Source of the DNA: Gracilimonas sp.
GTDB taxonomy: Bacteria > Bacteroidota > Rhodothermia > Balneolales > Balneolaceae
Length of the DNA: 64,000 nucleotides
Reading direction: 5' to 3'
Assembly: GCF_017641085.1 (NCBI RefSeq)
Contig: NZ_JAEPPI010000001.1
Coordinates: 744,001-808,000 of the forward strand
The position numbers and the translations under genes were made by a program. Shown piece after piece: positions 1 to 64,000 of this stretch (positions within the stretch are counted from its first letter, which is position 1; the number at the start of each line of letters is the position of its first letter). Under the pieces are notes generated by a model. That model was not told the DNA's origin. It worked only from the letters and a program-made list of their open reading frames with translations, and ran no database searches.

Positions 1-241
1 GTTCCACAAACGTTTCAAAGAGAAAGCGCAGGGAGATACGTTCCTCTTCCGAAAGTGAGTCTTTGGGGTTTGCTTCGGTTAAGATGCCCAGCTTTTTCAC
101 CAGCTCTTCGCGTTGCCCCAGCTGAGACTTGATGGCGTCAAATGAAGGTTCATTCTCATCTATTTCACGGAGAATCGCTTCGCTTCTGTCATTCAGTTGT
201 CCCAATATGTTGTGTAAAGGGGTCATAGTTTGGGTTTCCAT
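1..241 (-). CDS. small protein in the fliT position, 3' end outside window
   Basis: Partial gene running off the left edge; the ATG at 241 is 12 bases past the fliD stop, so it is the third gene of a fliS-fliD operon. The 80 visible residues are charged and probably helical, beginning METQTMTPLHNILGQLNDRS, with no signal peptide or membrane segment. In enterobacteria the gene after fliD-fliS is fliT, a small helical chaperone for FliD. Position and helical character fit a FliT-like chaperone, but I see no diagnostic FliT sequence motif, so the function is inferred from context only. Confidence 0.6.
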   Translation of the reverse strand, partial: METQTMTPLHNILGQLNDRSEAILREIDENEPSFDAIKSQLGQREELVKKLGILTEANPKDSLSEEERISLRFLFETFVE

Positions 242-252
242 CTCATAAATTA

Positions 253-1650
253 TTAATAACCGGACATGAAGTTATAAACCGCATCGAACTGAGCTTGTCC
301 TTCTTCGAGAATCAGGTCCAGCTCATTAAATATTCGGCGCTGCTCGGCTTCATATTCTTCCAGGTATTTCCGTTCACTGGCTATACGCCGGTCTAAACGG
401 TCAATTTTTTGATCCAGTCCGCTTTCAATCGCAGAGAGGATTCCATCTGCTTCTGTGTATGATTCGGCCCGTGCCTTCATCATGGCCACCGGAGAGTTCT
501 CGTTGGTAAAGAAATTGGCAATCTGCTCGGGGTTCTGGTTCAGGATGTCATCCAGTTTAGAGGAATCATCGATAACCATCTTTCCGTTATTCTCGAACGT
601 GATGCCCATGTCGGCAAAACTGGCGACCTCACCTTCAGCAACACCGCCTAACGACAGAATAGCTGTTTGCCGTAAGTTAATAGTCAGATTTCGGACCGAT
701 CTCACTCCCTGAAGGGGGCCTTTATTTCCGGTTTCAGGATTAATGAATGTACGCTCCCGAATGGTCTCGTTCATTTCATTATAGGCATTGATGAAGTCCT
801 GCAGGTTAGATTTTGCAGCTTCAGTATCACGCTCAACCGTCATTTGTTCCGCTACTCCGGTGGCTTTCTTCATAGTGAAGGAGAGTCCTTCGATAGCATC
901 GTCAACGATATTTTCGGCGCGGTTAAAAGTCACTCCATCAATAATAAACTGAGCATCTAACTCGGCTTGGGGAGTGAGGTGAGTCATGTTCCCGGTAACG
1001 CCTGCTAATACACCGGTGGCTCCGCTAAATTGAATACGGTTGTCGTAGCCGGTTTCAAGACTTTTAAGGGAGAACTGAATATTTTCGCCATCCAGGTTAA
1101 AAACGCTGGCACTGGCTTCATCACCAAAGAGACTTTCAATTTCAGTTTCAAACGATTCCAGGATTTCCTGGTTGGTTTTATTTACCGTGCCGCCGCTGCC
1201 ATCGTCTTTGGTGGTTACAACATTTATAGTCTCAGTCTTGTCACCAATGGTCAGTGTCACGGAGCCATCTCCCTGTGCGGCGAGTTCATAGCCGGCACCG
1301 GTCATCGTTTCGGAGAGTGCGGTGTCGTTTTTAGCGAGCCTTTCTACGGTGATATTGAAAGCTGATTCATTATCTAAACCGGAAGCGGAGTTTACCTGCA
1401 CAACCGAATCATCACTGGAAGTAGTTTTAAACGGTTCAAAAGACCGGTTGCTTGGGGTTTCAAGCTCCTTAATGATATTCTCAAAATCAGAGATCGCCTT
1501 ACTCACGGTTCCAACGGCAGACTTTGATTCTTTCTCATCCCGAACCTGCACTTCCATCCGAAGCATTTTCTGGCTTTCAATATTAACAAGCTGCGTTACG
1601 AACGACTCGTACGAACTTGTTTGACTCATAAGGCTGGAAATAGATGCCAT
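253..1650 (-). CDS. fliD: FliD, flagellar filament cap (hook-associated protein 2)
   Basis: A 465-residue protein of usual FliD length. The N-terminus (about residues 1-65) is the helical FliD_N region with SSYESFVTQLVNIESQKM, the middle is a beta-rich variable domain, and residues about 240-465 form the FliD_C domain ending in a coiled-coil and FDAVYNFMSGY. FliD caps the growing filament and folds flagellin subunits arriving through the channel. It lies between fliS (30 bases upstream) and a fliT-position gene (12 bases downstream), all on the minus strand, and is probably expressed from the sigma-54-like site at 2136-2150. Secretion is by the flagellar export apparatus, so the absence of a Sec signal is expected. 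Confidence 0.95.
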   Translation of the reverse strand: MASISSLMSQTSSYESFVTQLVNIESQKMLRMEVQVRDEKESKSAVGTVSKAISDFENIIKELETPSNRSFEPFKTTSSDDSVVQVNSASGLDNESAFNITVERLAKNDTALSETMTGAGYELAAQGDGSVTLTIGDKTETINVVTTKDDGSGGTVNKTNQEILESFETEIESLFGDEASASVFNLDGENIQFSLKSLETGYDNRIQFSGATGVLAGVTGNMTHLTPQAELDAQFIIDGVTFNRAENIVDDAIEGLSFTMKKATGVAEQMTVERDTEAAKSNLQDFINAYNEMNETIRERTFINPETGNKGPLQGVRSVRNLTINLRQTAILSLGGVAEGEVASFADMGITFENNGKMVIDDSSKLDDILNQNPEQIANFFTNENSPVAMMKARAESYTEADGILSAIESGLDQKIDRLDRRIASERKYLEEYEAEQRRIFNELDLILEEGQAQFDAVYNFMSGY

Positions 1651-1679
1651 AGTTAGAGGTATTGACGGTTACTGTTTAT

Positions 1680-2006
1680 TTATTGCTGAACTACAGAGGG
1701 GGAAGGTTGTTTTTGATTGGCAACTTCTTCCCAGGTTTCTCTTAAAGGCTCCAGGATTTCACGGATTTCTTCAAACCGCTGCTTCCGGGCCAGGTCCTGG
1801 CAATACCGGTAAAGCTCAAAAAGCTGACCGGCGGGTTCATAATCAAAATTCAATCCTTGTATCAATTCAGATAGAATGGCTTTTACTTTTCCCTGATCTT
1901 CGCGGTAGGAGGCCTGTATAACCAGGTCATACATCTTCACTACCAGCTTCAGCGGGGAAGCATTCATCACAGATTGTTTTTGATAGACTAATTGTGGATC
2001 TCGCAT
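1680..2006 (-). CDS. fliS: FliS, flagellin export chaperone
   Basis: A 108-residue FliS from the ATG at 2006. The frame stays open to a TTG at 2060, but the family begins close to the YQKQSVMNASPLKLVVKMYD block (the FliS Y-x-V-x-A-S-P-x-K-L motif), so the ATG giving MRDPQLVYQK is preferred. FliS binds flagellin in the cytoplasm and keeps it unpolymerised until export. It is the first gene of the fliS-fliD operon. An in-frame C-terminal tail rich in Pro, Ser and Gln follows the helical bundle. The leader from the predicted sigma-54 start would be roughly 120 bases. Confidence 0.9.
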   Translation of the reverse strand: MRDPQLVYQKQSVMNASPLKLVVKMYDLVIQASYREDQGKVKAILSELIQGLNFDYEPAGQLFELYRYCQDLARKQRFEEIREILEPLRETWEEVANQKQPSPSVVQQ

Positions 2007-2356
2007 AATTTTGAAATTGATGAAAGTAACTCCCGGTTCTTTTCGGCCAAATACCGTCAAAACTTAAATTAGGAGTTTTTAATGTTTCTCAATCCATCAC
2101 AGGCTTAAAAACCTGTTGCGGACAAACTTGTTTTGGCAACTACTGTGCCAAAGTTGAAAACCATCGATCGGTAGTTTTTGAGGCAAAATGAATCCGGTTT
2201 GATACCTGACAGGCGGAAAAATATTCTGAAGCGGAAAATTTGGCCCTCACTCTGAGTCTCAAACAGGCGAATTACAAGATGGAATTGGGCTTTTATACCA
2301 TGGCATCATTTTTGGAAAAGAGAGGGTGTTGAAAACCAGAAAACTCATTTTCGATT
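2007..2356. other. divergent intergenic region between fliS and the glycosylation island
   Basis: 350 bases without a convincing gene. It holds the palindromic sigma-54-like element at 2132-2152. The rest (2160-2356) is the leader of the plus-strand TPR glycosyltransferase; I see no clear promoter, hairpin or Shine-Dalgarno there. Confidence 0.6.
2132..2152 (-). promoter_or_regulatory. sigma-54-type -24/-12 element upstream of fliS, inside a palindrome
   Basis: On the minus strand the sequence reads TGGCAC (2150-2145), five bases, then TTGC (2139-2136), with the invariant GG and GC separated by exactly 10 bases. This matches the sigma-54 consensus and would start transcription about 120 bases before the fliS ATG. 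The same bases form a perfect inverted repeat TTTGGCA-N7-TGCCAAA, and the plus strand also carries GG-N10-GC, so divergent use toward the glycosyltransferase genes or binding of a dimeric regulator is possible. An RpoN gene lies at 42910-44418. Recognised by eye only. Confidence 0.55.
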
Positions 2357-5281
2357 ATGAAAGTAGAATTAGCGCGCGCCCAAAAGTTATTAGATCAGAG
2401 ATACCCGGATCCGGATGAAGCGATAAAATTGCTTGACCCTTTGCTAAGGCGAGAGTCTAAACACTGGCTGGTCTATTACTTCCTGGGGATTGCTCAAATG
2501 CAGAAGTCCAATTTTGAGAAAGCCATTGGGTACTTCGAGAAATCCATCGGTGAGCATGATCAAAACTCCCAGACCTATTTGTTGGTAGCTCGCTGTTATT
2601 ATGAACTGCAGGATTTCGAAAATGCAGAGCGATTTGGGAAAGCGGCCGTACAGTTGAACCAGGAGCTGTTAGATGCCTGGATGTTTATGGGGCAGCTGTA
2701 CTGGGATCAGGCATTATTAAATAAAGCCATTCAATGTTACACTATTGCCAATAAACTGGACCCGAAGAATTACCTGATTGCTTACAATATCGGGCAAATT
2801 TATGCTGATCAGGGTGACTATAAGAAAGCCCTGGAATTGTACGATATTACCCTGCAAATGGAGCCAAAGCTAATTGATGCCGGTATCAAGAAAGCGCAGA
2901 TTTACCAGTCGATTGGTGAACATGAGCAGGCGGAAGAAGCCATCGGGAAAGTACTGGAGATTGATAGCGAAAACCTGCTGGCGTTGAGCGTACTCTCTCT
3001 GTTATATCGTGCCATGGGTAGATATAGCGAGGCCATTGAATTGAATGAACGTTTGCTGGATCGTTACCCTAACGACGGAAATGTGCGGGTAAATTATGCA
3101 CTCTGCCTTGTGGAAACCGGCCAATATGATGAAGCGGAGAAGAATTACCGGAGAGCATTAAAGGATGCCCCGGAAACGCAGCAGTCACTTTCCAACTATC
3201 TAATGGGGATACATTACAATCCCAAGCGAACCAAAGAAGAGATTTTTGAAGCTCATTCACTTTGGGATCAATATTATGCACCGGAAGAACGGCCCGAACG
3301 TCCGGTTCCTGCCAATAATGATAAAGACAAGAAACTGCGTGTTGGGTTTATCTCGGGTGGGTTTAAAAAACACCCGGTAGGCTGGATGATAACATCCGCC
3401 CTTGAGGAACTTCCCAAAGATGAAATTGCAACCTATATATATACCACCGATACCTACCACGATTCACTTACTAAACGCATTCGGGAAGCCAGTGCAAAAT
3501 GGACATCCGTAGTGGGATACAGCGATGAGGTGGTTGCTCAGATTATTAAAGACGATGAGATTGATATCCTGGTAGAGCTTTCCGGACATTCATCAGGGAA
3601 CCGTTTGAAAACAGTAGCTCTGGAACCAGCCCCAATTACCATAAAATGGGTGGGAGGTTTGTTCAATACTTCAGGGTTACAGTCGATGGATTACCTGCTG
3701 ACCGATGCGAAAGAATCTCCGGAAGGAGAGGAGCCATTTTACACCGAAAAATTGGTTCGTATGCCGGACGATTATGTTTGTTATACCCTTCCAAACTATG
3801 ACATTGATTTAGCAGAAGCTCCTGTTACCCAAAATGGATACATCACTTTTGGGTGTTTCAATAACCCTACCAAGATAAACACACAGCTTTTGTCTAAATG
3901 GGCAGAAATTCTGAAGCAAGTTCCTGATAGCCGTCTTTTTCTCAAGAGCAAACAGTACGACACGGAATTAGTTAGGGAGCGAATTACTCAACATTTGGCG
4001 GAGTGTGGTATTGAGGAAGACAGGGTGATTTTTGAGGGATATTCGCTCCATAATGAACTACTTGAATGCTACAATAAAATTGATATTGCACTGGATCCAT
4101 GGCCGTATTCCGGTGGATTAACAACCATCGAAGCTTTATGGATGGGCGTGCCGGTAATCACCAATTCAGGTCCTACTTTTGCGGGGCGACACTCTACTTC
4201 TCATTTGACGAATGCGGGATTCCCGGAATGGGTGACTAACAACTGGGAAGACTATATACAAAAGGCAGTTTCTCTTGCCGGTGATGTTGATCAATTATCA
4301 AAGTTAAGAGCTGAACTTCGGGGACGCCTATTAAGCTCCCCGGTATGCGATGCTCAACGCTTTGCCCGCAACCTGGCGAATGCCTTCCGCGAGATGTGGC
4401 TTCAGAGAGTGAAAGGATATGAGAAGAATCTTCCCGAAGGAGAATGGCAGGATCATATTTGGGTGTCACAGAAAAAAAAAGAACCCGAGACCCAAGCTGA
4501 ATCACTTCAAAACGGAATAAAAGACAAAGCGTTGAAGAAGGGGATTTATGTAAATAAGTCTCTTGTGAAGTTCACGGATACTCCATCAGATGTGGTAGAG
4601 GCCATAGTGAATACTCAGGATTTAAAGTATGCGGAACCATTGAGTGTGGCCATTCCGGAATCTGAGCTTTTCAGGTTGAGGAATATATTTGAAGATCATG
4701 AATATGGACTCCCTTCAGTTTTTCAGCTGAATGAGAACAGTGTGGTTGTTGATATAGGGGGAAATGTTGGGTCTTTTTCATTATATGCCCGGCAGTGGAA
4801 TCCGGATTGCCAGATCCACAGTTTTGAGCCCAACCCACAGGTGTTTCCACTTTTGGCTCACAATGTGAAAGGCCTTGATAATATTTCCATTACTAAGGTA
4901 GCCCTGAGCGATCAGAATGGTGAAATAAATCTGTTTCAGCACCCAAGGAATACAGGTCAGTCTTCAACGACTGTACACATGAAAGGCGGACATGAGGTTA
5001 CTGTTAAGATGCAGAAAAGCGGAGAAGCACTTGCTGAGAAAGGAATCAACAAGATCGATGTCCTCAAAATTGATACCGAAGGTGCTGAAGTTTCTATTCT
5101 GAAAGGCATGAAAGATCTGCTCATCAACACCGGCTTTATTATGCTCGAATATCATTCAGAAGCAGATCGCCGGGAGATAGATGCCATTCTATCCGGATTC
5201 AGCGTGTATGCATCGGGAGTTTCAGTTCCTTGTGAAGTTGGAACCATCAAGTACATCAACAACAGGATTCTAAACAAATAA
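2357..5281 (+). CDS. TPR / O-GlcNAc-transferase-like (GT41) / FkbM methyltransferase fusion
   Basis: A 974-residue three-part cytoplasmic protein. Residues 1 to about 290 are TPR helices. Residues about 328-690 match the GT41 O-linked GlcNAc transferase (OGT/SPINDLY) fold: GFISGGFKKHP with His339 in the place of the OGT catalytic-site histidine, FGCFNNPTKI, and LDPWPYSGGLTTIEALWMGVP from about 579. Residues about 795-960 are an FkbM SAM methyltransferase with VVDIGGNVGSF and KIDTEGAEVSILKGM. A Lys/Glu/Gln-rich linker joins the last two parts. GT41 enzymes transfer sugar from a nucleotide sugar to Ser/Thr of proteins; FkbM enzymes O-methylate sugars. Lying between fliS/fliD and flagellin, it most likely glycosylates flagellin and caps the glycan by methylation. 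Donor sugar and substrate are inferred. Confidence 0.85.
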   Translation: MKVELARAQKLLDQRYPDPDEAIKLLDPLLRRESKHWLVYYFLGIAQMQKSNFEKAIGYFEKSIGEHDQNSQTYLLVARCYYELQDFENAERFGKAAVQLNQELLDAWMFMGQLYWDQALLNKAIQCYTIANKLDPKNYLIAYNIGQIYADQGDYKKALELYDITLQMEPKLIDAGIKKAQIYQSIGEHEQAEEAIGKVLEIDSENLLALSVLSLLYRAMGRYSEAIELNERLLDRYPNDGNVRVNYALCLVETGQYDEAEKNYRRALKDAPETQQSLSNYLMGIHYNPKRTKEEIFEAHSLWDQYYAPEERPERPVPANNDKDKKLRVGFISGGFKKHPVGWMITSALEELPKDEIATYIYTTDTYHDSLTKRIREASAKWTSVVGYSDEVVAQIIKDDEIDILVELSGHSSGNRLKTVALEPAPITIKWVGGLFNTSGLQSMDYLLTDAKESPEGEEPFYTEKLVRMPDDYVCYTLPNYDIDLAEAPVTQNGYITFGCFNNPTKINTQLLSKWAEILKQVPDSRLFLKSKQYDTELVRERITQHLAECGIEEDRVIFEGYSLHNELLECYNKIDIALDPWPYSGGLTTIEALWMGVPVITNSGPTFAGRHSTSHLTNAGFPEWVTNNWEDYIQKAVSLAGDVDQLSKLRAELRGRLLSSPVCDAQRFARNLANAFREMWLQRVKGYEKNLPEGEWQDHIWVSQKKKEPETQAESLQNGIKDKALKKGIYVNKSLVKFTDTPSDVVEAIVNTQDLKYAEPLSVAIPESELFRLRNIFEDHEYGLPSVFQLNENSVVVDIGGNVGSFSLYARQWNPDCQIHSFEPNPQVFPLLAHNVKGLDNISITKVALSDQNGEINLFQHPRNTGQSSTTVHMKGGHEVTVKMQKSGEALAEKGINKIDVLKIDTEGAEVSILKGMKDLLINTGFIMLEYHSEADRREIDAILSGFSVYASGVSVPCEVGTIKYINNRILNK

Positions 5282-5285
5282 TATT

Positions 5286-6977
5286 GTGAAAGCAGAATTA
5301 GAAAAGGTCCGGCTTTTATTGGATCGGGCACAACCCGATGCTGATGAAGCAATAAAGGTTCTGAGCTTATTGGCAGAACAGGGTAATGAGCACTGGCTGA
5401 TTGATCACTTTCTGGGAATTGCCCACATGGTGAAAGCCAGCTATAAGAAGGCAGTCGTTTACTTTGAAACTTCTCTTACCAAGCATGCGGAAAACCCACA
5501 TGCTTACTTACAAATTGCCAAATGTTTTAACGCACTTTCAGATTTTGAACAGGCAGAGCGTTATGGAAAAGCAGCCATTCAGTTAGATCAGCATTTGCTG
5601 GAGGCCTGGATGTTTATGGGTGAAATTTACCGGGGGCAGTCTGATTCAGAAAAAGCCATTCAGTGTTTTACCATCGCTAATAAACTGGCCCCAAAGAATC
5701 ATGTTATTGCCTATAAATTAGCCGGAATTTATTCCGAAAAAGGGGACCTCAAGAAAGCAATGGAGCTGTACGATATTGCCCTACATATGCAGCCCAATTT
5801 CGAAGTAGCAAGAGCAGAGAAAGATAAGCTCTATACCTCTTTTGGAAGAAAGAGTAAGCCACGAGGCGGAAAATACATTCACCTATGCTTCAACCATTTG
5901 TATGCGAAGTCACTATCGGATATGCTGGCTTCTGTGAACGAGGAATATGATCAGCAGCATCTTCTATTTGTAGAATCACACTGGGCCATTGAAGAGTATA
6001 AACCTGATTTAAGCAGTAATGAACACGCTGCCTGGTTTAATCATGAGTACGATTTTCCAGCCATTATTAACCGATGCCTGGATTCAGATGTGGATGCAAT
6101 ATTTGTACACGGACTGTTTTTTAACTGGCAGAAAAAACTGATCAAAGAAATCGGTTCAAAAAAACATATTGGATGGATTATCTGGGGTGGTGATCTCTAC
6201 AATCCCATCAAAATAAAAGAGCCGATAGTAGATATTGTTGAACATATCGACAGTATCCACTCATTGGTTGAAGGCGATGTTGAAGTGTTTAAAAAACATT
6301 ACGGAGACTGCCCGACTTTCCGATTTGGTTATCCCTATCCGGGACTCTATGGAGATATTCCGGAGACTATCGAAAGTAACGATCGCCCAAGAATTATTGT
6401 AGGGAACTCAGGGGACTATTCAAATAATCATATCGAGATTTTGGAGGCACTAAGGACGAAGAAAGATGTAAGAAATTATGATATCCTGCTCCCGGTGTCC
6501 TACAACTTAATTCCGGAATATGAGAATGCGATCCTGAAATGGTTAAATGCAGCAGGGATGACGGATTGTGTAAAACTCATCAAAAATTTTATTGAACCGG
6601 ATAAATACAGAGTTCTCGTGGACTCTTCAGATATGCTGATTACGGCTCATAATCGCCAACAAGCCATCGGGAATATGCTTTTGTCGTTATACAGCGGTAA
6701 TGCTACTGTTCTAAAAAAGAAGATTACGGTGGGTGAAAAAGAGCAGATGAACCCAACCTGGAAAATGTTGAAAAAATACGGCTTGGATATATCGGGTTTT
6801 GAGGAGTTTAAAAAAGCACCATCTATACGATCTTTTCTGAGAAAGTCTCAACCTCAGAAAACCCGAAATCAACAAATTATCATCAATGAATTTGGTTTAG
6901 AAACCCGGGCAAAAGATCTGGTAACATCCTGCAGCACAATCAGAGAAAGGATAACTGAACACGCGCTGGTGAATTAA
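5286..6977 (+). CDS. TPR protein fused to a WecF-like (GT56) aminodeoxyhexose transferase
   Basis: A 563-residue protein starting at GTG 5286, four bases after the previous stop. Residues 1 to about 190 are TPR repeats closely paralogous to those of the upstream gene: both contain AWMFMG, KAIQC-[YF]-TIANKL and ELYDI-[TA]-L at matching places. From about residue 200 the protein resembles WecF/RffT (GT56), the Fuc4NAc transferase of enterobacterial common antigen, with IIWGGDLYN near 298-306 and VGNSGDYSNNHIEILEAL near 372-389. Known WecF acts on a lipid-linked acceptor at the membrane; here a TPR block replaces any membrane association, suggesting a protein acceptor. Shared TPRs imply the same acceptor as the upstream enzyme. 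The GT56 assignment is by motif recognition and the acceptor is inferred. Confidence 0.75.
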   Translation: MKAELEKVRLLLDRAQPDADEAIKVLSLLAEQGNEHWLIDHFLGIAHMVKASYKKAVVYFETSLTKHAENPHAYLQIAKCFNALSDFEQAERYGKAAIQLDQHLLEAWMFMGEIYRGQSDSEKAIQCFTIANKLAPKNHVIAYKLAGIYSEKGDLKKAMELYDIALHMQPNFEVARAEKDKLYTSFGRKSKPRGGKYIHLCFNHLYAKSLSDMLASVNEEYDQQHLLFVESHWAIEEYKPDLSSNEHAAWFNHEYDFPAIINRCLDSDVDAIFVHGLFFNWQKKLIKEIGSKKHIGWIIWGGDLYNPIKIKEPIVDIVEHIDSIHSLVEGDVEVFKKHYGDCPTFRFGYPYPGLYGDIPETIESNDRPRIIVGNSGDYSNNHIEILEALRTKKDVRNYDILLPVSYNLIPEYENAILKWLNAAGMTDCVKLIKNFIEPDKYRVLVDSSDMLITAHNRQQAIGNMLLSLYSGNATVLKKKITVGEKEQMNPTWKMLKKYGLDISGFEEFKKAPSIRSFLRKSQPQKTRNQQIIINEFGLETRAKDLVTSCSTIRERITEHALVN

Positions 6978-6978
6978 G

Positions 6979-7794
6979 ATGGAATCAATAGTGCAAGCAA
7001 CCGCAACTTACACGAATATAGATGCCGTTGAAATCGAAGTTGGAGAAGGTACGGTTATAGAAGAGTCGGCAGTGATTAGGGGATTGAACGGACCGGCCAC
7101 AACCATCAAAATTGGAGATAATTGCTACATCGGCAAGAACGTGCAGATTATCTGTGATCACTTTGAGCTGGGGGATTACTCCAAAATTCATCACAACACT
7201 AATGTGCATGGCTACAAACCCTGTGTTATCGGGCATAACGCCTGGGTCGGGCAGTATTCGATCATCGACAGTATTGGTGGGACGACCATTGGTAATAATT
7301 GCGGGATAGGGGCACACTCTCAGCTATGGTCACACATCAAGTATGGAGATACCCTGGAAGGCTGCCGGTTTTTAAGTGAAAGCTCACTGGCTGTAGGTAA
7401 CGATGTATGGTTTGTGGGCCACTGTATTGTTTCCCCCATCAAAGCCGAAGATAAATCGATGGCGATGGTTGGCTCGGTGGTGACTAAAAACATGGAGTAC
7501 AACCAAATTTATGCGGGCTCTCCGGCTCGTTCTCTTTCAGAAAAAATTGGCCCTCAGTTTGAAGAGGTAAGTCTCGATGAAAAGATGGAGAAAATGAACA
7601 TGTACATGAAAGAGGCAGGAATTTCAGAAGAGAAGGTTAAGGTGGTAAGCAACATTACGGAATTCAATTTCGATGACGAGGTCAGCTACTTCGATGTGGC
7701 TTCCAGAACCTATACCAAAAAGCGCTCCACGGACGAAGTACAATTCATGAAGTATCTGCTTCCTGAAAAAGGAAAATTTGTGCCCTATGAGTAA
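6979..7794 (+). CDS. left-handed beta-helix (hexapeptide repeat) acyltransferase
   Basis: A 271-residue protein beginning one base after the upstream stop. Residues about 20-190 contain hexapeptide repeats of the [LIV]-G-x-x-x-x type (IGDNCYIGKNVQI, IGHNAWVGQYSII, IGNNCGIGAHSQL, VGNDVWFVGHCIV, MVGSVVTKNM, YAGSPARSL), the left-handed parallel beta-helix of trimeric acetyl/acyl-CoA transferases. Next to a WecE-like aminotransferase its likely role is N-acylation of a 4-amino-4,6-dideoxyhexose or its nucleotide form, comparable to VioB or WecD. The C-terminal 80 residues are outside the helix and unrecognised. Its last 8 bases overlap the next gene, indicating translational coupling. Confidence 0.75.
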   Translation: MESIVQATATYTNIDAVEIEVGEGTVIEESAVIRGLNGPATTIKIGDNCYIGKNVQIICDHFELGDYSKIHHNTNVHGYKPCVIGHNAWVGQYSIIDSIGGTTIGNNCGIGAHSQLWSHIKYGDTLEGCRFLSESSLAVGNDVWFVGHCIVSPIKAEDKSMAMVGSVVTKNMEYNQIYAGSPARSLSEKIGPQFEEVSLDEKMEKMNMYMKEAGISEEKVKVVSNITEFNFDDEVSYFDVASRTYTKKRSTDEVQFMKYLLPEKGKFVPYE

Positions 7795-9064
7795 ATACAA
7801 AATTCCTTTTAACAAACCATTCATAACCGGCAACGAACTTGAATACATTCAGGATGCGGTAGATTATGGGAAGATTTCCGGGAATGGAAAGTACACTCAG
7901 AAAATTCATCGGTTTTTTGAGCGGCAGTTTGGGTTTAAGAAATGCCTGCTTACTACATCCTGCACTGATGCTCTCGAAATGGCTGCTATCCTATTAGATG
8001 TGGAACCCGGTGATGAAATCATCATGCCGTCCTATACTTTTGTTTCCACAGCTAATGCTTTTGTTTTGCGTGGTGCGGTTATTCGTTTTGTGGATTCCAG
8101 AAAAGACCACCCCGGAATGGATGAGGATAAGATTGAAGAGCTGATCACCGAAAAAACAAAAGCTATTGTAGTAGTACACTATGCCGGAGTTGCTTGTGAT
8201 ATGGACAAAGTGATGGAAATAGCAGATCGATATAACTTGTTTGTTGTGGAAGATGCTGCCCAGGCCATTAACAGTTATTACGAACATGCGGATGGAGTTA
8301 GGAGTCCGCTGGGCTCCATAGGACATTTGGGGACATTCTCATTCCACGAAACCAAAAATATTATGGCCGGCGAAGGGGGGATGCTGATTGTAAATGATGA
8401 TCGTTTTGCCGAGAGGGCCGAAATCATTTGGGAGAAGGGAACCAACCGAACGGCATTCTTCAGAGGTGAAGTGGATAAATACGGCTGGGTAGATATCGGT
8501 TCTTCGTTCTTGCCTTCAGAACTGAATGCTGCTTTTCTATATGCACAGTTGATGAACCTGATTCGGATTCAGCAAAAGAGAATGTGTATTTGGAACCGAT
8601 ATCATAGAGGTTTGGTTGAAGCCTGCCGGCGCTTGGGAATCCGCAGACCTGTCATCCCACAGTATGCTACCAATAATGGCCATATGTATTATGTGGTATG
8701 CCAAGGCACACAACAACGCGACGAGCTTATTACATATTTAAAGGAGAGAGACATATTGAGTGTATTTCATTATCAGTCGCTGCACTCTTCAAAATTCTTT
8801 ATAGACAAACACGATGGAAGAGAACTTCCATATTCTGATTTGTATTCGAAAAACCTCGTTCGCTTTCCTCTTTACTACGAGCTTAATAAAGCTGAACAGA
8901 ACTACATTATTCAACAAATAAATGAATTGAGTGTTAAGGGAACAGAAGACCAAATGAAGAAGGATAGTATAACAGAAACCGATAATCTGTTTTGCAACAT
9001 CAGGTCGGGCAAGGTTTCTCTCAATCAATTAAAAACACCGCTAATACAGGACTACAAGATATAA
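7787..9064 (+). CDS. WecE/RffA-like dTDP-4-keto-6-deoxyhexose aminotransferase (DegT/DnrJ/EryC1/StrS)
   Basis: A 425-residue PLP enzyme from ATG 7787, overlapping the previous gene by 8 bases; an upstream in-frame TTG at 7778 is less likely. It follows E. coli WecE closely: GDEIIMPSYTFVSTANAFVL, VVHYAGVACDMD, VEDAAQAI, and FSFHETK with Lys190 as the expected PLP Schiff-base lysine. WecE converts dTDP-4-keto-6-deoxyglucose to dTDP-Fuc4N with glutamate as amino donor; VioA makes the epimer Qui4N. The exact product cannot be read from sequence. The last ~45 residues extend beyond the E. coli enzyme and are unrecognised. It is placed between the putative acyltransferase and a methyltransferase. 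Confidence 0.85.
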   Translation: MSKYKIPFNKPFITGNELEYIQDAVDYGKISGNGKYTQKIHRFFERQFGFKKCLLTTSCTDALEMAAILLDVEPGDEIIMPSYTFVSTANAFVLRGAVIRFVDSRKDHPGMDEDKIEELITEKTKAIVVVHYAGVACDMDKVMEIADRYNLFVVEDAAQAINSYYEHADGVRSPLGSIGHLGTFSFHETKNIMAGEGGMLIVNDDRFAERAEIIWEKGTNRTAFFRGEVDKYGWVDIGSSFLPSELNAAFLYAQLMNLIRIQQKRMCIWNRYHRGLVEACRRLGIRRPVIPQYATNNGHMYYVVCQGTQQRDELITYLKERDILSVFHYQSLHSSKFFIDKHDGRELPYSDLYSKNLVRFPLYYELNKAEQNYIIQQINELSVKGTEDQMKKDSITETDNLFCNIRSGKVSLNQLKTPLIQDYKI

Positions 9065-9066
9065 TT

Positions 9067-9744
9067 ATGGAGAAATCGAAAAACTTTAAGCAGCAGGAAA
9101 TTCAACTCATCATTAAGAGGGTTTCTCAATTTCTGCAGAATAACAGAGCAGAAAGGGAAGCTCAAATACCTAAAGTTGCTCTTAAAAACGAAAATGTAGC
9201 CAATTGCACGCTGCTTCTGAACCGGGAAATGCTGCTGGAGAAAATGAAAAAGAATTCAGTGGTTGCGGAAATTGGAGTAGATGAGGGGCATTTTAGTCGT
9301 CTCATCCGGAATGTAGTTCAACCCAAAAAATTTCATTTGGTAGATATATGGGGTACCGATCGTTTTCATGAAGGTAAATACCAGGATGTGAAAGCCTGTT
9401 TCCAGGATGAAATTGACGAAGGAAAAGTGCAAATACACCGAAAACTTTCAACGGAGGCGGCAGTTGACTTTGAAGATGGATATTTCGACTGGATATATAT
9501 TGATACCGATCACTCATATGAAACTACCCGGGACGAACTTAACAAGTACGCTCCAAAAGTTAAAAAGGGCGGGATTATTGCTGGTCACGACTATGTTACA
9601 GGGAATTGGATTACTACCTACCGATACGGTGTGATTGAAGCCGTACACGAATTCTGTGTGAAAAACCATTGGGAACTACTGTATATAACGGTTGAGCCAA
9701 CAGAAAATCAGAGTTTTGCTATTCGAAAAATTCAGGATTCTTAG
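9067..9744 (+). CDS. class I SAM-dependent methyltransferase (Methyltransf_24 type)
   Basis: A 225-residue protein starting at ATG 9067, two bases after the wecE-like stop; an upstream start at 8992 would overlap that gene by 73 bases and add no conserved sequence. Motif I is VVAEIGVDEGHFSRLI, and the motif FDWIYIDTDHSYETT followed by KKGGIIAGHDYV is typical of the Methyltransf_24 group that methylates sugars and small molecules. As last gene of the glycosylation island, before a strong terminator, it probably O- or N-methylates the flagellin sugar. The N-terminal 50 residues are a charged helical extension. The substrate is inferred from neighbours only. Confidence 0.8.
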   Translation: MEKSKNFKQQEIQLIIKRVSQFLQNNRAEREAQIPKVALKNENVANCTLLLNREMLLEKMKKNSVVAEIGVDEGHFSRLIRNVVQPKKFHLVDIWGTDRFHEGKYQDVKACFQDEIDEGKVQIHRKLSTEAAVDFEDGYFDWIYIDTDHSYETTRDELNKYAPKVKKGGIIAGHDYVTGNWITTYRYGVIEAVHEFCVKNHWELLYITVEPTENQSFAIRKIQDS

Positions 9745-9780
9745 AACCCCTCTTTATTAGCAAGTGTAACGCTCGGAATT

Positions 9781-9817
9781 AAAACCGGCTGTCATAATAT
9801 GATAGCCGGTTTTTTTA
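9781..9817 (+). terminator. rho-independent terminator after the glycosylation island
   Basis: A 15-base-pair stem (9781-9795 with 9799-9813, one G-U pair, three-base loop) is followed by a T run to 9817. It ends the plus-strand island and isolates flagellin transcription. Confidence 0.9.
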
Positions 9818-9922
9818 TGCTTTTAATTAGAGCTTATATAGAAATATCTGACGCACACAAGAACAGGTATTCATGAAAATTACATTTTAGGTTAATCCAA
9901 CTTATTTTCAATTATCTGTCAT

Positions 9923-9948
9923 AAAGGGCCTTTGAGGGCTCTTTTTTT
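9923..9948 (+). terminator. second terminator upstream of flagellin
   Basis: Stem AAAGGGCCT (9923-9931) pairs with GGGCTCTTT (9936-9944) with two G-U pairs, a TTGA loop and a T run to 9948. It gives extra insulation between the island and flagellin. Confidence 0.7.
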
Positions 9949-9975
9949 GTTTAATGAAATTATTTAAGGAATAAT

Positions 9976-10002
9976 TTAAGAACGCTATTTCACCTACGAT
10001 AA
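9976..10002 (+). promoter_or_regulatory. candidate sigma-28 (FliA-type) promoter of flagellin
   Basis: TTAAG at 9976-9980 and TACGATAA at 9995-10002 resemble the sigma-28 TAAA / GCCGATAA elements with about 15 bases between. Transcription would begin near 10009, about 50 bases before the flagellin ATG. No sigma-54 GG-N10-GC pair was found here. The match is partial. Confidence 0.4.
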
Positions 10003-10059
10003 CTTGAGTAACCAAAGCAACTCATAAGAAACTTTAATTAATCAAAAAGGTGAAATATC

Positions 10060-11022
10060 ATGGCAAGTTTTGGAGATTTAAACAGAGTAAATACTAACGT
10101 TCAATCGTTAGACTCACAGTTATCACTGAACCGAGTAAACCGTGACCTTGCTGACAGCCGTATGCGTATGTCAACCGGTCTTAAAATCAACAAAGCAGAA
10201 GACAACGCTGCCGGGTACTCGATTGCAACCAAATTGAAAAGTAGAACAGCCGGACTGGAGCAAGCCCTTCAGAACGTAGGCGATGCCAAGTCTGTACTCG
10301 ATATTGCGGAGTCCAGCTTCGACACCATCATGGACAGCCTCGTTGAGATGAAAGGTCTGGCTACCCAGGCTGCCAACGATACATTAGGCGACACCGAGCG
10401 TGGCTACATCGGCGACCAGATCAAAGCCCTGGGCGACGACATTAACGAAATCGCTAACCAGACCGTATTCCAGGACTTCGATCTGCTGAACGGTGACGCT
10501 GCTGGCGACATGTCCGGATCACTTGACCTTACCTTCCAGGTAGGTGAGCGTGCTTCTGACACCATCAGCACTTCCATCGACGCTGTAAACGTTGGTGAGC
10601 TGTTTGCTGCTTCCGGAGATGCTTCTCTGGGTGCTACAACAACCGCCGGTGGTGGTGCTGCTGCAGGTGCTGCGATTTCAGCTACTGCGGCTACAACCAG
10701 TGGACAAGGTGCATTGACTTTCGCTGCTACAGCAACTTCTTCTGACTTCCGTAGCTTCCTGAGCTCTGTTGACAGTGCAATTGATGAAATGTCGAACCGA
10801 GTGAACGACATTGGTATTACTCAGTCTTCTCTATCTGTACGTGAAGAGACCTTGTCTGAGTCGATCAGCGCAAACGAATCTGCCAAGTCTCGTATCATGG
10901 ATACCGACTTTGCGAAAGAACAAAGTAAATCTGTTAAGCTTCAGATTCTGCAGCAGACTGCAACATCATCTCTGGCGCAAGCTAACATGGGACCACAGTC
11001 TGTACTTGGATTCCTCGGATAA
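10060..11022 (+). CDS. fliC: flagellin, filament subunit
   Basis: A 320-residue flagellin with ATG 10060 preceded by a good Shine-Dalgarno (AAAGGTG). The conserved N-terminal D0/D1 region (residues 1 to about 140) carries MSTGLKINKAEDNAAGYSIA at about 37-56, and the C-terminal D1/D0 region (about 235-320) ends MGPQSVLGFLG. The middle is very short and beta-like, with a Thr/Ser/Ala/Gly-rich stretch at about 185-230 that offers many O-glycosylation sites. It forms the filament and is exported through the flagellar apparatus with FliS, then folded under FliD. A glycosylation island lies immediately upstream. Codon use is more biased than in the neighbours (GCT, AAC, CTG), fitting high expression. 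Confidence 0.95.
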   Translation: MASFGDLNRVNTNVQSLDSQLSLNRVNRDLADSRMRMSTGLKINKAEDNAAGYSIATKLKSRTAGLEQALQNVGDAKSVLDIAESSFDTIMDSLVEMKGLATQAANDTLGDTERGYIGDQIKALGDDINEIANQTVFQDFDLLNGDAAGDMSGSLDLTFQVGERASDTISTSIDAVNVGELFAASGDASLGATTTAGGGAAAGAAISATAATTSGQGALTFAATATSSDFRSFLSSVDSAIDEMSNRVNDIGITQSSLSVREETLSESISANESAKSRIMDTDFAKEQSKSVKLQILQQTATSSLAQANMGPQSVLGFLG

Positions 11023-11050
11023 TATTCAGAAATCCAGCGAACAACATAGT

Positions 11051-11088
11051 AAATCCATATCGCTTAAAAGGGCGGTATGGATTTTTTT
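11051..11088 (+). terminator. rho-independent terminator of flagellin
   Basis: A 12-base-pair stem (11051-11062 with 11073-11084, one G-U pair) with a 10-base loop is followed by a T run to 11088, 28 bases after the flagellin stop. Confidence 0.9.
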
Positions 11089-11125
11089 ATTGATAGAAGA
11101 TGGAAGGCTCAGTTTTTTTACCTAT

Positions 11126-11149
11126 ATTTAAGACAATTAACTCTTAAAT
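11126..11149. promoter_or_regulatory. palindromic operator site 1, upstream of the Rrf2 gene
   Basis: Perfect inverted repeat ATTTAAGA-N8-TCTTAAAT ending 7 bases before the Rrf2 ATG. The same design recurs at 11624-11647, 17534-17557 and 17601-17624. It probably mediates autoregulation by the Rrf2 protein. Confidence 0.65.
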
Positions 11150-11156
11150 AGATTCT

Positions 11157-11609
11157 ATGTTGTTATCAAAGTCTTGTGTGTATGGTTTGAGAGCCAGTTT
11201 ATACCTTGCTTCGAGAGCTGAGCAGGAGTATACATCTATTCGAGAAATTAGCGAAGAGCTGGAGATTTCCTTCCATTTTCTTACGAAGATACTGCAACAG
11301 CTTACCGCAGATTCTTTAATGGAATCCTATAAAGGGCCAAATGGAGGAATCCGCCTATCGGAAAAAGGAAAGAAGGCAACTTTGTTAGACGTGGTTATTG
11401 CGATAGATGGACCGGGACTTTTCACACAATGCGCACTTGGCTTGCCGGGATGCGGATCATCGGCTCCATGCCCATTACACGATAGCTGGCTGACTGTTCG
11501 CGAATCGATTAAGGAAATGCTGGAACGTACCGACTTGAAGCATCTAGCCCGTGAAGGGAGAGCGAATAAGTTTCGCATCACTGCTGATGGGTCATTTGCC
11601 TGGCAGTAA
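11157..11609 (+). CDS. Rrf2-family transcriptional regulator, probably Fe-S/NO sensing
   Basis: A 150-residue Rrf2 protein: an N-terminal winged helix (SKSCVYGLRASLYLA, IREISEELEIS, FLTKILQQL, GPNGGIRLSEKG) followed by three cysteines, Cys92, Cys99 and Cys105, in QCALGLPGCGSSAPC. NsrR, IscR and related regulators bind a [2Fe-2S] or [4Fe-4S] cluster with three Cys in this place. Located immediately before a ScdA/RIC gene and near nirK, it is most likely an NsrR-type sensor of nitric oxide. A palindrome lies just before its own start and before three other genes of the cluster. Which ligand it senses is inferred from neighbours. Confidence 0.85.
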   Translation: MLLSKSCVYGLRASLYLASRAEQEYTSIREISEELEISFHFLTKILQQLTADSLMESYKGPNGGIRLSEKGKKATLLDVVIAIDGPGLFTQCALGLPGCGSSAPCPLHDSWLTVRESIKEMLERTDLKHLAREGRANKFRITADGSFAWQ

Positions 11610-11623
11610 AAAAATTAAAACTA

Positions 11624-11647
11624 ATAAAAGATAAAATACTCTTAAAT
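11624..11647. promoter_or_regulatory. palindromic operator site 2, abutting the scdA start codon
   Basis: ATAAAAGA-N8-TCTTAAAT, directly adjacent to the ATG at 11648. The inner eight bases, TAAAATAC, are nearly the same as in the nirK-proximal site (CAAAATAC). Confidence 0.65.
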
Positions 11648-12352
11648 ATGGTTAATTCAGAAACACTATCACAGAAAACAGTAGGGCAGATTGTTGCCGA
11701 AGATTACAGAGCAGCGCAGGTATTAAGATCTTACGGTCTTGATTTTTGCTGTGGCGGAAAAGTATCGCTTGAGAAAGCCTGTACTAAAAAGGGCTTGGAT
11801 TTAAATAAAATTGAAACCGATCTGAATGCACTTGATTTAGATGCCGGTGAAAATCATAATTACAATGACTGGTCGCTGGACTTTCTGGTGGATTATATTG
11901 TTAACAATCACCATAGTTTTGTGCGGAAAATGCTGCCGGAAATTGATTTTTATGCTGAAAAAGTAGCAAGGGTACATGGCGAGAGAGATCCGGAACTGCT
12001 TGATATTCTTCAGAATGTACGGTTGCTGAGGAGTGAGATGCTCGGACACCTTCAAAAAGAAGAAGAGGAGTTGTTTCCCCGGATTAAAGAGCTGGTTCAG
12101 GATCAGAAAAAAGGATCGGTAAAAGAGGCTATCGTTGAAGCCCTGGAAGATGAGCATGATAAGGCCGGTGATTTAATGGCTAAGATCGAAGAACTAACCC
12201 AAGGCTTTAACCCGCCGGAAAATGCATGCGCTTCATACCGCGTTCTGTTCCAGAACCTTGAAGGCTTCCAGCAGGATTTACACAAGCATGTACACCTGGA
12301 GAATAACATTCTCTTTCCAAAAGCTTTGGAACTTGAGCAACGATTAAATTAA
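11648..12352 (+). CDS. scdA: ScdA/RIC (YtfE) iron-sulfur cluster repair di-iron protein
   Basis: A 234-residue protein with the ScdA N-terminal domain (VGQIVAEDYRAAQVLRSYG, then LDFCCGG with Cys34-Cys35) and a hemerythrin domain from about residue 75 whose iron ligands are visible in NNHHSFV, LQKEEEELFPRI, EDEHDKAGDL and HKHVHLENNILFP. RIC proteins repair Fe-S clusters damaged by nitric oxide or peroxide. It follows the Rrf2 gene by 38 bases and carries its own copy of the palindrome, consistent with induction by NO. Length and domain order match the family. A hairpin at 12357-12384 ends the pair. Confidence 0.9.
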   Translation: MVNSETLSQKTVGQIVAEDYRAAQVLRSYGLDFCCGGKVSLEKACTKKGLDLNKIETDLNALDLDAGENHNYNDWSLDFLVDYIVNNHHSFVRKMLPEIDFYAEKVARVHGERDPELLDILQNVRLLRSEMLGHLQKEEEELFPRIKELVQDQKKGSVKEAIVEALEDEHDKAGDLMAKIEELTQGFNPPENACASYRVLFQNLEGFQQDLHKHVHLENNILFPKALELEQRLN

Positions 12353-12356
12353 GAGT

Positions 12357-12384
12357 GAAAGGGTGATGGTATAGTCACCCTTTC
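12357..12384 (+). terminator. hairpin terminator after scdA
   Basis: Perfect 10-base-pair stem (12357-12366 with 12375-12384), eight-base loop, then a T-rich stretch. The T run is broken, so termination may be partial. Confidence 0.65.
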
Positions 12385-12469
12385 CTTTACTTCATTTTAA
12401 CTACACATAAGAGGTGTAATGTAAGTTGGGTCGTTTTGCGCTCCGCTAACAAACAACTAATAAATTGCT

Positions 12470-14290
12470 ATGCAAAATTCTCTTCACTCTTTCTCTATTC
12501 CTGTAATGGGAACGGGGCATTCAATCGACTCACCGATTAGAGTAGCTCCATATGGAATCAACTCGGTAATTTCAATTGTTGATGATCTTCTGATTGAGCG
12601 CATCAGAAAGCATTATGCTACTCTTTTTGAGCTTCCCTATGAGAATATTCCAAGGAATGCAGAAGATGGACGGGCTCGACGGATAACCGCTTATCTCGAT
12701 CTGGTACAGGAAATCGTGAATCAGAAATTTGAAGCGATCAAAAGTCAGCCTTTTTTCGAGAACAATGAGAAGTCGAAGTACTTTGAAATGCTTCCTAACG
12801 CTTCCGGTATCAAGAAAAAGTATCAGGATTTATTAAAGACGAGTCCGGGGCAGAATCGGGAAGAACTGGCTTCAAACCTAAACAACAAAATGCAGCACGG
12901 CTCTATCGACGTTAACATAATGTCAAAAGTAGATGGTTTCAGTTTTCCGAATAGCGGACAGCCCATGACAGCAGAATACAGCGATGGCAGTGCTGCACTA
13001 CGGGGATATGCAAACAGCCAACTTTCTTCCAGTCTTATTCTCTCAGCCGGCTTCAATCCCCGTTTATATAATTACCTGGCAGAGTTCGAAGATTTCTATC
13101 GGGATGTAAAAGGTCAGATCAAAAAGAAAATTATTCTGAAGGTGAGTGATTTTCGGTCCGCATTGATACAGGGAAAATACCTGGCAAAAAAGGGGTTGGA
13201 AATATTTGAATATCGTATTGAGTCTGGCTTAAACTGTGGGGGACACGCATTCGCCTCCGATGGGTATTTATTGCCGTCCTTACTCAAAGAATTCCGTGAG
13301 AAGAAAGAGATGTTGAGTTCTTCCATTCAGCCGTTGATTGAAAAGTTTTATGAAGAGGAACTTGGCCGCGAGTTTAGCGGTGAATGGGCCGGTAATCACC
13401 CCAGAATTACCGTACAGGGTGGAATTGGTACCAGCGGTGAAGCAAGGCGTTTACTGGAAGATTTTGAAATGGATGCCACCGGATGGGGGAGTCCGTTTCT
13501 GATGGTTCCTGAAGCTACAACGGTTGACGAGCCAACTATGCAACTTCTGCAAGAGTCCAAAGAAGAGGACCTGTATCTGTCGGGAGTTTCACCTCTGGGT
13601 GTTCCTTTCAACAATGTGAAAAATACGGGTTCGGCAAAATGGCATCAAAAGCGAATAGAAAAAGGCAAACCCGGCTCGCAGTGCCCAAAAGGTTTTTTGG
13701 AGTCCAATACGGAATTTACGGAGAACCCGATTTGTACAGCCTCAACGCAATACCAATTGCTGAAGATTGACCAGATTAATCAGAGTGAAGTATCTGATGG
13801 TTTAAAAGCAAAGCAACGGGAGAAAGTGCTGGATAAAGCTTGTCTTTGTGATCACCTGGGAAATGGAGCTTTAATTACATTGGGAATTTTGAAGCCTAAC
13901 CGAGCCCCGCAAGCGATTTGTCCCGGCCCGAACATTGCATGGTTTAATCGGCAATACAGCCTTCAGGAGATGGTTGCTCATATCTATGGCAAAATTGACT
14001 CGTTGGTGCCGGTAAAACGCCCGCACATGTTTGCTAAAGAATTGGTGATGTATGTGGATTATTTTGAGGAGTTGATCAACCAGAGTGAAAGTCCCGCTGA
14101 TGATTTTAAAAAAATGACTCGCTTTAAGAAAAACCTGGAAGATGGAATGGCATACTGCCTTGAGATTTCAAAGGGGCAGGCTTATGAGTATGAGAATCTT
14201 GAATCGATTAGCAGGACAGTGGAAGAACAGAGTAAGCGGTTAGCTGAACTCTATGAGTCTTTTCAGTCTTCTGCGTTAGTTCTTGCTTAA
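12470..14290 (+). CDS. uncharacterised 606-aa protein, possible flavin TIM-barrel with cysteine set
   Basis: Not recognised as a named family. No signal peptide or membrane segment, so cytoplasmic. The start MGTGHSIDSPIRVAPYGINS and the block ITVQGGIGTSGEARRLLEDF (about 313-332) followed by GWGSPFL look like the barrel start and the phosphate-binding loop of FMN-dependent TIM-barrel enzymes such as glutamate synthase or nitronate monooxygenase. Six cysteines are Cys256 (LNCGG), Cys405, Cys422, Cys458, Cys460 and Cys484; the last five lie within 80 residues and could bind an Fe-S cluster. It sits between scdA and two NorB-like membrane proteins inside the nitrite/NO region, so a redox role there is likely. 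The fold and cofactors are inferences. Confidence 0.5.
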   Translation: MQNSLHSFSIPVMGTGHSIDSPIRVAPYGINSVISIVDDLLIERIRKHYATLFELPYENIPRNAEDGRARRITAYLDLVQEIVNQKFEAIKSQPFFENNEKSKYFEMLPNASGIKKKYQDLLKTSPGQNREELASNLNNKMQHGSIDVNIMSKVDGFSFPNSGQPMTAEYSDGSAALRGYANSQLSSSLILSAGFNPRLYNYLAEFEDFYRDVKGQIKKKIILKVSDFRSALIQGKYLAKKGLEIFEYRIESGLNCGGHAFASDGYLLPSLLKEFREKKEMLSSSIQPLIEKFYEEELGREFSGEWAGNHPRITVQGGIGTSGEARRLLEDFEMDATGWGSPFLMVPEATTVDEPTMQLLQESKEEDLYLSGVSPLGVPFNNVKNTGSAKWHQKRIEKGKPGSQCPKGFLESNTEFTENPICTASTQYQLLKIDQINQSEVSDGLKAKQREKVLDKACLCDHLGNGALITLGILKPNRAPQAICPGPNIAWFNRQYSLQEMVAHIYGKIDSLVPVKRPHMFAKELVMYVDYFEELINQSESPADDFKKMTRFKKNLEDGMAYCLEISKGQAYEYENLESISRTVEEQSKRLAELYESFQSSALVLA

Positions 14291-14305
14291 AAAGAACATT
14301 CCCCT

Positions 14306-14743
14306 ATGCCACTAATAACTCGTCTGTTTCTAAAAACCGGGCTGGTTTATTTTTTAGGAGCGTTGCTGGTTGGGATACTTCTTCAGGTTGATGCTCTTGG
14401 GATTCCTAACCTGGTTCCCATGTTCTGGCACATGTTAATGGTAGGGTGGATAACCCAAATTATTATGGGCGTTTCGTTGTGGATGTTTCCGGGCAGAATC
14501 AAAGAAGAGAGCTTTCAAAATCAAAAATGGGCGTGGCTTGCCTATGGATTTCTGAACCTGGGATTGATCCTGCGGTTCGCCTCTGAACCAATGATAGTTC
14601 TTTCAGAAGGATATCATTGGAAGATTCTGCTCGTTATTTCAGCTATTCTTCAATTTGTGGCTGTACTTTGTTACGTAATTGAAATCTGGCCCCGGGTACT
14701 TTCAAAAGCGCAGCGGCGTAAAAAGAATAAAAGCTCACGCTGA
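14306..14743 (+). CDS. small four-helix membrane protein resembling oxidase subunit I helices (a)
   Basis: A 145-residue inner-membrane protein with four predicted hydrophobic segments and a basic C-terminal tail. The segment FWHMLMVGWITQIIMGVSLWMFPGR places a histidine and the GW-x2-Q-x2-MG-x3-W-x2-P pattern as in the second and neighbouring helices of heme-copper oxidase/NorB subunit I, but the protein is far too short to be an oxidase. It is paralogous to the next gene, which starts one base after its stop. Membership of the nitrite/NO region suggests a role in NO tolerance or heme/copper handling, perhaps like NnrS; this is inference. Confidence 0.6.
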   Translation: MPLITRLFLKTGLVYFLGALLVGILLQVDALGIPNLVPMFWHMLMVGWITQIIMGVSLWMFPGRIKEESFQNQKWAWLAYGFLNLGLILRFASEPMIVLSEGYHWKILLVISAILQFVAVLCYVIEIWPRVLSKAQRRKKNKSSR

Positions 14744-14744
14744 T

Positions 14745-15161
14745 ATGACACTCCCATCTCGCTTGCTGATTAAGAGTTCACTCATTTGCCTGTTAGTTGG
14801 AGTATTGCTTGGTGCGCTGATCTTAATCAATAAAGCGTTGAATATTGACCCTGAAATTTGGGGGCTTCTGCCGGTTCACATCGAGCTGATGATATTCGGC
14901 TGGATCATCCAGTTTACCCTGGGCGTGGCTTACTGGATTTTGCCCCGATATCTTAAGGGTGAAGCGAGAGGTAATCGCCTTCCTGCTTACCTCATGGTCT
15001 TACTCTTTAACCTCGGAATTTGGTTAATGGTTTTTGCTGAATTAACCGAGGCGGGTGATTATATACACCTTGTTGCACGAGGGCTTGAGTTCTCAGCCGT
15101 AGTACTATTTATAAGCCTGCATTGGAAAAGAATTGTAAGCTTTAACAAAAATAGGCATTAA
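14745..15161 (+). CDS. small four-helix membrane protein resembling oxidase subunit I helices (b)
   Basis: A 138-residue membrane protein from ATG 14745, one base after the stop of its paralogue; the frame is open further upstream inside that gene, but the ATG begins the hydrophobic N-terminus correctly. It shares the arrangement HIELMIFGWIIQFTLGVAYW-x-LPR with the previous protein (H-x6-GWI-x-Q-x3-G-x3-W-x2-P). Four hydrophobic segments, His in helix 2. The two probably form a heterodimer of the inner membrane, possibly binding heme between conserved histidines. Function unknown; the downstream DUF302 gene is convergent and overlaps by 4 bases. Confidence 0.6.
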   Translation: MTLPSRLLIKSSLICLLVGVLLGALILINKALNIDPEIWGLLPVHIELMIFGWIIQFTLGVAYWILPRYLKGEARGNRLPAYLMVLLFNLGIWLMVFAELTEAGDYIHLVARGLEFSAVVLFISLHWKRIVSFNKNRH

Positions 15162-15544
15162 AGCTTGTCAATAACACGCTTCAGCATATTCTGTACATCC
15201 TTAGCAACATCACCTAATTCTGCGTTTTCAATAGCCTGCATGGAGGCAATAGGGTCAACGGCAGATACTTCTACTTCACCGGAATCATGCTCCTGAACAA
15301 TTACATTGCATGGAAGCATTAATCCGATATGACCTTCAGCTTGTAGCGCTTTATGTGCATTGGGCGGATTGCAGGCTCCTAAGATTCGGTATTTCCGAAA
15401 ATCTACGTCCAGTTTCTTTTTGAGTGTTTCCTTAATGTCGATTTCAGTGAGCACACCAAAGCCTTCTTCTTTTAAAACGGCTGTGGTTTTCTCAATTGCA
15501 TCGTCAAAAGAGAGATCGATTTTCTTGCTGAAATGATAAGACAT
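15158..15544 (-). CDS. DUF302 protein
   Basis: A 128-residue protein matching DUF302: SYHFSKKIDLSFDDAIEKTTAVLKEEG-like start, ACNPPNAHKALQ and IGLMLPCNVIVQE blocks around two cysteines. Such proteins form small homodimeric domains often found beside sulfur, copper or redox genes. It is the last gene of a minus-strand group DUF2892, thioredoxin, OsmC, DUF302, and ends overlapping the convergent membrane-protein gene by 4 bases. Biochemical role unknown; redox or metal-linked by context. Confidence 0.8.
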   Translation of the reverse strand: MSYHFSKKIDLSFDDAIEKTTAVLKEEGFGVLTEIDIKETLKKKLDVDFRKYRILGACNPPNAHKALQAEGHIGLMLPCNVIVQEHDSGEVEVSAVDPIASMQAIENAELGDVAKDVQNMLKRVIDKL

Positions 15545-15571
15545 TGTATCTAAGATTTGTGTTCGGATTTA

Positions 15572-16021
15572 TTAATTCAACACGGCTATTGTCACCTTTG
15601 GTTCCAGTATGATTTCGGTTTTTAAAGACCTGGAAATAAGACACGCTTCTTCGGCTTTTTCCAGAATCCGGTAAGCTTTGTCTTTGGCTTTTTCATCGGT
15701 AATTACAAGCCTGGGCTTCAAATAAACCTCTTTGATTGCATATTTGCCCTCTACCTTTGCAAGCACACCGGTTGATGGTACATCCAGAGATTCATAGTCG
15801 AGTTTAGAATATTCTGCGATCGCAGCAAAAGTAGTCATAAAACAACTGCTTATAGAGGCGACGAAAAGATGCTCCGGTGACCAGATCCCTTCAATCCCTC
15901 CGGGGAAATCGGGTGGAGTGGCCACTTCAATTTGGTCATCGAGTTTATCAGAACTCAACGTTCCAATGCGGTCGTGTTCCCATTTAAGATCCACATCATA
16001 CAGGTGCTTGTCAGCCATCAT
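15572..16021 (-). CDS. OsmC-family peroxidase-like protein
   Basis: A 149-residue OsmC-fold protein. It has the SPEHLFVASISSCFMTTF motif with one conserved cysteine and a second in EEACLISRSLKTEIIL, the pair used by OsmC/Ohr enzymes to reduce organic hydroperoxides. Two adjacent ATGs begin it; using the first (16021) overlaps the thioredoxin stop by 4 bases, supporting coupling. Thioredoxin or a lipoyl protein could supply electrons. The exact subfamily (OsmC, Ohr or YhfA-like) is not resolved. Confidence 0.85.
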   Translation of the reverse strand: MMADKHLYDVDLKWEHDRIGTLSSDKLDDQIEVATPPDFPGGIEGIWSPEHLFVASISSCFMTTFAAIAEYSKLDYESLDVPSTGVLAKVEGKYAIKEVYLKPRLVITDEKAKDKAYRILEKAEEACLISRSLKTEIILEPKVTIAVLN

Positions 16022-16344
16022 GATTGCTCCAGTTTTTGTTCAATAATTTGCTTTAGCTGCGGCATTTGTACAACGCCCGCTTGTTGCCAAAGCACTTCTC
16101 CTTTTCGGAAAAGAATAAGATTTGGGATGCCTCTAACCTGATATCGAATAGCTACGTCAGGATTCCGTTCAGTATCAATTTTGATAATGTTTAACCGATC
16201 TCCCATTTCAGATTTCAGTTGTTTTAAAATAGGGGGCATCATTTTACAGGGAGCACACCAATCGGCATAAAAATCAACCAAAACGGGTGTTTCACCTTTT
16301 ATGAGTTCGGAGAATGATTTCTTTTTCGTGTCGTTGCTTTCCAT
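16018..16344 (-). CDS. thioredoxin
   Basis: A 108-residue thioredoxin with VDFYADWCAPCKMMPPIL (WCAPC active site rather than the standard WCGPC) and the cis-proline loop RGIPNLILFRKG. No signal peptide, so cytoplasmic. Seven bases after the DUF2892 gene and overlapping osmC, it is probably the electron donor for the neighbouring OsmC-type peroxidase. The Gly-to-Ala change in the active site should shift its redox potential slightly; this variant is common in thioredoxin-like proteins. Confidence 0.9.
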   Translation of the reverse strand: MESNDTKKKSFSELIKGETPVLVDFYADWCAPCKMMPPILKQLKSEMGDRLNIIKIDTERNPDVAIRYQVRGIPNLILFRKGEVLWQQAGVVQMPQLKQIIEQKLEQS

Positions 16345-16350
16345 AATTAT

Positions 16351-16602
16351 TTATTTAATCTCGGTAAAATCCGGTTCTTCATATTCTTTAAAGGATGTTT
16401 GGTGTTCATCTACAGGGACTCCACAAGATGGTGAAACCATACAGCCCTTATTGGTAACAGCTTGAAAGAGAAAGAAAGCGGCTAACATCCCGGTTATAAT
16501 TTCCCTGTCAATAATGGCCAGGGTGGTAAAGAACACAGCAATACCCAAAGCCACCCACCGCATGGTATGCCAGTTCGTGAATAAAGAAATTTTACTGTTC
16601 AT
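16351..16602 (-). CDS. DUF2892 (YgaP-type) inner-membrane protein
   Basis: An 83-residue protein with two hydrophobic segments and the NKGCMVSPSCGVP cysteine motif that ends DUF2892 domains (compare the membrane part of YgaP). It heads the minus-strand redox operon and has a 24-base palindrome 8 bases before its ATG. DUF2892 proteins are commonly fused or adjacent to rhodanese and thioredoxin domains in sulfur metabolism. Function not established. Confidence 0.75.
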   Translation of the reverse strand: MNSKISLFTNWHTMRWVALGIAVFFTTLAIIDREIITGMLAAFFLFQAVTNKGCMVSPSCGVPVDEHQTSFKEYEEPDFTEIK

Positions 16603-16610
16603 AATTATAG

Positions 16611-16634
16611 ATAGTCTTTTAATGTGAAGACTAT
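16611..16634. promoter_or_regulatory. palindrome upstream of the DUF2892-thioredoxin-OsmC operon
   Basis: Perfect inverted repeat ATAGTCTT-N8-AAGACTAT, with the same 8-8-8 geometry and start-codon-proximal position as the Rrf2-cluster palindromes but arms in the opposite sense (TCTT...AAGA rather than AAGA...TCTT). Probably an operator; could also form an mRNA hairpin. Confidence 0.45.
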
Positions 16635-16738
16635 GTTAACCTGATTTCGGGAGGAGGGAGCAGTTGTTATAACAAGTCATCTGAAATTTAAATCAGACAT
16701 TATGAGCGACTTCAAATAATTGTTTTCATTAAGAAGAA

Positions 16739-17218
16739 TTACTTGTCGGTACGGTCAATTTTTGCTGTCTTTAGGCAAAGGGTAAGGGTGAGACCATAGG
16801 CAAGATGCATAAACAAGCCGGCCAGAATCATGAGGCCGGGAAACCAGGTGTTGGTATAAAAGATCCCGAAGTTTTCACCCGCCGCCAGCGACACAAAGGG
16901 TGAAATGATGACCCCTGCTACAACGGAAATAATCAGGCCATAAATCAACCCTTGGGTAATCCACCTTCCCGGAATCCTATGCTGTAGAAAGGCTACCCAA
17001 ATCAGCGCCAGCAGAATTCCGCCGATGTTGTAAGCCAGGTTTCCGAAAACTATATGGTAAGGGTCGCCGGGGAGGGAGTGATTGAAGCTTTCGGTTAATA
17101 TGTACCCGATGTCTAAAGCGGGAAAGCCCATCCCCCCCAAAAGAAAGGCTACCATGGCCATAACAAAGGTGGCAATAAAACCGGAAATAACGGTGCGAAA
17201 AAAGACTGAAGAAGACAT
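16739..17218 (-). CDS. four-helix inner-membrane protein of unknown function
   Basis: A 159-residue protein with four hydrophobic helices (about residues 6-28, 58-78, 88-108, 128-150) and glycine-rich membrane faces such as FLLGGMGFPALDIG and FGNLAYNIGGILLALIWVAF. It resembles conserved DUF6789-like small membrane proteins of Bacteroidota but I cannot name it firmly. It is a single gene on the minus strand between the redox operon and the DUF3565 gene, in the nitrite/NO neighbourhood. No metal motif stands out beyond one His near the end. Confidence 0.55.
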   Translation of the reverse strand: MSSSVFFRTVISGFIATFVMAMVAFLLGGMGFPALDIGYILTESFNHSLPGDPYHIVFGNLAYNIGGILLALIWVAFLQHRIPGRWITQGLIYGLIISVVAGVIISPFVSLAAGENFGIFYTNTWFPGLMILAGLFMHLAYGLTLTLCLKTAKIDRTDK

Positions 17219-17266
17219 GACATTCTGATTAATTGAATAAAGCCAACGGGGGATTATACTAAAGTT

Positions 17267-17452
17267 TTACTTTTCACACTTCTTACAATTTAACAGGCTC
17301 CCCAATCTTGATTTCCGTCCTTCTTTGGAAACCACCCATGGGCGGAGTTGCCAGGGTGGGTTGTGCCGCACATGCTGGGTATGCCCGCATTTCAATTCCG
17401 CAACCCAGTCGCCTTGCTCATCTTTGTGAAATCCTGTGATGGGTTGTTTCAT
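17267..17452 (-). CDS. DUF3565 small zinc-ribbon-like protein
   Basis: A 61-residue protein matching DUF3565: GFHKDEQGDWVAELKCGHTQHVRHNPPW, then a C-terminal CKKCEK. The CGH-x2-H and CxxC elements suggest a single zinc site. It is transcribed away from nirK and shares the intergenic region containing two copies of the palindrome; the copy at 17534-17557 probably serves this gene. DUF3565 genes are often near denitrification or anaerobic redox genes; the function is unknown. Confidence 0.75.
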   Translation of the reverse strand: MKQPITGFHKDEQGDWVAELKCGHTQHVRHNPPWQLRPWVVSKEGRKSRLGSLLNCKKCEK

Positions 17453-17533
17453 ACTTCAGGTCTTCGGGTTGTTATTTCGTGATTGAACATGGGAAATACT
17501 GATTTAGGGATCTACATAGAGTTTATAGAATAT

Positions 17534-17557
17534 ATTAAAGACATCTTCATCTTAAAT
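17534..17557. promoter_or_regulatory. palindromic operator site 3, between DUF3565 and nirK
   Basis: ATTAAAGA-N8-TCTTAAAT. It lies 82 bases upstream of the DUF3565 ATG and 90 bases upstream of nirK, so it may control either or both. Confidence 0.6.
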
Positions 17558-17600
17558 TCACAATACTCGCTTATCATCTGCTAAAGAACATTCAAAACAA

Positions 17601-17624
17601 ATAAAAGACAAAATACTCTTAAAA
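17601..17624. promoter_or_regulatory. palindromic operator site 4, just before nirK
   Basis: ATAAAAGA-N8-TCTTAAAA ending 23 bases before the nirK ATG. Twenty-two of its 24 bases match the scdA site at 11624-11647. Confidence 0.65.
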
Positions 17625-17647
17625 CTTTAACTCAAAATTACACAACT

Positions 17648-18775
17648 ATGAGACTCTCAAAATTAACTCTTTCCATGTTGTTTGGCTTATTATTTACAAG
17701 TTTGGCGTTTGCTCAAACAGCCGAATATACCCTGGATGGTATGACATTCGGTATGCCGGAAGCGGAAGTATTCACTGAAGATTATGACGGACCTCCCGTT
17801 GTAGGAGAATACGTTACCCTGCTGCCTAATCTTAAACCCTTAGACTACGAGGGCAATAAGCATCACGAGGTACGAATAGATATACTGGTTCAGGAAATCG
17901 AAGTGGCCGAAGGTGTTCGATACCGTGCGTGGACATTTGGCGGAACGGTTCCGGGCCCCGTACTTCATGTTAAGGAAGGAGACCGGATTACATTCACCAT
18001 GAAAAACCGGTCTGATGAAGAAGTGACAATTACAGAACCTTCAAAAGGCGGTTCACCATTCATGCAACAAGTGGCTGAAAATACTTATCAAAAAAATAAG
18101 TCGGCCATTATGCCTATGCCACACTCTATGGATTTCCACGCCGGAACCGTAGCTAAAGATGACAAGTGGAGAACCATAGGGCCGGGTGAATCCATTAAAT
18201 TTGACTGGATTGCAAACTACGCAGGTTCTTACATCTATCACTGCGGAACTCCAAGTGTTCTTATGCACACCGCAATGGGGCAACATGGTGTAGTTGTAGT
18301 TTCGCCTAAAGACGGTTACCCAACCGATTATGAAGTTGACCGTGAATATGTAGTGGTTCAATCCGAGTACTACCTGGAAAAAGGTTCCGGCGAATTGTAT
18401 CAGTACGACTTTGAAGGCGCTTCAAATCGTCAGCCTTCCCACGTTGTATTTAACGGCCACCAAACCATTATGCACGACCAGCCACTGAAAGCCAATGCCG
18501 GCGAACGAGTACGTTTCCACTTCTCCAATAACGGACCAAGCGGAACCTCCAGCTTCCACGTAATTGGCGGCATCTTTGACCGGGTATGGCTTGAAGGTCA
18601 CCCATTCAATGAAATGCGCGGAATGCAGACTGTACTTGTAGGAGCTTCCGGCTCAGCAACTTTAGACATGATTGTACCTGAAGAAGGCAAGTACATCCTG
18701 ATTGACCACGAGTTTGCCGATGCAGAATTAGGCGCAACCGGTACACTGAAAGCAGGCCCAAGACAGGAAAAGTAA
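17648..18775 (+). CDS. nirK: NirK, copper nitrite reductase, atypical type-1 axial ligand
   Basis: A 375-residue periplasmic enzyme with a cleavable Sec signal (FTSLAFAQ). Two cupredoxin domains. Type-2 copper ligands His164, His198 and His354 and the catalytic Asp162 and His304 are all present (PMPHSMDFHAG, YHCG, SSFHVIGG, IDHEFADAELGATG). Type-1 ligands His159, Cys199 and His207 are present. In the loop CGTPSVLMHTAMGQHG the residue five after His207, where the axial Met normally lies, is Gln212, with a Met at 210. It reduces nitrite to NO using electrons from a small copper protein or cytochrome. The nirV-like, Sco-like and cupredoxin genes follow. Two palindromes upstream suggest control by the nearby Rrf2 regulator. 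Confidence 0.95.
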   Translation: MRLSKLTLSMLFGLLFTSLAFAQTAEYTLDGMTFGMPEAEVFTEDYDGPPVVGEYVTLLPNLKPLDYEGNKHHEVRIDILVQEIEVAEGVRYRAWTFGGTVPGPVLHVKEGDRITFTMKNRSDEEVTITEPSKGGSPFMQQVAENTYQKNKSAIMPMPHSMDFHAGTVAKDDKWRTIGPGESIKFDWIANYAGSYIYHCGTPSVLMHTAMGQHGVVVVSPKDGYPTDYEVDREYVVVQSEYYLEKGSGELYQYDFEGASNRQPSHVVFNGHQTIMHDQPLKANAGERVRFHFSNNGPSGTSSFHVIGGIFDRVWLEGHPFNEMRGMQTVLVGASGSATLDMIVPEEGKYILIDHEFADAELGATGTLKAGPRQEK

Positions 18776-18825
18776 ACCGGTGAAGCTGAAAAGCTCACTG
18801 ATTTAAAAATTTGAATAGTAGATAC

Positions 18826-18865
18826 TGTAAGGGCGAATTGAATTCGCCCTTACAATTTTTCAAAA
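18826..18865 (+). terminator. palindromic repeat acting as terminator between nirK and nirV-like
   Basis: Perfect 14-base arms (18826-18839 and 18841-18854) around one central base, containing GGGCGAATT and its complement, followed by ATTTTTC. The GGGCGAATT palindrome resembles dispersed REP-type repeats of many bacteria. It would terminate nirK transcripts, or attenuate them before the next genes. Confidence 0.7.
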
Positions 18866-18875
18866 AATAGATACG

Positions 18876-19691
18876 ATGAGATCCCAAAGGAACATATACG
18901 GCTTAAAAAGTTGGGCCCTGACCGGTATAGTTGGTTTATTGGTTAGTTTGTTGAATCCGGTGATGGCACAACAAGAGCGGGTATTGATTCCGGCGGGATC
19001 TTTTCATTCTATCCTGCCCGAAGTTAAAGGTGAGCCCATTTCAGTGGACTCTTTTTATATAGATAAAACAGCAGTTACCAACGAAGATTTTCTCCAATTT
19101 CTTCAGGAAAATGATAGCTGGCAAAAAGACGAAATACCGTCCATTTTTGCAGCTCAGAATTACCTGAACCATTGGGAGGAGGCAAGCACTCCCGGTCTTG
19201 AAGCAATTGGAGAAAATCGTCCGGTTACACACGTTTCATGGTTTGCGGCTAATGCCTATTGCTCCGATAAAGGAGGAAGATTACCTAGCCTGAATGAGTG
19301 GGAATATTCGGCCCAGCTAATGGATTTTGATTCCATGCAAGAAATGAACCGGTTCAGTACCGAATTAATTGGTTGGTATTCAAGTGTGGATGCCAAAAAC
19401 ACCAAAGCTGTTGGTTCAACAGGAATACAAAACCGGCATGGGGTTCAGGATCAATTTGGTTTAATTATGGAATGGGTGGAAGACTATAAGCCCATTATAG
19501 CCGATGAACTTTCGCTGGACTGTGGCACAGTTGGCAGGCTTCAGCAACTTGGAAATACATATAGTTATGCCGCTTCCATTCGGTATATCACACGGATGAG
19601 CTTTAATCCAAAAACAACAACGGGTATGGTGGGCTTCAGATGTGCTTACAATATCGAAGATCAGGAATCAGCTAAAAATTCAGAACTATGA
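18876..19691 (+). CDS. nirV: NirV-like formylglycine-generating-enzyme (SUMF1) domain protein
   Basis: A 271-residue exported protein (signal ending NPVMAQ). The FGE-sulfatase fold is visible: IPAGSFHSI, VDSFYIDKTAVTNEDFLQFL, RPVTHVSWFAANAYCSDKGGRLPSLNEWEYSAQ, and a C-terminal GMVGFRCAY. NirV, of this fold, is encoded beside nirK in several denitrifiers and is thought to affect NirK maturation, although its reaction is not established. The two catalytic cysteines of true formylglycine enzymes are not obvious as a pair. It overlaps the Sco gene by 4 bases. Confidence 0.8.
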   Translation: MRSQRNIYGLKSWALTGIVGLLVSLLNPVMAQQERVLIPAGSFHSILPEVKGEPISVDSFYIDKTAVTNEDFLQFLQENDSWQKDEIPSIFAAQNYLNHWEEASTPGLEAIGENRPVTHVSWFAANAYCSDKGGRLPSLNEWEYSAQLMDFDSMQEMNRFSTELIGWYSSVDAKNTKAVGSTGIQNRHGVQDQFGLIMEWVEDYKPIIADELSLDCGTVGRLQQLGNTYSYAASIRYITRMSFNPKTTTGMVGFRCAYNIEDQESAKNSEL

Positions 19692-20296
19692 GAACATTAT
19701 TCATTTTATCCGCTTTTCTATTGAGTTCAATGTCCGCAGCAGCTCAACATCATCACGGCGATTCGTCAATGCTGAAGGCAGAGAAGGTATCTGATCATTC
19801 ACTGTATCACCTAAAAGCTGAGTGGATCACCCACCGAAATGAATCGGTAACGTTAAGTCAGTTTAAGGGGGAACCGGTGATTGTAGTGATGTTTTACGGG
19901 AATTGTACTCAGGTTTGCCCAATCCTGATCAGAGATACGTGGCGTTTGTACAATTCGATAGATGAATCTTTAAGAAGTTCTGTGAATGTGCTGGCCGTTT
20001 CATTCGACCGGGAAAATGATTCACCCGAAGTACTGAAAAAATATGCCGAATACGAGCAATTGAATATTGAAGGTTGGCATTTCGTAACGGCAAAAGAAGC
20101 TGATATCCGAAGTCTGGCTATGATGCTGGGCGTTCAGTATGCAAAGAAAAGCGATGGTGAATTTGCACACTCTAACCTGGTCAGTGTATTGGATACGGAA
20201 GGAAAAGTGGCGGTTCGTGTAGAAGGACTAAATCAACCCATGACATCAGCTGCCCGAAAAGTTGAGAACATGCTGAAGCACCATACCATGCAATGA
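19688..20296 (+). CDS. SCO1/SenC-type copper chaperone or thiol-disulfide protein
   Basis: A 202-residue exported protein (signal ending SAAAQ, then a His-rich HHHGD). The thioredoxin-like fold has the Sco motif NCTQVCPIL (Cys73-x3-Cys77) and a conserved distal histidine, His161 (FAHSNLVSVLD). Sco proteins deliver copper to cytochrome oxidase CuA and to other cupredoxins. It overlaps nirV-like and cupredoxin genes by 4 bases on each side, so it very probably supplies copper to NirK or to the cupredoxin. The order nirK, nirV, sco, cupredoxin forms one functional block. Confidence 0.85.
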   Translation: MRTLFILSAFLLSSMSAAAQHHHGDSSMLKAEKVSDHSLYHLKAEWITHRNESVTLSQFKGEPVIVVMFYGNCTQVCPILIRDTWRLYNSIDESLRSSVNVLAVSFDRENDSPEVLKKYAEYEQLNIEGWHFVTAKEADIRSLAMMLGVQYAKKSDGEFAHSNLVSVLDTEGKVAVRVEGLNQPMTSAARKVENMLKHHTMQ

Positions 20297-20748
20297 AAAC
20301 GATGTACTCCATAGCCTTTCTTTTGCTCTTGGTCGGTACGGAACCGGTACAGGCTTTTCAGTCGCTCTCTGCTGACACGCTCACTGTAGAAGTACGGGGA
20401 ACCGGTGCCGATGCCCGATTTGTACCGGCACTTATACAGGTAAGTAAGGGTGATGTAATCAGGTTTAAAGTTCTGGAAGGGATGCATACCGTCACGGCTT
20501 ATCATCCGGACAACCGCCGGCCATCAAGAATACCTGAGTCAATCTCTTCATTTGATTCGGGAATGCTGAGTGAAGGGGATGTCTGGTTTTTGGAGATTAC
20601 CGAAGAAGGCATCTATGATTACTTTTGCCTACCGCACGAACGGCTGGGACATGTAGGGCGTATTGTAGCAGGAGATAATGCAGAAGCAGGCCAGTATGAT
20701 AATTCTCTGATTCCCGAAGAAGCGGCCCGAACTTTCCAATCTTTATAG
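20293..20748 (+). CDS. cupredoxin (plastocyanin/pseudoazurin-like) with His at the axial position
   Basis: A 151-residue exported blue-copper protein (signal about residues 1-21). The fold is shown by FVPALIQVSKGDVIRFKV and the ligand loop YDYFCLPHERLGHVGRIV. Type-1 ligands are His65 (GMHTV), Cys112 and His115. Five residues after His115, where plastocyanin and pseudoazurin have Met, the protein has His120. It is probably the electron donor to NirK or an electron shuttle. The substitution would be expected to lower redox potential or change copper geometry. It ends the nirK block, and the convergent gene follows after 19 bases. Confidence 0.8.
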   Translation: MKTMYSIAFLLLLVGTEPVQAFQSLSADTLTVEVRGTGADARFVPALIQVSKGDVIRFKVLEGMHTVTAYHPDNRRPSRIPESISSFDSGMLSEGDVWFLEITEEGIYDYFCLPHERLGHVGRIVAGDNAEAGQYDNSLIPEEAARTFQSL

Positions 20749-20767
20749 TACTTAAATTGTGAGGGAA

Positions 20768-22210
20768 TCAAAGGGAGAGAGCAAGCTCAAAAACCTGCAA
20801 AATGGAATCGTTTGTAAAGAAAAGAACCAGTAAGCCGATTGAGAACAGGGTGTGCAGCCCTACTGTTAGAAACAGGTAAATAGCTGTTCCCGGCCCGGAG
20901 CTACGTGAGATATCAAAAGCGGAGATATTAAAAGCCCCGTACCAAATCAGTACGAACAAAGCGCCAAAGATCAGAATGGCAGTGGGTCCAAAACCGGTAA
21001 CGTACAGCGTAACCAAAATGGTCACAATCAGAAAATCGAGAAAGAAGGTGCCTGAATACAGGTTCACTGTCTGACTGAAATGTTCCAGGTTCTTTGCCGG
21101 AAGATAAAGCCATAGCAAGGCCACGGTCTGTATAAGCAGGGTTATAATAACTCCGATTCCGAAGAAAGAGGCATAATTGGTTCCAAAAATTGCCAGGGTT
21201 GGCAGGTGATGGAAAAAGGCATTAAGCCCGGTTAAACTGATCGAAGTTTGTGCCAAAATATAAAACATCATTCCGGAAAATAGTGCATGCATTGCCAACA
21301 AGGCTATCCCTCCGGTTAATGCGCGTTCGCGGTAGTGCAGTATGTCATCCACAAAAAACCGGTGTGCAAGAAAGTAGCGCAGCAGCATAGGCCGCAAGTA
21401 GGGTAGTAGTTTGAATAACACGGCTAAGCCAAGCCACAGAACAACCAACGAGAGTACCATCCAGCTTTGTGAACTACGTGATTCATCGGCTGCAGGTAAT
21501 GGTATTTTCCATTCCTGACTTTGCTCATACTGCATGAGACTTTCAGAGAATTCGGGATATGCAGAAATGGCTTCATCGAACCATTCAGCGCGCAGAAAGA
21601 AAATAAGACTCGAATTTTGATCGACTTCCCACCCGAATTGCTCATCAAAAGCGGCGATATCGGTTCTTTGGAAAACCGAGTCCGCAAAAAGGACAGCAAA
21701 TGGTTTATCGGGAGTGTCGAAATAAGACCATTTATCAGAGGCGTAGAAGTAAAAGTCTTTATTTGATCGGGCCGACAAGGAATCCAGAATGGGAGAAAAC
21801 ATATCGTCAAACTCCGGGTGAGAGGTCTGGCTATTGCTCAACAAACCAATGGCAGCAAAATTCAAATAGGAACGATAGAGATCGGTAGCCTCTCCGAATT
21901 GCTGCAGGAGATTACTTTGACGAGAGCGAATCTCACTGAGCGTAAGATAGGTCTTATCCAGTTGTATGAGAATGGTAAAAGGGGCCTCTCTCAGTAAAGC
22001 CAGCAGATCAGGACTTACCGGGTGATCAAGCTGGAGGTAATCAATGCCATGCTGGGCAAAAGTATCCAACTGATTTTTAGCTTCTGAAGTATCGGTGGGA
22101 TGATCCCAGACAATACCCAAAGAAGGCTGCTGAGCCATACTTTTGGCCGTAGTTCCCAGAAACAGGCAGAAAAAGCTTAAGGCGAAAAGATATGTGGCCT
22201 TGGCTTTCAC
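20768..22210 (-). CDS. uncharacterised 480-aa membrane protein with large exported N-terminal domain
   Basis: Unrecognised. A signal peptide (ends KSMAQ) is followed by a soluble domain of about 220 residues (GIVWDHPTDTSEAKNQLDTF, YLQLDHPVSP) whose start resembles the barrel of a sugar-acting enzyme, but no catalytic pair is clear. From about residue 250 there are six or seven hydrophobic segments. It starts with GTG 22210 immediately after the miaB stop, so it is co-transcribed with miaB, an arrangement I would expect to be lineage-specific. The C-terminal part looks like a transport or multi-helix scaffold domain. No function proposed. Confidence 0.5.
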   Translation of the reverse strand: MKAKATYLFALSFFCLFLGTTAKSMAQQPSLGIVWDHPTDTSEAKNQLDTFAQHGIDYLQLDHPVSPDLLALLREAPFTILIQLDKTYLTLSEIRSRQSNLLQQFGEATDLYRSYLNFAAIGLLSNSQTSHPEFDDMFSPILDSLSARSNKDFYFYASDKWSYFDTPDKPFAVLFADSVFQRTDIAAFDEQFGWEVDQNSSLIFFLRAEWFDEAISAYPEFSESLMQYEQSQEWKIPLPAADESRSSQSWMVLSLVVLWLGLAVLFKLLPYLRPMLLRYFLAHRFFVDDILHYRERALTGGIALLAMHALFSGMMFYILAQTSISLTGLNAFFHHLPTLAIFGTNYASFFGIGVIITLLIQTVALLWLYLPAKNLEHFSQTVNLYSGTFFLDFLIVTILVTLYVTGFGPTAILIFGALFVLIWYGAFNISAFDISRSSGPGTAIYLFLTVGLHTLFSIGLLVLFFTNDSILQVFELALSL

Positions 22211-23569
22211 TCAGGCTACAACTTCAGCTCCGTAATATTCAGTCAGCGTCGTTTTCTTGATAGGGCGTGCAATCAAGGTGGCTGAAGTGGCATCGGTTAC
22301 TTCCACTTCTACATAATCGCCCTTCTCAAAATCTTTGCGGTCAAAAACACACATTTTGTTAGTATCGGTACGTCCGCTCATCTGCTCTTCAGAACGCTTA
22401 CTGGTTCCTTCTACCAGAACTACGTGACGACGCCCGATTTCATCCTGATTTCTTCTTTCCTGAATATCCATCTGTTGGTTGATGATTTCAGTCAACCGGC
22501 GCTTCTTAACCTTCTCCGGTACGTTGTCTTCGTATTTCCGGTGAGCCAGTGTACGTTCCCGTTCCGAATAGGCAAACATATAGGCCAGATCATATTCCAC
22601 CTCAGCCATCAAGGTAAGGGTTTGCTCATGTTCTTCTTCTGTTTCATCGCAAAACCCTGCAATGATATCCGTAGAAAGAGAAACGCCCGGAATTATGGAC
22701 TTCATATTTTGAATAAGCTCCAAATACTCTTCTCTCGTGTAGGGGCGACGCATACGCTCCAGCATGGTGTCGCTGCCGGCCTGGGCCGGAATATGGATGT
22801 AATTACACAGATTAGGACGTTCAGCAATCAGGTGCAGAAGGTCGTTAGGGAAGTCTTTGGGGTGAGGAGAGGAAAAACGAAAACGCATTTCAGGATCTAC
22901 TTTACTGGCCTCATCCATCAGACGTGTGAAGGTGTTCTCCCCATCCAGGTATGAATTAACATTTTGTCCCAGCAGCGTAACTTCTTTATATCCTTCATCG
23001 CTCAGCTGTTTAATTTCTCTGAGGATAGATTCCATCGGTCGGCTGCGTTCACGTCCCCGTGTAAAAGGAACTACACAGAACGAACACATATTATCACACC
23101 CGCGCATAATGGATACAAACGCATTTACACCGTTGCCGGTGGTTCTGACGGGGGCAATGTCGGCATAGGTTTCCTCCAATGAGAGAAGCACATTCACGGC
23201 TTTTCGTCCGTCTTCAACTTCCTGCAGTAAACGAGGGATATCACGGTATGCATCAGGGCCGACTACAATATCTACAAGGTGTTCCTGTTCAATAATCCGG
23301 TCTTTGATGCGCTCAGCCATACAGCCCAGCACGCCAACGGTAAGGTCTCCGTTTTCTTTTTTTATGGATCGAAGCTCTTTGAGACGATTCCAAACTTTGG
23401 TTTCCGCGTTTTCACGAATGGAGCAGGTGTTTACAAGAACAACATCCGCGCTTTCTGCTTCATGAACCGGCCTCATGCCTTCTTCAAGCAGGATGGAATT
23501 CACGATCTCAGAATCCGCAAAGTTCATCTGACAACCGTAGGTCTCGATATAGAATTTCTTTTCTTTCAC
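22211..23569 (-). CDS. miaB: MiaB, tRNA-2-methylthio-N6-dimethylallyladenosine synthase
   Basis: A 452-residue radical-SAM methylthiotransferase. The N-terminal UPF0004 domain carries Cys13 ([10 protein letters not shown]), Cys49 (NTCSIREN) and Cys83 (GCMAERI), which bind one cluster; the radical-SAM motif CDNMCSFC begins near residue 158; a TRAM domain ([20 protein letters not shown]) ends the protein. It adds the 2-methylthio group to i6A37 of tRNAs reading UNN codons. Length and motif order are standard. The downstream membrane protein starts directly after its stop. Confidence 0.95.
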
Positions 23570-23603
23570 TGCACTATATTTTTATGAATTCGAAATATAC
23601 AAA

Positions 23604-24260
23604 TTATTCATCCGAAGGACTATCAGGCCACACTTCCGGGTGATCTCTCCAGCTGGAAAGTAAGTCAAGGTCATCGCCGTCGATTACCCCTTTTTCAATA
23701 GCTACGTTCACCAGTGTTTTATAGTCGGTAAGGGTATAAACCGGTACTTCTGTATCTGAAAATCGTTTAGAAGCTTTATCAAAATCGTAGGTAAAGATGG
23801 ATAACACAGCGTCAACTTTTGCCCCCACAAATTTCAGGGCCTCAACCACAGAAATGGCTGATCCGCCGGTAGAAATCAGGTCTTCGATAACAACGGTAGA
23901 TTCTCCTTTCTTGACACCACCTTCAATCTGATTACCCATTCCATGAGCCTTCGCTTTTGCACGCACATAGGCCATAGGTTTGTTCAGGTTTGCAGCTACC
24001 CATGCTGCATGGGGGATTCCGGCCGTAGCTGTGCCTGTCACCACATCTACATCCGGGTACTTTTCCTGGATGATAGCGGTGAATTCATTTTCAATTTTAT
24101 TCCGTATTTCAGGAAACCGCAAAGTGAGCCTGTTATCGCAGTAGATAGGCGAGTTCCAGCCTGAAGTCCACGTAAATGGGTCGTTCGGTCTGAGAACTAC
24201 AGCATTAATATCAAGCAAATGAGCAGCCAGCTCACGAGCAAATGAGTTATTGAGTATCAT
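23604..24260 (-). CDS. pyrE: PyrE, orotate phosphoribosyltransferase
   Basis: A 218-residue enzyme from ATG 24260; the frame is open to 24338 but that extension overlaps pgpA and lacks similarity. The PRPP-binding motif VVIEDLISTGGSAI, the substrate block TSGWNSPIYCDNRL and the loop YVRAKAKAHGMGNQIEGG define the family. It converts orotate and PRPP to OMP in pyrimidine synthesis. It lies 46 bases after pgpA on the same strand. Confidence 0.93.
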   Translation of the reverse strand: MILNNSFARELAAHLLDINAVVLRPNDPFTWTSGWNSPIYCDNRLTLRFPEIRNKIENEFTAIIQEKYPDVDVVTGTATAGIPHAAWVAANLNKPMAYVRAKAKAHGMGNQIEGGVKKGESTVVIEDLISTGGSAISVVEALKFVGAKVDAVLSIFTYDFDKASKRFSDTEVPVYTLTDYKTLVNVAIEKGVIDGDDLDLLSSWRDHPEVWPDSPSDE

Positions 24261-24306
24261 AAGTCTTTTAAATTCTGTTATTGGTACCGCTGCGATGAGT
24301 GAATTA

Positions 24307-24792
24307 TTATACCATCCCAAAGATATTTGGCCAGACAAAAATAAGGGTTTTTAAGCACAGAAGCGCATACAATCCTGCCAATAAATCATCCGCAAAAATT
24401 CCCCATCCACCCGGCAGATTTTGCACTTTTTTTATCCCTAATGGCTTTAATACGTCAAAAAAGCGAAAGAGCACAAATCCCGTTAATAAAATGATAACAT
24501 GGTGTTCGGTGCTACCGGCCAGGCAAACGGTAAAAAACGTGAGCGATTGACCGGCCCATTCATCCATTACCAACTGGCCCGGGTCTTTGCCGAATGCTTC
24601 CTCAAAATATCCGAATACCCAAAAGCATGTCAGGGAGCATGCAAATGTAATAAGTAAAATCAGCCACGTGGCGTTAAACTGAAGAATGAAATAGAGAGGG
24701 AGCAGCATTATCAAACTTCCGGCGGTTCCGGGTGCTTTTGGAAAAAGACCGGAGTAGCATCCGCTTCCTACAAATAATTTCAGGCCGTTCAC
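24307..24792 (-). CDS. pgpA: PgpA, phosphatidylglycerophosphatase A
   Basis: A 161-residue membrane enzyme. I choose GTG 24792, which overlaps the pgsA stop as GTGA and starts just before the conserved region; the frame extends to TTG 24834. Motifs include GSGCYSGLFPKAPGTAGS near the N-terminus, DPGQLVMDEWAGQSLT and the C-terminal GGWGIFADDLLAGLYA with the acidic residues of the active site. It removes the phosphate from phosphatidylglycerol phosphate, the step after PgsA, whose gene is directly upstream. Confidence 0.92.
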   Translation of the reverse strand: MNGLKLFVGSGCYSGLFPKAPGTAGSLIMLLPLYFILQFNATWLILLITFACSLTCFWVFGYFEEAFGKDPGQLVMDEWAGQSLTFFTVCLAGSTEHHVIILLTGFVLFRFFDVLKPLGIKKVQNLPGGWGIFADDLLAGLYALLCLKTLIFVWPNIFGMV

Positions 24793-25382
24793 GAGGACTG
24801 GTTTTGAGTTTTGAAAAGTTGGCTGTTGCCCCAAATGTACTCAGCACCGGAGTACACGGTAAGTGCCGTTACAAACATCATGACGTAGTACAGCACACCC
24901 GAGTTAAAGAATTGTGCAGCAGCATCAGCAAATTCTATATCGGCTTGTTTAAATACCCCGAGCAGCAAAACTGTATAGAGAAACAGCATTTGGACCATGG
25001 TTTTAGCCTTTGCTGTAAACCGTGTTTTCAGGGGGATTTTTTTACGATTTGCGTACAGCCTGAGCGCAGTAATGAACACATCCCGAATCACTATCAGGAT
25101 AACGGCCCACCATGGAAATTGGGATACATCCAGAAAAGGAAGACAAAAGAAGCCGGCGAAGGTCAGGAATTTATCGGCAAGGGGATCAATGAAAACCCCG
25201 AAATCACTTTCCAGTTGATAGTATCGGGCTATCTTACCGTCAAAGTAATCGGTAACAGCCGCTGTAGCAAAAACTGCGATGCTGAGCGAGCGCCAGATAA
25301 GTTCGTCTTGTATATACATGAACAGGAATATGGGAGCCAGCACCATCCGTATGGTACTCAGTATGTTGGGGATGTTCTTCAT
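24789..25382 (-). CDS. pgsA: PgsA, CDP-diacylglycerol-glycerol-3-phosphate phosphatidyltransferase
   Basis: A 197-residue CDP-alcohol phosphotransferase with several transmembrane helices. The catalytic motif D-G-x2-A-R-x8-G-x3-D-x3-D is seen as DGKIARYYQLESDFGVFIDPLADK. It makes phosphatidylglycerol phosphate from CDP-diacylglycerol. Overlap of its stop with the pgpA GTG gives tight coupling of two successive steps in phosphatidylglycerol synthesis. Confidence 0.92.
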   Translation of the reverse strand: MKNIPNILSTIRMVLAPIFLFMYIQDELIWRSLSIAVFATAAVTDYFDGKIARYYQLESDFGVFIDPLADKFLTFAGFFCLPFLDVSQFPWWAVILIVIRDVFITALRLYANRKKIPLKTRFTAKAKTMVQMLFLYTVLLLGVFKQADIEFADAAAQFFNSGVLYYVMMFVTALTVYSGAEYIWGNSQLFKTQNQSS

Positions 25383-25460
25383 CGATAACTATTCAGCCTT
25401 CTTGTGACCGCCAAACTTACTAAGTAATTCAGACCATAACATGATAGATTTTTTGGTAAT

Positions 25461-25542
25461 AGGTGTTAGATACAAGGTGTTAGGTTTTAGTGAATAAAGT
25501 ATGTACAAAAACCTAACACCTAAAACCTTGCGCCTAACACCT
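25461..25542. repeat. inverted/direct GGTGTTAGG repeat between pgsA and cinA
   Basis: Four copies of the word GGTGTTAG or its complement form imperfect arms: 25461-25488 and 25507-25542, with an 18-base centre. The right arm has seven extra bases. It could fold as a long hairpin on either strand. It looks like a local simple-repeat expansion or a small dispersed element. Confidence 0.6.
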
Positions 25543-25590
25543 GTTAAATAGCTGTGGAAATTGGGCTGGCTAATACGGAATTTAGACCTC

Positions 25591-26877
25591 ATGAAAGTAC
25601 AGATCATCTCCATCGGCAACGAACTTCTTATTGGCGATACCGTTAACACCAACGCATCCTGGCTGGGTGAATTTCTTACAGGTTTGGGCTTCACGGTGAC
25701 ACAGGTTCACACTATCTCAGACGAACTTGATCTCATAAAGAAGACCATTAAAACGGCCATGCAGGAATCAGAGGTGGTGATTTGCACGGGCGGACTTGGC
25801 CCCACTCACGATGATTTGACCAAAAAAGCAGTAGCTGAACTGTTTGATGTGGGATACAAGCTTCATCAAGAGTCGCTTGATTACATTAAATCGCTGTTTG
25901 AGAAACGAAATATTCCTTTCTCAGAGTCGAATTACAGTCAGGCTGAAGTACCGGAAAATGCAGAAGTATTATTCAATAAAGCCGGAACGGCTCCGGGAAT
26001 GTGGTTCGAGGCCGGCAGTTACCTTGCTGTGTTGCCGGGCGTTCCTTATGAAATGAAATACCTGATGAAAAAGCGCGTAGCCCCAAAACTCAGAGAAGCT
26101 TTCGGTGATATTGGCTATTTATACTCTCACTACATTAAAACGGCCGGAATTGGAGAAAGTACACTGAGCGATCAGGTTTTGGGAGATTTGTCGGATTATT
26201 TTGAGAACGGAGTAAGCCTCGCTTTTTTACCCTCGCCCGGTGGAGTAACCCTTCGGCTGAATGGTAAGGGAAGGACTAAGGAAGAAGCAAAAGACAATAT
26301 CCAAAAACTGACCGATGTTATTTACCAAAAAGCGGGTAAGTATATCTACGGAGAGGGAAAAGACTTTTCCATCAGTGAAGCCGTTGGGGAATTATTGAAG
26401 GAAAAAGGACTGAAAATAGCAGTTGCTGAAAGCTGCACAGGCGGACTTATCGCCAACACATTTACAGACGTGGCCGGAAGCAGTGATTACTTTGATGGCG
26501 GAATTGTGTCATATGCGAACCATGTGAAAGTGAAGCAACTTGGTGTTTCTCAGGATGATTTGGACTCTGTGGGAGCCGTGAGTAAAGAAGTGGCATTGCA
26601 AATGGCCAAAGGTGTAGCCGAAAAACTGGACACCGAAATCGGAATTTCCACAACGGGAATTGCCGGGCCCGGCGGCGGTACCGAAGAAAAACCGGTTGGA
26701 ACGGTTTGGATGGGGTATTATCAAAAGGATGGAGCACATTTTGCGATTAAAGCGATGTTTACCAAAGACCGGCACATGAATAAAGAACGGACAAAAATGG
26801 TGCTGCTCGAAATAATCCGCCGTACCTTAAAGGGAATTGATACGATGCCCTATGATCTTAAAAAGCAACTTCCTTGA
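25591..26877 (+). CDS. cinA: CinA, competence/damage-inducible protein (NMN amidohydrolase)
   Basis: A 428-residue protein from ATG 25591 (MKVQIISIGNELLIGD); ten extra codons upstream lack similarity. The N-terminal MoaB/MogA-like domain has CTGGLGPTHDD, and the C-terminal CinA/PncC domain has VAESCTGGLIANTFTDVAGSS and STTGIAGPGGGTEEKPVGTVW. PncC-type domains deamidate NMN in NAD recycling; the N-terminal domain hydrolyses ADP-ribose in characterised homologues. Its TGA stop overlaps the TTG start of the next gene. Confidence 0.92.
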   Translation: MKVQIISIGNELLIGDTVNTNASWLGEFLTGLGFTVTQVHTISDELDLIKKTIKTAMQESEVVICTGGLGPTHDDLTKKAVAELFDVGYKLHQESLDYIKSLFEKRNIPFSESNYSQAEVPENAEVLFNKAGTAPGMWFEAGSYLAVLPGVPYEMKYLMKKRVAPKLREAFGDIGYLYSHYIKTAGIGESTLSDQVLGDLSDYFENGVSLAFLPSPGGVTLRLNGKGRTKEEAKDNIQKLTDVIYQKAGKYIYGEGKDFSISEAVGELLKEKGLKIAVAESCTGGLIANTFTDVAGSSDYFDGGIVSYANHVKVKQLGVSQDDLDSVGAVSKEVALQMAKGVAEKLDTEIGISTTGIAGPGGGTEEKPVGTVWMGYYQKDGAHFAIKAMFTKDRHMNKERTKMVLLEIIRRTLKGIDTMPYDLKKQLP

Positions 26878-28847
26878 AGAAACTGACCGCTTTCCATATC
26901 GTTTTGCTGCTCCTTTGGATCCCTGCACTCGGGCAGGTCGCTGATTCAGCGGCGGTTGACTCCACCCAATCTCAACTAACCGCATCTGATTCTCTTTCCA
27001 CTTCACCCCGGGATACCACCCTTCAGAAAAAAGAAGAAAAACCGGAACCCGGACAGGTTACCCCGTGGAGAGAACTCGCGCCAACCGGTTCAACCCGGAT
27101 TACTAATGACAGTCTTATGAGGTGGCAAGTCTGGCCAAACTGGGGAGATTTTCAGGCATACCGGCGTGATGTGATTTCATTCAGGCAAGGTACTAATGGG
27201 CGGGTAGATGCCTTTCATATAAATGGATATCAGCCTTTGGAACAGCAGCTGGAAATGGAAGGACTTTCACTGAATAATCCGGTTACCGGGCTGCCAAATT
27301 ACAACCTGGTTCCGCATCGCAAAATTGGGTTAGCTTCAGAGTCGTGGGAGGGAAATTATTATTCTGATATCAGGCTGCGGGATTATTACATCATTAAGCC
27401 CATCAGTTACCTCAATTATGATGAGGCCACCGGGAGCTACCGAAATCTGGAATTTATGGTTGCCCAAAACTTTTCTGAGCGGACCAATGTGGAGATTTCT
27501 TATTGGGACCGAAGAGGCGGAGGTTATTACCCAAACAGTGAAATAAGCGGAAGTCAGGTGGTTGGGAGAGTGTATCATCACCTGAATGACCGATATTTGA
27601 TCAGGGGAATGTATTTACGAAATCAGTTGAGTAACGATGAACCGTTTGGCTACAACGTGGGAGACCCGGCTACTTTTCCTTTCGATGAATTCACCTCGGT
27701 TCCAAACAGCACGTCCGGAAAATCTGAGTTTACGAGATGGGATTTAATCGGAGGCATTTATCATCGCAAAGATACATCCTCGGCTGAAGACGGTGGGCTT
27801 GAAATCTCCATGACCAAAAACAAAAAATCACTGCGATTTACCGGAGATACTTTAAGATGGGATCTCAGAACGATAGGTGGAAGGTTATTCAAAGAATTTA
27901 AATGGAGCGACCTGAGTGTACGGGGTGAAGTCAATGCCCAAAACTATACGGCAGAAGATGATTTTGTGTTATCGGAAAACAGCTGGACGGAAATAAAAGG
28001 AGAAGGCACTATAGGTTATGAGATTTTAGAGGGTTCAGAACTGTATGGAAAAGCCAGAGTCACAAACCGCACTGAAGGATCTTTTGGGCAGGATTTCACG
28101 GTTGGAATAAATTCGCTGATTTCAAGAAAACACCGAGTGAATGTCAGTGCCTCAAGGTACAGCCGTATGCCCACAATGCAAGCATTGTACTGGCAGTCTA
28201 AGAATTATGCAGGGAACCCCGATCTTGAGAATGAAGAAGGTATTTCTGCAGCTGCAAGCTTGGATGTGAGTTTGTTCCCAACACTTACAGTGGGCGTTTC
28301 CGGAAGGGTGAAATCTGCCGAGAATGCCACTTTTTTGAGCCCTGACAGTACATTTTCAAACAGCGGAAGTTTCACCCAGCTGAGTGGAACGGCGTATGCC
28401 CGGTTCGAAAACCACCGGTTTGAAATAGAGAGTTCGGCATCGGCCCAGCAGTTTGATTACGATAATACGGGAAGTAATGTCGCTGCCCTCAATCACCGGG
28501 ATCAGATTATTTGGCTAAGAAACTCAGCTTTCGTAAAAGGCTATATATTTGATCGGGCCGCCTATCTAAAAATTGGTGTAAAAACCTTATTATCTCCTAC
28601 CTTTTACTCGGCTCGTACCTATAACACCGGGTTAAGCTACTGGCAGGGAAACAGTTCCTATCAGCAGCTTCCTCCGTTCTTTCGCTTGGATGGGGAACTT
28701 TCGGCGCGGGTACGGGGAATAATGGTAGTAATGAGGTGGGAAAATGCGCTTGACGGATTAGGACAGGCGGGCTACTTTGAGGCGGCCGGATTTCCGATGC
28801 CTCCACGACGGTTAATTGTAGGAATAAGAGCACAATTCAGAAATTAA
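26874..28847 (+). CDS. outer-membrane beta-barrel (putative porin / plugless TonB-receptor-like)
   Basis: A 657-residue protein starting with TTG 26874 that overlaps cinA as TTGA. A signal peptide (ending PALGQ) is followed by a low-complexity Ser/Thr/Asp stretch and then amphipathic strands with aromatic girdles, ending in a beta signal (RRLIVGIRAQFRN). Strands such as YGKARVTNRTEGSFGQDFTV and the closing FRLDGELSARVRG resemble TonB-dependent receptor barrels, but no clear plug or TonB box is visible. Substrate unknown. It lies in a plus-strand run cinA, barrel, ftsX, dacB, whose functions otherwise concern the envelope. Confidence 0.65.
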   Translation: MKKLTAFHIVLLLLWIPALGQVADSAAVDSTQSQLTASDSLSTSPRDTTLQKKEEKPEPGQVTPWRELAPTGSTRITNDSLMRWQVWPNWGDFQAYRRDVISFRQGTNGRVDAFHINGYQPLEQQLEMEGLSLNNPVTGLPNYNLVPHRKIGLASESWEGNYYSDIRLRDYYIIKPISYLNYDEATGSYRNLEFMVAQNFSERTNVEISYWDRRGGGYYPNSEISGSQVVGRVYHHLNDRYLIRGMYLRNQLSNDEPFGYNVGDPATFPFDEFTSVPNSTSGKSEFTRWDLIGGIYHRKDTSSAEDGGLEISMTKNKKSLRFTGDTLRWDLRTIGGRLFKEFKWSDLSVRGEVNAQNYTAEDDFVLSENSWTEIKGEGTIGYEILEGSELYGKARVTNRTEGSFGQDFTVGINSLISRKHRVNVSASRYSRMPTMQALYWQSKNYAGNPDLENEEGISAAASLDVSLFPTLTVGVSGRVKSAENATFLSPDSTFSNSGSFTQLSGTAYARFENHRFEIESSASAQQFDYDNTGSNVAALNHRDQIIWLRNSAFVKGYIFDRAAYLKIGVKTLLSPTFYSARTYNTGLSYWQGNSSYQQLPPFFRLDGELSARVRGIMVVMRWENALDGLGQAGYFEAAGFPMPPRRLIVGIRAQFRN

Positions 28848-28848
28848 T

Positions 28849-29733
28849 ATGAGTCTAAAATATATAGTAAAGGAAGGATTTACAGGAATCAAAAGGGCCA
28901 AACTCGCGGCTACTACATCCATACTTTCCCTGTTTATCGCGGTGCTTTTATTGGGTGTTCTTACCCGGATTGGTTTCAATATCTACAGTCAGGCCATGTC
29001 TATCAAAGATCTGATTGAAGTGGAAGTCTTTTTGTTTGATGTGGATGAACGCACAACCAATCAGATCCGGCAGGAACTGGAGCAAGAAGAGCTGGTTCAG
29101 GAAGTAACTTATATTTCCAAAGACAGTGCTTCCGCTATTATGCGAAAAGAATTTGGAGCTGGGGTCGAAGAATTAGCGGAGCTGAATTTTTTACCGGCTT
29201 CATTCCGGTTGAGCGTGGATACCGACGCCGGCGCGGATAAAATCGAGACGATGGTTTCTCAGCTCAGAAATTTACGCGGAGTTGATGAAATTGAATACAA
29301 TGCGGCTTTACTGCGGGTGATGGAATCGAACCTGAATACGTTCACCTTTATTGGTGGAGGGATAGCTTTACTAATCCTGCTGGCAGCTTTAATCCTGGTA
29401 TATAATACCATTCGCCTTACCATTTATGCCAAGCGTGATTTAATCCGTGCTATGAAGCTGGTAGGGGCCACCAACAAGTTTATTCGAAGTCCTTTTATCG
29501 TAGAGGGAATCCTCCAGGGATTGATAGCCGGGGGACTGGCCGTGATTTGTGTCTTCTTTATTTTCGAATTTGCCATTCCTTTTTACCTGGCTGATCTGGG
29601 CACGCTCAGCTGGCCTTTTGGAAGATGGTACTTCCTGGTGGGAGCCATGCTGGTTCTGTCTCTGCTGATGGGCTGGTGGGGAAGTCGCTGGGCCGCCCGT
29701 CGCTTTATTCAGGAAACCTATATCTCCGGCTGA
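28849..29733 (+). CDS. ftsX: FtsX, ABC-type cell-division permease
   Basis: A 294-residue inner-membrane protein with an N-terminal transmembrane helix, an extracytoplasmic domain (about 45-160, LIEVEVFLFDVDERTTNQIRQ) and three C-terminal helices of the FtsX/MacB permease type, with LVYNTIRLTIYAKRDLIRAMKLVGAT. FtsX works with the ATPase FtsE to activate peptidoglycan hydrolases at the septum. No ftsE is adjacent, as is usual in Bacteroidota. The next gene, a PBP4-type carboxypeptidase, fits a cell-wall group. Confidence 0.9.
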   Translation: MSLKYIVKEGFTGIKRAKLAATTSILSLFIAVLLLGVLTRIGFNIYSQAMSIKDLIEVEVFLFDVDERTTNQIRQELEQEELVQEVTYISKDSASAIMRKEFGAGVEELAELNFLPASFRLSVDTDAGADKIETMVSQLRNLRGVDEIEYNAALLRVMESNLNTFTFIGGGIALLILLAALILVYNTIRLTIYAKRDLIRAMKLVGATNKFIRSPFIVEGILQGLIAGGLAVICVFFIFEFAIPFYLADLGTLSWPFGRWYFLVGAMLVLSLLMGWWGSRWAARRFIQETYISG

Positions 29734-29761
29734 TCAGGATTAACTTAGATAACCATTTTTT

Positions 29762-31147
29762 ATGCTTTTTTTGAAACGTACGCCTTTATTTTTTCTACTG
29801 CCTTTGTTGTTGTTAACGGGCTGCAAAAGTACAGAACCAATGGGTGAGGAATTGCGCCCTGTACAGGAAGAGCGTTCCCCATTAGCATTAATATTTGATT
29901 CCTCAACTATCTTTTCTGATAATTTTACCGGATTTGTTCTACATGATCCAGAGAATGACACAACGCTCTTCCAAAGATATGCCGATAAGTATTTTACACC
30001 GGCATCCAATACCAAACTTTTCACTTTCTATGCGGCTCTTAAACAATTGCCCGACTCTCTGCCGGCTCTTGAATATATCATTAACGGGGATTCGCTCATT
30101 TTTTGGGGAACCGGTGACCCTACATTCCTGCACCCGGATTTCAGTGATACAACGGCATATTCTTTTTTAAAAAAAACTCCGTATGAGCTGTATTATTCTG
30201 ATAATCATTACGAAGATGAGCTGTTAGGTCCTGGCTGGGCCTGGGGAGATTATCAATACTACTATTCGACAGAAAAAAGCCCGTTTCCGATGTATGGAAA
30301 CGTAGCCGAGATAGAGATTCAGGAAATCAGCCAGACCAAGATCGCTGAAAATGAAGAAGGCTATATCATTAAGCCGGAGTACTTCAGATCCAGTATCGAG
30401 ATGGCCGAACAGCGACCGGGAAAGGAATCTCCGTTCTTGTACCGGGATTTCAACTATAATACCATTGAGTACAGCCCGAAGGCAGACACTATTCAATACA
30501 CCAGCTATCGACCATTCCACTACACGCCGGAGCTTATAACAAGTTTGCTTAGTGATACACTGAACAAGAAGGTAAACTATGTAGATCGGGTTAGGCCGGA
30601 AAATGTGAATCGATTATATGGAAATGAAAAAGACACAGTGCTTACCCGTATGCTGCAGCCCAGTGATAACTTTTTGGCCGAACAGTTACTGTTGAATATC
30701 GCCGCTGAACAGAATCTTCCTATGAATTCCGGAGCTGTAATTGCAAACACATCGGCAGAGTTTTTTAATGATTTCAGTAAAGAGCCGGTTTGGAGAGACG
30801 GTTCCGGGCTATCCCGTTATAATATGTTCACTCCAACAAATATGGTGGAGTTACTAAAGCTTATCGACCGGGAGTTTGAAAAGGACTCATTGCTGTTTCG
30901 CCATCTTCCGGCTGGAGGGGAATCAGGAACCATCAGAAGTTGGTATGCGCACAGGGAAGGAGGGGAGCCGTATGTTTTTGCGAAGACGGGAACTCTGAGT
31001 AATAATCACTGCCTTAGCGGCTACTTAATTACGAGAACCGGGCGAAAGCTGATCTTCTCATTTATGAACAACCACTATGTTACTTCCTCGGGTGTGGTGA
31101 AAGAAGAGATGGAAAAAGTGCTTTGGTTTATTCACCAAAACTATTGA
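29762..31147 (+). CDS. dacB: D-alanyl-D-alanine carboxypeptidase / PBP4 (S13), lipoprotein
   Basis: A 461-residue S13 peptidase. The N-terminus has a lipobox LLTGC (Cys21), so it is probably a lipoprotein. Active-site motifs are SxxK as Ser82-Asn-Thr-Lys85, SxN in DGSGLSRYNM and KTG in FAKTGTLSNNHC. It trims pentapeptides or cleaves cross-bridges in peptidoglycan. The gene follows ftsX by 28 bases. The usual large insertion between SxxK and SxN is present. Confidence 0.9.
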   Translation: MLFLKRTPLFFLLPLLLLTGCKSTEPMGEELRPVQEERSPLALIFDSSTIFSDNFTGFVLHDPENDTTLFQRYADKYFTPASNTKLFTFYAALKQLPDSLPALEYIINGDSLIFWGTGDPTFLHPDFSDTTAYSFLKKTPYELYYSDNHYEDELLGPGWAWGDYQYYYSTEKSPFPMYGNVAEIEIQEISQTKIAENEEGYIIKPEYFRSSIEMAEQRPGKESPFLYRDFNYNTIEYSPKADTIQYTSYRPFHYTPELITSLLSDTLNKKVNYVDRVRPENVNRLYGNEKDTVLTRMLQPSDNFLAEQLLLNIAAEQNLPMNSGAVIANTSAEFFNDFSKEPVWRDGSGLSRYNMFTPTNMVELLKLIDREFEKDSLLFRHLPAGGESGTIRSWYAHREGGEPYVFAKTGTLSNNHCLSGYLITRTGRKLIFSFMNNHYVTSSGVVKEEMEKVLWFIHQNY

Positions 31148-31160
31148 ATTGATCAGTAAA

Positions 31161-31667
31161 TCAGGATTCTTTCAGGTCGGCTAACTTGCTTCCTTTTTCC
31201 TGCCTTTTTTTGCAAGCTTCTTTATCGCTGCAGGTACCAAAGAAGTGGAGGGAATGTCCGTCAATATCCATATCGTGAATTTCTGAGAGCATACGCTGTA
31301 TTTCTCCAATACGGGGATCGCAGAATTCAAGCACATGTCCACAGTCGCGGCAAATGATATGATCGTGTTGTTGATAGGCATAGGCACGCTCATAATAGTA
31401 CTGGCTCTTCCCGAATTGCTGACGCTGAACCAAACCACATTCCACCAAAAGATCAAGGGTGTTATACACCGTTGCACGAGACACCCGGGTGCCGGCTTCC
31501 TTCATTCTGAAAAAGATATCATCGGCGTCAAAGTGCCCGTCGGCAGTGTAAATCTCTTCCAGAACCATGAAACGTTCTGGAGTCTGCCGTTGATTCCTTT
31601 CTTTAAGGTAGGAGCGAAAAATCTCCTTTACTAAATTTACAGTATCTTCGTGTGCTGGATGTGCCAT
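31161..31667 (-). CDS. Fur-family metalloregulator
   Basis: A 168-residue Fur-family protein: winged helix (RQTPERFMVLEEIY, VSRATVYNTLDLLVECGLV), a His-rich hinge (YAYQQHDHIICRDCGHVLEF) with CxxC, and a C-terminal CSDKEACKK pair that would complete a structural zinc site. Fur, PerR and Zur cannot be separated by eye; the single gene stands divergent from the acyl-CoA synthetase gene. The N-terminal extension of about 15 residues and the lack of adjacent metal transporters leave the metal undecided. Confidence 0.9.
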   Translation of the reverse strand: MAHPAHEDTVNLVKEIFRSYLKERNQRQTPERFMVLEEIYTADGHFDADDIFFRMKEAGTRVSRATVYNTLDLLVECGLVQRQQFGKSQYYYERAYAYQQHDHIICRDCGHVLEFCDPRIGEIQRMLSEIHDMDIDGHSLHFFGTCSDKEACKKRQEKGSKLADLKES

Positions 31668-31786
31668 AACTTCAATTAATTTACGCTGTAATATACGATA
31701 TGTAAACTTGCTTTTGAAACCCGTGCTTTTGATTTCAAGAGTATTATATTTCGGGCGCAGTTATCTATGGAATAAATTTAATCAAT

Positions 31787-33664
31787 ATGCCTACAATAGT
31801 CCCTTTTGAAACACTGACTGAATTATTCTTGAATCTATCCCGCAAATACGACGGAGCTGAGAAAGCTCAGTTTTATTTCAAGCCCAACCCGGATTCTGAA
31901 TACCAACCTATTTACTGGGAACAGGTTACTGATGATGTCTATTCTATAGCCGCTTACCTGATTGAGCAGGGTGTAGAAAAAGGAGACCGTGTCGGGATTT
32001 TAAGCGAGAACCGCTACGAATGGGCCGCTATCGATCTTGCCATTCAGCTGGTGGGTGGCATAAATGTTTCGTTATATACAACGCTTCCGCCGGCGCAGTG
32101 CGAGTACATTTTGCAGGATTCCGGAGCAAAAATATTCTTTGTATCAACCGGACTTCAGCTCAAAAAGGCGGTCGAAATTTTCGATAACTGCGACGATCTG
32201 AAAGAAGTAATTGCCTTCGATGTTCCAAAACTCGAGCATTTGATGGAAGAAAGTTATGTGAAGATGTTCGACGATATGCTGATTGAAGGCGGTAAGCATC
32301 TTGAAGAACACAGGGACACCATCAAGAAGAGAACGATGGAAGTAGAGCCGGAAGATGTAGCTACTTTAATTTATACGTCCGGCACCACGGGTAAGCCAAA
32401 GGGTGCTATGCTTACCCATCATAATATTGTTAGTAATGTAAAGGCAGCTACTCAGCACATTTACTGGGATGATAATGACAGACTGCTTTCCTTTTTACCA
32501 CTGTGCCATTCATTTGAACGCACGGCCGGCTATTATGCCATGATTTCCTCCGGTGTTGAGGTTTACTATGCGGAAAGTGTGGATACCGTTTCCAAAAACA
32601 TGCCCGAGGCCAAGCCCACTATTATGATTAGTGTGCCCCGCCTTTTTGAGAAGATGTACAACCTGATTGTGAAAAGTGTGGAAGAGGGCAGTGATACCAA
32701 AAAGAAAATATTTAACTGGGCTGTTGAAACCGGTCGCAAGTATTCTGAAGGAAAGCGCGGGCTGGTTACCCTTCAAAAGAAAATAGCTGACAAACTGGTT
32801 TTTGATAAGCTGAAAGAACGTACGGGAGGGCATGTTCGCCTGTTTGTTTCAGGTGGTGCTGCACTACCTCCTGAGATTGATACGTTTTTCCAGTGTGCGG
32901 GGATGAATATCCTTCAGGGATATGGATTAACAGAAACATCACCCGTAATGGCTGCCAATAAGCCCGGTCAGGAGAAAGTAGGTGCAGTTGGAACCATTAT
33001 ACCGGGCGTCACCGTGGGAATCCAAAGTCTTCAGGATGGTAAATTGCTGGCCCAGATTAGCGGAGAAGATTATCCAACCAATACCAGTTCTGAGGCCGGT
33101 GAAATTCTCTGTAAAGGACCGAACGTGATGAAAGGGTACTGGAACAATGAGGAAGCCACCAAGGAGATGATAGACGATGATGGGTGGCTTCATACCGGAG
33201 ATGTCGGCAAGTTTGATGAAGGATTCCTGAAAATAACCGATCGCATCAAGCACATGATTGTAAATGCGGGTGGTAAGAACATCTATCCGGGACCTATTGA
33301 GGATCTTTTCAAAACCAGTAAGTGGATTGATCAGATTGTAGTTGTGGGAGAAGCACAGAATTTCATGGCCGCTATTATAGTACCTGACTTTGAAGTGGTC
33401 GGGAAGTTTGCTAAAGAGCAGGGACTCAAGTTCTCAAACAACGAAGAGCTTATTGAGCTGGACGAAGTGAAGGATATCTACAAGAAAGAGATTCGCTCGT
33501 TTTCCAAGGAACTGGCCTCCCATGAAAAAATCCGCGACTTCCGCCTGGTACCCAACGAATTCACCGTAGAAACAGGGGAAATTACTCCAACCCTGAAAGT
33601 AAAACGACGGGTGATTTCTGATAAGTACGGTCATCTGATTGAGGATATTTTTAAGGATGACTAA
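31787..33664 (+). CDS. long-chain acyl-CoA synthetase (AMP-binding, FadD15-like)
   Basis: A 625-residue adenylate-forming enzyme. The P-loop TLIYTSGTTGKPKGAMLTH, the A5 motif GYGLTETSPVM, the A7 segment DGWLHTGDVGKFDEG and the C-terminal KVKRRVISDKY are in order. It activates long fatty acids to acyl-CoA for phospholipid synthesis or beta-oxidation. The central insertion of about 70 residues with KKKIFNWAVETGRKYSEGKRG is typical of the bacterial FadD15/FAA group. A terminator follows at 33692-33717. It is monocistronic. Confidence 0.92.
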   Translation: MPTIVPFETLTELFLNLSRKYDGAEKAQFYFKPNPDSEYQPIYWEQVTDDVYSIAAYLIEQGVEKGDRVGILSENRYEWAAIDLAIQLVGGINVSLYTTLPPAQCEYILQDSGAKIFFVSTGLQLKKAVEIFDNCDDLKEVIAFDVPKLEHLMEESYVKMFDDMLIEGGKHLEEHRDTIKKRTMEVEPEDVATLIYTSGTTGKPKGAMLTHHNIVSNVKAATQHIYWDDNDRLLSFLPLCHSFERTAGYYAMISSGVEVYYAESVDTVSKNMPEAKPTIMISVPRLFEKMYNLIVKSVEEGSDTKKKIFNWAVETGRKYSEGKRGLVTLQKKIADKLVFDKLKERTGGHVRLFVSGGAALPPEIDTFFQCAGMNILQGYGLTETSPVMAANKPGQEKVGAVGTIIPGVTVGIQSLQDGKLLAQISGEDYPTNTSSEAGEILCKGPNVMKGYWNNEEATKEMIDDDGWLHTGDVGKFDEGFLKITDRIKHMIVNAGGKNIYPGPIEDLFKTSKWIDQIVVVGEAQNFMAAIIVPDFEVVGKFAKEQGLKFSNNEELIELDEVKDIYKKEIRSFSKELASHEKIRDFRLVPNEFTVETGEITPTLKVKRRVISDKYGHLIEDIFKDD

Positions 33665-33691
33665 ACCAGGTAACCCTAATCCATTGCAATA

Positions 33692-33717
33692 AAAAAGGCC
33701 TCATTTGAGGCCTTTTT
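33692..33717. terminator. bidirectional terminator between fadD-like and ctp genes
   Basis: Perfect 11-base-pair stem (33692-33702 with 33707-33717), ATTT loop, flanked by A and T runs. It serves the two convergent genes. Confidence 0.9.
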
Positions 33718-33744
33718 AGTTTAAATAAATTTCAGAATGAACGG

Positions 33745-35649
33745 TTAATTCTGGTTTTGCAGGTTACCAATGTTGGCTTCTGCTTTCCCGCTGGCAAGGG
33801 CTTCCAGCCGGGCAACCGCATCCCAAAGAGTCATAGATTCCTTCAGGGTTTTATCAAAAATATCGTTGGCAATAGGGTAGAAGTACTGCATGCCCCAAAT
33901 CTGACGAGCCAGTTCAGCTTTCATCCTGCCCTCAACCAGGTAAGAGATTTCTTCAAAGTGACCGTTAGGCACAAACAGAGAATCATTCTGGAATTTTGGA
34001 GAGCTTACAGTATCTGTAATTACCATGCCTCGTTCCATGAGCAATGACTTAACCCCGTTAACATGCTTCTGTTCCCATTCAAAGGTATTTCGGAATCCTT
34101 CAAAATTATTTTCCCACTCGTTGCGGAATGCATCTCCCTGCTCATCAAGGAAAGAGCGTACATAATCAAAGGAAGCCCGCTCACGGATAGAAAAGTTGAA
34201 TACATAGGCAGAGGTGGTAGTATCTGAAGGGACAATATAATCGGGTACAATACCACCGCCGCCATAAACGGTTCGTCCGGCATCAGTAGAATATTTCAAT
34301 GAATCCGGTACGTGATCAATGAATTCGGAGGCATCATTCATTGCATTATCGCGACGGTAGATTTCATATGCGTATTGCTCACCACCTTCTACAAATGGTT
34401 TTTGAATTAGACGCCCGGAAGGAGTGTAATATCTTGAAATGGTAACCCGGACGCTGCTTTTGTCAACCAGTTCATATTGCTGCTGAACCAAGCCTTTCCC
34501 AAATGTTCTTTTCCCGACAATAAGTCCGCGATCATGATCCTGTATGGCTCCACTAACAATTTCACTGGCAGATGCAGCACCTTCGTCCACTAAAATGATA
34601 ACGGGCTCTTCTTTGAGCTCCCCATCTTTACGGGAGAAGTATTCGCCATTAAAGCGGCTGTTCTTGCTCTTGGTTGAAACCAGCTCGGTTCCTCTCGGAA
34701 AAAATTCTTCCGCAATGGCAATAGCCTGACTCAGGTACCCGCCCGGATTTCCACGCAGGTCGAGAACAATTCTTTCCATGCCTTCTTTCTCAAGCTCTTC
34801 AACGGCCTGCATAAATTCATCGTGAGTGGTGGCCGCAAACCGATTAATCTTGATATATCCGGTTTTCTCATCCAGCATATAGGAGGTATCCACGGTATAA
34901 AGCGGGATATCATCCCGGGTAATAACAAAATTGATGGGCTGTTTTACATTCGGTCGCTTAACGGTAACCTTCACTTTTGAGCCTTTCTCACCGCGAAGCC
35001 GGTTTACAACCATTTCATTCGTGAAACCGATAGCGGAGGAATCTTCGATGGCGATAATACGGTCTCCGGAGCGGATGCCAAGTTGATCACTGGGACCTCC
35101 CGAAATAGCAGTAACAACGGTTATGGTGTCCTTAATAACCTGGAACTGAACGCCAATCCCCTGAAACTTACCGGCAAATTCAGCTTGAATCTGCTCATTG
35201 TCTTCCGGTTCGATATACATCGAGTGGGGGTCAAGAGTGGAAAACATGCCTTTAATGGCTTCTTCAGTGAGCCGGGTCATGTTCTCTTCAGGGCTGTTAT
35301 TGGAGATGTACAAATAAGCCTTCTCAAAATTCGAAAAAGAATCCCTGATGCTATTTATCTGAACTCCCTGGAAAGTGGTATCAATCGGGGTGCCGTCAAC
35401 CAGTAGGGTAGAATCCTTGATAGCCTTAACCATCCGCTTGATACTGGTTTTGTACATGTTATTTAAGTCCGGCTCCCGAAAATAATTAGCGACAATACTA
35501 CGCTGTGCCTGATGATATTTGGTTAAATTCTTGGTGTCATCCGTTTCGGTCTGAAGTACAGGATCGACACCTGTGAAGCGGAGAGCCGCAAGAATAAATA
35601 GTATGAGAAGGTTGGGGTACAGTATTTTTTTCAAGTGCATAAATATCAT
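33745..35649 (-). CDS. carboxy-terminal processing protease (S41, Tsp-like)
   Basis: A 634-residue periplasmic protease. The N-terminus has a hydrophobic signal or anchor (NLLILFILAALRF). A PDZ domain (about 165-250) contains IRSGDRIIAIEDSSA, and the S41 domain contains LRGNPGGYLSQAI, DEGAASASEIVSGAIQDHD with the nucleophilic serine, and GKRTFGKGLVQQ with the catalytic lysine. Tail-specific proteases cut proteins after C-terminal hydrophobic tags in the envelope. ATG 35649 or ATG 35640 could start it (nine bases apart). The promoter region carries a palindrome at 35710-35737. Confidence 0.9.
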   Translation of the reverse strand: MIFMHLKKILYPNLLILFILAALRFTGVDPVLQTETDDTKNLTKYHQAQRSIVANYFREPDLNNMYKTSIKRMVKAIKDSTLLVDGTPIDTTFQGVQINSIRDSFSNFEKAYLYISNNSPEENMTRLTEEAIKGMFSTLDPHSMYIEPEDNEQIQAEFAGKFQGIGVQFQVIKDTITVVTAISGGPSDQLGIRSGDRIIAIEDSSAIGFTNEMVVNRLRGEKGSKVKVTVKRPNVKQPINFVITRDDIPLYTVDTSYMLDEKTGYIKINRFAATTHDEFMQAVEELEKEGMERIVLDLRGNPGGYLSQAIAIAEEFFPRGTELVSTKSKNSRFNGEYFSRKDGELKEEPVIILVDEGAASASEIVSGAIQDHDRGLIVGKRTFGKGLVQQQYELVDKSSVRVTISRYYTPSGRLIQKPFVEGGEQYAYEIYRRDNAMNDASEFIDHVPDSLKYSTDAGRTVYGGGGIVPDYIVPSDTTTSAYVFNFSIRERASFDYVRSFLDEQGDAFRNEWENNFEGFRNTFEWEQKHVNGVKSLLMERGMVITDTVSSPKFQNDSLFVPNGHFEEISYLVEGRMKAELARQIWGMQYFYPIANDIFDKTLKESMTLWDAVARLEALASGKAEANIGNLQNQN

Positions 35650-35709
35650 CTTACATCAGTGTATGGTAGTAAAAACCTAAAAAGTGGCAAATAATTTCAT
35701 TCCAAACGA

Positions 35710-35737
35710 TTGTACTAAATAATGTAGTATAGTACAA
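35710..35737. promoter_or_regulatory. palindrome upstream of the S41 protease gene
   Basis: TTGTACTA-N12-TAGTACAA, 60 bases before the protease start. It may be an operator; no regulator can be named. Confidence 0.35.
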
Positions 35738-35744
35738 TTACAAA

Positions 35745-35772
35745 GAAGGCGTTAAAACAAGTTAACGCCTTC
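35745..35772 (-). terminator. terminator after hslVU
   Basis: Perfect 11-base-pair stem (35745-35755 with 35762-35772), six-base loop, then T-rich sequence on the minus strand, 41 bases past the hslU stop. Confidence 0.75.
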
Positions 35773-35812
35773 TCTGATTTTAATACGAAATGAAAGACGA
35801 CAATGGATTTCC

Positions 35813-37222
35813 TTACAGGATATAATGGCTTAAATCCTTGTCTTTCACTATGCCGGCCAATTGTTTGTCAACATAGCCTCGATCGATCGTGATCTTACCG
35901 GAATTGATGTCGTCGGGAACGGCAAAAAGCAGCTCATCAAACAGAGACGACATAATGGTATGTAACCTTCTGGCTCCGATATTTTCTACGGATGCATTCA
36001 CTTCGGCAGCAATGCGGGCAATTTCCTGAATGGCCTCATCCTTAAATTCAATTTCCACGCCTTCAGTATCCAGCATGGCAATATACTGCTTGGTGAGGGC
36101 ATTTTTGGGCTTGGACAGAATGTCAATAAAGTCGTTTTCCGTAAGGGAATTCAACTCAACGCGGATTGGGAAACGTCCCTGAAGTTCAGGAATCAAATCC
36201 GAAGGTTTTGAGACATGAAATGCTCCGGAACCGATGAATAAAATATGGTCGGTTTTTACGATGCCGTGCTTGGTGTTTACGGCGCTGCCTTCAACAATAG
36301 GGAGGAGGTCGCGCTGCACGCCCTGACGACTTACATCAGGTCCGCCTTTGCCGCCGCTTCCGGTTGAGGATTCGGCAATTTTATCAATCTCGTCTATAAA
36401 TACGATCCCTTGTTTCTGCACTCGTTCCAGTGCTTCCTGAACGGCAGATTCATGGTCGATCAGTTTTTCGGCTTCTTCTTCAGTCAGAATTTCCCGGGCT
36501 TCTTTAATGGGAAGCTTACGCTTGGTCTTTTTATTTCCTTTGCCAAGGTTGCCGAGCATATCCTGCAGGTTAATGCCCATTTCTTCCATCCCCTGAGGGC
36601 CAAATACTTTCATCATTGGGTTTTTGGAAGAGTTTACTTCAATTTCAATTTCCCGGTCTTCCAGTTCTCCATCTCTGAGTTTTTTACGGAAACGGTCGCG
36701 GGTTCGTTCGTTCAGTTCGGAATCGCTCGCATTCTGCGGATCAAAATCTTCACTGCTTGAACTGCTGTTAAACCCAGCACCGGATTTTTTAACAGGGGGG
36801 ATGAGGATATCAAGGATTCGCTCTTCCGCTTTGTGCTCTGCTTTCTCCTTAACCCGATCCTGCATTTCCTGCTTCACCATACTGATGGCAACATCAGTCA
36901 GGTCGCGGATCATGGATTCCACATCACGGCCAACATAACCAACCTCAGTAAATTTGGAGGCTTCCACTTTCATAAAGGGAGCGTGGGCCAGCTTAGCCAA
37001 GCGGCGGGCAATTTCAGTTTTACCGACACCGGTAGGACCAATCAGCAGAATGTTATTGGGTACAATTTCATCTCTGATTTCTTCATCAGAATTGAGCCGT
37101 CTCCAGCGGTTTCGAAGGGCAATGGAAACGGATCTTTTTGCTGATTTCTGCCCTACAATGTATTTGTCTAACTCAGCTACAATCTGCTGAGGTGTTAAAT
37201 TCTTTTCCTGAATAGTTAGCAT
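35813..37222 (-). CDS. hslU: HslU, ATPase subunit of the HslUV protease
   Basis: A 469-residue AAA+ unfoldase from ATG 37222, one base after the hslV stop; the frame also opens at a TTG inside hslV. Walker A is GPTGVGKTE, Walker B is [10 protein letters not shown], and the intermediate domain (about 110-240) is present with a charged insert. The C-terminus SHYIL would dock on HslV. It unfolds proteins and feeds them to the HslV peptidase. Standard length and order hslV-hslU. Confidence 0.95.
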
Positions 37223-37223
37223 A

Positions 37224-37772
37224 TCAATCTTCAATTTCTAAAATCGTAATGTTGTGATTGGTATAAATGTCGATGTCGGCTGCAATATGCAGTGACTCTT
37301 CAACGATTTCGGCGGCCGATAATTCTGAAGCGTGTTTTTTCATCGCTCTTGCTGCTGAAAGGGCATAGGATCCGCCGCTTCCAATGGCTGCTACTTCATC
37401 ATCGGGCTCAATTACATCACCCTGGCCGGATATCAATAGTCCTTTCTCATTGTTCATTACCACCAATAAAGCCTGTAGCTTTTGCAGGAACTTGTCTTTT
37501 CGCCATTCTTTGGCAAGCTCAACGGCGGCTCGTTCCATGTTGCCGTTATACTCGTTCAGCTTTTCCTCGTATTTTTCAAAAAGGGTGAAGGCATCGGCGG
37601 TAGAACCGGCAAAACCGGCCAGTATTTTGCCTTCGTGCAGCTTGCGTACTTTCTTGACGGTGCTTTTCATCACGGTTTTATCCATGGTAGCCTGTCCGTC
37701 ACTCCCGATGGCGGCTTTCCCATTATGGATAACACCGACTACCGTAGTTGCGTGTAGTTCAGATAAACTCAT
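37224..37772 (-). CDS. hslV: HslV, peptidase subunit of the HslUV protease
   Basis: A 182-residue threonine peptidase. The catalytic threonine is Thr9 or Thr10 in [10 protein letters not shown], so a short N-terminal propeptide must be removed, as in ClpQ of Bacillus. Other conserved parts are [17 protein letters not shown], the Gly-rich [14 protein letters not shown] and [17 protein letters not shown]. It forms a double hexamer with HslU rings at its ends. The gene is one base upstream of hslU. Confidence 0.95.
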
Positions 37773-37827
37773 GTATTCAATTTTTTAATGATAGTTGAAC
37801 CGATAAAAACAAAAACCAAGCCAAGCC

Positions 37828-39573
37828 TTAGTTAGAAGACTTATAGTACTTAGAATTGTCTCTTCCGTTCGAATTGTCATTACGGCCTGACGATCTGCTT
37901 GAGTTGCTTCTCTCTTTTTTAGAGATATCCAGGTTCTCTTTATCTCCTTTACCGCTCTCAAGCTCAATGAGTTCGCCTTCACGATCAAGCACTTCCTCAA
38001 TCGATTCATCTCTCATTACAATATCAGTAATGTCAATATCTGAACCTACGAGTGTAGCACGAAATTCATTCATAGATACCGTTTCATCACCAATCAGGGA
38101 GATTTTAATGCGGAATTTAGCCATCCACTTCCAGTGCGTACTCATCAGACCTTTTGTCAGAACCGACTTCAGGAATGGGTTTACATACAGGTCAACTGCA
38201 CGGTAGTTGGTGTTGTGTTTGAACTTGCTTAACCAGGTTTCCAGATCGGTAAGAATGGTATCCTGTGTAACTACATTTCCGGAGCCGCCACAAACCGGGC
38301 ATACTTTGGAAACTGAGTTCACCACGCTTGGGCGAATACGTTGTCGTGTAATCTGAACCAAGCCAAAATCACTCATGCCAATTACATTGGTCTTGGCCGG
38401 ATCTTTAACGAATTCTTTCTTGAGCTCGTCATAGATTTTCTTACGGTTCTTGTCATCCCGGAGATCAATGAAGTCAACAACGATAATACCACCGATATCT
38501 CGTAGCCTGAGCTGCTTAGCAACTTCTCTGGCGGCTTCAAGGTTGGTTTTAAGGGAATTGTCCTCTTGTTTCTTTTTAGCGGCGTATGGGCCGGAATTCA
38601 CATCCACCACATACATGGCCTCGGTCTGCTCAAAGATCAGGTAACCGCCCGATTTCATACGTACACGAGGGCTGAAAATGGAATTCACATCGTGTGCAAT
38701 CTTCATAAAGTCGAAGATGTGCTCTTTGCCTTTATACAATTCCACATTGGGGACCATTTGCGGAGCTATCTGCCCAACGTAGGATTTAATCTGACGATAC
38801 ATTTCAGGGTCATCAATCAAAACCCGGTCGTAGTTTTTGGCGAACAGATCACGGATCAGGCTCTCCGTCATATTCAGGTCACGATAGAGCAGGGAAGGGG
38901 GCTTGGCATCTTCCAATTTATCAACAATCTGCTCCCACTTCTTCAATACATTTCGAAGGTCATCTTCAAGGGCTTCTTTATCCTGTCCCTGGGCAACGGT
39001 TCTTACAATCACTCCAAAACCATCGGGGATCATATTATTCAGAATCCCTTTCAAACGGCGGCGTTCTTTGTAATGCCCGATTTTTTTGGAAACGGCGATG
39101 TAATCACCCATGGGTATAAGTACGAGGAAACGTCCGGCAATGGTAATATCGGTAGAAATGCGGGGGCCTTTGGAGCCAATCGGTTCCTTAACAATTTGAA
39201 CCAGCAACTTCTGGCCGGTACGCAACATTTTGCCCGCTAAAATCTGTTTTTGAACATTCGAGAGGTTGTCCTTATTCTCGATGTCTTTTTTGGCATGGCC
39301 GGGAATAGCATTCGAACCGTTTAGCTTAGTGATGTATTCATCAAGGTGGTCGCCGGCATCGGAAAAGTGCAGAAAAGCATCTTTAGGAGTGCCCATATCA
39401 ATAAATGCGGCGCGAATTCCGCTCAATACCTTATGAACACGGGCTACATAAATGTTACCAACGGTACGCTGGTTTTCTTCCGTTTCTATGAATAGCTGCG
39501 CTAACTCGTTGTTCTCTAAAAGCGCGATACGGGTCTGATTGCCCGAAGAGTGAATAATAATTTGATTCTTCAT
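37828..39573 (-). CDS. rng: RNase E/G family endoribonuclease
   Basis: A 581-residue enzyme of RNase G size. An S1 domain (about 35-130) is followed by the RNase H-like and DNase I-like catalytic parts with the metal-binding aspartates in MYVVDVNSG and IIVVDFIDLRD and the zinc-link CPVCGGSGNV. A short hydrophilic Ser/Asn/Arg/Lys-rich tail (last ~45 residues) may be an RNA-binding or protein-binding segment. It processes rRNA and begins mRNA decay. The upstream 580-base gap could include an autoregulatory leader, as known for rne of E. coli. Confidence 0.93.
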   Translation of the reverse strand: MKNQIIIHSSGNQTRIALLENNELAQLFIETEENQRTVGNIYVARVHKVLSGIRAAFIDMGTPKDAFLHFSDAGDHLDEYITKLNGSNAIPGHAKKDIENKDNLSNVQKQILAGKMLRTGQKLLVQIVKEPIGSKGPRISTDITIAGRFLVLIPMGDYIAVSKKIGHYKERRRLKGILNNMIPDGFGVIVRTVAQGQDKEALEDDLRNVLKKWEQIVDKLEDAKPPSLLYRDLNMTESLIRDLFAKNYDRVLIDDPEMYRQIKSYVGQIAPQMVPNVELYKGKEHIFDFMKIAHDVNSIFSPRVRMKSGGYLIFEQTEAMYVVDVNSGPYAAKKKQEDNSLKTNLEAAREVAKQLRLRDIGGIIVVDFIDLRDDKNRKKIYDELKKEFVKDPAKTNVIGMSDFGLVQITRQRIRPSVVNSVSKVCPVCGGSGNVVTQDTILTDLETWLSKFKHNTNYRAVDLYVNPFLKSVLTKGLMSTHWKWMAKFRIKISLIGDETVSMNEFRATLVGSDIDITDIVMRDESIEEVLDREGELIELESGKGDKENLDISKKERSNSSRSSGRNDNSNGRDNSKYYKSSN

Positions 39574-40156
39574 TAGTAAAATTCTTCCTTTCCCGGAAGC
39601 CGCTGAAACCCCTGCAAACGAACCATCGCATTAATTTACGGTGCAAATTGATTACGGTCTCATTAAAGAGATTGGGGTTGGAAGCAAACGTTCGAGCGGC
39701 TGCTTCGGGAGTAAATTCTGTTAAAATTGTTTTTTTTGGGGATTCCTTATCGGAATCAGAAAAGAGAGTCTGCGTTATGGCTGTAATTAGTAATCCGCAG
39801 AAAAAGAAAAAATCGATAGAGGCATCGTTCCAAGAGTGAGACAGTGATGCCACCAAAGTTTGTTTTTGGTATGTATTTTGTGCGTTATGCAATCGAAAAT
39901 AAGTTTAAAAAAGCTTGTTCAGGTCGATTTTTCCTTCAATTAATATAACTCTGAAAGTGGATTAATGTAAACGGTTATTTTGAGATAGAATTATTCGGTT
40001 ATTTTAACCTGCCTATCCAAATCAATCTTATTATAACCTTTCCAAAGTTGCACGGTTTTGAGGTATTAATACGGTATTAAAACCTTTCCAAAGTTTTACT
40101 GAACAGAAGTAATCAATCTGCACTTAGCAACTTTGGAAAGGTTAATAGTGGTTTTA
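39574..40156. other. 583-base gap between rng and murA
   Basis: No convincing gene: the small open frames here lack similarity and any start signal. The part next to rng (39574-39890) may be a long rng leader. The part near murA holds three copies of AACCTTTCCAAAGTT (40035-40143). I searched for tRNA-like cloverleafs and saw none. Confidence 0.6.
40035..40143. repeat. AACCTTTCCAAAGTT repeat triplet, two direct and one inverted
   Basis: Exact 15-base copies at 40035-40049 and 40081-40095 and the inverted copy at 40129-40143, beginning 14 bases past the murA stop. The inverted pair can form a stem of 15 base pairs with a 33-base loop and could terminate murA. GGAAAGGTT-type palindromes are scattered in related genomes, so this may be a dispersed repeat. 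Confidence 0.75.
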
Positions 40157-41425
40157 TTAATCCCCGTCCACTCTCTTAATCGAAGCTCCTACTGCACTCA
40201 GTTTATCTTCGAGGGACTCGTACCCACGGTCGAGGTGGTAGATGCGGAGTACTTCGGTGTGGTTCTCAGCAACCATAGCCGCCAGAACCAGGCTTACGCT
40301 GGCGCGCAAATCTGTACTCATGACCGATGCACCGGTAAGCGGAGTTTTGCCGGAAATGTGTACGGTGTTCTTTTCAACTTCCATGTCAGCACCGAGGCGG
40401 GTGAGTTCCGGAACATAGCTGAACCGATCAAAATAAACGGTATCTGTAACTTTGGAATCGCCCTCGGCCTGGGTCATCATAGTTGCCCATTGCGCCTGCA
40501 GGTCGGTTGGGAAGCCGGGGTAAATTTCTGTTTTAATGGAAACAGGTTTCAGTTTATCGGGTGCTTTTACGTGAATGGTTGTTCCATCTACTTCTACGGA
40601 AGTACCGGTTTTCCGGAGTTTGTCGGTGAATCCTCCAAGCTGATCCGGGTTGCAGCCCGTTAACGTAAGTTCTGAACCCGGGTACATTGCCCCTGCAATC
40701 ATAAACGTTCCCAATTCAATTCGGTCAGGATCGTTGGACACGTCAATGCCTTCAAGTGAATCAACGGCTTTAACGGTCAGGGTATCCGTTCCAATGCCTT
40801 CAATGTCTGCGCCCATTTTAGTCAGGAAATTACAAAGCTGAACCACATCCGGTTCTTTGGCTGCATTTTCAATAGTAAATTTTTTGGCTTTTAACACGGC
40901 AGCAAGCAACAGGTTTACCGTAGCTCCGACAGAACTTGGTTCAAGCCGAAAAGTACCTCCTTCGATTTTGTCATCCGCTTTGGCGATTACGTATCCCTTT
41001 TCCAGCTCAATGTCGATTCCCATGGCTTCCATGCCTTTCAGGTGAAGATCCACAGGGCGGGGGCCCCAGGCGCATCCACCGGGCATCGATACTTTGGCGT
41101 AGCCGTGTTTTCCAACCAGGGCTCCCAGCATATAAAAAGAGGCCCGCATCTTACGCACCAAATCGTACGGGGCTTCCAGGTGATTTACATTGGAGGGATC
41201 AATAACGAGGGTGTTTTCATCTTCCTTAAAATCAACCTGCGCACCCACAACTCGGATTACGTTGTTGAAGGTATAAATGTCTTTAAGACGGGGCGTATTG
41301 CGAATGGTAGATGCTGAATTTCCAAGCAGGGAGGCGGCCATGAGTGGCAACGCGGCATTTTTTGATCCGCTTATGGGGATGGTTCCTTTTAGTGGGGTAC
41401 CGCCTTCAATAATAAATTTATCCAA
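40157..41425 (-). CDS. murA: MurA, UDP-N-acetylglucosamine 1-carboxyvinyltransferase
   Basis: A 422-residue enolpyruvyl transferase. Lys22 (GSKNAALPLMA) and Cys118 in MPGGCAWGPRPVDLHLKG are the catalytic residues; the cysteine is the site of fosfomycin action in known MurAs. It catalyses the first committed step of peptidoglycan synthesis. It overlaps the upstream BCCP gene by 8 bases. The terminal block YESLEDKLSAVGASIKR is standard. Confidence 0.95.
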   Translation of the reverse strand: MDKFIIEGGTPLKGTIPISGSKNAALPLMAASLLGNSASTIRNTPRLKDIYTFNNVIRVVGAQVDFKEDENTLVIDPSNVNHLEAPYDLVRKMRASFYMLGALVGKHGYAKVSMPGGCAWGPRPVDLHLKGMEAMGIDIELEKGYVIAKADDKIEGGTFRLEPSSVGATVNLLLAAVLKAKKFTIENAAKEPDVVQLCNFLTKMGADIEGIGTDTLTVKAVDSLEGIDVSNDPDRIELGTFMIAGAMYPGSELTLTGCNPDQLGGFTDKLRKTGTSVEVDGTTIHVKAPDKLKPVSIKTEIYPGFPTDLQAQWATMMTQAEGDSKVTDTVYFDRFSYVPELTRLGADMEVEKNTVHISGKTPLTGASVMSTDLRASVSLVLAAMVAENHTEVLRIYHLDRGYESLEDKLSAVGASIKRVDGD

Positions 41426-41924
41426 TGGTTTCGATCTCCAGTATAGGTGAATTTTTCTCTAATGATTGTCCGACTTCTGCCGAAATACTTGCGACAGTTC
41501 CACTGATGGGGGCCTTAAGCTCATTCTCCATTTTCATAGCTTCCAGGATAACCAGAGGCTGATCTTTTTCAACCTCATCACCTTCAGCTACCATAATCTC
41601 GAGGATTTTTCCGGGCATTGGTGCATTCAGAATTCCTTCGCCGGCAGTCAAGGCTGTTTGAAAGCCAAGTCGGTCGAGTAACAGCTCCTGTTCATCCTTA
41701 ACTTCCACGGAATGCCATATGCCGTTCATGGAAAATTCAATTGCAGAACCTTCATAACTTACATTATCGATTTTGTAGGTTTTTGTTCCCGTGCGCAAAA
41801 TATATCGCCCGTTAACAAACTCGAAGGTGTAGTTTGCTTCAGTTTCACCAGCGGTGAATGTTTCGTCTTTGGGAGACAATTCAATATCGTGGCTGTTATC
41901 GTCTATAGTTGCCTGGAATTTCAT
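41418..41924 (-). CDS. biotin carboxyl carrier-type protein
   Basis: A 168-residue protein with a C-terminal biotinyl domain whose EAMKMENELKAPISGTV places biotin on Lys131, preceded by a beta-rich N-terminal part (FEFVNGRYILRTGTKTYK) and a short Gly/Ala/Pro hinge. The two-part layout matches the carrier segment of acyl-CoA carboxylases (the C-terminus of propionyl/acetyl-CoA carboxylase alpha chain) encoded as a separate protein. The carboxylase and transferase subunits are not in this window. It overlaps both neighbours by a few bases, so the trio 41921-42190, this gene and murA is co-transcribed. Confidence 0.85.
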   Translation of the reverse strand: MKFQATIDDNSHDIELSPKDETFTAGETEANYTFEFVNGRYILRTGTKTYKIDNVSYEGSAIEFSMNGIWHSVEVKDEQELLLDRLGFQTALTAGEGILNAPMPGKILEIMVAEGDEVEKDQPLVILEAMKMENELKAPISGTVASISAEVGQSLEKNSPILEIETIG

Positions 41925-42190
41925 TTCTGAACTTTTTTTATGTGATTAATGCCTGCGTTGGTAATCCGAAAGGTTGAATCCTGAACATTATCCGAATCGA
42001 AATAATAAGCTCCGTTTTGCTCAGGTTGATCGGGGTTTACCACTTGAATAAGCCGTGAATTCATAAGGTTGATTAAATCGTCACGGAGCTCTCCGTATTG
42101 AAGTTGGGTTTCTTCCTGAAGAACTTCAAAAGGTTCAGGAAAAATAAGACGATCTAAAATTTTGTATTCCGATGGGGTCAGTTTTCTCAT
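41921..42190 (-). CDS. small hypothetical protein, possibly winged-helix
   Basis: An 89-residue protein, unnamed. The sequence MRKLTPSEYKILDRLIFPEP, GELRDDLINLMNSRLIQVV and FRITNAGINHIKK has the rhythm of a small winged helix (helix, helix, helix, wing). It starts the operon with the BCCP-type gene and murA and overlaps the next gene by ATGA. It might be a local regulator or an adaptor; no function is assigned. Confidence 0.6.
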   Translation of the reverse strand: MRKLTPSEYKILDRLIFPEPFEVLQEETQLQYGELRDDLINLMNSRLIQVVNPDQPEQNGAYYFDSDNVQDSTFRITNAGINHIKKVQK

Positions 42191-42329
42191 ATGCAGAGAA
42201 GATAGAGCCCGTTCAAAATTATCACAAATTATTAAAGGCCGAATTTAATGAATTCTACCGGAATGAATTGAATTATAAAAACAGACCGTTGATTTTCGAA
42301 AAGTGTCCGACTGATTCTTATCTTGGGTT

Positions 42330-42920
42330 ATGTTCAAAGTAAAAAATACTATTCTATCAGACGACATTGCTACAGCGCAATTTGCTTGTGACTTACCTCG
42401 ATGCAAAGGGGCTTGTTGCGTGGTTGGTGATGCCGGAGCTCCCGTTGCTAAGGAAGAAATTCCGGCTTTAAACAAAGCGTACCACTTGCTGAAGAGCGAA
42501 CTACAGAAAGAAGCGGTTGAAATAGCAGAAAAAGACGGCGTGGTGATTGGGACACAGGACAGCGGGTATGAGATTTCAACTGTGGAGAGTGATGATTGTA
42601 TTTTTGTGAAGTATGATAAAAATGATGTCGCATACTGTGCTATACAACAGGCTTATTTCGATGGGAGATTGAAATGGGAGAAACCCATCAGTTGTCATTT
42701 ATTCCCGGTTCGGCTTAAGAAAATAGCGGACTTTGATTACGCCAATTTCGAATACGTACCGAAGCTATGTTCGGCGGCATGCGAACGGGGAGAGAACGAA
42801 AATATATATTTGGCAGAATTCCTTGAAAAACCGTTAGTTCGACGGTATGGAGAAAAGTGGTTCGCAAGTTTTATAGAAGCTTGTAAAGAGATTCGTGAAA
42901 AGGAAAAGCATGCTACGTAA
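42330..42920 (+). CDS. DUF3109 cysteine-rich protein
   Basis: A 196-residue protein matching DUF3109, common in Bacteroidota. Cysteines lie in FACDLPRCKGACCVVGD near the start, in CIFVKYD/AYCAIQQ, ISCHLFPVR, and PKLCSAACERG, a spread typical of YkgJ-like zinc/iron-binding proteins. Its product is unstudied. It overlaps rpoN by 11 bases, so the two are probably co-expressed. Confidence 0.85.
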   Translation: MFKVKNTILSDDIATAQFACDLPRCKGACCVVGDAGAPVAKEEIPALNKAYHLLKSELQKEAVEIAEKDGVVIGTQDSGYEISTVESDDCIFVKYDKNDVAYCAIQQAYFDGRLKWEKPISCHLFPVRLKKIADFDYANFEYVPKLCSAACERGENENIYLAEFLEKPLVRRYGEKWFASFIEACKEIREKEKHAT

Positions 42921-44418
42921 TCAACAGAATTTAGGTCAAAAGCAGCAGCAGAGCTTACAGCAAAAGCTTTCCCCCCAACAGTTGCAGTATATTAAACTGC
43001 TGCAATTGCCTACCATTGCCCTGGAGCAACGCATCAAAGAGGAAATGGAAGCCAATCCTGTGCTGGAAGAGGTTAACCCCGGAGAAGCAGAAACTGTTAG
43101 CTTATCGGAAGCGGAAGAATCTCCCAAAGAAGAGAAAGAAGAAGCTCTTGAAAGTCTGGAAGAGCATGAAGTGGACTGGGATGAGTATGACTCCAACACC
43201 GAATACGATGGCGAAAATTACAGCACCTCGTATAACCCGGATATTGAGGAATGGAAAGAACTTCCTAATCCATATAACGCCTCGTTTTTAGAGCAGCTCG
43301 AAGAGCAGGTGGTTTTTCTGAATCTCTCGGAAGAAGAAGAATTGATTGCCGATCAAATTCTGGGCTCGCTGGATGAAGACGGCTATTTTCGGCGGGAACC
43401 GGAAGCGGTAGTGGATAATATTGCTTTCAACCAGGGAGTATTGGTGGATGAAGACATGGTGGAGAGTGTTCGTAAAAAAATCCAGCAGCTTGACCCCATT
43501 GGTATAGCATCCAGAGATTTACAGGATTGTTTGTTGGTGCAGCTGAGGGACTCCCAAAAGAATTTGCCCGGTCTAAATCTTGCTATCAGAATAGTGGAAA
43601 AGGCCTGGAAATCGTTTGAGAAGAAGCACTTCTCCAAATTGCTGCAGAAGTTCAATATTGAGCGGGAGGAATTGCAGGCTGCTTTCGAAGCCATCCGCCA
43701 GATGGATCCACGTCCCGGTGCGGTGGCCAGTGATATGGAAGAAACTCAGAACTACATTGAGCCGGATTTTGAGGTGTACTGGAAGGGCATGAAAGATGGG
43801 GAAACTGAGCGGGGTGAATTTGTGATTAACCTGAATCAGCGAAATGCTCCTTCACTCAGAATTTCCCCGGAGTACAAACAGATGTGGGAGGAAATTAAAG
43901 CCAAAAAGAAAAAGAATACCGATGCAGAGGCTCATTCCTTCATGAAGAGTAAAATTGATTCCGCTCAGTGGTTTATTGAGTCGATTCGTCAGCGGCAGAA
44001 CACCCTCATGAATATCATGAAGACGATAGTGGCTCTGCAGGAAGACTTCTTCAAGTTCGGGGAAGGACTGAAACCCATGATCCTGAAAGATGTGGCCGAA
44101 CGAATTGGAATGGATATTTCGACGGTATCCCGTGTGGTGAATGGAAAATATGTTCAAACTTATTTCGGGGTGTACGAACTAAAGTATTTCTTCAATGAAG
44201 GGTTGGAAACGGAAAGCGGGGAAGAGGTTTCTAACCGCGAAGTCAAGAATATTCTGGAGAAGCTTATTGATGAAGAAAATAAGCAGAAACCGTACAGCGA
44301 TCAGGAACTTACCAATATGCTGAACGAGAAAGGTTACAAAGTGGCCCGAAGAACGGTAAGTAAATACCGGGAGCAGCTCAACCAGCCCGTAGCAAGGATG
44401 CGTAAACAGGTGATATGA
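42910..44418 (+). CDS. rpoN: RpoN, RNA polymerase sigma-54 factor
   Basis: A 502-residue sigma-54 from ATG 42910 (AAAGGA six bases before it); the alternative start at 42895 is a GTG in the DUF3109 gene. Region I is Gln/Leu-rich (QQSLQQKLSPQQLQYIKLLQLPT), region II acidic, region III contains the core-binding part with LDPIGIASRDLQDCLLVQL, the helix-turn-helix DVAERIGMDISTVSRVVNGKY and the RpoN box ARRTVSKYREQ near the end. It recognises GG-N10-GC promoters with an activator ATPase; the fliS upstream site is a candidate target. No activator gene lies in this window. Confidence 0.95.
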   Translation: MLRNQQNLGQKQQQSLQQKLSPQQLQYIKLLQLPTIALEQRIKEEMEANPVLEEVNPGEAETVSLSEAEESPKEEKEEALESLEEHEVDWDEYDSNTEYDGENYSTSYNPDIEEWKELPNPYNASFLEQLEEQVVFLNLSEEEELIADQILGSLDEDGYFRREPEAVVDNIAFNQGVLVDEDMVESVRKKIQQLDPIGIASRDLQDCLLVQLRDSQKNLPGLNLAIRIVEKAWKSFEKKHFSKLLQKFNIEREELQAAFEAIRQMDPRPGAVASDMEETQNYIEPDFEVYWKGMKDGETERGEFVINLNQRNAPSLRISPEYKQMWEEIKAKKKKNTDAEAHSFMKSKIDSAQWFIESIRQRQNTLMNIMKTIVALQEDFFKFGEGLKPMILKDVAERIGMDISTVSRVVNGKYVQTYFGVYELKYFFNEGLETESGEEVSNREVKNILEKLIDEENKQKPYSDQELTNMLNEKGYKVARRTVSKYREQLNQPVARMRKQVI

Positions 44419-44425
44419 TTTTTTT

Positions 44426-44500
44426 GCCTGAATAACCCTTCCAGGGTTACTGCAATTATCCTGAATCAAACAAAGCGGGTTTAACCCTGGAAGGGTTAAG
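44426..44500. repeat. 75-base palindromic element, copy 1
   Basis: Begins GCCTGAATAACCC and ends GGGTTAAG. Each end is itself a near-palindrome (AACCCT-TCC-AGGGTT and AACCCT-GGA-AGGGTT) and the ends are inverted repeats of each other. It is nearly identical to copy 2 at 44615-44689. Confidence 0.85.
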
Positions 44501-44551
44501 GTATATAAGATTGAGTAGGTGGGGTTATGGGGTATTCTATAGTCGTGGTCA

Positions 44552-44570
44552 TGCTGAACTTGATTCAGCA
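44552..44570. repeat. TGCTGA-N7-TCAGCA palindromic repeat
   Basis: A small inverted repeat between the two 75-base elements, in the phrase GTCATGCTGAACTTGATTC. This phrase is familiar as a dispersed small repeat in many bacterial genomes. Confidence 0.55.
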
Positions 44571-44614
44571 TCTGAAATGGATGAGTTCGGTAAGAGACTT
44601 GACGTTTTTTAGTT

Positions 44615-44689
44615 GCCTAAATAACCCTTCCAGGGTTATGGCAATTATCCTGACTCAAACAAAGGGGATTTAACCCTGGAAGGGTTAAG
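44615..44689. repeat. 75-base palindromic element, copy 2
   Basis: Same length and direction as copy 1 with only a handful of differences. It lies 28 bases past the usher gene stop. With copy 1 it fills the convergent space between rpoN and the usher gene and could terminate both. Confidence 0.85.
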
Positions 44690-44716
44690 ATAACTTTTTA
44701 GGAACAGGCTAATTTA

Positions 44717-47700
44717 TCACCAACTGAAATTAACCTGGTCGTTAATTTTCTGCTCCATCAGGTGAATAACCGGAGTTCTGAACGTGTTGTTATTATCGAT
44801 CTGCTTTCGAATGGACAGGACTTCCTCCCAATCGGAGTACACCTCCTCAAGAACCAGCACAATGTTCTCCCGCTCATCGATCAGTATTTTTGAATCGAAC
44901 CCGAATTCTTCCTCAACCCGGATGGCGTAAAGCACAGCCTGTCGTTCAGTTTCAAATTCTCCCAGCTGCAAGATAAATTCAAAATCAACATTGATCATAG
45001 AGGCAGGAAGTTCCTGTTTTGCGATAAAAACATCAGAGATGGCTGTGGAACTCAAAACCTTATTTCTTTCCTGTTTTGCCAATCGTTCAGAACTGAATGG
45101 ACCCAGCCTGACTTTATACATCAGGGTATTGGGATCCTGATAACGATGCAGAGTGAAATTATACCTGGATTCCAGGTCAGTCATATAAGAATCTGCCCGA
45201 TGTGGATTCGTGAAGGCAGCAAATTGAAGATCGTACCGAAAGCCACCCGGCTCGTAATTGGTTGCTACCGTTTCGTAACATTGATTCAGTACCGCCACAT
45301 CTGGGTAATTTGAAGACAAATTCTGCGTGAATTGAGATGCACGGCTCAGCTCTTGGAAAAGACCGGTTCTGACCGCATACAACTCCCGTGGTTCGTTATA
45401 TACAATGTAGGAGTCGGAATCGCGGCTGTAGTTTTTAACAATCCTTGTGGCAGCTTCAAACGATGAAAAAGCAGCCAGCTGAACACCATATCGGCATTTG
45501 TTCAGCGTAAGCCTGTCTACTGAAATATTGTATTCCAGTGAAATACCTCCGCCACTGTTGGCAGTTTGAGCGATGTTGGTTCCGGCCGTAATGGGTTCTT
45601 CATTTACCTGATAATCTTTAGGAACCAGCAGAATTTGCAGTCCTTCCACAAAATCACCTTCAGGAATGGCCTCCACTTCAAACTCTATTTTCTCGGGGAT
45701 GGATTTCACATTTAAGATGTCCAGTTGGGAGGGATCTACCCGGAGTATATATTGGCCGGGAGGGAGTTCATAATCGTAAAAACTACCATCCGAGAATGTT
45801 CTCAATTCTTTGCTGAAATCCCCGTTTTGTTGATCTAAAAGTAGTTTGAGTCCCCCAATTCCTGAACTTTTTGCATTTGCGATTTGTCTTTTTACGGATC
45901 CTTCCATAACTCCGGACATATAGAAGGGTATTTCCACCTTTTTGAATCGATTGGGGTCAGTTATAAGCCCAAATTTGTCAAATTCAGGCACAAGCATAGG
46001 ATTGTCTAGCCCCCCCTCATTCATTTCCATATTGTAGTAGAAGTAGGGCTGCATTTGTGTGAAATAAAGAATCCCATTTTTTTGAATACTGCTCGCACCC
46101 GAGCGTCTTAATCTAACGGCATTTCCACTTATTGGCTGATCCTCATCTTCCTCAAAAGATCTGTTTCCGTTATTATCTACAAATAGTTGAATAGCTGTAC
46201 CGGATCGGCCGACCTGATCTCTGCTGGTAAATAAAAAGTTATTGTAGTTGGTGTCGTATCCTATCGACCCGCGTACGTTCTGTGTGAAACTGCTGTTGTT
46301 TCTTATGTTATTGTAAGTAGTATTGGTACGGATTTTATTGAGGTCGATAACAAGGCTGAATCTAATCGTGTTGTACTCTGCAATGAAATTTCGACCTACA
46401 GAGAGCTGGAATCGTCCCTGATTAAAAACATTTCTCGAAATTAAAGCCTCAGCTGATTCGAACTGGTTTAAGGTGGGCTGATATCGCATCTGTGCACGCA
46501 GAAAAACGCCACGCATATATGGAGGCAGATTTCTGTTGCGGGATACATTATAGGTAGCGGAGGTCTCAACATATGAAGTTGTTGTTGGGTTGAAGAGATC
46601 CACTTTACCGGCGAACCGGTCACTGTAACCAACCCTTAGATTCATTTTACCAATTCGTGAATTGGCATCCAGCCGCAGAGTAGTGGCATTTGTGGTTTCT
46701 CTGATCCTGGAAAAAGCAGAAGCCCTGACATTGAAAGGGGTGCCAAACAAATTAAAGGGATAAAAAGCGGAAGCTACCAGTCTTTTATCATCATTGGAAG
46801 GGTTGTAGATGCTAAAGCCTCCTGTGTACTCCGTGAAGTCAAAATTCAGACTTGCTGAGTTAGGAAATATTGTATTAAAAACACCACGATAATAGGCCTG
46901 AGAAGCAGCCTCAAATGTTAATATATAACTCGAGAGGATTCTTGAGGAAACGGAAGAGGTGAAAGTAGGAAGTCCGTCATTTAACCCTTCATAATACTCA
47001 ACGCCGGCTTTGGCTGTTAGCCAATCGGTGATTCCATAAGAACCTGAACCTTGGGCCGTCAGGTTCTGATTGGTATTACCAACCACCGGGTTATCAAGCT
47101 GCCCAAGGTTTACAGAATAGTTAAATACTCCGTTTGGCTGAAAGGTAAAAGGTACTTGTATACGTTCAGAGCGTTCGATAATCTGGCCGGTTGGGCCATA
47201 AATTTTTAAATCAAGTTGGGAAGATCCGTACGTGATGGGAGTTAAAAACCGGTAATCACCCATTTCATTTGCTTGTTGGAAGTCGATAAGGGCATTGTTC
47301 ATATATAATTCAACTTCCGACTGGGGTATAGTGCTGCCCTGAACTACATACTCATCAAACAGTCGACGGGGCTCTATAGGTTCGTTAGTAAGCCTGATCC
47401 CGGTATAGCTATTTCTGGCGACACCATCCGAATTTGTTTGGCCAATAGTGATTTTTGAAAGCCACTGTTGGTCACGATACATGTAACGCCAGCGAAGGTT
47501 ATCGGTAGAGATATTGGAAAAGTTGCTGGAATAACTTCCAAAGATACTTCCTTGCAAATCGCCACCGTACAACTGAATTCCTAAATTTGTATTAGCATTG
47601 TATACATTATTTCCGGAATTCAGGTTGGCTGATAGATTATAGTCCACAAAGCCACCATCAATAAAAGGCCGTTCCCTGCCATACCGCAGGTCATATCTGA

Positions 47701-48232
47701 CATCCTGATACCTATTATCATCAGCAAGTCGCCTTCTTTGAGCACGGATAGCTTTGGCTATTGCCGGAAGCTCTTTTTCAGTTTCTAAATTCAGCGTTAG
47801 ATTATTGAAATCGATGGTGAAATCAAGTCCAAATGCCTCATAGAAAATATCGGCCCGCAGATAAGAATCAATTTCTTGGATCAGGTAATCATCAGCTGTG
47901 AGTTGAATGGTCCTATCTCCGAATACTATCTGATTTGATTGCAAATTTATCTGATAAGGAGTTTGCTTAAGGCCAAATTTACCGTTTACAGATAAACCAT
48001 TCACGGTATGGTCAATATCAAAGAGGGAGAAAAGTTCGCTGATGGGAAGGTAAAATTGGTCATTTTTATAATAGGAAATAACAACCGAACCTATAATGCC
48101 ACGATGACGAAATTCAAGATATACCTCAATTTCGTCATTGTTGTTGCCTTGAGCTTGAGAATTATCGGGTTGGAGGAATAAGCATAAGGCAACAATATTG
48201 AAGGTTAGTATAAATTTTAACCAATGATTCAC
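44717..48232 (-). CDS. chaperone-usher outer-membrane usher with C-terminal SPOR-like repeats
   Basis: A 1171-residue outer-membrane protein. Signal peptide (ends NSQAQ); usher N-terminal domain (about 30-150, EIEVYLEFRHRGIIGSVVIS); a beta-barrel from about 170 with the plug region near VVQGSTIPQSEVELYMNN; then AIQLFVDNNGNRSFEEDEDQ and a carboxypeptidase-regulatory-like domain (FSDGSFYDYELPPGQYILRV). The last 260 residues are unusual: three SPOR-type repeats begin at CRYGVQLAAFSSFEAATRIV, YDLQFAAFTNPHRADSYM and FEFILQLGEFETERQAVLY. SPOR domains bind denuded peptidoglycan. The gene starts with GTG 48232 overlapping the chaperone stop as GTGA. Ushers assemble pilins exported by Sec; SPOR repeats would tie it to the cell wall or division sites. 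Confidence 0.8.
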   Translation of the reverse strand: MNHWLKFILTFNIVALCLFLQPDNSQAQGNNNDEIEVYLEFRHRGIIGSVVISYYKNDQFYLPISELFSLFDIDHTVNGLSVNGKFGLKQTPYQINLQSNQIVFGDRTIQLTADDYLIQEIDSYLRADIFYEAFGLDFTIDFNNLTLNLETEKELPAIAKAIRAQRRRLADDNRYQDVRYDLRYGRERPFIDGGFVDYNLSANLNSGNNVYNANTNLGIQLYGGDLQGSIFGSYSSNFSNISTDNLRWRYMYRDQQWLSKITIGQTNSDGVARNSYTGIRLTNEPIEPRRLFDEYVVQGSTIPQSEVELYMNNALIDFQQANEMGDYRFLTPITYGSSQLDLKIYGPTGQIIERSERIQVPFTFQPNGVFNYSVNLGQLDNPVVGNTNQNLTAQGSGSYGITDWLTAKAGVEYYEGLNDGLPTFTSSVSSRILSSYILTFEAASQAYYRGVFNTIFPNSASLNFDFTEYTGGFSIYNPSNDDKRLVASAFYPFNLFGTPFNVRASAFSRIRETTNATTLRLDANSRIGKMNLRVGYSDRFAGKVDLFNPTTTSYVETSATYNVSRNRNLPPYMRGVFLRAQMRYQPTLNQFESAEALISRNVFNQGRFQLSVGRNFIAEYNTIRFSLVIDLNKIRTNTTYNNIRNNSSFTQNVRGSIGYDTNYNNFLFTSRDQVGRSGTAIQLFVDNNGNRSFEEDEDQPISGNAVRLRRSGASSIQKNGILYFTQMQPYFYYNMEMNEGGLDNPMLVPEFDKFGLITDPNRFKKVEIPFYMSGVMEGSVKRQIANAKSSGIGGLKLLLDQQNGDFSKELRTFSDGSFYDYELPPGQYILRVDPSQLDILNVKSIPEKIEFEVEAIPEGDFVEGLQILLVPKDYQVNEEPITAGTNIAQTANSGGGISLEYNISVDRLTLNKCRYGVQLAAFSSFEAATRIVKNYSRDSDSYIVYNEPRELYAVRTGLFQELSRASQFTQNLSSNYPDVAVLNQCYETVATNYEPGGFRYDLQFAAFTNPHRADSYMTDLESRYNFTLHRYQDPNTLMYKVRLGPFSSERLAKQERNKVLSSTAISDVFIAKQELPASMINVDFEFILQLGEFETERQAVLYAIRVEEEFGFDSKILIDERENIVLVLEEVYSDWEEVLSIRKQIDNNNTFRTPVIHLMEQKINDQVNFSW

Positions 48233-49056
48233 CTAAGCGTGTATTTGGTTGTACTTGAAACAGGCTGCATTTGAACGATATCGTCATCGGAAACATCATT
48301 TCGTTGAGTAATGAACTCGACCCGTAATGTATATTCTCCAGGCGGAGTATCACCAATTAAGAGATCTTGTTTATGCGTTCCACTAAAATAGAGAGTAGTA
48401 GAGTTTCTGGCTTGCTGTATAACATTTCCTTGCGAATTTATAAGAGAAGTTATAACAGATCCAAGAAATGGGGAATTACCGGTACGCTCAAAATCAGTAA
48501 AAACCTCTAATACACCATCATCTGATAAACGAGGGGTTATTTCATTGATTGCGATACCAGTATTCACAGTCCCTACTTTATAGTAAAGGCCGGTTATCTG
48601 CTCAACAATAAGCCCTAAACTCGCGGTAACAGTTTCTGTTTGTTCAATCTCAACTGGTGGTGCTTCCGGTGTTGCACTGGTTTTAATTCTTGCCCAGTAG
48701 GTGCCGTCTTCCAAATCATTTGGAGCAGCAATCCTAAGCCGAACTATTTGTCGCTGGCCCGGATTTAATACAAAATTCTGTGGAAAAGCACGCACGTTTT
48801 CTGCGATAGAGTGTTTTTCAGCACTTATAGAGTCATCTTCAACTATTCGACGTTGCCCATCATCATTCAAGGCACTATAACTGAATACAAAATCAACAGA
48901 AATTTCCTGATTTTCATTGGAATTGTTGATCACCATGTAGGTTCCAAATCTGGAGTTGTCCTCTACAAATAAATTTGTTGGGGCAATAGTAACTTGAGAT
49001 AACCCGGCAGATAAAGTACATAAGCCAAGAAGTACTGTAAGTAATAGCTTTTTCAT
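48229..49056 (-). CDS. PapD-like periplasmic pilus chaperone
   Basis: A 275-residue exported protein (signal ends SAGLSQ). Two Ig-like domains: the N-terminal has RFGTYMVINNSNENQEISVDF and the F-G strand region FVLNPGQRQIVRLRIAAP seen in PapD-family chaperones; the C-terminal half is more divergent. It is followed directly by the usher gene (GTGA overlap) and preceded by the major pilin gene. It would hold DUF4402 pilins by donor-strand complementation. The classical family Arg-Lys pair is only partly visible, so the alternate or archaic type is more likely than classical P-pilus type. Confidence 0.8.
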   Translation of the reverse strand: MKKLLLTVLLGLCTLSAGLSQVTIAPTNLFVEDNSRFGTYMVINNSNENQEISVDFVFSYSALNDDGQRRIVEDDSISAEKHSIAENVRAFPQNFVLNPGQRQIVRLRIAAPNDLEDGTYWARIKTSATPEAPPVEIEQTETVTASLGLIVEQITGLYYKVGTVNTGIAINEITPRLSDDGVLEVFTDFERTGNSPFLGSVITSLINSQGNVIQQARNSTTLYFSGTHKQDLLIGDTPPGEYTLRVEFITQRNDVSDDDIVQMQPVSSTTKYTLR

Positions 49057-49156
49057 AACTCTATAGATTAGTGAATTCCCGATGCAGGTAATAGTAATGA
49101 TTGTTTCTAACTTTTACCATCACTTATTAATACTCCTTGATTGCTTTATTCTGCTT

Positions 49157-49190
49157 AAAAAAAAAGCCCTGCCGATAGTGGCAAGGCTTT
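49157..49190 (-). terminator. strong terminator after the major pilin
   Basis: An 11-base-pair stem (49163-49173 with 49180-49190, one G-U pair), six-base loop, and on the minus strand a run of nine T. It separates the major pilin from the chaperone-usher genes, so their expression depends on readthrough or a separate promoter in the 150-base gap. Confidence 0.85.
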
Positions 49191-49208
49191 AAATCTAAAT
49201 AATCAATC

Positions 49209-49754
49209 TTAGTCGTAATACACTGAAAGTGTAACGTCACCGGAGTATTGACCTTGGTAATTACCAGCAGTAGCAAGGGTATTAAGAGTACCACCTACAT
49301 ATACATAAGCAGTGGTAGCTCCAGTTGTAACGCTTGCAGTTCCTCCTGAGAAATCAGTTCCACCATCAACATCGCCATCAGTTTCAGTATAGGTAGCTGT
49401 AGCAGAAAATGGGATATCGTCTTGTGCAGTACCACCGGAAAGGTTAGGAGTACCTTCTGGTGTTAAATTAGCAGGAGCGCTAAGTGAAAGGACAATAGCT
49501 TGTCCATTAGCCAAACTAGTCATCTGGAATTTACCGAGATTAGCTTCATTTGCAGTACTCAGAGCTTCAGTCACACCAGCATCAACATCGCCATCAAGTA
49601 GAGTTCCAAAATCAAGGCCTCTAACACCAGTCAATGTTACATCAGTTACAACATTAGCAGAAGCTGTAATACTTGCTTGTCCTTGAGCCATGGCAGAAGT
49701 TGCAGTTAAAGCAACCAATGCGAGTGCAGATAAAAGAGTTTTGAGAGTTTTCAT
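49209..49754 (-). CDS. major DUF4402 pilin (chaperone-usher subunit)
   Basis: A 181-residue secreted subunit: signal peptide ending SAMAQG, then a DUF4402-type Ig-like beta domain with GLDFGTLLDGDVDAGV and the C-terminal strand QYSGDVTLSVYYD. The C-terminal beta strand with alternating hydrophobics is what a PapD-type chaperone caps. Compared with the three accessory subunits it is low in charged residues, rich in Ala, Thr and Gly, and flanked by its own gap (605 bases upstream) and terminator (18 bases downstream), all of which suit an abundant major pilin. The family assignment is strong; its status as major subunit is inferred. Confidence 0.82.
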   Translation of the reverse strand: MKTLKTLLSALALVALTATSAMAQGQASITASANVVTDVTLTGVRGLDFGTLLDGDVDAGVTEALSTANEANLGKFQMTSLANGQAIVLSLSAPANLTPEGTPNLSGGTAQDDIPFSATATYTETDGDVDGGTDFSGGTASVTTGATTAYVYVGGTLNTLATAGNYQGQYSGDVTLSVYYD

Positions 49755-50359
49755 AATCGTGAGATTTTATTGTTTGTTTAATTTCTGAAAGAAAATTATT
49801 GATCTTCTGAAAGCCTTCCTAGTTAGATACTCTTAATTAAAACGTCCTAACTTTTTGAGCTGAAACCATGTAATCAATGTCCTAGATGATAATTTATGCG
49901 TCTAAAATACCCATGTGGCTTCAGACTTATATTTAGATTTCTTTAATGTTTGGGATTCCACTTTGATAATACGAAGGAATTTGAAGGTTGGATTTAATCA
50001 TTAACCATTTTCTATCTTTTCCCTTCAACAATGGAATAGTGACCTTTTTTGTGGTTAAAGCTTGTATGGGGTAGGGCAACATCCGGGTTTTTGAACCATG
50101 ATTTACTTGATTAGAGGATTGGAAGGATGGAGTTGAGTAATCAGGGAAATCCGGCAATCCTATCCATCAAGGTTCAAATAGGAGCATGCATTAGTTACTT
50201 TGAAGCAGCTCTCAGAATAATTTTAGCATCATCGTCAGCTAATGATGAGGTTTGTTAAAGTAAACAAGCGATTTAATGGCAGGTGTATAGGAGAAGGGAA
50301 TGTTCCTTCAAGCTGACAAAGTAGTACCATATATTATGCAAGGGGTGCCTCGAAAAGTA
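49755..50359. other. 605-base gap upstream of the major pilin
   Basis: No convincing gene. A 74-codon minus-strand frame (49933-50157, TTG start) has no signal peptide or pilin features. The gap should contain the promoter and leader of the major pilin gene. I could not identify a riboswitch or conserved operator. Confidence 0.55.
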
Positions 50360-50881
50360 TTAATCGTAATCAACGCTCAATACAACTTCACCGGTATAAA
50401 CACCGTTTGGGATATTACCGACCTCAATCGAGCCATAAACATAGATAAAGAGTTGTTTCCAGATCTCATTGGAATTCGTGAGATTTGTATTATCATGAAT
50501 AGATACCATTCCTCCGCTGGAAGGGATTGGAGAAGACGAAGAGATGGAATTGGTTCCACTATTATTGTACGACATACTAAGAGAGAGCGGAATTTCCTGA
50601 TTGTTACCGGTTTGACCATTAACCAAAACTTCCGGGTATTCAAGATTGATATAGACATTTTGAGTATAAAAGGCTCTGATGCTGAAGACACCCATGTTTA
50701 CATCACCCAATTGTATCTCGGTTATCCCAGTATTGGAAATTAAAGTTCCAAAATCCAGATTCTGCTCAACGGTTGCACTGAGCTCGGGTTCTATTTTAAG
50801 CTGCAGATTTATGAACTGAGCTTTAGCATTGATGCTCAGAAGAAAAGAAATGGTAATTATGCTGAATATTTTCTTAATCAT
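50360..50881 (-). CDS. accessory DUF4402 pilin (a)
   Basis: A 173-residue secreted subunit with signal peptide (LLSINAKAQ) and a DUF4402 domain: LDFGTLISNTGITEIQLGDV, then the terminal strand YTGEVVLSVDYD. It overlaps the upstream pilin gene by 8 bases (ATG 50881). Lower Ala/Thr content than the major pilin suggests a minor subunit such as an adaptor or tip. All three accessory pilins share the F-G-T-[LI] motif and the C-terminal strand. Confidence 0.78.
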   Translation of the reverse strand: MIKKIFSIITISFLLSINAKAQFINLQLKIEPELSATVEQNLDFGTLISNTGITEIQLGDVNMGVFSIRAFYTQNVYINLEYPEVLVNGQTGNNQEIPLSLSMSYNNSGTNSISSSSPIPSSGGMVSIHDNTNLTNSNEIWKQLFIYVYGSIEVGNIPNGVYTGEVVLSVDYD

Positions 50882-51545
50882 AATAAATGGTTACCTGAAT
50901 ATCAGCGGAGTAGGATCCCGAAATTTGGCCACTGGCATTAATCGAACCATAAATGAATAGGTAAGCACTTTCTTTTTGAGCTTCCAAATTATACCCTTTA
51001 TAAACTGGATTTGGAGGTGGCCCGGGAGGACCGGAGGTTCGGCTTAATATCGGGAACTGAGTACTTATAACCCCGGTTTGCTGGCTGAAGTCTATGGTTG
51101 TTTCACCGATATACCTGGTGTTATTAAGCGCTGAAACTTCACTGTCTTCTCCAAAGTTTGAGTAGGCTCCTTTCAATGTAAATGGCAAGGTGCAGTTTGC
51201 GTTAGAGCACCCGTCAGTATCAAATGGAGCAAGCAGTTCTATATCTATCAGCACATCGAGATACTTTATACCTTCCAGCTCTATGACAGCTGCCTCATTA
51301 ATATCAATTTCTTTTACACCCTGATTTTGGGCGATAGTGCCAAAGTCTAAGTTGGGTTGGATTAGAACCGGACTGATGGTTGTATATCTACTGCTGAAGT
51401 CGCCGAAGTCAATTTCCTGAGCTACGATGGTGTTGATTGAAGATCCCGACAACAACAAAAAAAATGCTAAATACATAGAACGCGTAAAGCCCTTCAATTT
51501 GAAAGGCTCCAAAAGCGCTATAATTCTATGTGAGTTGAAGATCAT
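50874..51545 (-). CDS. accessory DUF4402 pilin (b)
   Basis: A 223-residue subunit, the longest of the set. Hydrophobic signal LAFFLLLSGSSINTIVAQ begins after about 24 residues, so either the 51545 start gives a long basic leader or the true start is Met24 (51476). The mature part has LDFGTIAQNQGVKEIDINEA and ends SADIQVTIYYD. Cysteines in DGCSNANCTL form a likely disulfide loop, and a Pro-rich GPPGPPPNPV insert is unusual for this family. It overlaps both neighbours (ATGA with the upstream gene), so the three pilins are translated as a unit. Confidence 0.75.
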   Translation of the reverse strand: MIFNSHRIIALLEPFKLKGFTRSMYLAFFLLLSGSSINTIVAQEIDFGDFSSRYTTISPVLIQPNLDFGTIAQNQGVKEIDINEAAVIELEGIKYLDVLIDIELLAPFDTDGCSNANCTLPFTLKGAYSNFGEDSEVSALNNTRYIGETTIDFSQQTGVISTQFPILSRTSGPPGPPPNPVYKGYNLEAQKESAYLFIYGSINASGQISGSYSADIQVTIYYD

Positions 51546-52051
51546 ATGTAATCAATTTCAATGGTGAAGTCTCCTTCATAATTACCGGGAGCTGCATTTT
51601 CAATATTCACGCGACCACCTACCCAAATGTAATATCGTCCCTCTTCGTTAAATTCAATATTTCTGTTATCCAGCTCTAATAGCTCAGAAGTAGATTGGTT
51701 TTCTTCACTGTTACCGGATAATTCATAAGTAAAAGTCAGAGTAGAATTTCCATCAACTTGGGTTAGTTCTCTTTCAGGTAAATAATTTAGTCGAAATTCA
51801 GTGTTGGGCATACCTACTGCAATCATAAAACCGGCATTTAAGCTGTTCACCGGATTTACATAAATTTCTCTTTGTCCGGGCTGAAGGTTTGGGAAGGTCA
51901 TAGAATTAACGGTAATCAATTCTATAGAAGGAATTACAAGGGCACTAACATTAATACTTGCAGATACAACAGGTTCACCTCGTTGATCCTGAGCCTGAAG
52001 GGGCTGAGCTGTGTACAAAATTAATATGATTGCTAAGAAGAAATATCTCAT
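51542..52051 (-). CDS. accessory DUF4402 pilin (c)
   Basis: A 169-residue secreted subunit: signal peptide (YTAQPLQAQ), then SINVSALVIPSIELITVNSMTFPNLQ and the end GNYEGDFTIEIDYI. It is the first of the three accessory pilin genes, with an upstream gap of 317 bases that probably contains their promoter. The FGT motif of other DUF4402 pilins is replaced by FPNL, so it is the most divergent of the four pilins. Confidence 0.75.
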   Translation of the reverse strand: MRYFFLAIILILYTAQPLQAQDQRGEPVVSASINVSALVIPSIELITVNSMTFPNLQPGQREIYVNPVNSLNAGFMIAVGMPNTEFRLNYLPERELTQVDGNSTLTFTYELSGNSEENQSTSELLELDNRNIEFNEEGRYYIWVGGRVNIENAAPGNYEGDFTIEIDYI

Positions 52052-52368
52052 AAAAAAGTAATTGCCTGAAACCTTAAAGTTCGAGAGTAAATTTCTCGGT
52101 TAAATGAGAGTAAAGCCAGTTAATATATTTTAATTAGAGCATCGTAACCGGCCCGTTACTCTACGTTTTTTCAGCGGTAAAGAACTGCTTCATCTTCAAT
52201 ATATACGAAAAGAATGAGTAGCCGGATTTAGTACAGTAACCGGTCAGTGTGCAATGGCCTCGGAAGCGTTGCGAGAATATGGTTGGTTAGATATAAGCAG
52301 ACTTAATTGACCACCGAAAGCTCCAAGGTCTTGTGGGGGCTTGAGGTTCTGTTTTTCTAACAAATAGA
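52052..52368. other. 317-base gap upstream of the accessory pilins
   Basis: No gene. The minus strand here should be the leader of the accessory pilin operon. Hairpin GTAAC-GGGCCG-GTTAC lies near 52146-52161. I saw no terminator for the 52369-52755 gene. Confidence 0.5.
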
Positions 52369-52755
52369 CTACCAGGCAAAGGCGTTGAAATAGAGAGGGG
52401 GGAGTTCAAGTTCCCGATTGGTAAGGCGTACTTTCCGGGGAAGCTGCTCCGTCTTTTTCTTTCCTTCGGGATGTACAATTTCAAAATTATACTCAAGCTC
52501 ACTGTTAGAATACCGTGATGAAAAACGAACCTCTGCAGTATAAACACTGTCCACGGGATTGGTATCGTATAAGCGGACGGGGCGGGTGCTGATTGGGCTT
52601 ATGTTGCCGGTTACCTGTACGTAATCCCGGCCGGGTACAAAAGTACTATCCTTCAGCATCGGGGTTAGGTTAACATTGAAGGTAACTTTGCTTTGGGCTT
52701 GTGCAACCAAAGAAAACGTGAGCAGCAGAATGGGAATAAATAATAATCTTTTCAT
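52369..52755 (-). CDS. small secreted beta-sandwich protein (CBM-like)
   Basis: A 128-residue exported protein (signal ends LVAQAQ). The mature part, VTFNVNLTPMLKDSTFVPGRDYVQVTG and YTAEVRFSSRYSNSELEYNFEIV, has the look of starch-binding-like (CBM20/48) or E-set beta-sandwich domains that follow SusE/F or pullulanase modules. It stands between the pilin-like modules and the accessory pilins. Carbohydrate binding is suggested but no binding tryptophan pair is evident. Could be an accessory surface adhesin of the locus. Confidence 0.55.
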   Translation of the reverse strand: MKRLLFIPILLLTFSLVAQAQSKVTFNVNLTPMLKDSTFVPGRDYVQVTGNISPISTRPVRLYDTNPVDSVYTAEVRFSSRYSNSELEYNFEIVHPEGKKKTEQLPRKVRLTNRELELPPLYFNAFAW

Positions 52756-52824
52756 CGGTGGTATAATCGTATGTATAGTTATTGAATAGTTGTTTTGAAA
52801 ATGGAATGTAAGAATCTTTTCGGG

Positions 52825-54141
52825 TTATGAGTTCACTTTCACAACGGGTTTATCGCGCCAGTAAACCAGCGAGAAAACACTTTCCCGGGGAAAGGAAGGA
52901 GGGATGGTTTGTTGCAGTCGGGTATCGTACACGTAATCTTTAGTATAGCCACTGGCTACACTTCCTCCGCTAAAAGTACCCACCGGACCCCTGTTTTTCT
53001 GGACTATTCCGCCCAAAAGGTCTAACGTACCTCTTGGACTTCCGCTGCTATAATCTTCTACTTCAAAAGAAGTTCCAAGTGCCATAATGGATGCGTGGAT
53101 GGTTAAATCAGAGCTACCATTATAAGAATGTGCCCATCGGTCAACTTCTACATCTTCTTCGCTTACCAATCCGAGAAGATCGGTGGAAGTTGAATCAACT
53201 CTTGGGTCTGTATCATATACAATATCCCCCATAATATTTATATCGTTTGCAGCGTGCAGCGTTACACTTCCCTTCACTTCACCAACCACATTAACCTCTC
53301 CGTTAACACTGATTACAACTCCACCTTCAGCATTTTGGTAACTTGATAGCTTATAATGGGTAAAACAAACCAAAGGATCAGTACATCCTACATCTTTGAC
53401 CTTTACATAGCCTTCACCCAATACATCTTCATAAAATTCGACATCTTTGTTCGAGCTAAAGGATAATGTAGCCTGACTTTTCAATAAGTTAATTTGCTCT
53501 GTACCCGGCAGGTCTTTGGTTTTGGTGAGGTTAAAATTAGTTCCCCCGTTGAAATTAGGTGAATCACTGCCATGACGAGTAGCCGGATCACTACTGGTTT
53601 CGTCGCCGGTGTATCCAACCCAGTCATTCGGGCTGGAAATAAATCCATTGAAGGTAGGCGAACCCGACATGCTAAAGGTTCCATTGGTATGAACCGGGCC
53701 GGTTACCTGGTCACCATTCCACCACCAGATTTTAACATGCGAGTATGGAGGTGCAAAGGTCTCCGCATCAGTGAAATAGGAATATCTGGAAAAGGAGTCA
53801 CGTTGCATTAATACTTCAATTTCTGATTGATAACCACCATAGGTTCCATAGCTGGTTAATAAAACACGGTATTCATCATCGGGATCCGGTTGCGTCATAT
53901 AAAGTGTTCCTGATGCTCCACTTGCCGTTGACATTGATATCTGGTCTGACCATTCCATATCTACCAGCAAGTTCTGAATAGCATTGTCAATGAGGCTGGC
54001 AGCTACGTTCTTAGCCTGCTGCTCGTTAAAGTGAGTGGCTGTTCGCTCCGGCAACATTTCGGTCCGGTTCATATTTGCCACCTGAATGATGCCTGATATA
54101 ATGACTAAACCGCTAACAAGAAATAACATTGCTCGTCCCAT
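52825..54141 (-). CDS. pilin-like module B, gene 3: large anchored PilX/DUF4900-like protein
   Basis: A 438-residue protein with one N-terminal hydrophobic helix right after the start (MGRAMLFLVSGLVIISGIIQ), then a long soluble part. The segment VTGPVHTNGTFSMSGSPTFNGF resembles DUF4900 proteins, which in other phyla are pilin-like proteins (PilX-type) with helical then beta repeats. It is the paralogue of the 55454-56563 product: same start (MGRAM-[LI]), size and C-terminal beta region (INIMGDIVYD; FKFNGLVIFED). It follows the other two module B genes. Type IV pilin leader residues (Gly-1 then Phe, Glu5) are not conserved, so the assembly route is uncertain. Confidence 0.6.
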   Translation of the reverse strand: MGRAMLFLVSGLVIISGIIQVANMNRTEMLPERTATHFNEQQAKNVAASLIDNAIQNLLVDMEWSDQISMSTASGASGTLYMTQPDPDDEYRVLLTSYGTYGGYQSEIEVLMQRDSFSRYSYFTDAETFAPPYSHVKIWWWNGDQVTGPVHTNGTFSMSGSPTFNGFISSPNDWVGYTGDETSSDPATRHGSDSPNFNGGTNFNLTKTKDLPGTEQINLLKSQATLSFSSNKDVEFYEDVLGEGYVKVKDVGCTDPLVCFTHYKLSSYQNAEGGVVISVNGEVNVVGEVKGSVTLHAANDINIMGDIVYDTDPRVDSTSTDLLGLVSEEDVEVDRWAHSYNGSSDLTIHASIMALGTSFEVEDYSSGSPRGTLDLLGGIVQKNRGPVGTFSGGSVASGYTKDYVYDTRLQQTIPPSFPRESVFSLVYWRDKPVVKVNS

Positions 54142-54153
54142 AATACTCTCCTT

Positions 54154-54777
54154 TTAATTCCAGGGGTGGTTCATGATGTTGGGTAAAAACTCTCGGGTCC
54201 AGGCCGTACGGTGATATATATAATCACCTTGTGGGCTTATCCGAATGGGTTCTTCAGATTCAATCATTATCTCAACTCTTACTTTAATGCCTCTTTGTGA
54301 AGTGCCACTACCGGCCGGGTCAGATTGTTCTTCCCAGTTTCCGCTCGAAACATCTCTTTTATAGTACTTAAGCTTAAAATAGGTGACGAGGAACTGGGTT
54401 GTGCCATTTTTATCCTCGCGATACAGATAAAAGTCATTTGGATTAGTAGTTGAACTGACAAAGGCTGTAGAATCAGCATATAGGGTTACCAATTCGCCTG
54501 AAGTATTATCTCCGTTATCAACACAGGCCGGAGAAGTTCTGAATTCAATTTTATTCCTTTCACTGGTCTCGATCGGCTCATTGTTAAATACATCGTCTGA
54601 ATATCCCAACCCGTTAAAATCACAGGAAAGTAACTCTACCAAATTATCTCTTTTTTCCTGGTTGATGGTAGAAATGGTGGTTTCCTGTCCGGAGGTATTT
54701 AAACTGATATTAAATGCCAGAATAGAAATCAGCATAAAGCCACCAATAACGTAACTTGTTACAATACCTATATTCAT
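54154..54777 (-). CDS. pilin-like module B, gene 2
   Basis: A 207-residue protein with an N-terminal hydrophobic helix (MNIGIVTSYVIGGFMLISIL), then a coil region and a soluble beta domain with two cysteines. Paralogue of 56577-57179: N-termini MN-[IF]-GI-[VI]-x-SYVI-[GA]-GF-[ML]-LI and the C-terminal [RK]-xF-[LS]-P match. Probably a minor pseudopilin or a coupling protein. It starts 6 bases after gene 1 of the module, and gene 3 starts 13 bases after it. Confidence 0.6.
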   Translation of the reverse strand: MNIGIVTSYVIGGFMLISILAFNISLNTSGQETTISTINQEKRDNLVELLSCDFNGLGYSDDVFNNEPIETSERNKIEFRTSPACVDNGDNTSGELVTLYADSTAFVSSTTNPNDFYLYREDKNGTTQFLVTYFKLKYYKRDVSSGNWEEQSDPAGSGTSQRGIKVRVEIMIESEEPIRISPQGDYIYHRTAWTREFLPNIMNHPWN

Positions 54778-54782
54778 GGCAA

Positions 54783-55238
54783 TTAGCTGGTAAAGGTTAA
54801 GGTTCTGATTAGTTTTTGGGTAACGGTAATGACAGGATCCAGTGAATTATTTTCTACCGTGATCGTTATTTCATAACAGCGCTGGCTGGTTGAGTCTAAC
54901 AAATCACAATCGTTGCTGGGTACTGCTTCTCGATAAATGGTGAAGGTTTCTGAATATTCATTATTTGCCCCATAATCAAAAGTCCGCTCTACGGGATTAT
55001 CCTCATATAAATAGTATGAGCTATTGCCCGAGTCGAATGGATCCTGACTCTTATAGCGTGCCTGAACCCAGCGGATAGCATCAATTTCTTCCTGTGCGGC
55101 TGAAATGGCACGGTACTCCAATTCTGACCTTATCATGGTATCCAGTGTTACCTGAAAACTTCTGGACGTGTTCATTGTAAGCAAGGAAAACACCACCATT
55201 GCGGCACCAAGGTAAATGATATCTGAAAAGTCAGTCAT
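54783..55238 (-). CDS. pilin-like module B, gene 1
   Basis: A 151-residue protein with the N-terminal helix MTDFSDIIYLGAAMVVFSLL followed by a long amphipathic helix (SELEYRAISAAQEEIDAIRWVQ) and a beta domain, the plan of type IV pilins and Tad minor pilins. Paralogue of the 57203-57745 product. A disulfide is possible between Cys in NDCDLL and QRCYEI. The start is the ATG at 55238; the 215-base upstream gap probably holds the promoter of module B. Confidence 0.6.
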   Translation of the reverse strand: MTDFSDIIYLGAAMVVFSLLTMNTSRSFQVTLDTMIRSELEYRAISAAQEEIDAIRWVQARYKSQDPFDSGNSSYYLYEDNPVERTFDYGANNEYSETFTIYREAVPSNDCDLLDSTSQRCYEITITVENNSLDPVITVTQKLIRTLTFTS

Positions 55239-55381
55239 AATTCAGTGGCTAAAAGTTGCTCTCTTTATATAACAAGAGTTCAAGCTGAACTAATGTTACA
55301 AAAAGAGAATTGACCCTTTATCAATTAGCCTATAGAGATAGAACAGCTCGGTATGTACCCGTTAGACTAATACATCCTAAA

Positions 55382-55399
55382 TGTTCATATAATTGAACA
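55382..55399. promoter_or_regulatory. small palindrome between the two pilin-like modules
   Basis: TGTTCA-N6-TGAACA, about 145 bases upstream of the module B first gene. It may be an operator; the statistics cannot be judged here. Confidence 0.3.
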
Positions 55400-55453
55400 G
55401 GAAAGCGAGTTAGAATGTATTAACTAATTATTCTTAATAAGTCTTAGGTGAGC

Positions 55454-56563
55454 CTACTCAAAGGTGCTTAACCGTCTATATCGGTTTTGTTTCAACTTAT
55501 TGGCAGAAGCAACCTGGGCATATTTTTCTGCCTCGCAGTCATATTGGATGGTGATATTACCATTCAGGTCAACATCCAGCTCGTTACCCGTGTCCTCATC
55601 TTTTTTGCCAACTAAGACGGATCCCTTAATGGTTGGAGTACCTCTGCCATCCATATTGTAAGCATCCTCAAAAATAACCAACCCGTTAAATTTGAAATTT
55701 CCGGCTATATCAAGTTCAACCCCGGCCGAATCATATTTTAGATAACCATTAGAACGTACTACCATAATCCCATAACCTTCAGAAATACCTCCGGTTAATT
55801 TTGCGTTCTCTTCCACGAAAAACACTCCGGGGTCATCAGCACTTCCCAAACTTCCTTTATAGTTCCCTGTAATTTTTTGCACATCAGACATTTGTGCTAA
55901 CCTTGCTACTAACTGATCCACAGGTTTATAAGAAAGCTCTGAATCTATAGCCACGTCAACTGAATCGCTTTCAATATTCCCTGACCCGCCTGAAGAAGCT
56001 TCAAGATAAGAGAGGGTGCTTTGAACTGCGAGTGCGGGGCGATCTGCACATGTGCCACTGGCATCGTTACCGGAAACAAGCGAGCTTCCACCTGCGCTAA
56101 AGGTAAAGTCGTTTGTTGCGAAAGAAAGAGCCGATCTAAATTCGGGTACAAAATGCATCGCATTCTTCGTAAAAAGACTGATGATATTGGTTTCCTGTTT
56201 TGCACCGGTCAGAGGATCATTGTACCAGGAGGTGGCATACATTTTAACGGTATCACTTTCTAATACTCCAAAGGAGCCCGATGCACTTGAGGCTTCATAT
56301 AATTCATAATATAAGCTGACGGAGTCGCCTTCGATCTCCTGGACCCATGGGCTATCTTCTTCGGGGTGCCAGCTGCCGTTAGAGTCATTTATTCTATCCA
56401 TAGCAATCTGTACGGCCGTGTAGGCTTTGTTTCTTGCCTGTATATCATTGGCATAGGACGAAGAAACTTTTGTTATCTGGATTTTTCGGTCCTGCATTCC
56501 AATCTGCATGATTCCCATTGTAAATATGGCTCCACATGCTAAAATAATCATTGCTCGTCCCAT
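55454..56563 (-). CDS. pilin-like module A, gene 3: large anchored protein
   Basis: A 369-residue protein with N-terminal hydrophobic helix (MGRAMIILACGAIFTMGIMQ), a helical neck (ARNKAYTAVQIAMDRIND) and a beta-helical soluble part with repeated strands (GGISEGYGIMVVRSNGYLKYD; FKFNGLVIFEDAYNMDGRGTP). Like PilX-type proteins. Paralogue of 52825-54141. Cys in GTCADRPAL and YDCEAEK could pair. It ends module A; about 215 bases separate it from module B. Confidence 0.6.
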   Translation of the reverse strand: MGRAMIILACGAIFTMGIMQIGMQDRKIQITKVSSSYANDIQARNKAYTAVQIAMDRINDSNGSWHPEEDSPWVQEIEGDSVSLYYELYEASSASGSFGVLESDTVKMYATSWYNDPLTGAKQETNIISLFTKNAMHFVPEFRSALSFATNDFTFSAGGSSLVSGNDASGTCADRPALAVQSTLSYLEASSGGSGNIESDSVDVAIDSELSYKPVDQLVARLAQMSDVQKITGNYKGSLGSADDPGVFFVEENAKLTGGISEGYGIMVVRSNGYLKYDSAGVELDIAGNFKFNGLVIFEDAYNMDGRGTPTIKGSVLVGKKDEDTGNELDVDLNGNITIQYDCEAEKYAQVASANKLKQNRYRRLSTFE

Positions 56564-56576
56564 AATATATTACCTC

Positions 56577-57179
56577 TCAATTATCTCTCAGGTTTACCGG
56601 TGAAAATCTCTTAATCCATGTTGATGTGACATACCTGCCATCCGGATTTGAGCTCGACTTTAGCGAAAAACCGGTTTGAACTGTTAGCTCAATTTCAATT
56701 TGTTTTATGCTCTGCAAGTTACCCGAACTAACCGGGGTTGACATTGGGGTATCTCCACCGTATTCATCGAAATAGTCAATGTTGAACCGGGTAATCCCAA
56801 AATCTATTTCCGTTTCGTCACCATTTATTTCTCTTACCAGAATATGGTCGTGCGGATTTTTAGACCCCGGAGCAGGGGTATTCGTGTATTTCCAGCGAAT
56901 GGTTTCTACGCTTTCGTCAGCGCTGTTATCAATATTACTGTAAAAAACGATTTCATTACTGTCCGCTTTTACAAATGCCGGGTCAATTACATTTACCCGG
57001 TTAAATCCAATCTTGGGGAGATCGTGATTGATGACCTCCGTTATAGCTTTAGAATGATTCTTCTTCATCTGGGTGGCAGTCAGCTCAGAAGAACTGTAAT
57101 TCAGGTTGGAGTTAGTTGCTAAAATTGCAATCAACAAAAATCCAGCTATAACGTAGCTTAGTATAATACCAAAATTCAT
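56577..57179 (-). CDS. pilin-like module A, gene 2
   Basis: A 200-residue protein with N-terminal helix MNFGIILSYVIAGFLLIAIL, then a coil and a beta domain (RWKYTNTPAPGSKNPHDHIL, EIELTVQTGF). Paralogue of the 54154-54777 product. No signal peptidase site is evident after the helix, so it remains membrane-anchored unless a prepilin peptidase cuts near the start. It is 24 bases after gene 1 and 14 bases before gene 3 of the module. Confidence 0.6.
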   Translation of the reverse strand: MNFGIILSYVIAGFLLIAILATNSNLNYSSSELTATQMKKNHSKAITEVINHDLPKIGFNRVNVIDPAFVKADSNEIVFYSNIDNSADESVETIRWKYTNTPAPGSKNPHDHILVREINGDETEIDFGITRFNIDYFDEYGGDTPMSTPVSSGNLQSIKQIEIELTVQTGFSLKSSSNPDGRYVTSTWIKRFSPVNLRDN

Positions 57180-57202
57180 AGGGCTTCCTGATGATTAATT
57201 TT

Positions 57203-57745
57203 TTAGTCAGCGTAATAACTTCGTACAAAATCAAAGCTGTACACTCGTTCTTCTCTTGAAGTGTATTCTGTAAGGTATTTGGTTTGAATATTAACGATCA
57301 ATCTTTTCAAAGTGGATTTAGTGCCTGAACTCGTCTTTGAATAGGTCTTGTAATCACTTGTTTCCACGTATTCAACGATGGTTGAAACATTATAAGTAAT
57401 ATCATTGATCTCAACGGTAGCACTCCAGTTATGAAAGTCATCAAAATCGTCAAATTCATCTCTTGAGGTCTCACCGGTTTCAGTTCCCAGGGTAGAAAAA
57501 CCTTCCGGGATATAAACCGGCACATCATTCTCACCATCTGAGTCAACGTCTGTAGTTTGCTCATCAAAGGAGAGAGCTCTTGATTCTTCAATGATATCCT
57601 GGGCATAAGCAACAATTTGCTCTTCAAGGTGTCCTTCAACTAATACAATATTATTAGTTTGAATCAGCCTGTTGGCGTTTAGGACCATGATCGAAACCAG
57701 TGTCATTGCCATCATTACCTGGAAAATCTCTGTGTATCCACTCAT
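57203..57745 (-). CDS. pilin-like module A, gene 1
   Basis: A 180-residue protein: N-terminal MSGYTEIFQVMMAMTLVSIM, then VLNANRLIQTNN and the amphipathic helix EEQIVAYAQDIIEESRALSFDEQ, close to the pattern of minor type IV pilins (a helix ending in IIEEARALSFDE-like residues before the beta domain). Paralogue of 54783-55238. It is the first gene after the giant adhesin in transcription order, with a 130-base gap between them, so it probably has its own promoter. Confidence 0.62.
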   Translation of the reverse strand: MSGYTEIFQVMMAMTLVSIMVLNANRLIQTNNIVLVEGHLEEQIVAYAQDIIEESRALSFDEQTTDVDSDGENDVPVYIPEGFSTLGTETGETSRDEFDDFDDFHNWSATVEINDITYNVSTIVEYVETSDYKTYSKTSSGTKSTLKRLIVNIQTKYLTEYTSREERVYSFDFVRSYYAD

Positions 57746-57875
57746 TTATTAGAGGATTTTAATATTAATTTATCGTAATAGTATAAATTGCAGGACCATA
57801 ATTCAAATTAGAATTACAGTAGTTGCTCTATATCTACGCAATAGAAAGAGTAAGAGATTGGAGGGAAGTTACATT

Positions 57876-60800
57876 TTATTTGATCAGCACCATTTTATTG
57901 GTCATAACTTTTTGATTGGTTATGACACGGTATAGGTAAATACCGCTTGCCAAACTGCCAGCACGGAAGGGGATATTATAGGTTCCTGCCGGGAGTTTTC
58001 CAGAAACCAGGGTTTGAACTTTACGCCCCAGAATATCAAATACCTCAAGAGTTACTTCGGTTTCTTCTGTAAGTCCGAATGGAATGGTAGTAGTTGGGTT
58101 GAACGGGTTTGGGTAATTCTGATACAAGTACACTTCTTCCGGGATGTTGGCTTCAATTTCTTCGGTAGTTATTCTTAGAAGGAATCTTGACGAAGATTTA
58201 TTCTTGTTTAAAGAAGGAGAACCATTGGTTGGCTGAGCCTGCTTCAATTTTTTCTTCGAGTTGTATGTGAATACGTACTTATCCTGGTCTCTAAGGTTGA
58301 TTTCCTGCCCTGCCTCATAATCAATCAGAATCACCATCCATTCCTCCGGTACATTTCGGAGTCCGGGCCAGCTGAGTGAGTAGCTTCCGGCTGCAACCTG
58401 TCCGCCCATATAAGCTTCAAAGTGGAGTGGAATGTTCTGTCGGTGTATGAAATTCGCCGACCGGTTATTGATTACCAGCTCGGTACCATCATCTAAGGTA
58501 GAATAAAACTCTATGTGCGAATCCGAGAAGGGGAGTAATCGCAGAGCATCCTGCGGGTCTTTACCGGTGGCTCCGTTTTGGCTGAGCATTACATGTGTCA
58601 CCTTAGCGAGTCCGTTTCCTTCTGCTTTTAGTTCTAATACAGGTGGTGTTCCCTCAAATTGCTGCTGGGCAGGAGCCGCCTCTTTACGAAGGAAATTACC
58701 CCCGGTGGTTTTAGCTGCTTTCTTAACTTTAAGAACCGGAGCCGGTGCGTTGGCTTTCACCCAAAATCCCTGGAAGGCCGGAATGATACCGCTTCCCAAT
58801 GAACCGGTGGACCCATTCCAGGTGAGGAACTCCCCATTACCACTGTTAGCAGCCGGATCCCAGATATAGATGGTGGATTCAATATTGGTTTTCGTCCAGT
58901 TGGAGGCATTATTCCAGTTGATAGCAGCCCCAAATGGGTTCCCCACAAAGTTCCAGCCGGAGTCGGCTTCGGGGGTATAGGTAACTCCAAAATCGACTTC
59001 TGTTGAGCCTACTCCGAATTCCTGTCCTGCCACATCAAGGGTATCCGGAAGCGGATTATTATAAAGCGGGTCGGCGGCGATATCTCCAAAGAAGTACACC
59101 CAATATCCGCGTCCCGACACCAGGGAATTGGTTATGTTTGATGGCGCTCTCAGGCGGTCGTTATCGGTAGCCGGTAAACCTTCTTCGTTGATGTCATAAT
59201 CTTCAAGATACCACATTACATTAGGCTGAAGGGTATCTCCCGGGTTAGATCCGGTACTGTACGTTGCACCGGTGTAGCCCTGGGTAAGGGTTCCGTCCAG
59301 GAAATCACCAATGGTAGAACTTACCGGTGAGGACAACATCCTCCAGCCACGGACGCCGGATATTTTTCTCTGGAATCGAAGCTCACCGGAACCGTATGAT
59401 TGTGTATTGGCTATCAGGTTCTTGCCGCTTGGAATCAGTAACTCTCCATTGGTGAGGGTGAGGGTGCCGGTAACGGTAAAGTTATCGGTGATTTCAACCG
59501 TTCCGGGATTATCAATCTCAACGTTTACGAAAGTGTGTGGACTTTCAATAGTCTGATCGCTGCTGCCGTTGAATATGACATTACCGAGGGTGAACGTAGG
59601 AAGGTTCAGGTTGCCGCCAATGGTAAGCGAGTCGTTGTTACTTCCCAGCATATCTCCGCTACCGGTCACATCTCCGGAGACGATAAAATTAACACCACCT
59701 GATACATTCAGCTCGGCACTGGCTTCAATGGAAAGGGCTGCAATTTCAGTATCTGTAATGTTAACTACCGGGAATTCATTACCCACAGCCGGGCTGGCAG
59801 GGATCAATACTACAGAGGATGCATTTGGCACAGAATTCACATTCCAGTTGTCAGGATCATAATAATTAGAAGCCGCTGCTACAGATCCGAGCTGGCTTTC
59901 CCAGATATGGCTGAAAGAAGCAAATTCAACCTGAGCATCATCGCTGATGGTGTTTCCATTTAAAGTTCCCGAAACGATTGCCACAACGGTACTTGTGGAG
60001 GAAGTGAGGGTAGCCGTGTAGGTACCATCGGAATTATCCGTCACACCTCCGATTGAGCCTTCATCGGTGCTCAACACAACGGTAGCTCCCCCGGTGGTTA
60101 CATTATTTCCATAAGCATCTTTAGCCTGTACGGTGATGGTAGAAGTACTGGCTCCGTCGTTAAGAATAACGGTAGGAGAGGCGGAAATTGTAGTCTCGGT
60201 CTCATTGGGTGCTCCCGCTGAGACAGCGAATGAGTTGCTGACCCCGGTTTCAGATCCGGCAGAGTTCGTGGCGGTGATGGTACAGTTGCCAACGCTTGTG
60301 ATGCTTACTGTTAGTGATGACAATACCCCGGAACTAAATGCGGGAGTGGTACCCTGACCCGTTCCCATATCGCAGGAGGAGGTTACAACCGTTGTACCGC
60401 TAAAAGTGGTAACCGTAGTACCGGAACCGTCAATGGCCGTAATTTTTATGTTGAAATTTTGCCCGGCTACTTTTGGACTGATATTCCCGGAAGGCACTCG
60501 CTCTACTTTAAATCCAGTCAAAACCCCTGCATTCACAATATTGAAATTTGAACTTACCGCATCATCGAGACCGGAGCTGGAGGCCGTAATTTGTTTGGTA
60601 CCTACGTCATCAATTTCAAGATTAGAAAAGTCAGCAATACCCAGAGAATTCGTGAGTTGGGTGGTAGTTCCTGATAAAGTACCCGTTCCGGAGGTAAGGG
60701 CCATATCTACTGATACGCCGGATTGTTTAACATTATTTCCAAACTGGTCGGTTAGCTGAACCCGGACCGCAGGAGAAATGGCGGTATTTACATTGGTGGA

Positions 60801-63800
60801 GGATGGCTGCTGTGTAATCACCAGGCTATCGAGTGCACCCGCTACCATTGAAAGCGACCCGTAGTTGGTTCCACCTCCAAGCCCCGTAGTACCGGAGTTT
60901 GTAATATTACCTGAATTTGGTAGCAGTCCGGTTGTTGGGCGGATCTGAAGTCCGCTAATATCAATTTCGCCCGGATTAGAGGTGGACGCCGTATTCACCG
61001 TAAATGTAACCTGGGTAGAAGTAATACTGTTGAAGGACACAGCAAGGGTGGTAGTTCCTCCATAAACAGCCGAAGTGGAAACGGATGGTGTTGCTCCGGT
61101 ATTCCATTCAAATCCGGTAGGTGCATCAAGTACAAAGGTGCCTCCTGCTGATAGTTCACCGGCAAATCCTTCTTTAATGATTGGGCCTGTAAGGGATGTA
61201 TAAGTAGAGTTAGCATCATCCGCAGAAATATTCTCCCCGTTTTCAGCTGCCGTAATTTTACGAATGGACAGGGTGTATTTATCAGACAGGTAGTCTTCTA
61301 CATTCTCACGTTCTGCCTGTGAAAGAAGGCGGCTGTAATAAATGAATTCAGCGATTTCACCATCCCAGCTTTGGTTAGCGGTATTCGGGTCATCCTTACC
61401 CCCTTTTCCAACAATAGCTGTAGTTGCATTGGCCAAAGTGCCCGTTGGGGGAGGCCCTGCAGCGGATGGATTATTTAAAATTCCATCAATAAAAATATCA
61501 TAGGTGTTTCCGCTCTGCCATTGGAAACTAAAAATCTGGCCTGCTGTGGCCTGAATATCAGAAAAACTCTCTAGTTGGTTGTCTGGATCGTTGGCAAGAA
61601 TTCCTGTTTTTACAACATTGGTGAAGGCGCCGTTGTTGTTAGCACCGGCGGCATCATAGCGGAAGGTTAAAAACTCATCGGCATTATTTGGATTCTGAAC
61701 ATTAAAAAGACCCCGGTCGGTATTTGTCTGATCCGATTTATACACCATAAATATGGTAAACTCGGTGGATCCATTAATGTAATTTTCCCCGTCGCTATCT
61801 TCGAAAAAGTCTCCATCTCCGGCGAAGTTGATGGAGGGCTGATTATTCAGCGGGGTAGAACTGCTCACAAAAGTAGGCCTTGTTCCGGCATCAGCAGTAC
61901 CTACAAAATCGTTACTATTTCCACTTTGATCTTGCCAGGTAACCACTTCGCTACCGCTGGTTACAACACCGGCATCCGCACGCAGCCAAACTTCCAGGCC
62001 GCTTATAGCTTCCACCGCATTCACTTCAATAATTCGGGCAACTGTGTCGCTGGCAAGGGCTCCGTCGTGAGCTACAAAACTCACTTCTCGTTCCGGGCCG
62101 GTAGGTATAGTGGCGAAATTCTTATATTCAACGGTTCTGAGGGCGGTTTCATAGTCACTTAGGGAATTGGTACCGGTTAGCTTAAGGCGACCGGTTTGGT
62201 CATCGAAATCACCGGTTATTCCAAAAATACCAGAAAATAGCAGGGAATCTTCCGCGGGTTTGAAATTATCGGTAATAATTACAAAAGCACTGTCTAACTG
62301 GGTGTTGTCCGGATCGGAAACCAATAGGGTAGAAGTAATTTCAATAGGGGCATTGTCATAATTCAGGTCCGAAGTTTCAATTCCAGAGAGAATGGGCGCG
62401 GAATTAACGGCAACAATGTCAAGATCCCGGGTTTCAGTGTTACTATTGGCATCACCATCATTCACTGTAAATGAGAAGGTGCGAGTAATCTCGACAGGGT
62501 CGGCACTCAGGTTTTCATAAGTGACGTTTTCCAAAGCGGTTTGATAATCGGCAAGGGATGCTGTACCGGTCAATGTTAAAATTCCTGTAGTAGAATTCCA
62601 GCTGCCGTTAATTCCAAACTGAGGAGTAAAGCCAAGTTCATCTTCTCCCAGTGTATAATTATTGGTAATGGCCACCGTGGCACTTTCCATATTGGTGTCA
62701 TCATTGTCCGTAATCGTGGCGTTGTAGGCAGCGCCTCCGCTCACAGCCCCGGTGCCTTCAGTATAAGTAAGTGTTGGTCCACTGATGCCGGACAGGGAGG
62801 GGGTACTGTTAACAGAAATTACATTTACATTTCTGGACAAGGTGTTGCTAACATCATCCCAGTCGTACACTTCAAAGTCAACTGTACGTAGGGCTGTTGA
62901 AGGACTTACGGAATTGGTGTTTTCATAGGTAACCGAGCGTAAAACTGTTTGGTAATTGCCCGGAGAATCTTGCCCGGTAAGTAGCAGCACACCGGTTGTA
63001 GCATTAAAGCTGCCGGTAATACTTCCGGTTGGGGTGAAGTCGAGAACATCTTCTGAAGGGTCAAAATTTGAGGAAATTATGACCTGCGCGCTATCCAATA
63101 CGGTATTATCACTATCAGAAACGGTAAGCGTAGAAGTAATAGATGTAGGTGCATCACCTTCGGTATAATCAATATCGGTTCCTTCGATTGCAGCAAGTAC
63201 CGGAGGTTCATTACACCATTTATCACACAGAAAATCGTACACGCTGGCCATTTGCCCGCCATTTAGTGCGGTATTCCAGGAAACAAACTCACCGATGTAC
63301 CCGGTAAAATTATTTGTGCCCGCCGGGTTGTTGCCCGTTGTTACCGGGTCGCGGGTGCCGTTTTCTTCACCAATAATAGCTCCCCCGGCATGTGATTGTT
63401 GCGCATCCACATTGTTTAAAGTGATGGCGCTGTTATCATTAATTCTGGCCGACCAGGTTCGGTCTATCAGCGCTCCGGCTGTGGCATCGTGGCTTGCAAC
63501 GATAATGTAACTTTCGTTGGGCTGAACGGCTCCGAGGTTAATTGATTTATACTGATTACCAACACCCCATTCAGCATTATTCCAAACAAAGGCATAGGCG
63601 TTGCCATCTTTGATGCTTATCTGATATCCCCGTGTACCCCCACCTTGTTCGTAAATTATCTGTAAGCCGGCCGTAGAGGCTCCTGTTCTGAATACAATGG
63701 CAAATGATTTTTCATCATATGTACCGGTGTTCAAAATAGCATTGTTGGGTGGGTCAAGGTTATCATCGGTTCCATCCCAGAGAATTCCGCCTCGCTCCCC

Positions 63801-64000
63801 AAAATAGTTGGAATCGAAAATAGGCTGTTGGGCTGCTGTTCCGTTTGATGCCGAAATATCGGTTCCGGAGCCAACGGCGTTATCCGACCGGTCTCCCCAG
63901 GTAGCAACCGAAGTTCCGTCTCCGGGTTGGTTGCCCAGGTTTAAATCCCCGTTTACATCCAGCGCATCATAATGAAAAACAGGGTTGGCTAAATCGGTGG
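57876..64000 (-). CDS. giant type IX secreted multidomain adhesin, 5' end outside window
   Basis: An open frame of at least 2040 residues. The frame is open past the TTG at 63734 to the window edge, so the true start is outside. Reading from the N-terminal side: LamG/concanavalin-like domain (about 1-265), three cadherin-like repeats of about 115 residues each with paired TLTY/TYEN and GNYQTVL, SLADYQTAL and SLSDYETAL motifs, a second LamG-like domain (LEVWLRADAGVVTSGSEVVTWQDQ onward), several invasin/Big-type Ig-like repeats, a beta-rich region, then the sorting domain NYPNPFNPTTTIPFGL ... KKMVLIK-like end with NYPNPFNP and VFDILGRKVQTL, typical of Por/type IX type A signals. It is exported through Sec and type IX secretion and attached or released at the surface. 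Confidence 0.88.
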   Translation of the reverse strand, partial: TDLANPVFHYDALDVNGDLNLGNQPGDGTSVATWGDRSDNAVGSGTDISASNGTAAQQPIFDSNYFGERGGILWDGTDDNLDPPNNAILNTGTYDEKSFAIVFRTGASTAGLQIIYEQGGGTRGYQISIKDGNAYAFVWNNAEWGVGNQYKSINLGAVQPNESYIIVASHDATAGALIDRTWSARINDNSAITLNNVDAQQSHAGGAIIGEENGTRDPVTTGNNPAGTNNFTGYIGEFVSWNTALNGGQMASVYDFLCDKWCNEPPVLAAIEGTDIDYTEGDAPTSITSTLTVSDSDNTVLDSAQVIISSNFDPSEDVLDFTPTGSITGSFNATTGVLLLTGQDSPGNYQTVLRSVTYENTNSVSPSTALRTVDFEVYDWDDVSNTLSRNVNVISVNSTPSLSGISGPTLTYTEGTGAVSGGAAYNATITDNDDTNMESATVAITNNYTLGEDELGFTPQFGINGSWNSTTGILTLTGTASLADYQTALENVTYENLSADPVEITRTFSFTVNDGDANSNTETRDLDIVAVNSAPILSGIETSDLNYDNAPIEITSTLLVSDPDNTQLDSAFVIITDNFKPAEDSLLFSGIFGITGDFDDQTGRLKLTGTNSLSDYETALRTVEYKNFATIPTGPEREVSFVAHDGALASDTVARIIEVNAVEAISGLEVWLRADAGVVTSGSEVVTWQDQSGNSNDFVGTADAGTRPTFVSSSTPLNNQPSINFAGDGDFFEDSDGENYINGSTEFTIFMVYKSDQTNTDRGLFNVQNPNNADEFLTFRYDAAGANNNGAFTNVVKTGILANDPDNQLESFSDIQATAGQIFSFQWQSGNTYDIFIDGILNNPSAAGPPPTGTLANATTAIVGKGGKDDPNTANQSWDGEIAEFIYYSRLLSQAERENVEDYLSDKYTLSIRKITAAENGENISADDANSTYTSLTGPIIKEGFAGELSAGGTFVLDAPTGFEWNTGATPSVSTSAVYGGTTTLAVSFNSITSTQVTFTVNTASTSNPGEIDISGLQIRPTTGLLPNSGNITNSGTTGLGGGTNYGSLSMVAGALDSLVITQQPSSTNVNTAISPAVRVQLTDQFGNNVKQSGVSVDMALTSGTGTLSGTTTQLTNSLGIADFSNLEIDDVGTKQITASSSGLDDAVSSNFNIVNAGVLTGFKVERVPSGNISPKVAGQNFNIKITAIDGSGTTVTTFSGTTVVTSSCDMGTGQGTTPAFSSGVLSSLTVSITSVGNCTITATNSAGSETGVSNSFAVSAGAPNETETTISASPTVILNDGASTSTITVQAKDAYGNNVTTGGATVVLSTDEGSIGGVTDNSDGTYTATLTSSTSTVVAIVSGTLNGNTISDDAQVEFASFSHIWESQLGSVAAASNYYDPDNWNVNSVPNASSVVLIPASPAVGNEFPVVNITDTEIAALSIEASAELNVSGGVNFIVSGDVTGSGDMLGSNNDSLTIGGNLNLPTFTLGNVIFNGSSDQTIESPHTFVNVEIDNPGTVEITDNFTVTGTLTLTNGELLIPSGKNLIANTQSYGSGELRFQRKISGVRGWRMLSSPVSSTIGDFLDGTLTQGYTGATYSTGSNPGDTLQPNVMWYLEDYDINEEGLPATDNDRLRAPSNITNSLVSGRGYWVYFFGDIAADPLYNNPLPDTLDVAGQEFGVGSTEVDFGVTYTPEADSGWNFVGNPFGAAINWNNASNWTKTNIESTIYIWDPAANSGNGEFLTWNGSTGSLGSGIIPAFQGFWVKANAPAPVLKVKKAAKTTGGNFLRKEAAPAQQQFEGTPPVLELKAEGNGLAKVTHVMLSQNGATGKDPQDALRLLPFSDSHIEFYSTLDDGTELVINNRSANFIHRQNIPLHFEAYMGGQVAAGSYSLSWPGLRNVPEEWMVILIDYEAGQEINLRDQDKYVFTYNSKKKLKQAQPTNGSPSLNKNKSSSRFLLRITTEEIEANIPEEVYLYQNYPNPFNPTTTIPFGLTEETEVTLEVFDILGRKVQTLVSGKLPAGTYNIPFRAGSLASGIYLYRVITNQKVMTNKMVLIK

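Follow-up and report, generated by a model that had tools for sequence, protein, structure and literature searches.

The window, a stretch of 64,000 nucleotides from the genome of a marine-type bacterium, Gracilimonas sp. (family Balneolaceae), contains a run of five co-directional genes on the plus strand (2357-9744), located between the divergent fliS-fliD pair and the flagellin gene fliC. Domains of the island proteins were called with Pfam and NCBIfam profiles and their cut-offs, and the genome searches were run family by family. The run comprises gene 1 (2357-5281), encoding a TPR-GT41-FkbM protein that also has a PDB match; gene 2 (5286-6977), a TPR-GT56 (WecF-like) protein placed by profiles, tree and fold model; gene 3 (6979-7794), a hexapeptide (left-handed beta-helix) acyltransferase; gene 4 (7787-9064), a WecE-type dTDP-4-keto-6-deoxyglucose aminotransferase; and gene 5 (9067-9744), an accessory class I SAM methyltransferase (Methyltransf_24). 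The ORF of gene 4 opens at TTG 7778, and ATG 7787 is the more likely start, as is ATG 9067 for gene 5. The intergenic spacings are 4, 1, -8 and 2 nt, the negative value being an overlap measured from ATG 7787. No transmembrane-like segments were found in the five island proteins.

On the minus strand, fliS (1680-2060), the flagellin chaperone gene, is recognized by the Pfam FliS model (48.4 bits), and its true start is probably the ATG near 2006, judging from the ORFs of relatives, which begin at residue 19. It is followed by fliD (253-1650), an ORF for the filament cap whose homologues adjoin fliS in the relatives' loci. On the other side lies fliC (10060-11022, plus strand; Flagellin_N 102.6 and Flagellin_C 57 bits), which encodes the proposed acceptor. 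The five tightly packed genes, their families, the flagellar flanks and the cytoplasmic character of the TPR enzymes, all put forward in an earlier note on this DNA, are thus borne out. The operon ends in a strong intrinsic-terminator-like hairpin on the plus strand (9781-9813; a 15-pair stem and then a T-run), and a pattern match to a sigma-28 (FliA)-type promoter, TAAG-N15-ACGATAA, precedes fliC on the same strand (9977-10002). This type of pattern is present 5' of 55 of the 64 flagellin genes tested. It is absent upstream of the island and from all 26 GT41-gene upstream regions examined, so that co-regulation of the island with fliC is unsupported.

Gene 1 consists of TPRs (residues 1-280), a GT41 domain (about 300-690) and an FkbM methyltransferase domain (796-935), the last two with scores of 163.6 bits for Glyco_transf_41 (cut-off 25) and 104.6 bits for TIGR01444 (cut-off 37.7). 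The nucleotide-binding Lys and His of GT41 are kept, since Lys506 and His411 fall in motifs aligned with K665 and H495 of SPY. We propose that this protein is a flagellin O-glycosyltransferase and glycan methylase. Membership of GT41, and the GlcNAc-type donors suggested for enterobacterial islands (PMC4875605), would be compatible with a plain O-GlcNAc transferase using UDP-GlcNAc, which we find doubtful: the best solved match of the domain is the O-fucosyltransferase SPINDLY, with 333 bits against at most 238 for animal OGT, and Tyr584 falls in a WPYSGG motif that aligns with the stretch holding SPY Tyr744 (Cys917 in human OGT), a residue linked to the exclusion of GlcNAc (PMC9715652). GDP-fucose is also an unlikely donor, because no GDP-mannose dehydratase (Gmd) above cut-off was found in the genome. 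dTDP-rhamnose and UDP-glucose are candidate donors.

In gene 2, TPRs (residues 1-180) precede a Glyco_transf_56 domain (PF07429, 53.4 bits, cut-off 25). No convincing solved relative of this domain was found by sequence; the structure model of the protein (pLDDT 90.8) resembles GT-B enzymes in the PDB, so both score and fold agree with GT56. The protein lies outside the WecF equivalogs proper, far below both cut-offs (118.3 versus 457 bits and 62.1 versus 525 bits), which leaves its donor uncertain; we propose that it is a Fuc4N-acyl transferase. The TPRs of gene 1 and gene 2 share about 50% identity, and the two TPR sets from four genomes group as one clade (support 95/94), pointing to the gene 2 TPR as a duplicated copy of that of gene 1 and to a shared acceptor.

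With a TPR copy of its own, each enzyme could also choose its own sites, and the two might glycosylate different Ser/Thr directly, with no disaccharide formed. This is unlikely, given that a single polypeptide with a single N-terminal TPR unites GT41 and GT56 both in three relatives (TPR-GT41-MT-GT56 in G278, G046 and G127) and in Achromobacter sp. HZ34, directly after fliC in the latter, which suggests sequential action. Characterized WecF, moreover, extends a glycan. A comparable fusion also lies next to flagellin in a Clostridium. In relatives the GT41 homologue is usually the core of a protein of 1400-2070 aa, with variable C-terminal modules. On balance we lean towards the view that the flagellin of Balneolaceae is glycosylated by modular enzymes that work like assembly lines and reach 2070 residues, in which a constant flagellin-holding TPR-GT41-methyltransferase-linker core would be followed by lineage-specific modules (FkbM, GT56, GT2, GT-B) making a species-specific glycan; the Gracilimonas line would have been split in two, the GT56 part carrying its own TPR copy, with Fuc4N as the outer sugar. 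Neither these family-wide mega-enzymes nor the TPR duplication figured in the earlier note.

Gene 4 passes two WecE models, NF008687 (dTDP-4-amino-4,6-dideoxygalactose transaminase; 553.9 versus 375 bits) and TIGR02379 (518.4 versus 434.85 bits), and its nearest solved structures are WecE (PDB 6blg/4piw). It is the only close WecE in the genome, the next matches being 32-41% identical to it over partial length. Gene 3 (hexapeptide, 39.5 bits, cut-off 27) is proposed to N-acylate the amino sugar. Gene 5 scores 57.6 bits for Methyltransf_24 (cut-off 26.3), and no solved relatives of this methyltransferase were found. A search for rmlA and rmlB, advised in the earlier note, located both in the genome, in a cluster ordered rmlA, rmlD, rmlC, rmlB (contig 814864-818009). 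This places rmlA and rmlB some 7-9 kb past the window end and about 60-65 kb downstream of the operon.

The same note had taken as its model for the sugar the modified viosamine of Pseudomonas syringae flagellin, a 4-amino-4,6-dideoxyglucose (Qui4N) bearing N-acyl and methyl groups. The enzyme classes (aminotransferase, acyltransferase, methyltransferase, transferase) do match those of the viosamine island (PMC3927599), and gene 3 has a weak PDB match to VioB (23.2 bits). Yet gene 4, besides its WecE scores and structures, reaches only 98.7 bits with the model of DesI, the Qui4N-forming type used for this comparison (TIGR04427, cut-off 650). Its partner is WecF-like, from a family transferring Fuc4NAc, and of 78 WecF-like loci surveyed across bacteria, 67 have a WecE-like gene nearby. 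Viosamine is therefore improbable and that part of the note is not upheld; from the aminotransferase and the WecF-like transferase, the sugar is probably N-acylated Fuc4N.

The relatives connect the island with flagellin. A GT41 homologue was found in 28 of 35 flagellin-bearing genomes of the family versus 1 of 57 that lack flagellin (Fisher p = 5e-16), and in 28/28 genomes a flagellin-domain gene (flagellin or FlgL) lies 1.3-20.4 kb from it. The GT41 gene is divergent from fliS at less than 1 kb in 22 of the 25 relatives' loci read, and six relatives keep the same slot, with GT56 and WecE in an island between fliD-fliS and fliC. Within one genus (g11), a TPR-GT41 gene stands between fliS and fliC in G433 (L089) and fliS adjoins fliC in G313 (L100). 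Gene 5 falls outside the conserved core: among seven island-bearing genomes compared it occurs in two, the present one and that of the cultivable G. mengyeensis DSM 21985 (G278), whereas the locus of G187, G089, G398, G046 and G127 shows no counterpart. Because this neighbourhood recurs in relatives, the arrangement goes beyond chance, and the proposals of a flagellin-linked island, of a Balneolota lineage and of synteny with fliC among relatives are upheld, with glycosyltransferase and sugar genes retained within the flagellin locus. GT41 presence is clustered on the flagellin tree (3 changes versus a shuffled mean of 10.1), a clustering that kinship alone can produce, and Ser/Thr is not enriched in the flagellin central region (25.1% in GT41-positive versus 25.9% in GT41-negative genomes).

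Elsewhere in bacteria most WecF-like genes (71 of 78 loci) lack any match to a flagellar gene within about 10 kb, and the surroundings of several are polysaccharide-like (L056, L057, L061). These would fit a rival view, in which the genes serve a surface polysaccharide of O-antigen or enterobacterial-common-antigen-like type and adjoin fliC by accident. We consider this highly improbable: the island contains no flippase, polymerase or membrane transferase, the TPR-bearing GT56 versions of the flagellar locus are beside flagellin in 6/6 island-bearing relatives, the GT41 core follows flagellin presence, and the genome has a separate sugar-enzyme cluster (C1:231000-262000). Comparison with the relatives makes a flagellin role of the island very likely.

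We thus interpret the island as a flagellin O-glycosylation operon, and give the full scheme a probability of roughly 0.8; within it we infer the acceptor, the order of transfer, the identity of both sugars and the methylation sites. RmlA and RmlB would provide dTDP-4-keto-6-deoxyglucose, which WecE (gene 4) would aminate to dTDP-Fuc4N, to be N-acylated by the hexapeptide enzyme. In the cytoplasm, before export, the gene 1 TPR would hold flagellin while the GT41 domain adds the first sugar to Ser/Thr, and the FkbM domain would O-methylate the glycan. The duplicated TPR of gene 2 would grip this flagellin in turn, the GT56 domain would add N-acyl-Fuc4N as second sugar, and gene 5 would contribute a strain-specific methyl group. 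The targets may also include FliD or a further filament protein. If true, this would extend flagellin O-glycosylation to Balneolota, predict Fuc4N as a flagellar sugar, and provide a natural one-chain, module-swapping series of protein glycosyltransferases, with acceptor specificity open to TPR grafting.

The earlier note regarded the system as undescribed. We found no paper on flagellin glycosylation in Balneolota in the literature searched, but the claim is overstated, as flagellin islands of Enterobacteriaceae contain GT41-methyltransferase fusions (De Maayer and Cowan 2016, PMC4875605). There, too, a SPINDLY-type GT41 and a methyltransferase form one protein next to fliC, accompanied by FkbM proteins, acetyltransferases and aminotransferases of the DegT type; these islands, however, lie between fliC and fliA rather than between fliS and fliC, and the text mentions neither TPR nor GT56, whereas the Gracilimonas island has a GT56 with duplicated TPR and sugar genes pointing to Fuc4N. 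FlmG of Caulobacter crescentus is also a cytoplasmic flagellin O-glycosyltransferase, with a TPR half that binds flagellins and gives specificity, and a GT-B half (PMC7591256). Gene 1 shares this architecture of two halves in one soluble protein; FlmG has 596 aa and uses pseudaminic acid, while in Gracilimonas the GT41 carries a methyltransferase besides, and another TPR transferase accompanies it. The natural TPR duplication would be evolutionary evidence that TPR halves set acceptor specificity, as shown for FlmG.

As predicted for Gracilimonas, the P. syringae viosamine island yields an N-acylated and methylated dTDP-4-amino-4,6-dideoxyhexose as outer sugar, but with a VioA aminotransferase, a 1173-aa VioT and beta-ketoacyl enzymes (PMC3927599) instead of a WecE-type enzyme and GT56. 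The enterobacterial common antigen pair WecE/WecF, as is proposed for genes 4 and 2, makes and transfers dTDP-Fuc4N; WecF, in contrast to gene 2 with its TPR and low WecF score, acts on a lipid-linked glycan. Category 1 islands of Clostridium butyricum, described in 2026, have RfbB and RffA (WecE) in the flagellar region, a predicted Fuc4N, which that paper gives as previously unreported in flagellar glycans, and a TPR-bearing transferase, which differs from that of Gracilimonas in being a predicted glucosyltransferase with C-terminal TPR (PMC13317340). As to the Maf flagellin transferases, the one model run for that group (MptE-like/DUF115, PF01973) matched no protein in the genome.

The interval between fliS-fliD (2060-253, minus strand) and fliC (10060-11022, plus strand) of the window (G000:C1:744001-808000, in a 3.49 Mb genome) is filled by five plus-strand genes (2357-9744), nearly without spacers, and a hairpin of 15 pairs with a T-run (9781-9813) closes the run. 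Domain searches assign them, in order, to TPR-GT41-FkbM (gene 1), TPR-GT56 (gene 2), a hexapeptide acyltransferase (gene 3), a WecE-type aminotransferase (gene 4, likely start ATG 7787) and Methyltransf_24 (gene 5, likely start ATG 9067). The ORF spacing and domain matches thus bear out the earlier note, which had described five tightly packed candidate glycosylation genes between fliS/fliD and flagellin. None of the five proteins has a transmembrane-like stretch, gene 5 is not conserved at the compared relatives' loci, and tests for promoter co-regulation and for Ser/Thr enrichment in the flagellin were negative or neutral.

Outside the island, ORF reading of window 44717-52051 points to a possible chaperone-usher type surface system, made up of a 1171-aa usher-like protein with segment repeats in its C-terminal part, several small secreted paralogues and a chaperone-like protein. 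Giant secreted proteins of 1952 aa (window 57876-63734) and 1657 aa (L059:1564-6537) share a similar sorting-domain-like C-terminal end of the YPNPFNP type. Contig C3 of the same genome ends (about 921904-922073) within a second flagellin gene, which matches the window FliC exactly over its first 56 residues; this is probably an assembly break at a repeated flagellin. The locus of relative G398 (L062 and L063) is split between two contigs, one with the island and a flagellin, the other with a second flagellin and the Rrf2 and ric-like genes, a layout that suggests rearrangement via flagellin repeats.

Among 92 Balneolaceae genomes, 35 carry flagellin-domain genes and 29 a strong GT41 homologue, leaving out a weak match in G054 (E = 5e-5). 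Both occur in 28 genomes, flagellin only in 7, neither in 56, and GT41 only in G077, whose homologue is 41% identical (Fisher p = 5e-16, which overstates independence as the genomes are related). The linkage to flagellar genes noted earlier extends to these relatives: the GT41 and flagellin-domain genes share a contig in 28/28, 1.3-20.4 kb apart (measured to FlgL where flagellin is located elsewhere), and fliS is the divergent neighbour of the GT41 gene, less than 1 kb away, in 22 of the 25 loci read. The exceptions are G396 (another arrangement), G092 (one intervening gene) and G397 (without a fliS match). Within one genus, g11, G433 has the order fliS / GT41 / fliC, and G313 has fliS / fliC with nothing in between.

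The GT41 protein of most relatives runs to 1400-2070 aa and has the layout TPR-GT41-methyltransferase-linker followed by a variable module. The linker, of about 180 aa, conserved and apparently helical, is found in most family mega-enzymes; it has no Pfam name and is 34-70% identical to that of Gracilimonas mengyeensis (L050:5924-10726, residues 1020-1230). The C-terminal module is FkbM in G250, G396, G151, G282 and G364, GT56 in G278 (G. mengyeensis), G046 and G127, GT-B in G211, and GT2-like, alone or joined by a second GT-B or a methyltransferase, in G092, G395, G394, G270 (second module inferred from likeness to G395), G293 and G360; G433, G434 and G437 have none (about 690-700 aa). Neither the inner methyltransferase nor the linker is present in gene 1, whose FkbM is closer to the C-terminal FkbM of G250 (51%) than to the inner methyltransferase. 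Extra island genes of G. mengyeensis (L050:12809-17823) encode an AMP-ligase and a short-chain dehydrogenase, which resemble acyl-chain genes of the viosamine island, as well as a sulfotransferase-like protein and an unassigned 256-aa protein. In at least five relatives the flagellin island encodes a sulfotransferase-like protein of 330-350 aa that has a TGTTSIQ motif close to its N-terminus and matches no Pfam family (L065:12439-13437, L071:570-1613, L072:495-1490, L074:1022-2020, L082:8592-9587), and glycan sulfation is possible. The G227 island encodes a 1036-aa PPDK/PEP-utiliser-like protein (L078:5416-8526), unusual for such a locus.

The TPRs of genes 1 and 2 are about 50% identical. A tree built from 32 TPR domains, all from the family, groups the gene 1 and gene 2 TPRs of G000, G187, G398 and G089 in one clade (support 95/94), within which the gene 1 and gene 2 sets are sisters (92/89 and 93/69), indicating that the gene 2 TPR is a copy that arose in this Gracilimonas branch. 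Most simply, the gene 2 transferase, a separate chain with the same binding domain, would act on the same acceptor as gene 1. FlmG offers a precedent for a TPR-set acceptor, since flagellin binding resides in its TPR half rather than the catalytic half, and the TPR half is needed for modification (PMC7591256). Flagellin would be glycosylated in the cytoplasm before export, in two steps: GT41 transfer followed by FkbM methylation, then addition of N-acyl-Fuc4N by the GT56 domain, whose model has a GT-B fold with high confidence (pLDDT 90.8). Tyr584 of gene 1 falls in the stretch that aligns with SPINDLY Tyr744, a residue tied in the SPINDLY study to exclusion of GlcNAc (PMC9715652), and Gmd has no match over cut-off in the genome, which suggests dTDP-rhamnose or UDP-glucose as candidate GT41 donors.

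For sugar supply, rmlA and rmlB, to which the earlier note had looked, are both present, clustered with rmlD and rmlC (the latter two named from sequence and position); the cluster spans 814864-818009 of the contig and so lies some 7-10 kb past the window end. RmlA is a short form and for that reason scores 239 bits against a TIGR01207 cut-off of 361. The product of WecE is dTDP-4-amino-4,6-dideoxygalactose (dTDP-Fuc4N). Gene 4, the genome's sole close WecE, exceeds the cut-off of two WecE models and has WecE as nearest solved structures; gene 2 as a WecF orthologue is not supported by the model cut-off. In other bacteria, 67 of 78 loci with a WecF-like gene have a WecE-like gene nearby, and the two therefore form a natural pair. 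These matches and this pairing make Fuc4N more likely as the island sugar than viosamine (4-amino-4,6-dideoxyglucose).

Comparable loci occur elsewhere. Achromobacter sp. HZ34 has a FliA-like sigma factor, flagellin, then a 1654-aa TPR-GT41-GT2-GT56 protein (GT41 51%, GT56 35% identity), and Clostridium thailandense has fliD and fliC, a 1164-aa GT2-TPR-GT56 protein, WecE, then RmlB-like and RmlA-like genes (judged from N-terminal sequence). Aquabacterium parvum and one Comamonadaceae isolate carry GT56-WecE, a TPR-GT41 gene, then fliC, fliD and fliS, and the distant G357, of the same phylum, has fliC-fliS-fliD followed by GT2, WecF-like, formyltransferase and WecE genes. TPR-GT2-GT56 proteins of 1275-1276 aa in two Balneolaceae (L053:9440-13270, L054:6978-10805) have neither flagellar genes near nor an adjoining WecE. 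The literature searched, thin on subscription papers so that absence is weak evidence, held no TPR-GT56 enzyme, no one-chain GT41-MT-GT56 or GT41-MT-GT2-GT-B enzymes, no such TPR duplication and no such system in Balneolota. Already known are GT41-methyltransferase fusions in flagellin islands (PMC4875605), WecE within flagellar regions (PMC6993521; PMC13317340) and TPR-guided flagellin transferases, as in FlmG (PMC7591256).
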